Positions 1-22,487 of a stretch of 22,487 nucleotides of DNA are shown piece after piece. The DNA comes from a virus: the IMG/VR virus record IMGVR_UViG_3300025640_000063, positions 1 to 22,487 of that record, one strand, 5' to 3'. A program made the position numbers and the translations under genes. Numbering within the stretch: the stretch's first letter is position 1; the number at the start of each line of letters is the position of its first letter. The notes beneath the pieces are model-generated. The model saw only the letters and a list, made by a program, of their open reading frames with translations, had not been told where the DNA came from and made no database searches.

Positions 1-3000
1 TTCGTTAAACTATATTTAACGTCGCCTCTTTCCATTTGTTGATCAAGAATGTCTTCAAATTGTTCTGTAATAAGAACACCTAATGCTTCTTGATTTGCTT
101 TCAATGCTTGTGTAATAGGACCGTTTGTTTGAAGATCCTGGCTAATCATATCAAACCCAATCTCTTCTCCCATAGCTTTAGCTATAGAGTTCTTTCTACC
201 AGGAATTGGCTTCCCATCAGGTCCAATAATTTTACTTATAAAGAATTCATCAGAAATCTCTTGAGCAATATTTGGTACTCTACGCTGAATGTCAGCACCA
301 GATGTTTTACCTTTTGATCCTGTAGATGTTTTTTCTCTATCAATGTTATCTGAAGATTTCCACACATCACTATTAACAAACTTAGGAATAAAAACATTGT
401 CTCCAAAAGAGGTTTCAACCTTTTCTCCTTTTGCATTAAGCATGTATTTACCTCCTACAGACTTTTGAACGCCCTCAGGCATAAAAGTAAGTAGATAAGT
501 AGTAGTCATGTTCTCCAGGATAGCCTTTTTGTTAGCTTTAAGGTAGTCTTGTATCTCGTTGTTCTTAATACCACCCATCTCTTTTTTAAACGTGATGTCG
601 GCTTGTTTTCCAATTTCTTTTCTAATCTCTGCAATGATAGGTGTGACAGAAGCATTCTTGCTTATAACTGCATCAATCCTTGTTTTTAAAACTCTAACTG
701 TAGATATTACTTTTTCTTTTACTGCTTTTAGTCCATCTACACTTAATACCTTTTGCTGAATAAGATTTTTGTATTTACTTTCAGCAACAACAACATTTTC
801 ACTATCATAAGAAGTATCAGCTGTAACCCCTTTAGCTTCTGATACGTCCTCATCAAACTGAGAATCTGTTACTTTACCTGTATTCAAAGCACCTTTCATT
901 CTATTGTTTAACTGAGCCATTAAATAACCGAACAAAGAGTCGTTCTGCTTTGGATCAAATTTAGCAATATAAGGTAACATATTAGCTATGGTTTCACTAA
1001 CCATATTATCTATGTTAAATCCAGGTAATGAATTAAGATTAACAATATTACCTTTTTTAGTTTTAAATACTAATGACTTAGACTTTATAAAACCTCTTAA
1101 TATAGTATATATTTTAGGATTATCTTTGTTAAACCCGTCTGGGTTATTACCTATATCGTCAAGTTCTTTTTTAGATTTAGCTGTAACTTCTTTTAGTTCT
1201 TGGTTACTTTTTCTAGTAGGCTTTGGTTTTGACTTAGCTACTGGTTTTGCTTTTTGATTTACCGCAGACTTATCAAATAATACAATGTTCTCAGTATCTT
1301 TACCAGATCTTAAATCAGAGTCTGTGAACCTAGTTGCTTTAATACCTTTTTCAGCAAGAGCTTCGTTTAGTTTACCTAAATCTTCCTTAGTAAAAGCATT
1401 GTCAAATCTAGCATCTATTAATTCATATAAACGAGAATCGTCTACTGTCCAACCTTCTACTCTTGGTTGTATGTTAAGCTCTCTTATTACTTCGAACACT
1501 TCAGCTTCAGTAGCTATTTCAGATTCGTTTATTTTAAAGCTTTGCACTTTCCCGTTGTTGCCTTTAGCATACTCCTCTGCTTGCTCTTTGCTTTCTGAAA
1601 AGTAAACGGCACCATCTATATCATTAACGGTTTTAACTGTTCCTCCGTGAAATACTTCAATCTCCTTCTCAGGATCTTTAGATATAACCGTTGCTTCTTT
1701 TTGAGCTCTTGCAAGTTTACCTTCTATGTTAGCTTTTTGCTGCTCGTAAACATCGAAATCAATTTCACCATCATCGTATTCATTTTCAAGTTGTTCTAAC
1801 TGTTGGTTGAACTTAGTAATACTTAAGCTATCTTTTGTTGATTTATCATCTTCGTTATTAACAGCAGTTTTAACTATAGGATCTTGTACTGTTTTTCCTC
1901 CGAAGTGACTAGCTTTATTGTAGTCTTTTACAAAGCGGTACGCGCTATCTCCAGTCTGTAACTGAGCTTTAGCTGGTAAAAACTTATTAGCAAAAAACTT
2001 AATTCTATCTACTGTGCTTTCTGTTACTTTTTGACCGTCAGCCAATACATCAGACATAGCGTTCATTGCCTCTTCGTAGTAGTCTTTTTCCTTTACAAGT
2101 TCTCCTTCAATGTTTTTGCTAGTATAGCTTTCGTCAATTCTAAACTTAACTTTAGCATATAGATCAGGTTGATTTTTTTGTAAGTATGATAACAAGCTTT
2201 CACCTGCTGCATTTATATTATCTTGATTCTTATTAAAGTTTTCTCTAGCATATTTATGTAAAACTTCATGTGCAAAAATTCCTGTTCTCCTATTCTTAAT
2301 AGAAGATTCCATGTTAATTACAATTTGATTACTTCCTTTTATTGCCCCCCCCTCAAAAGCTCCATCATTTATAAGTTCCCTAAGCGTTCTTTTATCACCG
2401 GCTTGTGCAGGATCGTTTAATTTTCCAGGGTTATTCTTTTCATAAAAATCAATAAGATCTTGCTTAGTTTCTGCAACAATAAATTCAACATCTAAACCTA
2501 TATCGTCTGCAAACTTTTGAGCGTTTGTTTGCCCTTTTAGTATTCTTGCTTTATAAGTTTTATCAACGTAATTATTTAAAGCCTTATCGTTTATTTCTTT
2601 TGTAGTAGGTTCTTTTGCGCCTTCTTTTTTATTTTCTTTTAACAATACAATAGCTTCGTCAACTTCAGCTTGTTTCGCTTCAGGTGATAAATTAACAAAA
2701 TTGTTTACTACATATTGAGTGCTTTCAGCAAGCATTTTGCCCCTGTAAAGTTTATAGCCTCCTGCGCTATCCAAAGAAACGCCTTGCACGGCCGCGTTTT
2801 TTCTAGCAGCTTCCATGTCTGTCTCGTTGGTTAAGATTTGTTCTCTTTCACCCGCTAGCTTATTAAACTCACCTCTTAGTACTTTTTCTATACCAGCTAA
2901 CTGACTGGCTTTAATATTAGGATTAGCATAGGCATCAATTAATCTTTTGTTTATCTTACGTATTTTTCTGTTTACCTCACCTACTGCTTTTAAAGCCTCT

Positions 3001-5330
3001 GGAGATAAATCTGCACCTACTTTAAATAGAACCCCGTCCTCTAAAGCTTTTCCCTGTGTTATTAAATCATCTACAGTTTGTTGTGCTTCTGTAGGTAAAT
3101 TTAAGTTTGCTAAGGCTGGATCAGATGGCCCTTCAATTTTTAATTTTGTTAATTCTCGTAATTTATTAGTTATACTAGATAACTCGCTAACTTCTGCTTT
3201 ATTTGCTAATTCACTTATTATAGCTTGCTTAACACCTTTAAATGCCATAGCTGCTCCAATACCACCACCCATTAAAGCTCCTTGAGCAAAACTCTCAAGA
3301 CCACCTTCAAAATAGTTTTTGTCTTCTCCTAAAATATGAATATCACCAAAGTTTGTAACTAATGTAGTAGCAAATTCAGAACCACCTTCTACTCTAAAAC
3401 CATTCGCTAAAGTCTTACCAACGAACTCAAATCCTTCTTTTACTGTTTGAGGAGGTAGTATTTTAATACCGTCTTTCAAACCTTTCAAAAGTCTCATTGT
3501 ACCTATTTTCTCAAAAGCTACTTCAGCTATACCCGCTATTGCTTGATTACTCAATATTTTCCAGTCTGGTATATTAAGAAGTTCCGCGTCTTTACCCATT
3601 TGAGTTTCAATAGAAGCACGTTCTAATTGATCCATTTCAGGATTATCTGCTAACAGCTTATTATTGTTAGCCATTCTTTCAGCAGCATCTTTCTGCTTAA
3701 TAGCCATTCCCATACCAGATCCACCAGCTCCAGATAAAAAGAACAAAGGCATAGCCGCAGGTCCTGTCATTGCCATACCTAAAGAAGGTAATAAGTTAGG
3801 TAAGGATCCAGCAACCCATCTACCCGCGTCACTAATACTACCTATGTTGTCAACAGTTACTGCTCTTTGAAAATTTTCCATTTCCTTTTGCATATCCCCA
3901 CCTAATGAAACTAAACCAAAGTTCTGTTCCACTTGAGTAGATAACTTAACTCCACTTGACATTTTTGCTAAAGCATAAGGATCTCTAAGTAAAGCTAATT
4001 GCGCAATGCTATACGCAACATCTGTTCCCATTGACTTAGTAGCCGATAAAAGTTGTTCTAGCCTATCGTAGTTCCTATTAAAATCATCAATAGCATAAGG
4101 AACAGCTTTTTCTCTATCCGCTACCCCAGAAGCTTCCAATGTAGCCTGAGCTATTTGCAATTCATTCTGTTGCTTTAAATACGATGACTGCAGTTCAAAT
4201 GCTTGTAAATAGTTTTCTTTACTTTTAGTTGTATCGTAATTAGTTATAGCTACTTCTAGTTCGTCTCTTGTTTTAAATAAAGTTGCAGCGTTATTTTTAA
4301 AGTTAGATATTTTTTCTTCGTCTTCGGAAGCTAATGCTAATATAGCTGTTCTATCAGAAGGGCTTAATCCACTAACGTACTCAGAAGATTTATCTAAAGC
4401 ATATTGCTTTTTGCGTTCGTTGTCATACAAAGATATTTCAAAATCATCAACATCTCCTACAAATCCGTTTTTTCTCCAGTCTTTATATGCTTTAAATTCT
4501 TCAGGACTATTGAAGTCTTCTACTACAGATCGTTTTTTTATTCTTTTAATTCCACCTCCGTTATAAAGTCTAGCTTCTTCTGGTTTCATTAATCCAGACG
4601 CTCGGTACTCTTTAAACGTCATTGTAGCTGTTCTAGCATCTTCTTCTTGAAACTTCTTTAACCTGTCAGCTTTTATGCTAGCATTCAATTCGTCTCTAGT
4701 TAAGTCTGGAGCTGTTATTTGTTCAACATAGTTTTCATACGTTGAAGATTCCTTACTAGCGGTTTGACTTACGTAATTTGAATCACCGTTTTTTTCTATA
4801 TATCTATTGATTAGCTCTGCAGATTCTGCTAAATCCTCTTTGCTTTGATTTTTACCAACTTTAATAGCTGAAAGAAGATCTACTAAAACACCTAATTCCG
4901 GATCAGCTTTATCTACTCTAGACAATGATACTGCATCAAGACTACCTAAAGCGGTAACTTGCTCAACAGTTATTCCTAACCTGGAAAGCTTTTTGTTTAA
5001 GAAAGGGGCTATATCTTCCTCACTTCCTTTGCTTAATTCTTCTGCGGTAACATAGTATTTAGGATCAGTCTTTGGTAATTCCGAAGAAGTATCGTCCAAG
5101 TCTAATACCGTACCCATTGGTGTTGTTTGGTTGTTTGGCAGAGCATTTACACCTGCTGCGCTGCCTGTTGTATTTCCCGGATCTTTAATTTCTGCAATCT
5201 CCTCGGTTATAAGCGTTAGCTTAGCTTCTATTAAGTATTCTTCAAAAGTGTATCCACTTGATTCTGCTACTTCTCTAATTTGATCTTCAGTTATTACTTT
5301 CCCTGTTCCTTCTTGACGGTAATCGCTCAT
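1..5330 (-). CDS. Giant phage polyvalent protein (3' end cut by the window edge): zincin metallopeptidase plus ADP-ribosyltransferase-like domains
   Basis: One uninterrupted frame runs from ATG at 5330 to the left edge, giving at least 1776 residues with no stop seen. Visible in order: an acidic helical N-terminus (1-500); a hydrophobic Gly/Pro/Met-rich stretch from W505 to about 543; a second one at 681-697 (FAQGALMGGGIGAAMAF); the zinc-peptidase signature HEVLH at 1021-1025 with a candidate third ligand in EEAMNAM (1086-1092); an ADP-ribosyltransferase-like domain about 1220-1356 (FHGG at 1227-1230, YFSESKEQAEEYA at 1243-1255, ENIVLFD at 1347-1353); a Lys/Pro linker; and FDPKQNDSLFGYL at 1458-1470. 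Very long proteins stringing such enzymatic domains together are known as phage polyvalent proteins and are thought to be ejected with the DNA. The position after internal-virion-type genes fits. Active enzyme function is inferred. The start has an A-rich, SD-less leader 25 bases after the previous stop. Gene presence is near certain; the domain calls are fairly strong. Confidence 0.88.
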   Translation of the reverse strand, partial: MSDYRQEGTGKVITEDQIREVAESSGYTFEEYLIEAKLTLITEEIAEIKDPGNTTGSAAGVNALPNNQTTPMGTVLDLDDTSSELPKTDPKYYVTAEELSKGSEEDIAPFLNKKLSRLGITVEQVTALGSLDAVSLSRVDKADPELGVLVDLLSAIKVGKNQSKEDLAESAELINRYIEKNGDSNYVSQTASKESSTYENYVEQITAPDLTRDELNASIKADRLKKFQEEDARTATMTFKEYRASGLMKPEEARLYNGGGIKRIKKRSVVEDFNSPEEFKAYKDWRKNGFVGDVDDFEISLYDNERKKQYALDKSSEYVSGLSPSDRTAILALASEDEEKISNFKNNAATLFKTRDELEVAITNYDTTKSKENYLQAFELQSSYLKQQNELQIAQATLEASGVADREKAVPYAIDDFNRNYDRLEQLLSATKSMGTDVAYSIAQLALLRDPYALAKMSSGVKLSTQVEQNFGLVSLGGDMQKEMENFQRAVTVDNIGSISDAGRWVAGSLPNLLPSLGMAMTGPAAMPLFFLSGAGGSGMGMAIKQKDAAERMANNNKLLADNPEMDQLERASIETQMGKDAELLNIPDWKILSNQAIAGIAEVAFEKIGTMRLLKGLKDGIKILPPQTVKEGFEFVGKTLANGFRVEGGSEFATTLVTNFGDIHILGEDKNYFEGGLESFAQGALMGGGIGAAMAFKGVKQAIISELANKAEVSELSSITNKLRELTKLKIEGPSDPALANLNLPTEAQQTVDDLITQGKALEDGVLFKVGADLSPEALKAVGEVNRKIRKINKRLIDAYANPNIKASQLAGIEKVLRGEFNKLAGEREQILTNETDMEAARKNAAVQGVSLDSAGGYKLYRGKMLAESTQYVVNNFVNLSPEAKQAEVDEAIVLLKENKKEGAKEPTTKEINDKALNNYVDKTYKARILKGQTNAQKFADDIGLDVEFIVAETKQDLIDFYEKNNPGKLNDPAQAGDKRTLRELINDGAFEGGAIKGSNQIVINMESSIKNRRTGIFAHEVLHKYARENFNKNQDNINAAGESLLSYLQKNQPDLYAKVKFRIDESYTSKNIEGELVKEKDYYEEAMNAMSDVLADGQKVTESTVDRIKFFANKFLPAKAQLQTGDSAYRFVKDYNKASHFGGKTVQDPIVKTAVNNEDDKSTKDSLSITKFNQQLEQLENEYDDGEIDFDVYEQQKANIEGKLARAQKEATVISKDPEKEIEVFHGGTVKTVNDIDGAVYFSESKEQAEEYAKGNNGKVQSFKINESEIATEAEVFEVIRELNIQPRVEGWTVDDSRLYELIDARFDNAFTKEDLGKLNEALAEKGIKATRFTDSDLRSGKDTENIVLFDKSAVNQKAKPVAKSKPKPTRKSNQELKEVTAKSKKELDDIGNNPDGFNKDNPKIYTILRGFIKSKSLVFKTKKGNIVNLNSLPGFNIDNMVSETIANMLPYIAKFDPKQNDSLFGYLMAQLNNRMKGALNTGKVTDSQFDEDVSEAKGVTADTSYDSENVVVAESKYKNLIQQKVLSVDGLKAVKEKVISTVRVLKTRIDAVISKNASVTPIIAEIRKEIGKQADITFKKEMGGIKNNEIQDYLKANKKAILENMTTTYLLTFMPEGVQKSVGGKYMLNAKGEKVETSFGDNVFIPKFVNSDVWKSSDNIDREKTSTGSKGKTSGADIQRRVPNIAQEISDEFFISKIIGPDGKPIPGRKNSIAKAMGEEIGFDMISQDLQTNGPITQALKANQEALGVLITEQFEDILDQQMERGDVKYSLT
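1263..1673 (-). other. ADP-ribosyltransferase-like (ART-PolyVal-type) domain inside the giant protein
   Basis: Residues about 1220-1356 of the giant protein. The block begins EVFHGGTV (H1228 as the candidate first catalytic residue), continues with YFSESKEQAEEYA (1243-1255; Y1254 or Y1243 as the candidate second residue), and ends with a Glu at 1347 just before NIVLFD. In polyvalent-protein ART domains the usual pattern is an HGT-like strand, then a 'F-x-D/E-S-x-x-x-A-x-x-Y-A' helix start, then E-x-(I/V)-V-x-F-D near the end. All three landmarks occur here in the right order and spacing. Catalysis and the target are not known from sequence. Confidence 0.68.
2070..2270 (-). other. HEXXH zincin-type metallopeptidase core inside the giant protein
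   Basis: HEVLH at residues 1021-1025 (2256-2270) is preceded by a hydrophobic strand-like run (GIFA). A second helix with paired glutamates, YYEEAMNAMSDVL, follows about 60 residues later; E1086 or E1087 is the candidate third zinc ligand. The upstream stretch (about 900-1015) alternates strands and helices, as zincins do. HEXXH followed by a downstream Glu helix is the gluzincin-like layout seen in phage polyvalent proteins. A short HEXXH can occur by chance, but the hydrophobic context, the second Glu helix and the neighbouring ART domain make chance unlikely. Confidence 0.65.
3696..3818 (-). other. Hydrophobic Gly/Pro/Met-rich segment of the giant protein
   Basis: Residues about 505-545 start WVAGSLPNLLPSLG and continue through a run rich in Met, Ala, Phe, Leu and Gly (TGPAAMPLFFLSGAGG), then return to charged sequence. 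A shorter glycine-zipper-like hydrophobic segment lies at 681-697. Such segments in ejected phage proteins may insert into the host envelope during DNA entry. That role is inferred from composition only. Confidence 0.5.
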
Positions 5331-5355
5331 AATTGTTTTTTATTGTAATAGTTAT

Positions 5356-6765
5356 TTAGTTAGGTACTTTTCTTATAACACTGTCACCAGCTAAAGCTCT
5401 CCATGCTTTTTCGTTTAAAGTGTACTGTTTAGTTTTAGCATTGTATAAATACATTTTTATTTGTGCATTAGGGTCACTAGAAATGGTAGAGGGCTCTCTC
5501 AGCTTAGCGCCATATTGATCTTTCTGTATTACTGTTTTTCCGTCTACCTCTTTTGTTATATAGTCTCCTAAAACTGTCGTCTTTTTTGAAATCATATAAT
5601 CTTTTTTAGACGTCCCCGTTCTATTAAACTTCATGCCGTTGAATACAACATCATTCAGCCCCCCACCAGTTTTTCCCTTAGCTAATTGAGCTAAAGCATT
5701 ACTAGATGCAAAGTAAGTTTGGCTTTTATCTTTTGGCTTCGCTTGTTTCAATGTAAAACCAAGATTAAGTTGAGCTTTATCTAAAGCCTTACTAATATAA
5801 TAGTCTTGAATATCGTCTTGAACTTTTTCTCTCCCCTCTTTTTCTATAGCTTCTTTAAGGGTGGTGCTTTTTCCTAAACGATCTTGCCAAATGCTACTAG
5901 CATAACCATAATTTGAATTATTTTCGAATAGATCGTTACTTAAGTCTTTTGCTGCATTTTCAAGAGCAGGCATATTTACGCCATATGTCGCGGTCTCTAC
6001 TCCAGCAATCATTTCAGTACCTGTTTTAATTAAATGTTTGTTAGCTATTAATGTTTCTTTAGTTACATCTTTACCAAACCCTAATGCTGTAGAGTACATG
6101 TCTATATCAGCCGTATCGTCTTGGACCGTTTTAAACAGTGATTGATCTGGATTAGCGGCTAAGCTCTGTGTAATATTGGATATATTAAGCCTGAAAGTTT
6201 CGCCTTTATCATTTGTAGTTACCAAAACTCTACCTCCGTTTTCGTCTTCAATCTTAGTATTCTCGCCTCCATTCTTTAAATCCATACCAACTCCCATTAA
6301 GTTAATATCGTTTGAAAAACTTACAGATCCTGTTGTACCTGCTTTTAGCTGCATAGATTCATTAAGTTGATCAACAATGTATTTACCTGTAGCCATTTCT
6401 CCCACGAGCTGCTCAGGGTATTTTTGTAATCTAGTAATTTCAGCTTTGGCTTTAGCTCTTTCTTCTGGTGAAGAAAAGGTTTGGTTTAATATAGCAAATT
6501 GGCCACTTATTGCATTTTTGATTCCTTTACTTTTTTCAAATACTTGGGTTTGAAAATTACTGCTACCTTCTTTAAGATTGAGCCCCATTTTGTTAACATT
6601 GTCGTCAACAGCTTGAGAAGCAGCTAAGCCTTCTGTTATTAAAGCAGCTTTACGCCCTCTTTCAGCGGTAGCAAATGTAAGAACATCACCCGCAAGTTTG
6701 TTTATGCTTTCATACACTACAGCCCCTGTGTTGATTGGTTCTGCTTTTGGATTTCTATAACTCAT
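5356..6765 (-). CDS. Uncharacterised virion-region protein (469 aa), possible internal or cargo protein
   Basis: I do not recognise this family. The protein starts MSYRNPKAEP and is mostly polar and helical: an Ala/Lys-rich N-terminal part (about 20-150), a mixed middle with Gly/Asp/Asn-rich turns (about 155-215), and a more basic C-terminal part (about 320-469). It has no signal peptide, no transmembrane segment and no enzyme motif that I can name. It lies between the Ala/Gln-rich internal-virion-type gene (18-base gap) and the giant polyvalent gene (25-base gap), on the same strand with the same SD-less A-rich leader. This makes a packaged or ejected virion component the most likely role, by context only. 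It could also be a chaperone or assembly factor for the giant neighbour. No truncation or frameshift is evident. Confidence 0.55.
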   Translation of the reverse strand: MSYRNPKAEPINTGAVVYESINKLAGDVLTFATAERGRKAALITEGLAASQAVDDNVNKMGLNLKEGSSNFQTQVFEKSKGIKNAISGQFAILNQTFSSPEERAKAKAEITRLQKYPEQLVGEMATGKYIVDQLNESMQLKAGTTGSVSFSNDINLMGVGMDLKNGGENTKIEDENGGRVLVTTNDKGETFRLNISNITQSLAANPDQSLFKTVQDDTADIDMYSTALGFGKDVTKETLIANKHLIKTGTEMIAGVETATYGVNMPALENAAKDLSNDLFENNSNYGYASSIWQDRLGKSTTLKEAIEKEGREKVQDDIQDYYISKALDKAQLNLGFTLKQAKPKDKSQTYFASSNALAQLAKGKTGGGLNDVVFNGMKFNRTGTSKKDYMISKKTTVLGDYITKEVDGKTVIQKDQYGAKLREPSTISSDPNAQIKMYLYNAKTKQYTLNEKAWRALAGDSVIRKVPN

Positions 6766-6783
6766 ATATTATTGTTATTACTA

Positions 6784-7623
6784 TTAATTTCGACCTAAAA
6801 CTGGCGCCACCTGGTTGTCTAGTGGATTGTACGCTCCTAAATTTGCATTAATTGGTGCAGATTTTAAACTACCCCCTGCAAGTTTTGCTACCGGACGTGG
6901 CCCACTAACTAATCCGCCTACTGATGAAGCTACACCGCCTAAGCCTCCAATAGCACTACCAATAGCAGCATTTTTATTTGCTTGATGTTGAGCTACAGCT
7001 CCTTGAGCATTTTCAACTTGAGCTTGAGCTCTATCTAATGCCTCGCCTTCTCTTACCTCTGTTGCTTTAAATACGTAATCTGCGCCTTGAGCTTCTGCAT
7101 TTTGAATTCTTTGAGCTTCACTCATGTTTACATTCTGTAATCTTTGTTGCTCACCCATTTTAGCTTGATCAATTTGACCCTGGGCTGCGGCTGCGTTTTG
7201 TTGATTAGCCACTTCTTGTTGTTCAATAGATGCAGATACGCCTTTTTTGCTTTGTAAAGCGGCTTGAGCTAATGCAGTTGCACCACCCGCACTTGCACCT
7301 GTAGCAGCTAAAGTATCTAAAGTATTTGCTAATGAAATATCAGCTTCTTCTATTTGCATTTCGGCAGCTTGAGTTGCAACACCTATGTTTGCATATCTAT
7401 TTTTTAAATTACCAGAAGTGTCGGAAGCCATACTTGATAAGTTTTCCATGTTCTCATATGGATTTATAATAGCTTGTCTTGAATTTTCAAGCTCTTCTAA
7501 CCTACCTTTAGCCCTAGCTACGTCTCCTTTAGCTCCTTGAGCTTTTTGATGCGCACCAATTGCTTGAACTGTTGAACCAATTACCATCGCACTGGCCGCT
7601 ACTACTGATGTTACTACTGCCAT
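6784..7623 (-). CDS. Internal virion (ejection-type) protein, Ala/Gln-rich with hydrophobic ends
   Basis: A 279-residue protein. The N-terminus is hydrophobic (residues 1-22, AVVTSVVAASAMVIGSTVQA), followed by a charged helix (25-60). A long Ala/Gln/Glu-rich region from about 85 to 220 reads as coiled coil. Then comes a Gly/Ala-rich hydrophobic segment (219-241, ending GGLGGVASSVGGLVSG) and a Pro/Asn tail. This layout resembles the small internal virion proteins of podoviruses, such as T7 gp14-type ejection proteins, which are packed in the head and form part of a channel across the cell envelope. The match is in composition and position, not proven homology. The gene starts only 2 bases after the acetyltransferase stop codon, so the two are probably translationally linked. 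An alternative is a minor neck or head component. Confidence 0.62.
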   Translation of the reverse strand: MAVVTSVVAASAMVIGSTVQAIGAHQKAQGAKGDVARAKGRLEELENSRQAIINPYENMENLSSMASDTSGNLKNRYANIGVATQAAEMQIEEADISLANTLDTLAATGASAGGATALAQAALQSKKGVSASIEQQEVANQQNAAAAQGQIDQAKMGEQQRLQNVNMSEAQRIQNAEAQGADYVFKATEVREGEALDRAQAQVENAQGAVAQHQANKNAAIGSAIGGLGGVASSVGGLVSGPRPVAKLAGGSLKSAPINANLGAYNPLDNQVAPVLGRN

Positions 7624-7625
7624 TT

Positions 7626-8027
7626 TTATATATTTTTAATTATTTCGTAAGATGGATTATCATCCACCGTATACCCTAGTTTTTTATGTTTATCTATAAG
7701 GCTTTTACTTCTGCCTATGCTAAGAATAACTTTAAAACCACCTTCTATACCCCATTCTTCTAATGATGATATTAGTAGTTCTATAGCTTCTGACTTATTT
7801 CTTTCCTCTGGGTTGCCTACAATCCACTCCATCCAAGCTATTTTAGAATTTGTGGCATAAAGAAAACCAGCTACAACAGGTATACCGTTTCTTTCAATCA
7901 TAATACCTCCAGTGCCATTTTCTGGTAGTAAGTCCCTAGCTAAAGGCTCCCAGTCTGGCCATGACGCCCACCATTTAACTATTGTATCATAGTCTTCAGA
8001 TGTTAATCTTCTTTTACTTAATTCCAT
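7626..8027 (-). CDS. GNAT-fold acetyltransferase-like protein in the virion gene cluster
   Basis: A 133-residue protein, close to the minimal size of a GNAT domain. It starts with a helix and a Trp-rich stretch (DTIVKWWASWPDW, 14-26). A beta hairpin follows (GGIMIERNGIPVVAGFLYAT, 40-59), then the strand IAWMEWIVGNPEERN (63-77). The helix AIELLISSLEEWG (81-93) occupies the acetyl-CoA-binding position, and the last part runs SLIDKHKKLGYT (109-120), the usual GNAT ending in which a Gly/Phe/Tyr strand follows the last helix. The classical Q/R-x-x-G-x-G/A loop is degenerate, so cofactor use is uncertain. Similar small GNAT proteins recur within structural clusters of marine phages. The substrate is unknown: it could modify a virion protein or a host protein. 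Confidence 0.75.
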   Translation of the reverse strand: MELSKRRLTSEDYDTIVKWWASWPDWEPLARDLLPENGTGGIMIERNGIPVVAGFLYATNSKIAWMEWIVGNPEERNKSEAIELLISSLEEWGIEGGFKVILSIGRSKSLIDKHKKLGYTVDDNPSYEIIKNI

Positions 8028-8041
8028 TTAATTGATTTAAT

Positions 8042-9481
8042 TTAATATGATGACTCTACGTAGGTAGAAGACACTGCAAATAATTCTTTTTTACCTAATA
8101 AATCTGTAGTTGCATCGATAGAGAATACAACCGTAGCAAACATACCTTTTACACCAGATAAAGACTGAGAGTACACTACTTCTCCAGGTCTTGGCATACT
8201 GTTATTTTTTAAATTAGATACGTATTTGTTTTCTTTTCTATTAAAACCTGCTCTCATTTTATTATAAGGCGGGTAAGGTGTACCAAATGTAGCTTGGTAA
8301 TCAACTGGTCTAACTGGTTGTCCAGTAGCTGGGTTTATTACAAACTCTCCTTCGTTGTAACTTTTAACAGGGAAAGTAACATCGTTAAAGTTTATACCGT
8401 CATCAACACCTGTAAAGTCTGATCTAAAATCTGACATTTCCCATCCGTTACTTCCTTCATAACCTATTGTTAAAAAGTTTTTAGACATAGAAACCTTAGG
8501 GTTAAACACTGTTGTAATAGAAGAAGGAACGCTTTCTTTATATAGTTTACCATATTCAGCTCCAAAGTAATGTTTGTATAAACCATTTCTACTTAAATCC
8601 CCATCTAATTCACCACTAAAAGTAGTGTAGAAGTTATTTTTTAAACTAAATATTTGATCTGGCTTGTAACTGTATCTAGAAACCCATCCTTTAACGCTTT
8701 CGTCAAAAGCTAAAGTTTCATAATCATCGCCATTACTACTTTGTAAAGAAACAACATAAGTTTTAGTATGAACATCGAATCCACCAACAATTGTACCTAG
8801 GGTAAACGGGTTTAAATCTATGTCTTGAAATTTATCTCTAAAGAAATCTTTCATTCCATAAGATGATATTTCAGTAATACCATCAGCCGAAAGTCTTAAG
8901 ACTGCATTTCTATTTTTATCTGTAAAGTATTTTCTATAACCATACACAGCAAAACTACCTGGATCTCTTGATATACCGTATTCTCCAGCATAAGGAACAA
9001 TTTGTCCAATAACCTGAGAACCTGAAGTTGTAATCGAACTTCCTTCAGCAGAGTAAATAGCATCCTTGTCTATAAGAGCTTTACTTACTTTGTTTTCTTG
9101 TAGTATAGTTAAGTTAGTATTTTCGGCATATAGTTTTTGTATACTTCCATTTGAAGGATCTAAGCTTCTTGTTATCTCTTCACCTACTGGAAATTGATTA
9201 GTATTGTTAACACCTGTTCTAGAATTTAATATACCTGAGTATATTAAGCTACTAGATAAAATAGCGCCCGTATTAGTTTCGGTGGCTAAATAAGCTTTTG
9301 CTCCAAAATCAACTGAAGTATTATTATAACCTCCTCTAATTCTAGATTCTTCTATAATCCAATTTCTTTCTGCGTCAGCAACTAGCCCTGATGTTTTATG
9401 CCAAATAGGCACATTTTCAAGATTTACTGTTTTACGCAACAGGAAAGAATTAAAATATTTTACTTCAATGATAGCTGCCAT
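8042..9481 (-). CDS. Tail (muzzle/stabilisation-type) structural protein, homologous to the C-terminal part of a larger phage protein
   Basis: A 479-residue beta-rich protein. Recognisable blocks are WHKTSGLVADAERNWIIEES (27-46), RIRGGYNNTSVDFG (47-60), a strand SLIYSGILNSRTGVNNTNQF (78-97), NGSIQKLYAENTNLTILQEN (111-130) followed by KVSKALIDKDAIYSAEG, and EYGISRDPGSFAVYGYRKYF (167-186). I associate this set with a large tail-tip or neck protein of marine and crAss-like phages, where I remember it near the C-terminus of a single much longer chain. Here it is a separate gene, two genes downstream of the protein that carries the matching N-terminal blocks. The repeated strand-turn pattern suggests a beta-propeller-like fold. 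The start has a T/A-rich, SD-less leader. The exact virion position is inferred. Confidence 0.72.
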   Translation of the reverse strand: MAAIIEVKYFNSFLLRKTVNLENVPIWHKTSGLVADAERNWIIEESRIRGGYNNTSVDFGAKAYLATETNTGAILSSSLIYSGILNSRTGVNNTNQFPVGEEITRSLDPSNGSIQKLYAENTNLTILQENKVSKALIDKDAIYSAEGSSITTSGSQVIGQIVPYAGEYGISRDPGSFAVYGYRKYFTDKNRNAVLRLSADGITEISSYGMKDFFRDKFQDIDLNPFTLGTIVGGFDVHTKTYVVSLQSSNGDDYETLAFDESVKGWVSRYSYKPDQIFSLKNNFYTTFSGELDGDLSRNGLYKHYFGAEYGKLYKESVPSSITTVFNPKVSMSKNFLTIGYEGSNGWEMSDFRSDFTGVDDGINFNDVTFPVKSYNEGEFVINPATGQPVRPVDYQATFGTPYPPYNKMRAGFNRKENKYVSNLKNNSMPRPGEVVYSQSLSGVKGMFATVVFSIDATTDLLGKKELFAVSSTYVESSY

Positions 9482-9521
9482 ATATCTATAATTACTTGTT
9501 TTTTAACTTATTTAACTTATA

Positions 9522-10271
9522 TTAAGCTCCATTTATCCTCCATAAAGTAATGTTCATGGCCCATCGGTTAGTATCGTAACCAGCTCGTGCTTTTAGAATG
9601 TTGTCGTCAGTATAAACCGGAGCACCTGATTCGTTTAAAGAACCTACTCTACAATACATATCTTCCATATCTGTACCGGAAGTTAGATTGTAAGGTATCA
9701 TTTGAGGGATGCTGTTTACTCCTGTATGAACACCGTTGTCTGTGTTAAATGTCATAGTATAATTATCTTGTGAAAAATATCTAATAGCTGCTCTATATGT
9801 AATAATAGGATTTGTTGTAGAACCAGCAACTTCAACTCTAAGCTGATCACCAGGGCGATATCCACCACCTTGAACTACAACTTGATAATCAGTAACTACA
9901 CCACCAGCACCAAACACCATAACTTTTAGTCCTTTTCCGCCGGAAGTAGCAGGAGTGATGTTTACAACATTTGATACACTACTCCACCCATTAGGTATTC
10001 CTGAGCCTAAACCTGTAAATTGATATATTTGAGTACTACTCGTTAAGCTTTGTCCTCCTGTATTTCCGTTATACCCTTTCTTTTGAAAATAATCAGGATT
10101 AAAGTAGTACTCTATAACCCGCCTGTTGGAAGCGTCTTCTAACGTTCCGTGGTATATTAGTGTAGGTTGATACATTGTAGTTACAATGTCTGATACGTCT
10201 GTAGCGCCAATTTGCTTTGAGTTGTTGTCTGCAAGCTGTGCTAAAAGATCTCTTTTTGGTAATGATGCCAT
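9522..10271 (-). CDS. Beta-rich tail/fibre-type structural protein with a GxGY-xxGD module (249 aa)
   Basis: The N-terminal half (1-95) is polar. Residues about 100-150 form a recognisable beta module: a Ser/Gly/Lys-rich strand pair (TSGGKGLKVMVFGAGGVVT), then YQVVVQGGGYRPGDQLRVEV. The 'G-G-x-V-x-x-x-x-V-x-x-x-G-x-G-Y-x-x-G-D-x-L-x-V' pattern recurs in phage tail fibres and baseplate proteins, especially in marine phages. The C-terminal part ends WAMNITLWRINGA, a strand-rich closure. The gene is placed between the two genes that look like halves of one tail protein (26 and 40 bases from them). Surface exposure, trimerisation or receptor contact are possible but unproven. It could also be a tail-tip adaptor that joins the two neighbouring proteins. 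Confidence 0.62.
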   Translation of the reverse strand: MASLPKRDLLAQLADNNSKQIGATDVSDIVTTMYQPTLIYHGTLEDASNRRVIEYYFNPDYFQKKGYNGNTGGQSLTSSTQIYQFTGLGSGIPNGWSSVSNVVNITPATSGGKGLKVMVFGAGGVVTDYQVVVQGGGYRPGDQLRVEVAGSTTNPIITYRAAIRYFSQDNYTMTFNTDNGVHTGVNSIPQMIPYNLTSGTDMEDMYCRVGSLNESGAPVYTDDNILKARAGYDTNRWAMNITLWRINGA

Positions 10272-10297
10272 ATTAGTTGTTTATTTATTTATTGTTT

Positions 10298-13200
10298 TTA
10301 TATATCAAAAGCTGTTGAAAAAGCATTAGTAAAAGCTCCGGGTACTACATTGTTAAAAACTACCGTTGCTTCTGTGGTAAGTCCGCCTGCGTCTGTTACT
10401 GTTACCTTAAGACTAAATGTAAACAAAAAGTCAAAAGCACCTGCAAAAATACGGATCTCACCGTTTTGAGACATAGCCAAAGTGACTTGTCCTCCATTAG
10501 GGTTATTAATAGTTATTAAACTAGTATCCCCTACATTACCAATGCTAAATTCTCCATAACCTCCGAATAATTGCGGCTGTAGTGTTGACCACACATACTC
10601 AATGTTTAATTCTTTTTTTGCAACTATAAAAGTTCCGTTGTGAGCAACTATTGTAGCATACAATCCTACCATAGAAGAAAAAGCAGGGGTAACATATGTT
10701 ATTGACTCAATTGTTGGTTGACTATTACTTAAAGCTCCAGTTCTAATAAATGTAGTTACAGGCGCGGTAAAGTTAAAAACATATCCAGCAGTTTGAGTTA
10801 TAGGTACATTTAAAGTAATATTACTACCATCAACAAATGTTACGGTTGCGTTAGGTATTCCTACTCCACTTATAGTTTGCCCTACGAAAGGAGGGTTACC
10901 GGCAGTTACGGTTACTGATATTACGTTTGAATTTGTAACGGGGCTATCTAATGTAGCTGTTGTGTTATCATCTAAGTTACGCAGTCCTATTGTAAAGCTG
11001 TAGCTTTCTTTTGTAGAAGCATCTGGCCCATAGTAAAACTGTGAAGTTACGTCTTTTAATTTTAATCTATAGCCATTGTCTACAGACCCCGTTGCAATCA
11101 TTTCAAACTGACTAGTTCTATTTTGTCCAGTGGTATCTAAAACAGATAAGCTAACAAATTGTGTATTGTTTAATAGATTATTTACATTGTCAACAGGTAT
11201 TAATTCGCTAGTAATAAAAGGCGAGTCAGCGTCTCCTGTTGTAGTGCCTGTTCCATTCCAAGCTTGATTTTCATTGTGAGCGTAATCAAAAGTACTAAAG
11301 CCCATTATAGGTGTACCTACGTCTGTAATTACATTATTGTTTAATTCAGATATTAAGCCAGCTGTCGATGTTTCATAATATATTTCAATGTTAGATACAA
11401 AAGGAGTGGTCTCTGCTATAGATAATGTAGGTTCCATATGTTGATTGTCGGCACCTAATCCCCCATTATTATCCCCTATCCGCATTATTAAAGGATCCTC
11501 TGTATTTTCAAAAATAGATGGTTGTGTTGTAGTTCCACCTCCTAGCCTGTCTAAATCTTGAAACGGAGCGACAGTTGTTACGTCAAACTTATTGTTTTCA
11601 GGATAAAACGCTTGATTCCAGTTATCATTAGTAGTGTGATAGTTTTCTACCACAGGAAAAAGCACCTCGCTACTTCTGTATTTTGTTTGATTAGGGCCTA
11701 CTTCTTGTAAATCTCTAGGTACTTTATTGATATTATCACCTATTAAAACAGAGTGAGTCGCTGTGGAAGGTCCGTTGTTTAAATCCCCTTCTAAGAATCC
11801 AGGTAAGTAAACGTTGTAATATTCTTGCTGAGTTTGTTTTACAACAATTTTGTATGAGTACCACCCTGTAGGATTGGTATCTACATCATAAAGACCAGGC
11901 TCACCTGTAGATATTGAGTTAGTTAAACTTAAAGGGCTTCTAATACTTTTTATTGTTTCGTTTAATTGAATTTTAATAGAGTTACCAACATCCGCTAAAA
12001 ATGTAGTAGGAGAAGTAGCGCTCGGCCTGTAAGGCACATAAAATGTAGAAGCTCCAAAAGTACCATTCACTGAATTGTTATCAATAACACTAGATAGTAT
12101 AACATCGGATTGTCTTCCGTATCTATCGCTTAATATAAATCCTACTTGGTAGTTTCTATTTCTTTTTACAGTATGTTCAGGGTATTCTATATATGACCAG
12201 TTATTGTCAACTAAACCTGAAGAAAACTTTTGGTTAACTGTAACCTGATAATCTAAATGGTCAGGAGCCGTATGCTTGTTTACAAAGTTACCATAAATAA
12301 CTCTATTCCCACTTACTTCCTGGGCTAATGCTCTTACAGGTGTTTTGTCATAAACTCTTGTACTTTGATTTTGCGGTAATGTTCTAATTGGTTTTCTAGA
12401 TTGATAACTATATGCGTAAACATTTGTAGCTAATGATTGAAGTGCTACTTCAGCTACTGAAACAGTATCTAATACGCTAATAGCAATCTTGTCAGATTCT
12501 TTGTATAAGATGTCTATTTCTTTTATTTTGTAATCCGCATGTAAATCTTCCCCAGCACTTGGTAGGTTTATAACTAAAGATATTTGATCTACTTTGTTTT
12601 CCATGAAAGCAACTATTGTACTTGTAAAAGCCAAAGTCTCATCTCCCGCTAAAAAACTACCATCTTGTTTAGGTATAAAAGCTATTTGAGTAAACGGAGC
12701 CATAATAGAATACTCTCCGTCTTCGTACTTAAATCTATAACTAAACCTAGCAAATTTATCTTCTAAATAATTAGAATCCCCTGCGTAAAGCGGATTGTAA
12801 TCAGGATTAGCAGTAGAACCGTCTGGTAAAAGCTCGCTAGTAGCATCTTTCATAGTCGTTCTAACTACATTATCGTCGTAGGTTTTATATAAGTCTATAG
12901 GAGTATATGGAGCAAATTTAGCAACAGATACGTCATCTTCACATGAGTAATGAAAACGGTTAGCAGCTGCTCTTTTTATATTTATTTTTCTTGGTTGATT
13001 TCTATCATCCGTCCAAAAAAGAAAGTCTTCAACTATATTTATTCCGTGTATAGGGCTGGTCTCTGAAAAGTTTAAAAACTTCCCAAAAACTAACTGAGAA
13101 GATTCACCTGATGGTAAAACAGGATTATATCTTATTATAACAGAACTAGTGTCAACCCCAAAGCTACTTGCTTGATGATTGCTTAATCCATCTGTAGAGG

Positions 13201-13477
13201 TGTCTTTATAGTTCGTGTAAAACAAATATATTTCGTCATTAGCAGGATTTACAATCTTACCAATAATTTTACCATTATCATTTCCTATATTTGTTTCTGA
13301 AGATATAGGATATATATTAGTGTTTTGAAGTATGTTTTCCAAAGCACCAACATCACTGTCCTCTGAATTTGAAACAGCTATATTTAAGGCATCTTTATAT
13401 TCGTTACTAGGTATAAGCCTATCGTCTAAATCTTTGTTCATTTTAGACGCTAAAAAACTATTTTTTATTTCAGCCAT
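10298..13477 (-). CDS. Large tail (muzzle/stabilisation-type) structural protein, N-terminal part
   Basis: A 1059-residue, strand-rich protein. The N-terminus carries SKMNKDLDDRLIPSNEYKDA (11-30) followed by LNIAVSNSEDSDVGALEN, a signature I associate with the large tail or 'muzzle' proteins of crAss-like and marine phages. Later landmarks are DFLFWTDDRNQPRKINIKRA (151-170), RNRNYQVGFILSDRYGRQSD (439-458), GWYSYKIVVKQTQQEYYNVY (538-557) and DNINKVPRDLQEVGPNQ (581-597). The C-terminal third is modular: a VGQTISGVGIP-type beta module (about 845-905) and a cadherin-like end domain (about 975-1042, finishing KVTVTDAGGLTTEATVVFNN). The chain stops where I would expect relatives to continue into the blocks now found in the gene at 8042-9481. 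It starts 4 bases after the ring-type gene. The family call is confident; the exact structural role is inferred. Confidence 0.78.
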   Translation of the reverse strand: MAEIKNSFLASKMNKDLDDRLIPSNEYKDALNIAVSNSEDSDVGALENILQNTNIYPISSETNIGNDNGKIIGKIVNPANDEIYLFYTNYKDTSTDGLSNHQASSFGVDTSSVIIRYNPVLPSGESSQLVFGKFLNFSETSPIHGINIVEDFLFWTDDRNQPRKINIKRAAANRFHYSCEDDVSVAKFAPYTPIDLYKTYDDNVVRTTMKDATSELLPDGSTANPDYNPLYAGDSNYLEDKFARFSYRFKYEDGEYSIMAPFTQIAFIPKQDGSFLAGDETLAFTSTIVAFMENKVDQISLVINLPSAGEDLHADYKIKEIDILYKESDKIAISVLDTVSVAEVALQSLATNVYAYSYQSRKPIRTLPQNQSTRVYDKTPVRALAQEVSGNRVIYGNFVNKHTAPDHLDYQVTVNQKFSSGLVDNNWSYIEYPEHTVKRNRNYQVGFILSDRYGRQSDVILSSVIDNNSVNGTFGASTFYVPYRPSATSPTTFLADVGNSIKIQLNETIKSIRSPLSLTNSISTGEPGLYDVDTNPTGWYSYKIVVKQTQQEYYNVYLPGFLEGDLNNGPSTATHSVLIGDNINKVPRDLQEVGPNQTKYRSSEVLFPVVENYHTTNDNWNQAFYPENNKFDVTTVAPFQDLDRLGGGTTTQPSIFENTEDPLIMRIGDNNGGLGADNQHMEPTLSIAETTPFVSNIEIYYETSTAGLISELNNNVITDVGTPIMGFSTFDYAHNENQAWNGTGTTTGDADSPFITSELIPVDNVNNLLNNTQFVSLSVLDTTGQNRTSQFEMIATGSVDNGYRLKLKDVTSQFYYGPDASTKESYSFTIGLRNLDDNTTATLDSPVTNSNVISVTVTAGNPPFVGQTISGVGIPNATVTFVDGSNITLNVPITQTAGYVFNFTAPVTTFIRTGALSNSQPTIESITYVTPAFSSMVGLYATIVAHNGTFIVAKKELNIEYVWSTLQPQLFGGYGEFSIGNVGDTSLITINNPNGGQVTLAMSQNGEIRIFAGAFDFLFTFSLKVTVTDAGGLTTEATVVFNNVVPGAFTNAFSTAFDI

Positions 13478-13481
13478 TTAA

Positions 13482-14561
13482 TTAGTGTTTTATTTGCTTA
13501 GACTTCCCTCTCATTACTTGAATGATTTCGCTAAGCTTTATGTTTGATAGTCTTATTTTTGCATTTCTTAATTTAGCGGATCTTTCTCGTTTTAATCTGC
13601 TTACAATGTATTCTGGTTGTCTAGATCTATTAGCTAAAATAGAATATAAAATATGAGCGTACATTGCTTCTTCTGCCATTTTTGGCACTTTAGTATCTGC
13701 ATCGTAAGCTAATCCATCTGATAAGTATTCAAGAATTATAGGTCTATCTACTAAACCACCACTAAAAGTAATTTTACCTTCGCGTTTATTAAGCAAGTAT
13801 AATCCGTTAGTGTGAGAGGTAACTGGATCTAAACCATATCTTCCTCCTCTTTGAGAATCTCTACCTGATACTCTTTCTAAATTAAAATCTCTAAAACTAT
13901 CTTCTACTATAGAACTAGAGGCGTCTACATTGTTTCCTTTGTCATCTTGCACGGGTATCCCGGAAGAATCCTGTATAGGTAATTCAGTTGGAGACTTAGT
14001 TAATGAATTAGGATAAATAGGTTGCTTTAAACCATTTTCATCTACAACACTGACGCTAACCAGGTTTACAAAGTCTTGAGGTAACGGTATGCCTAAATTT
14101 AAAGGTACTGTTAATTCCTGAGACTTAATACTATTTAAAGTATCATAAGAAAATTCTTGTAATCCTCTTTTTGCGTGAAATAGTATATCTGTTCTTTTTA
14201 CTTTAGCAATTAACTTATCTTCTCCAACGTATGCAACTTGAAAGTTGTTTACAATGTCATCTACAGTAATATATGCATAGCTCCCATAATTAGATTCTAT
14301 AGCATAAGTATGAAGTTCAATAATTATAACATCCCCAAGAGTAGTGGTAAAAACTATAATCCTACCTTCTGATAAAGAATAGCCATATGTCATTTCTACA
14401 CCATTTCTAGTAACTCTATAATTAGGATTAGTTCCTACACCATCTATTAAAGGAACGTCTCCTGTCCAGGGTATTTGTACAAATGAGCCAGTTGCTTCTT
14501 TTTCTACATATACTTGTTGACCTGAATAGTAATGTGCATTGTTTTCTGTTAGTAGACCCAT
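13482..14561 (-). CDS. Neck ring / tail-tubular-type adaptor protein
   Basis: A 359-residue protein. The conserved core starts at NYGSYAYITVDDIVNNFQVA (91-110) and continues YVGEDKLIAKVKRTDILFHA (111-130), KRGLQEFSYDTLNSIKSQEL (131-150), then a strand-rich part beginning VPLNLGIPLPQDFVNLVSVS (152-171). These blocks belong to a family of neck/ring proteins (T7 gp11-like in role) in marine and crAss-like phages, encoded just before the large tail protein, as here. The basic helical C-terminus (about 300-359, many Arg/Lys) may contact DNA or the portal. The first 88 residues look like an added beta domain (IPWTGDVPLIDGVGTNPNYR, 30-49), because I remember relatives starting near the NYGSY block. 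The 3-base gap upstream and 4-base gap downstream suggest coupled translation. The ring assignment is inferred. Confidence 0.75.
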   Translation of the reverse strand: MGLLTENNAHYYSGQQVYVEKEATGSFVQIPWTGDVPLIDGVGTNPNYRVTRNGVEMTYGYSLSEGRIIVFTTTLGDVIIIELHTYAIESNYGSYAYITVDDIVNNFQVAYVGEDKLIAKVKRTDILFHAKRGLQEFSYDTLNSIKSQELTVPLNLGIPLPQDFVNLVSVSVVDENGLKQPIYPNSLTKSPTELPIQDSSGIPVQDDKGNNVDASSSIVEDSFRDFNLERVSGRDSQRGGRYGLDPVTSHTNGLYLLNKREGKITFSGGLVDRPIILEYLSDGLAYDADTKVPKMAEEAMYAHILYSILANRSRQPEYIVSRLKRERSAKLRNAKIRLSNIKLSEIIQVMRGKSKQIKH

Positions 14562-14564
14562 TTA

Positions 14565-15257
14565 TTAACTTTTTTCGTTTATGTTTTGTTGTTGTACTTG
14601 AGCAGAAGCCGCTTGCACTATTTGTGGATCTCTTATAATTATACCCGCGTAAGCTAATATTCTAAGTATTACTTCTGTTTGTTCTGAAATATGCAAACCA
14701 AAGTTTGTAGAAGCTGAACCAGCTGGATTGTATACGAAGATTTGTAAGTTACCATCTACTGTAAAACCCCATACAGGAGCTGCTGGTGTTGTTAAATAAG
14801 AAATATCTACATTTGCTATTAAAGCTGCAGGCTCTATTTTTAAGGCTGAACCTTCTTGTAAGTAAATTGGATATGTTGTTGTAGGTGCTGTTAAGGGAGA
14901 TCTTGTAATATTATAATATTCTTTTCTACCTACTGATTGTAGTTCTACACCGTTATAAGCAACGGTATTTAATCTATGAACGTTAGCAAGGTTTGCTATA
15001 CCGCTTGAAACCGAAATAGTATCAACAGTTTCAAATACGGATATTTTTTCTTCTAAATAAGTGACACGATCAGCATAGTCAGATTCCGTTTGAGGGCTTC
15101 TGATTAACTGGTTTAAGTCTTCAAAGTATTTTTCAAATATCTCGAGCTGCACTTGTTGACTCACTTTATTAAACTCATCCGGAGTCATATACCCTCTTTG
15201 CTCTTTATTGAGTATTAATAAGACCGTTTGATAAACAGTATTTACGTTTATTGCCAT
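14565..15257 (-). CDS. Head-tail connector / adaptor-type structural protein (230 aa)
   Basis: The N-terminus AINVNTVYQTVLLILNKEQR (2-21) followed by GYMTPDEFNKVSQQVQLEIF (22-41), EKYFEDLNQLIRSP and a following helix is a block I associate with small adaptor proteins of marine and crAss-like phages, encoded between the capsid and ring genes. Residues about 70-195 alternate short strands and turns. The C-terminus is helical, with LRILAYAGIIIRDPQIVQAA (198-217) and a Gln-rich end. The combination of helical N-terminus, beta middle and helical C-terminus, and its place next to the ring-type gene, suggests an adaptor under the portal. It starts right after a hairpin that separates it from the capsid-side genes. 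No enzyme motif is visible. Confidence 0.65.
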   Translation of the reverse strand: MAINVNTVYQTVLLILNKEQRGYMTPDEFNKVSQQVQLEIFEKYFEDLNQLIRSPQTESDYADRVTYLEEKISVFETVDTISVSSGIANLANVHRLNTVAYNGVELQSVGRKEYYNITRSPLTAPTTTYPIYLQEGSALKIEPAALIANVDISYLTTPAAPVWGFTVDGNLQIFVYNPAGSASTNFGLHISEQTEVILRILAYAGIIIRDPQIVQAASAQVQQQNINEKS

Positions 15258-15272
15258 TTATTATTTTTTAAT

Positions 15273-15316
15273 GTAATATAAGGGGATAGAGTAACTACCC
15301 CCTATAAATATATTAC
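15273..15316 (-). terminator. Dyad-symmetric hairpin between the 276-aa gene and the 230-aa gene
   Basis: On the minus strand the inner arms TATAGGGGGTAG and CTATCCCCTTATA pair (one wobble, one bulged base) around a 5-base loop TTACT. Outer arms GTAATATA and TATATTAC could extend or replace the lower stem. The structure lies just after the TAA of the upstream gene (15320-15322) and 15 bases before the next ATG at 15257, followed by an A-rich rather than a strong T-rich run. It could be an inefficient terminator, an RNA-processing site or an mRNA-stabilising structure. The palindrome itself is clear from the sequence. Confidence 0.6.
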
Positions 15317-15319
15317 GTG

Positions 15320-16150
15320 TTAAATTAATTTTTTCTCTATAGAGTTAAGGACTTCCATCCCCTCGTCTGTCTTAAAGAAAGCTGCCATAGCTGAATATGG
15401 GTTCTCGTCAAAAGGTACAGTCATTAACTTTCTGTTATTGCTAGACCAATTGAATGTTCTATTATCACCGCTTAAAGATATAATTCCTGCCTCAGTAGCT
15501 TTAATTGCAACGTTCCTTAAATGAACGTTTTCGTCATTAGCTAGTTCTAAGAACAAAGGCGGATTACCTTTAGCGAATATGTATAAATCTCTTCTAATCT
15601 CCTTAGAACTCATGTTAGCAACCTCAGATCCTCTTTCTACTCTAAGAATAGCTTCTGCTTGGTCGATATCCATTGATCTTGCCGCTGTTAAAGCTTCAAA
15701 CTCTACTTCTAAGTCTTCTAATTCGTCAATAGCTTCTTCTTGAGCATCAAATTCGTAGTACCTTTTGTTTAAGTCTGGGTGATATAAAGATAATAATTTT
15801 TGTAAGTTTTGGTTTTGTTTTGGAACGGATAATATACCGTTTTCAAAAAGTATTTGTCCTAATGTAGCTTCTCCTTTTTGTTCGTTTACAAACGGAGAGT
15901 TTTGATTAGTAGCATATCTTAATTCTTTTTGAACTCCATTTTCTTCATCAAAATAAAGTAAAGGTTTTAAAGCAGAGTGCCTAGAGTTTAATCTAAATGA
16001 TAAAGGCTCGCTACCTCCTGCTAAATAATAACTTCTATCTTTAATTGGCCACGAAGGCTTTGAAGTTGTGATTGTTTGCTCTACTGCAATCTCTTTTGTT
16101 GCAACAGGCGTTACTGGTGCTGCCTTTGCAGCTGTATTTTGTTTTGCCAT
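15320..16150 (-). CDS. Conserved marine-phage head-associated protein (276 aa)
   Basis: The N-terminus is a disordered Ala/Pro/Thr/Lys-rich tail (1-35). Then comes SEPLSFRLNSRHSALKPLLY (47-66), FDEENGVQKELRYATNQNSP (67-86), a hinge LFENGILSVPKQNQNLQKLL (101-120) and an acidic helix AQEEAIDELEDLEVEFEALT (136-155). The C-terminal part (about 165-276) alternates helices and ends FDENPYSAMAAFFKTDEGME. I recognise the block as a common uncharacterised protein next to the capsid gene of many uncultured marine phages. Its place just after the major capsid gene suggests a capsid-associated or assembly role. It lies between two hairpins, 87 bases after the capsid gene, and so may be expressed at its own level. 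The leader TATCATATTATG resembles that of the scaffold-like gene. No function is known to me. Confidence 0.6.
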   Translation of the reverse strand: MAKQNTAAKAAPVTPVATKEIAVEQTITTSKPSWPIKDRSYYLAGGSEPLSFRLNSRHSALKPLLYFDEENGVQKELRYATNQNSPFVNEQKGEATLGQILFENGILSVPKQNQNLQKLLSLYHPDLNKRYYEFDAQEEAIDELEDLEVEFEALTAARSMDIDQAEAILRVERGSEVANMSSKEIRRDLYIFAKGNPPLFLELANDENVHLRNVAIKATEAGIISLSGDNRTFNWSSNNRKLMTVPFDENPYSAMAAFFKTDEGMEVLNSIEKKLI

Positions 16151-16159
16151 AATATGATA
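16148..16159 (-). promoter_or_regulatory. SD-less translation leader TATCATATTATG
   Basis: The 12 bases ending in the start codon of the 276-aa gene read TATCATATTATG. The scaffold-like gene has the near-identical TATCATATCATG at 18704-18715. Neither has a purine-rich Shine-Dalgarno sequence. The shared word may reflect a preferred A/T leader for initiation in Bacteroidota or may be coincidence in AT-rich DNA. Confidence 0.35.
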
Positions 16160-16180
16160 TAATTAAATAATTTTTAAAAG

Positions 16181-16221
16181 GTAATAATTACCCCCGTAGA
16201 TTCAACGAGGGTAAAAATTAC
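16181..16221 (-). terminator. Dyad-symmetric hairpin directly after the major capsid gene
   Basis: On the minus strand the arms GTAATTTTTACCCTCGT and ACGGGGGTAATTATTAC pair over 15 of 17 positions (one G-U wobble included, with a 2-base internal mismatch) around a 7-base loop TGAATCT. It begins 16 bases after the capsid TAG (16238-16240). The bases that follow are CTTTTAAAAATTATTTAATT: a short T run, then a mixed A/T tract. This looks like a partial intrinsic terminator or a 3' mRNA-protecting hairpin at the end of the most abundant transcript. Confidence 0.65.
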
Positions 16222-16237
16222 AATAATATACTCTTGA

Positions 16238-17614
16238 CTATGTGAATAATACAAAGTTGTTTGCACCTTGTACACATAAACATCTTTCAGATAAGAAGTG
16301 AACTTCCATTGCATCTAAAGAAGATGTAGCAGCTCCGCCAACTGAACCAGTTAACCAAGACTTCATTCTTCTGTCATCAGCTTCTGAAGCTCTGTATCTT
16401 ACGTGTAAGAAAGGTCTTCTAATGTTTTTCCCAAGTGATTGGTCATAAACAGTTGAAGTTCCTGCAGGAATTAAGATACCATTTACTGAAGCATCTGTAG
16501 CGATACCTCTAGTTGAAGCATCGTTTAAGTATTTCCAGTCAGTTTTGTAGAAATCGTAAGATCCACGTCTGAAACCAGAAAAGCCTAAGTTCAATGCCAT
16601 TTGCTGATCATTGTTGAATATACCATAAGCAGATCCAGCTCCAGTGTTTCCACCGTTAAGTCCAGCTAACATATCGTCAAAAGCTAAAGCAGTTGTTCTG
16701 TTTAAGAATAACATGTTTTCTTCAATAGCTCCTTCTTTGTCTAATCCTTTAAGAATAAGATCAAAAGATGCTAAGCTTCCTGCGAATGCGTTATCAACTT
16801 GTCCTCTACCAGTTACAGCAGCGAATAAACCTTCAGTACCTTCAATTCCAGTTGGAACATCTCCGTTACCAGATTTCTTCTCACCTTCAACTACAGCCAT
16901 TTCTAAGTAATCTTCGAAACGTAATCTAGTTTCTCCTTCACCTTTTAAATACCATAAATATCCAGAATCTCCACCTTCAGTAGTTACTTCAACCCATCCA
17001 ATTTGAGATGCATCAGAACCACTTACTTCGTATTTATCCTTAATGATAATTGGTTTGTTAGAAAACTGAGTGAAAGAAGGCTCGATAGATACAGCTGTTG
17101 TATCAGTACCTTTTGCATATTCAGAACCATAAACAAATATTTTTACTCCTGTTGCTCCAACTAAAGCTGCAATTTCAGAAACACTCTTAGAGTACCCCTT
17201 AATAGTTACAGTAGTTCCGTTTGTTACTCCGTTAACGTAAGCTTTTGCAGATGCAGAACCGTCTTCCTTAATAACTAATATAGTTTGACCTATACCGATT
17301 ACGTTGTTAGCTGGTAATGATGCTAAAACACCTGCTCCACTAAGAGTAAGACCAGTGTAAGAAACATGCAATCTATTTTGCTCAGACCAAACTACTTGAT
17401 CAGACGTCATAGGAATTTCAGCTCCTACCATTTTTAAAAATCCTCCAATAGTTCTGTTACCGAATCTTTCAACCTCAGCTTCATAAACTTCTGGAATGTA
17501 CTGTTGTGCCCAGTTTGCGCTATCCGCATCTGCACTTGTAAAGTCGATATAGTTTGTTGATAATACCGATTTCTTTGCGAAGGGTACTAAACCCGTTCCA
17601 CCTGTTAATGCCAT
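16238..17614 (-). CDS. Major capsid protein (HK97-fold type)
   Basis: A 458-residue protein. Its blocks match capsid proteins of marine Bacteroidota phages: ANWAQQYIPEVYEAEVERFG (33-52), TIGGFLKMVGAEIPMTSDQV (55-74), FTQFSNKPIIIKDKYEVSGS (181-200), MALNLGFSGFRRGSYDFYKT (339-358), LIPAGTSTVYDQSLGKNIRR (381-400), PFLHVRYRASEADDRRMKSW (401-420) and the end LSERCLCVQGANNFVLFT. The long N-terminal segment and the mid-protein domain with EGETRLRFEDYLEMAV (225-240) fit an HK97-type arm, spine and A-domain layout. The order portal, scaffold, capsid supports the call. Strong terminal hairpins on the transcript fit high expression. The start is the first ATG after the previous stop, with leader AAAACATTTAATTATG. 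No separate prohead protease is seen nearby. Very likely correct. Confidence 0.92.
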   Translation of the reverse strand: MALTGGTGLVPFAKKSVLSTNYIDFTSADADSANWAQQYIPEVYEAEVERFGNRTIGGFLKMVGAEIPMTSDQVVWSEQNRLHVSYTGLTLSGAGVLASLPANNVIGIGQTILVIKEDGSASAKAYVNGVTNGTTVTIKGYSKSVSEIAALVGATGVKIFVYGSEYAKGTDTTAVSIEPSFTQFSNKPIIIKDKYEVSGSDASQIGWVEVTTEGGDSGYLWYLKGEGETRLRFEDYLEMAVVEGEKKSGNGDVPTGIEGTEGLFAAVTGRGQVDNAFAGSLASFDLILKGLDKEGAIEENMLFLNRTTALAFDDMLAGLNGGNTGAGSAYGIFNNDQQMALNLGFSGFRRGSYDFYKTDWKYLNDASTRGIATDASVNGILIPAGTSTVYDQSLGKNIRRPFLHVRYRASEADDRRMKSWLTGSVGGAATSSLDAMEVHFLSERCLCVQGANNFVLFT

Positions 17615-17632
17615 AATTAAATGTTTTAAATG

Positions 17633-18706
17633 TTAATTGTTAAATGTTTTTTTAATCCTTAATTTTGAAGAATCAACACCACTAATTGCTTTTACCTTGA
17701 ATCCGCCAATACTAACTTCGGATGGTGCAGTCGACCGCACTCCTTCGCTAATGTTTTTGGATTTTGCTACTACGTCTTTTACTGCATCGGCCTTGCCTTG
17801 CTCATAAAAGTGTTTTGCAATGGTATCCACATTTTCTGCAGCATAAATAGCTTTGTGATAACCTTTCGTATCCGTTACATCACCTTTTTCATCCAGGAAC
17901 TTCCCGATAAGGTTATTAATGTTAGATTGGCTTTCTGCAACTTTTTCTACATTTTGAACGCCGTATCTAAATGTCTTATCACCTAATTTGAAATCAAAAC
18001 CTTTGAAATCTTGGTTAAACATTTGTTTAGTGCTTTCTTTAAATGTCAAGTGCTGTTGCGCTGCTACTTTTTGACTCTCATTATAACGGTTGAAAAACTC
18101 TGAAGCTTCATTTTGTTCTGGCGACACTCCGGGTCTCAACTTGATTTCCGAATAGTATTTGTCTTTCAGACCTTCTAAAAAGCTCTTTGCTTCTGCAACC
18201 TCTTCTTTTTTTGCGAGTTTCTTTTTTCGGATGTCTCGCTCCTCTTCAATATCTTCATCATAATCAAACTTGTCTTCCATTAAGAAATCAATCTCAGCGT
18301 CATCTAAATGTGATTTTGTGTTTTTGTAATATTCTCTTAACAACGTATCTGAATCTACTTTGTCATAATCTGCGTTTAACCTAACATAATCCTGTACGGT
18401 TCCGCCTGTTTCTTGCATAAAATTTACTAGCTTTTCTACGTTTTCAGGTAAATCTGCTTTTGGCGTAGACTCAATAATCTTTTCTACTTCTGCTATAACA
18501 GCAGGTTCTGTAACTTCGTTTATAGTAATTACTTCCTCTGAGTCTGCAGTCACTTCCGCAACTACTTCTTCAACTACCGCTACAACTTCTTCTGTTGCTA
18601 CTTCTTCTGTTACTACTTCAACTGGTTTTGACAAGTCAACTTTTGTAACGTTGTCTGTGTTTACTTTAGGACCGTTTTTAAGATCCACTTTAATTGTTTC
18701 TGACAT
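17633..18706 (-). CDS. Scaffold-like head-assembly protein
   Basis: A 357-residue, acidic, largely helical protein between portal and capsid genes, the usual place of a scaffold. The N-terminus has a Glu/Val low-complexity run (about 29-53, repeats such as EEVATEEVVAVVEEVV). Then NVEKLVNFMQETGGTVQDYV (89-108), RLNADYDKVDSDTLLREYY (109-127) and a following DDAEIDFLMEDKFDYDEDIE stretch form a block I associate with scaffold-position proteins of this phage type. A charged coiled-coil region (155-180, KKKLAKKEE) and a basic C-terminus (about 335-357, ending LRIKKTFNN) follow, the latter a plausible capsid-binding tail. No protease active-site motif is visible, so a fused maturation protease is not supported. 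Not a proven homolog; the role is from position and composition. Confidence 0.68.
   Translation of the reverse strand: MSETIKVDLKNGPKVNTDNVTKVDLSKPVEVVTEEVATEEVVAVVEEVVAEVTADSEEVITINEVTEPAVIAEVEKIIESTPKADLPENVEKLVNFMQETGGTVQDYVRLNADYDKVDSDTLLREYYKNTKSHLDDAEIDFLMEDKFDYDEDIEEERDIRKKKLAKKEEVAEAKSFLEGLKDKYYSEIKLRPGVSPEQNEASEFFNRYNESQKVAAQQHLTFKESTKQMFNQDFKGFDFKLGDKTFRYGVQNVEKVAESQSNINNLIGKFLDEKGDVTDTKGYHKAIYAAENVDTIAKHFYEQGKADAVKDVVAKSKNISEGVRSTAPSEVSIGGFKVKAISGVDSSKLRIKKTFNN
18585..18614 (-). repeat. Two 15-base tandem units in the scaffold gene
   Basis: On the plus strand ACTTCTTCTGTTGCT is followed directly by ACTTCTTCTGTTACT, differing at one base. In the coding strand they encode the pentapeptide-like Val-Ala/Val-Thr-Glu-Glu repeats of the acidic N-terminus. 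This is a small in-frame expansion, probably neutral in fold terms. Confidence 0.6.
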
Positions 18707-18715
18707 GATATGATA
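18704..18715 (-). promoter_or_regulatory. SD-less translation leader TATCATATCATG
   Basis: The 12 bases ending in the start codon of the scaffold-like gene read TATCATATCATG, almost the same as the leader at 16148-16159. There is no purine-rich ribosome-binding site in the 31-base gap after the portal gene, and the rest of the gap is A/T-rich. Confidence 0.35.
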
Positions 18716-18737
18716 TTATAAAATTAGTAAATAGTTA

Positions 18738-21143
18738 TCACCTAGGTTCAAATTGCTCTAGGCCAAATCCGCCGAGGTTGTCAAACCCTGCAGATTCAAA
18801 ATTCTTTGGTAAAGAATCGTTTTTTCTTTGGTCAATTAATTCACTTTGTTGTGACGCTTGTATTTTTGTTCTATCGTCTTTACGATCTTCTTTATACTTT
18901 TCGTTGCCCTGTTTTACACCGGACTGAGCTTGAGCTAGTTGCATATTATACTGGAATTCAACTTCCATTAATTGCTTTTTAATCTCTGCTTCCATCTGCA
19001 TTCTTTGTATATCAAACTGAGATTTTGATTGCTCTATTTGTATTTTAGTTTGCGATAATGCTTGTTGCTTTTGTACCTCTGCCATAGCTGCTGCTTCTGA
19101 TGCTTTAGCATTTGCCTGAGCCTGTGCTTGTATATTTGCTTGCTGAGCCGCTTGATCTCTTTCTTCTTTTTTCTGTCTTTTAAACTTAATAGATTCGTTA
19201 GCTAATTTAATATTTTTAATTTCACGAATATCAATAGCATCTTCTAAGTTAATACCACCTGATTGTAATGCTACTTGTATGTTTTGTTCTAATAGCTGTT
19301 TAGCTTCGTCATCCGGTTCTAACTCTAAGTAAATTCCAAAGTCATGCAGATTTAATGTACTTATTTCAGCAAGTATTTCAGCGTTGTATATTGACACACT
19401 GTTGTTCATAGAATTACGGGTTAAAGGAAACTCTAATAAATCTGCTATTTTTAATGAAATGTTTTCACACGTTTTAAGTGTTAAATATAAACCAGCCTGT
19501 GTTATATGTCTAGTAGCTACATTAGATGCGTTAGCGGCCATCTTTTGAAGCCCTACTAATGAGTTTTTATCAGGTTGACTACCATCTCTTGCTTCGTTCA
19601 ATCCGGTTACATCCCTAATCATTTGCAAATAATACTGATAAGTATTTATAAGAGAACTTATTTTTCCTTGACCAGATGATGACGCTAATTCCTGCACAGG
19701 TATTTTACCTCTGTTCATTTCACCGTCTTGCGTTAAAGATCTACCAACAACACTACCTGTTTGAAAGTACATATTTAAAGCCTCTGCCGGATTGTAAGTT
19801 GTTCCATTACCTAAATCAACTTCCGCTAAACCGTCCATATCTAAAAATACACCATCCGGTACTATTCTAGACATAACTTGTTGTAGCTTTAAGTGAGTCA
19901 ATTGAATCATATCAGCAAACCCTGTTATACGACTAACTAAAGATTCTATCTTACCCTTATATACTCTAGGGGCACAAATAGAAAAGTTCATAGCTACTTT
20001 AGTAGTATCTGCAAATGGTCTTGTCATATTCTCTGACATTTCCCACTTTAACATTGTATTGTGTCCTAAAAGCTTAACTCCTGTATATAGAACCTCTATA
20101 GTTCTAGACACCTTCTTAAACGTATCGTTTTCAGGTGGGTTAAACTCATCTGTTTTTTCAATTGCTTTTTCAAGACCTTGATCAGTTACTTTAATTTTAA
20201 AGACCTGGTGCATATAAGTCTTGTATTCAAAGTACAATAAAGAAACCTTGTCATCATCACCGCTACCATACCCACTTGTATAGTTACGTGAACTTGACAT
20301 TTTTTCGACATCTTTTAATTGTTCGTTCGTTAACAAAGGAAATTCTTTTGCTACTTCAGCTATTGTTACTTCTTTTACTTCACCTACATAATATAAATCC
20401 TCATAATTAGGATCTTCTGTGTAAGAGTAAACTATAGTTGCAGGATCTACATAATCAATTTTTATTCCTTCAGCTTTATTAAAACTAGTCTTAGTAGCAG
20501 CAATACCTATAACAGTTAAATCGTAGTCTAATCTACGCTTAGTTAAGGTATACTTATTATTGTCTAAAACATTGTTTATTATTTCTTCTTGAGCTATTTC
20601 AATATTCTGCTTATAGTCAAGTTGCATGTGAAGTGAAAGCTGATTTTCGTTTTCAGGAAGCATAGAAGGATCCTCAACGTTATAAGTATCTATACCAAGT
20701 TGAGACATCATCTGCTCGTTGAACTGTTTGGTTTGCATATCTGCTACAATAGCTGAAACGTACTCTGTTCTTTTCTTGCTAGATTCAGGATCTTGAGCGT
20801 AAGCTTTTATGTCATAAGATTTTTGAGACATACCGTTTACAACAATATCTACAAACTTAGGAATAATAGGTACTGGCTTCCAATCCAAATTAAGATAAGA
20901 TAAATCACCATTTATAGACAACTCATCCTTGTATTTTTGAATTGATTGCTCTCCTCTAGCGTATAATCTAAGCTGGTGAAAAGCACCGTAATTAGATGAA
21001 AACCGATTTGCCGACGTTCTAGTGCCTCCAAACCATTCGTGTTCTATAGCTCTAGCTACTGCTAATCCATATTCTGAACCTCCTTTTTCTTCATCGGTAA
21101 CAGCTTGACTAGGAAAAGAGCTATTGTAATTAGTTTCTATCAT
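18738..21143 (-). CDS. Portal protein with long Gln/Ala-rich C-terminal tail
   Basis: An 801-residue protein, long for a portal but in the range of crAss-like and related portals. The N-terminal third contains a clip/stem-like mixed region (FHQLRLYARGEQSIQKYKD, about 55-73; WKPVPIIPKFVDIVVNGM, about 87-104). The middle includes TYNPAEALNMYFQTGSVVGR and the portal-typical helix-turn block YYLQMIRDVTGLNEARDGSQ (about 500-520). From about 655 to 755 the chain is an almost pure Gln/Ala/Lys/Glu coiled coil, which would form an extended barrel or crown inside the head. Its ATG abuts the terminase stop codon with no spacer, so expression is likely coupled. The order terminase, portal, scaffold, capsid is the classic head-module order. 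No frameshift or truncation is seen. Confidence 0.9.
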   Translation of the reverse strand: MIETNYNSSFPSQAVTDEEKGGSEYGLAVARAIEHEWFGGTRTSANRFSSNYGAFHQLRLYARGEQSIQKYKDELSINGDLSYLNLDWKPVPIIPKFVDIVVNGMSQKSYDIKAYAQDPESSKKRTEYVSAIVADMQTKQFNEQMMSQLGIDTYNVEDPSMLPENENQLSLHMQLDYKQNIEIAQEEIINNVLDNNKYTLTKRRLDYDLTVIGIAATKTSFNKAEGIKIDYVDPATIVYSYTEDPNYEDLYYVGEVKEVTIAEVAKEFPLLTNEQLKDVEKMSSSRNYTSGYGSGDDDKVSLLYFEYKTYMHQVFKIKVTDQGLEKAIEKTDEFNPPENDTFKKVSRTIEVLYTGVKLLGHNTMLKWEMSENMTRPFADTTKVAMNFSICAPRVYKGKIESLVSRITGFADMIQLTHLKLQQVMSRIVPDGVFLDMDGLAEVDLGNGTTYNPAEALNMYFQTGSVVGRSLTQDGEMNRGKIPVQELASSSGQGKISSLINTYQYYLQMIRDVTGLNEARDGSQPDKNSLVGLQKMAANASNVATRHITQAGLYLTLKTCENISLKIADLLEFPLTRNSMNNSVSIYNAEILAEISTLNLHDFGIYLELEPDDEAKQLLEQNIQVALQSGGINLEDAIDIREIKNIKLANESIKFKRQKKEERDQAAQQANIQAQAQANAKASEAAAMAEVQKQQALSQTKIQIEQSKSQFDIQRMQMEAEIKKQLMEVEFQYNMQLAQAQSGVKQGNEKYKEDRKDDRTKIQASQQSELIDQRKNDSLPKNFESAGFDNLGGFGLEQFEPR

Positions 21144-22487
21144 TTATTTTATTATTTGCGAAGTAAATCCTTTATTATCATATTTCTTAAAAGGTAAACT
21201 TATAGCTTTACTTTCTCTAATAGCTACAGGTGTATACCTATTTTTGTTGCATGCCATAATTGCTAAACCGGAACTAATAGAAGCATCGTGTTTTGTTCTA
21301 TTGTTTATATTAAACTTAGCCCAATCTTCTAATGTTCTTTGCATATACATATTGCCATATGTTTCTCCGTTGTAACCAACGTATGTTTCTATATAAGATT
21401 CGATTGCCGCAGCGTGTGCTTGTTTTATATCCTCACTAGAGTTAGGTATTCCACCTATTTCTCTTTCAGTTACTGACAACTTGTTCCAGACTTTATCTGG
21501 TCTGTTCATACTGAACCCTCTATACCCTCTTCTTTTAAAATGATATAGTAATCTAGGCTTGTTGTTTTCACACAATAAAGGCATACCGTAAAATATACAT
21601 GCCATCAATACATCTTCAAAAAACATCTCAGCAGTTTGAGGTCGTGCTATATACTCTAAGAAAAAACAATTTGGAGGAGCATCTTCCATACTAAACTTAG
21701 TTAAACCATGCAAAGCACCGTTAGATCCTCTTTTATCAACAGTACCTGATATATCATAACTGTCACATCCAAATGCACCCATGTGGTCATTCCCTGGGTA
21801 CTTAGTACCATTTTTTATTATAATATTATTTTGCAAATTAAACTGAGGAACCCAAGACACTTTAAATCTACCATCCTTATTAGGGTGGAATACAACTTTA
21901 GTATCTTTCATTCCGTTAGCCCAGGCAAAACTACCTGTTGTTACTACAGCGGTATTTTTTAAATCCTCGTTGTAATCTACTTGCTCATATATTTTAGTAA
22001 GATTAAAAATAGATTCTTTAGCTTCGTCTCTAAACGCGTGCTTCTCTGTTCTTGGAAACTGGCGATAGTATTCGTTTAAACCATCTTGATCTTCTTTTAA
22101 TCCATCAACTTCATTTGCCCAGTGTTCTATAACACCTAAATCAATTAACTCTCCATCAACACCTTTTACAGGTTTTTTTGGCGTGTTAAATACAGGTAAT
22201 CCAAAAGCATCAATGTATCCTTCGTAGTTCCATTCCATAGGTATGAACAAAGAATAGAGTCCTGAACTAGTCTGTCCGTTGCGGTTTCTTTTATTAACAT
22301 TTGAGTTATAGTATAGTTGTTTAAAATTGTTACCTCCTTTTTCTAAAGCATTTGATGTTGAACCCATCATACACTTACCTACTATCTTACTACCTAATCT
22401 TAAACACGTTTTTGTAACCCTCCAGTTGTTTAATATATTGTCAGGTCTTTCCCACTTTCCACTTTCATCGTGTACTAGTAGTTTTAG
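21144..22487 (-). CDS. terL: Large terminase subunit (TerL), 5' end beyond the window
   Basis: DNA-packaging motor: an ATPase that drives DNA into the prohead and a nuclease that cuts the concatemer. The frame is open to the right edge (447 residues shown). The ATG at 22370 is internal, because conserved sequence continues upstream: LLVHDESGKWERPDNILNNW carries the Walker-B DE (22464-22469), followed by RVTKTCLRLGSKIVGKCMMG and STSNALEKGG, the coupling-motif region. The C-terminal RNase-H-like nuclease shows its acidic residues: Asp in FGCDSYDISG (21762-21764), Glu in LLCENNKPRLL (21567-21569) and Asp in KHDASISSGLAIM (21285-21287). The Walker A part lies outside. The protein ends with TAA at 21144-21146, touching the portal start codon. 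It resembles TerL of marine Bacteroidota and crAss-like phages by pattern memory. Confidence 0.94.
   Translation of the reverse strand, partial: LKLLVHDESGKWERPDNILNNWRVTKTCLRLGSKIVGKCMMGSTSNALEKGGNNFKQLYYNSNVNKRNRNGQTSSGLYSLFIPMEWNYEGYIDAFGLPVFNTPKKPVKGVDGELIDLGVIEHWANEVDGLKEDQDGLNEYYRQFPRTEKHAFRDEAKESIFNLTKIYEQVDYNEDLKNTAVVTTGSFAWANGMKDTKVVFHPNKDGRFKVSWVPQFNLQNNIIIKNGTKYPGNDHMGAFGCDSYDISGTVDKRGSNGALHGLTKFSMEDAPPNCFFLEYIARPQTAEMFFEDVLMACIFYGMPLLCENNKPRLLYHFKRRGYRGFSMNRPDKVWNKLSVTEREIGGIPNSSEDIKQAHAAAIESYIETYVGYNGETYGNMYMQRTLEDWAKFNINNRTKHDASISSGLAIMACNKNRYTPVAIRESKAISLPFKKYDNKGFTSQIIK

Follow-up and report, generated by a model that had tools for sequence, protein, structure and literature searches.

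The giant protein encoded at the edge of the window (the whole of the virus record IMGVR_UViG_3300025640_000063, 22,487 bp) is probably an ejection, or cargo, protein from a podovirus that infects Bacteroidota and has a crAss-type tail. On this reading it belongs to the polyvalent proteins of phage type, its gene occupies the slot of gp16 and of the virion RNA polymerases (vRNAPs), and it would act at entry in the manner proposed below. The core of its family consists of a zincin and a C-terminal domain of about 620 residues, and an ADP-ribosyltransferase (ART) is an accessory cassette. Judged from sequence, the best reading is that a sigma-70 region-2-like domain, which the preliminary description of this DNA had missed, is the conserved element of the giant that makes the most direct candidate for early takeover.

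The giant gene among the virion genes

All the large genes of the window lie on one strand, in the order terminase, portal, capsid, ring-type structural proteins, muzzle, three smaller genes and, last, the giant. The features of this neighbourhood are listed here with their window coordinates.

18738..21143, minus strand: portal protein (phrog_6547, E 7e-145)
16238..17614, minus strand: virion structural protein of the MCP family, likely the major capsid protein (phrog_13704, E 1.5e-95; the Calle_1 homologue is annotated major capsid protein)
8042..13477, minus strand: crAss-type muzzle, encoded by two genes, 8042-9481 and 10298-13477, that flank a 249-aa ORF (PF25729, E 4e-7; phrog_14478)
6784..7623, minus strand: 279-aa protein, placed like the first ejection protein (T7 gp14) and homologous to phi38:1 gp99 (E 1e-24) and phi18:3 gp120 (E 7e-9)
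5356..6765, minus strand: 469-aa protein, placed by gene order like the second ejection protein (T7 gp15 / N4 gp51), with a borderline match to phi38:1 gp100, 'structural protein' (E 0.004)
3..5330, minus strand: giant ejection/polyvalent protein, residues 1-1776 of about 3,014; its 3' end lies beyond the window and continues in contig L004
2832..3554, minus strand: N-terminal helical region of the giant, residues 593-833, homologous to the giant structural protein of Flavobacterium phage elemo and, via elemo, to phi18:3 gp123 and phi38:1 gp101

The frame of the giant gene runs through 1,776 codons with no stop and is open at the window edge, which bears out the earlier statement that it has at least 1776 residues. 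The missing end is supplied by the IMG/VR contig L004, which encodes the giant from residue 1374 on and is identical to the window at 401 of the 403 residues of the overlap (1374-1776). The joined chain has about 3,014 residues (1,373 + 1,641), a length based on the 403 residues common to the window and L004, that is, on two contigs and not one. Three further contigs, L002, L003 and L005, carry relatives of the same region at 72-78% identity, and the giant of L005 is complete, with 2,545 residues. In L003, frameshifts or stops break the giant and portal genes, which looks like poor sequence quality and not biology.

The portal and capsid proteins of the window match those of cultured Flavobacterium, Cellulophaga, Maribacter and Tenacibaculum phages, with up to ~52% identity, and the muzzle bears the crass C-terminal domain, a Crassvirales feature (PF25729, above its cut-off). 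A flavobacterial or other Bacteroidota host, in keeping with the earlier attribution to a Bacteroidota phage, is supported. The division of the muzzle into two genes is common to many metagenomic relatives; in cultured relatives, for instance phi38:1, it is a single gene.

The 279- and 469-aa genes of the ejection slots stand directly upstream of the giant, which was rightly placed downstream of internal-virion-type genes, and phi18:3 gp120, the homologue of the 279-aa protein, was detected by virion MS/MS. A giant gene also follows the homologues of the smaller genes in each of the six cultured relatives examined (3,860 codons in ctfjg026, 3,694 aa in elemo, 1,829 in Panino, 1,691 in phi38:1, 1,935 in phi18:3 and 2,482 in Gundel_1), and the order muzzle, 279-aa homologue, giant is kept in most metagenomic relatives with upstream sequence. 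The record annotation of the same-slot giant of Cellulophaga phage phi18:3, gp123, reads 'based on experimental MS/MS proteomics analysis'. A chain of N-terminal homologies joins this protein to the giant studied here: window to elemo, E 4e-7; L002 to elemo, E 4e-8; elemo to phi18:3, E 6e-13. Likewise, the 'structural protein' Gundel1_74 matches phi18:3 at its N-terminus (E 4e-14) and the C-terminal profile of the family at its C-terminus (E 3.4e-11, hhalign probability 94.7%). The resemblance between the MS/MS-proven gp123 and the window giant is confined to the N-terminal part, gp123 being without the zincin, sigma-like and C-terminal domains. Homology to virion proteins and gene order indicate that the giant is probably packaged in the virion and ejected. 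Of the earlier claim that it is packaged and injected, packaging and ejection are what this evidence argues for, and injection with its host targets belongs to the mechanism proposed below.

The 469-aa protein gave a weak match to Permuted_GreAB-C (E 8e-4, below cut-off), that is, to a transcription-factor-like domain adjoining the sigma-bearing giant. Between the muzzle and the ejection genes, 7626-8027 encodes a 133-aa protein (phrog_17252) that reads like a small acetyltransferase and has no Pfam match; the syntenic gene of ctfjg026 is annotated as an acetyltransferase subunit.

A conserved core and exchangeable modules

A 675-residue C-terminal query retrieved 381 IMG/VR loci, of which 80 were kept; these, together with loci found through the zincin, furnished 93 distinct chains of more than 2,000 aa for comparison (2,113-4,084 aa long). 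In GTDB genomes, the C-terminal domain was found on MAG contigs only, mostly assigned to Bacteroidota, which are read as binned phage contigs. When the giant chain and its parts were compared by tblastn with 50,697 phage records, no match was obtained, and a divergent C-terminal query gave weak matches to Gundel_1 and one faecal record only. With 381 loci bearing its C-terminal domain, the family is a large one, uncultured and nearly without GenBank phage matches. The modules recognised in the window's part of the chain are as follows.

1896..2450, minus strand: zincin-like metallopeptidase domain, residues 961-1145 (H1021, E1022, H1025, E1087), from motif conservation and a model with pLDDT ~90
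2256..2270, minus strand: HEVLH motif, residues 1021-1025
1260..1667, minus strand: ART-PolyVal-like ADP-ribosyltransferase cassette, residues 1222-1357, with the putative triad H1228, Y1243, D1353
801..1133, minus strand: sigma-70 region-2-like domain, residues 1400-1510, from the family profile and from Pfam Sigma70_r2 in the giants of four relatives at the homologous place
3..800, minus strand: conserved domain, residues 1511-1776, truncated at the end of the window; of the 75 metagenomic relatives that were tiled, ~50 have it

Exactly one HExxH motif occurs in 91 of the 93 family members; after shuffling, the motif appears in 0.18% of the window-protein sequences and in 0.43% of the family members. 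In 74 non-redundant segments, which were selected by HExxH and not by E1087, this glutamate, located 62 residues past the last HExxH histidine, is invariant, as are H1021, E1022 and H1025, and Y1069 is kept in 91%. HExxH plus Glu is the arrangement given for the metallopeptidases (MPTases) of polyvalent proteins (Iyer 2017, PMC5512222). In the predicted model of residues 905-1376, pLDDT is near 90 over the zincin, and HExxH and E1087 both lie in helices. A Foldseek search of the PDB with the zincin and ART model returned no significant match, and PDB sequence searches with the zincin and ART profiles returned unconvincing matches only. The zincin model weakly resembles the metallopeptidase domain of lethal factor (Z 6.0 over 176 residues, in a comparison dominated by a helical hairpin), and some relatives match Peptidase_M78 (best E 2e-7). 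The dN/dS of the domain, about 0.1, indicates purifying selection. The zincin occurs in nearly every member, irrespective of the other modules on the chain, and so a shared function in processing or assembly would suit it at least as well as that of a host-directed protease; both processing and host-directed roles are listed for polyvalent MPTases (Iyer 2017, PMC5512222).

For residues 1222-1357 the best Pfam family is ART-PolyVal (PF18760), with E values of 0.0027 for the window, 0.0011 for L002 and 0.0005 for L003, and scores of 18.9-21.3 bits that do not reach the curated cut-off of 31.2 bits. The match was repeated for the window, L003 and L047 in an unbiased Pfam search of whole contigs. 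In polyvalent ARTs, a histidine lies in strand 1, a tyrosine in strand 2 and an aspartate in strand 5 (Iyer 2017, PMC5512222), and H1228, Y1243 and D1353 fit this H-Y-D rule both in the alignment and in the strand order of the model. E1347 had been considered as the third residue and was rejected in favour of D1353, which is conserved in all five copies, because L002 has a lysine at 1347 and the survey gives an aspartate in strand 5. The triad is kept in the window, L002, L003 and L047; L111 keeps the aspartate alone, having lost H and Y. The ART part of the model has a pLDDT of 51-88 and structural resemblances that are weak (chain 9k3a_B of the cyanophage A4 pre-ejectosome, Z 7.0; KptA, 9ldi, Z 6.1), and a dN/dS of 0.07-0.14 indicates purifying selection. 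Both enzyme-like domains of the preliminary description are probably present, then (HExxH with E1087; ART-PolyVal with H-Y-D), with the qualification that the ART-PolyVal match lies below cut-off.

Among the phages examined, the five just named are the only ones with an ART. The sibling L005 is without it, the same linkers being joined cleanly, and in L047 a related ART is nested in a HAD-like domain (L047 12956-13537), between ...VLYTMP and KLTAAEFA.... The cassette and the remainder of the gene have the same G+C (0.358 and 0.348). From its distribution in these sequences, the ART appears as what it is taken to be here, a mobile, variable add-on cassette. In L072 another insertion occupies the same loop of the HAD-like domain as the ART of L047, and the loop looks like a hot spot for insertions. 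A protease and an ART had been seen as the essence of a host-takeover effector, and the rarity of the ART, its clean absence from L005 and the near-universal zincin speak against this view. Nor were the hydrophobic segments mentioned earlier recovered: no 19-residue stretch in the window's part of the chain reaches a mean hydropathy of 1.4.

Exchange extends to other parts of the chain. An exchangeable slot precedes the C-terminal domain and contains a HAD-like motif in 44 of the 93 members, P-loop/zeta-toxin-like domains in 3 of the 42 relatives scanned (best E 3e-15) and an ART in L111 and L047. P-loop motifs were seen in this slot in L073, L074, L080, L091 and L133, the 3 matches among the 42 relatives being to zeta-toxin/AAA_33. 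At the other end, L005 resembles the window before the zincin over its first ~92 residues only, and its N-terminus matches phrog_32588 (E 3.5e-38) and ctfjg026. In L005 (10001-12060) the N-terminal ~700 residues of the giant are a different, phrog_32588-like version, and over the C-terminal two thirds its identity to the window chain (L004 copy) is ~70%.

The ~620-residue C-terminal domain is present in every member examined and is predicted to be all-helical (pLDDT 79). Among BFVD entries, its model matched proteins that bear the names large polyvalent-associated, ART-PolyVal and internal virion protein D. Against the PDB it gave nothing above Z 5.3, Pfam found no LPD domain in these ~620 residues, and hhalign of the zincin and C-terminal profiles against N4 gp50 gave nothing. 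Early weak Pfam matches to GvpG, RPM2 and DUF885 were rejected as chance coiled-coil or helical matches. A zincin, an ART-like domain, a sigma-like domain and a helical C-terminus on one chain of ~3,014 residues, with TerL, portal, capsid and muzzle genes upstream, agree with the polyvalent-protein class to which the giant had been assigned.

The sigma-like domain and a possible mechanism at entry

The sigma-like domain comes directly after the ART in the window and was recognised in 72 of the 93 members, where it starts 162-373 residues past HExxH; F-D-P and G-Y-I positions are conserved in it. In a first profile, built from 27 members, sigma factors made up 7 of the 9 PDB matches; the underlying alignment was anchored on a motif pattern, and because such anchoring could bias the result, it was replaced by one rebuilt without any pattern from the window segment. 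With the rebuilt profile, sigma factors accounted for all 9 of the 9 PDB matches, aligned over region 2, with a modest best E of 5.8e-4. Independently of these profiles, a scan of 45 contigs with Pfam Sigma70_r2 (PF04542) placed this family inside the giant frame of L033 (24.3 bits for a cut-off of 24) and in the giants of L097, L102 and L079 (E 5.6e-6 to 1.1e-4), all four positions falling within the aligned sigma-like segment. The window's own copy, taken alone, gave no significant Pfam match, and the domain was not found in the eight cultured phage records searched. Pfam scans recognised no sigma region 4, the -35 binding domain, on the giant chain, a result that a diverged copy could escape. 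Several relatives also encode a separate sigma factor of ~255 aa (L004 contig, 16541-16771, for example).

In N4 and crAss-like phages, a polymerase travels inside the virion. A search for T7-type RNA polymerase (PF00940), in which the N4 positive control was detected, the window chain being incomplete and the relatives complete, found none in 29 related records, and a phi14:2 RNA polymerase query for the crAss-type enzyme found nothing in contigs that are incomplete, there being no outside positive control for that query. An ejected sigma-like domain is attractive because the phages seem to lack a polymerase and hence to need the host's.

The mechanism that I consider probable would run as follows. 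Late in infection the giant chain would be synthesised and, by means of its terminal regions, loaded into the head; it would exit through the tail together with the 279- and 469-aa proteins; the zincin may trim the chain or release parts of it. In the cell, the sigma-like domain would bind RNA polymerase, probably that of the host, in favour of the incoming genome, and the ART, where present, would modify the host, as T4 Alt is known to do and as polyvalent ARTs have been proposed to do. A bolder version is a tentative proposal, and I would give it rather less than even chances: widespread uncultured aquatic phages would eject a giant that, as it enters, binds the RNA polymerase of the host with its sigma-2-like domain and redirects transcription to the incoming DNA as an injected sigma mimic, in place of the polymerase injected by N4 and crAss phages or of a modifying enzyme alone as in T4 Alt; the ART, when present, would act on the same polymerase. 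A region-2 fragment without region 4 may bind the clamp without promoter choice, so that inhibition or retention of the host polymerase is as possible as its activation.

The same modules can be read in other ways. The zincin and the ART might both be host-directed effectors on one injected chain, the remainder being a delivery scaffold, and this reading gains from the catalytic residues kept in both window domains, from the purifying selection on both, and from the 2017 survey, according to which the MPTases and ARTs of injected polyvalent proteins may be directed at the host (Iyer 2017, PMC5512222). It is nevertheless unlikely, since it leaves the conserved sigma-like domain out of account, and since the zincin accompanies almost every chain whatever its other content, as suits common processing, whereas the ART is found in few members and is missing from the sibling L005. 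Invariant HExxH and E1087, together with a dN/dS of about 0.1 in zincin and ART, count against an ejection protein that, like T7 gp16, has a mechanical function only, and in which the enzyme-like and sigma-like domains would be remnants or structural elements. The gene slot, the helical C-terminus and the loss of H and Y of the ART triad in L111 would suit such a protein, but enzyme modules have been gained repeatedly, including P-loop/zeta-like domains with E down to 3e-15, and I regard this reading as improbable. The last reading, in which the giant is an intracellular protein of late infection that stays out of the particle, draws on the fact that the direct virion MS/MS data concern homologues only; it is contradicted by slot, synteny and N-terminal homology to virion proteins so detected, and seems highly improbable. 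An ejected polyvalent protein with a sigma-like domain is the reading retained here.

Relation to known ejection and polyvalent proteins

The polyvalent-protein class and the pairing of MPTase and ART were both already known from the 2017 survey (PMC5512222). The giant resembles the phage-type polyvalent proteins described there: these too are huge single chains in which a zincin-like MPTase, an ART of the H-Y-D type and helical domains that lack characterisation occur together, their genes lie with those of the virion, and their injection is predicted. The giant differs in that most members of its family carry a sigma-70 region-2-like domain; the term 'sigma factor' is absent from the main text of the survey (PMC5512222). 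T4 Alt is also a packaged ADP-ribosyltransferase and, as cited in PMC5512222, acts on host RNA polymerase at entry, but it is a protein on its own, and as an ART of the R-S-E type it belongs to a different clade.

Two smaller proteins followed by the largest is the order of T7 gp14-gp15-gp16 and of N4 gp52-gp51-gp50. T7 gp16 is the third and largest of three consecutive ejection proteins, and its likeness to the giant is one of gene slot alone. With N4 gp50 and other Schitoviridae vRNAPs the likeness goes further: these are ejected proteins of ~3,500 residues, encoded by the last of the ejection genes, and an HExxH domain precedes their large, helical C-terminal domain (PMC12633501). The giant differs in having a sigma-like domain and no detected T7-type RNA polymerase domain, and no sequence similarity to it was found in N4 C1 or C2. 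The cargo proteins of Crassvirales (phicrAss001 gp45-gp50; phi14:2 g065-g069) are likewise encoded directly after the muzzle, some of them giant, and are stored in head and tail (PMC10172136); theirs, however, include a catalytic RNA polymerase, and none was recognised in the window or its relatives. The giants of Pachyviridae, Pervagoviridae and Elemovirus (phi18:3 gp123, Gundel1_74, phi38:1 gp101, elemo gp18) share the slot and the N-terminal homology, and of these Gundel1_74 also has an HExxH and part of the C-terminal domain in common with the family; no sigma-like domain or ART was recognised in them.

As far as a partial literature search goes, the novelty lies first of all in the sigma-2-like domain, and also in the lineage and in the conserved C-terminal domain, that search having found no report of an injected polyvalent protein bearing a sigma domain. 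Since enzyme cassettes are swapped into a fixed ejection scaffold, the family is a source of candidate host-modifying enzymes. The sigma-like domain, if active, could let the virus influence host transcription ahead of its own protein synthesis, and a virion protein equipped with it would, if this is true, represent a third strategy beside those of the polymerase-carrying N4 and crAss-like phages.
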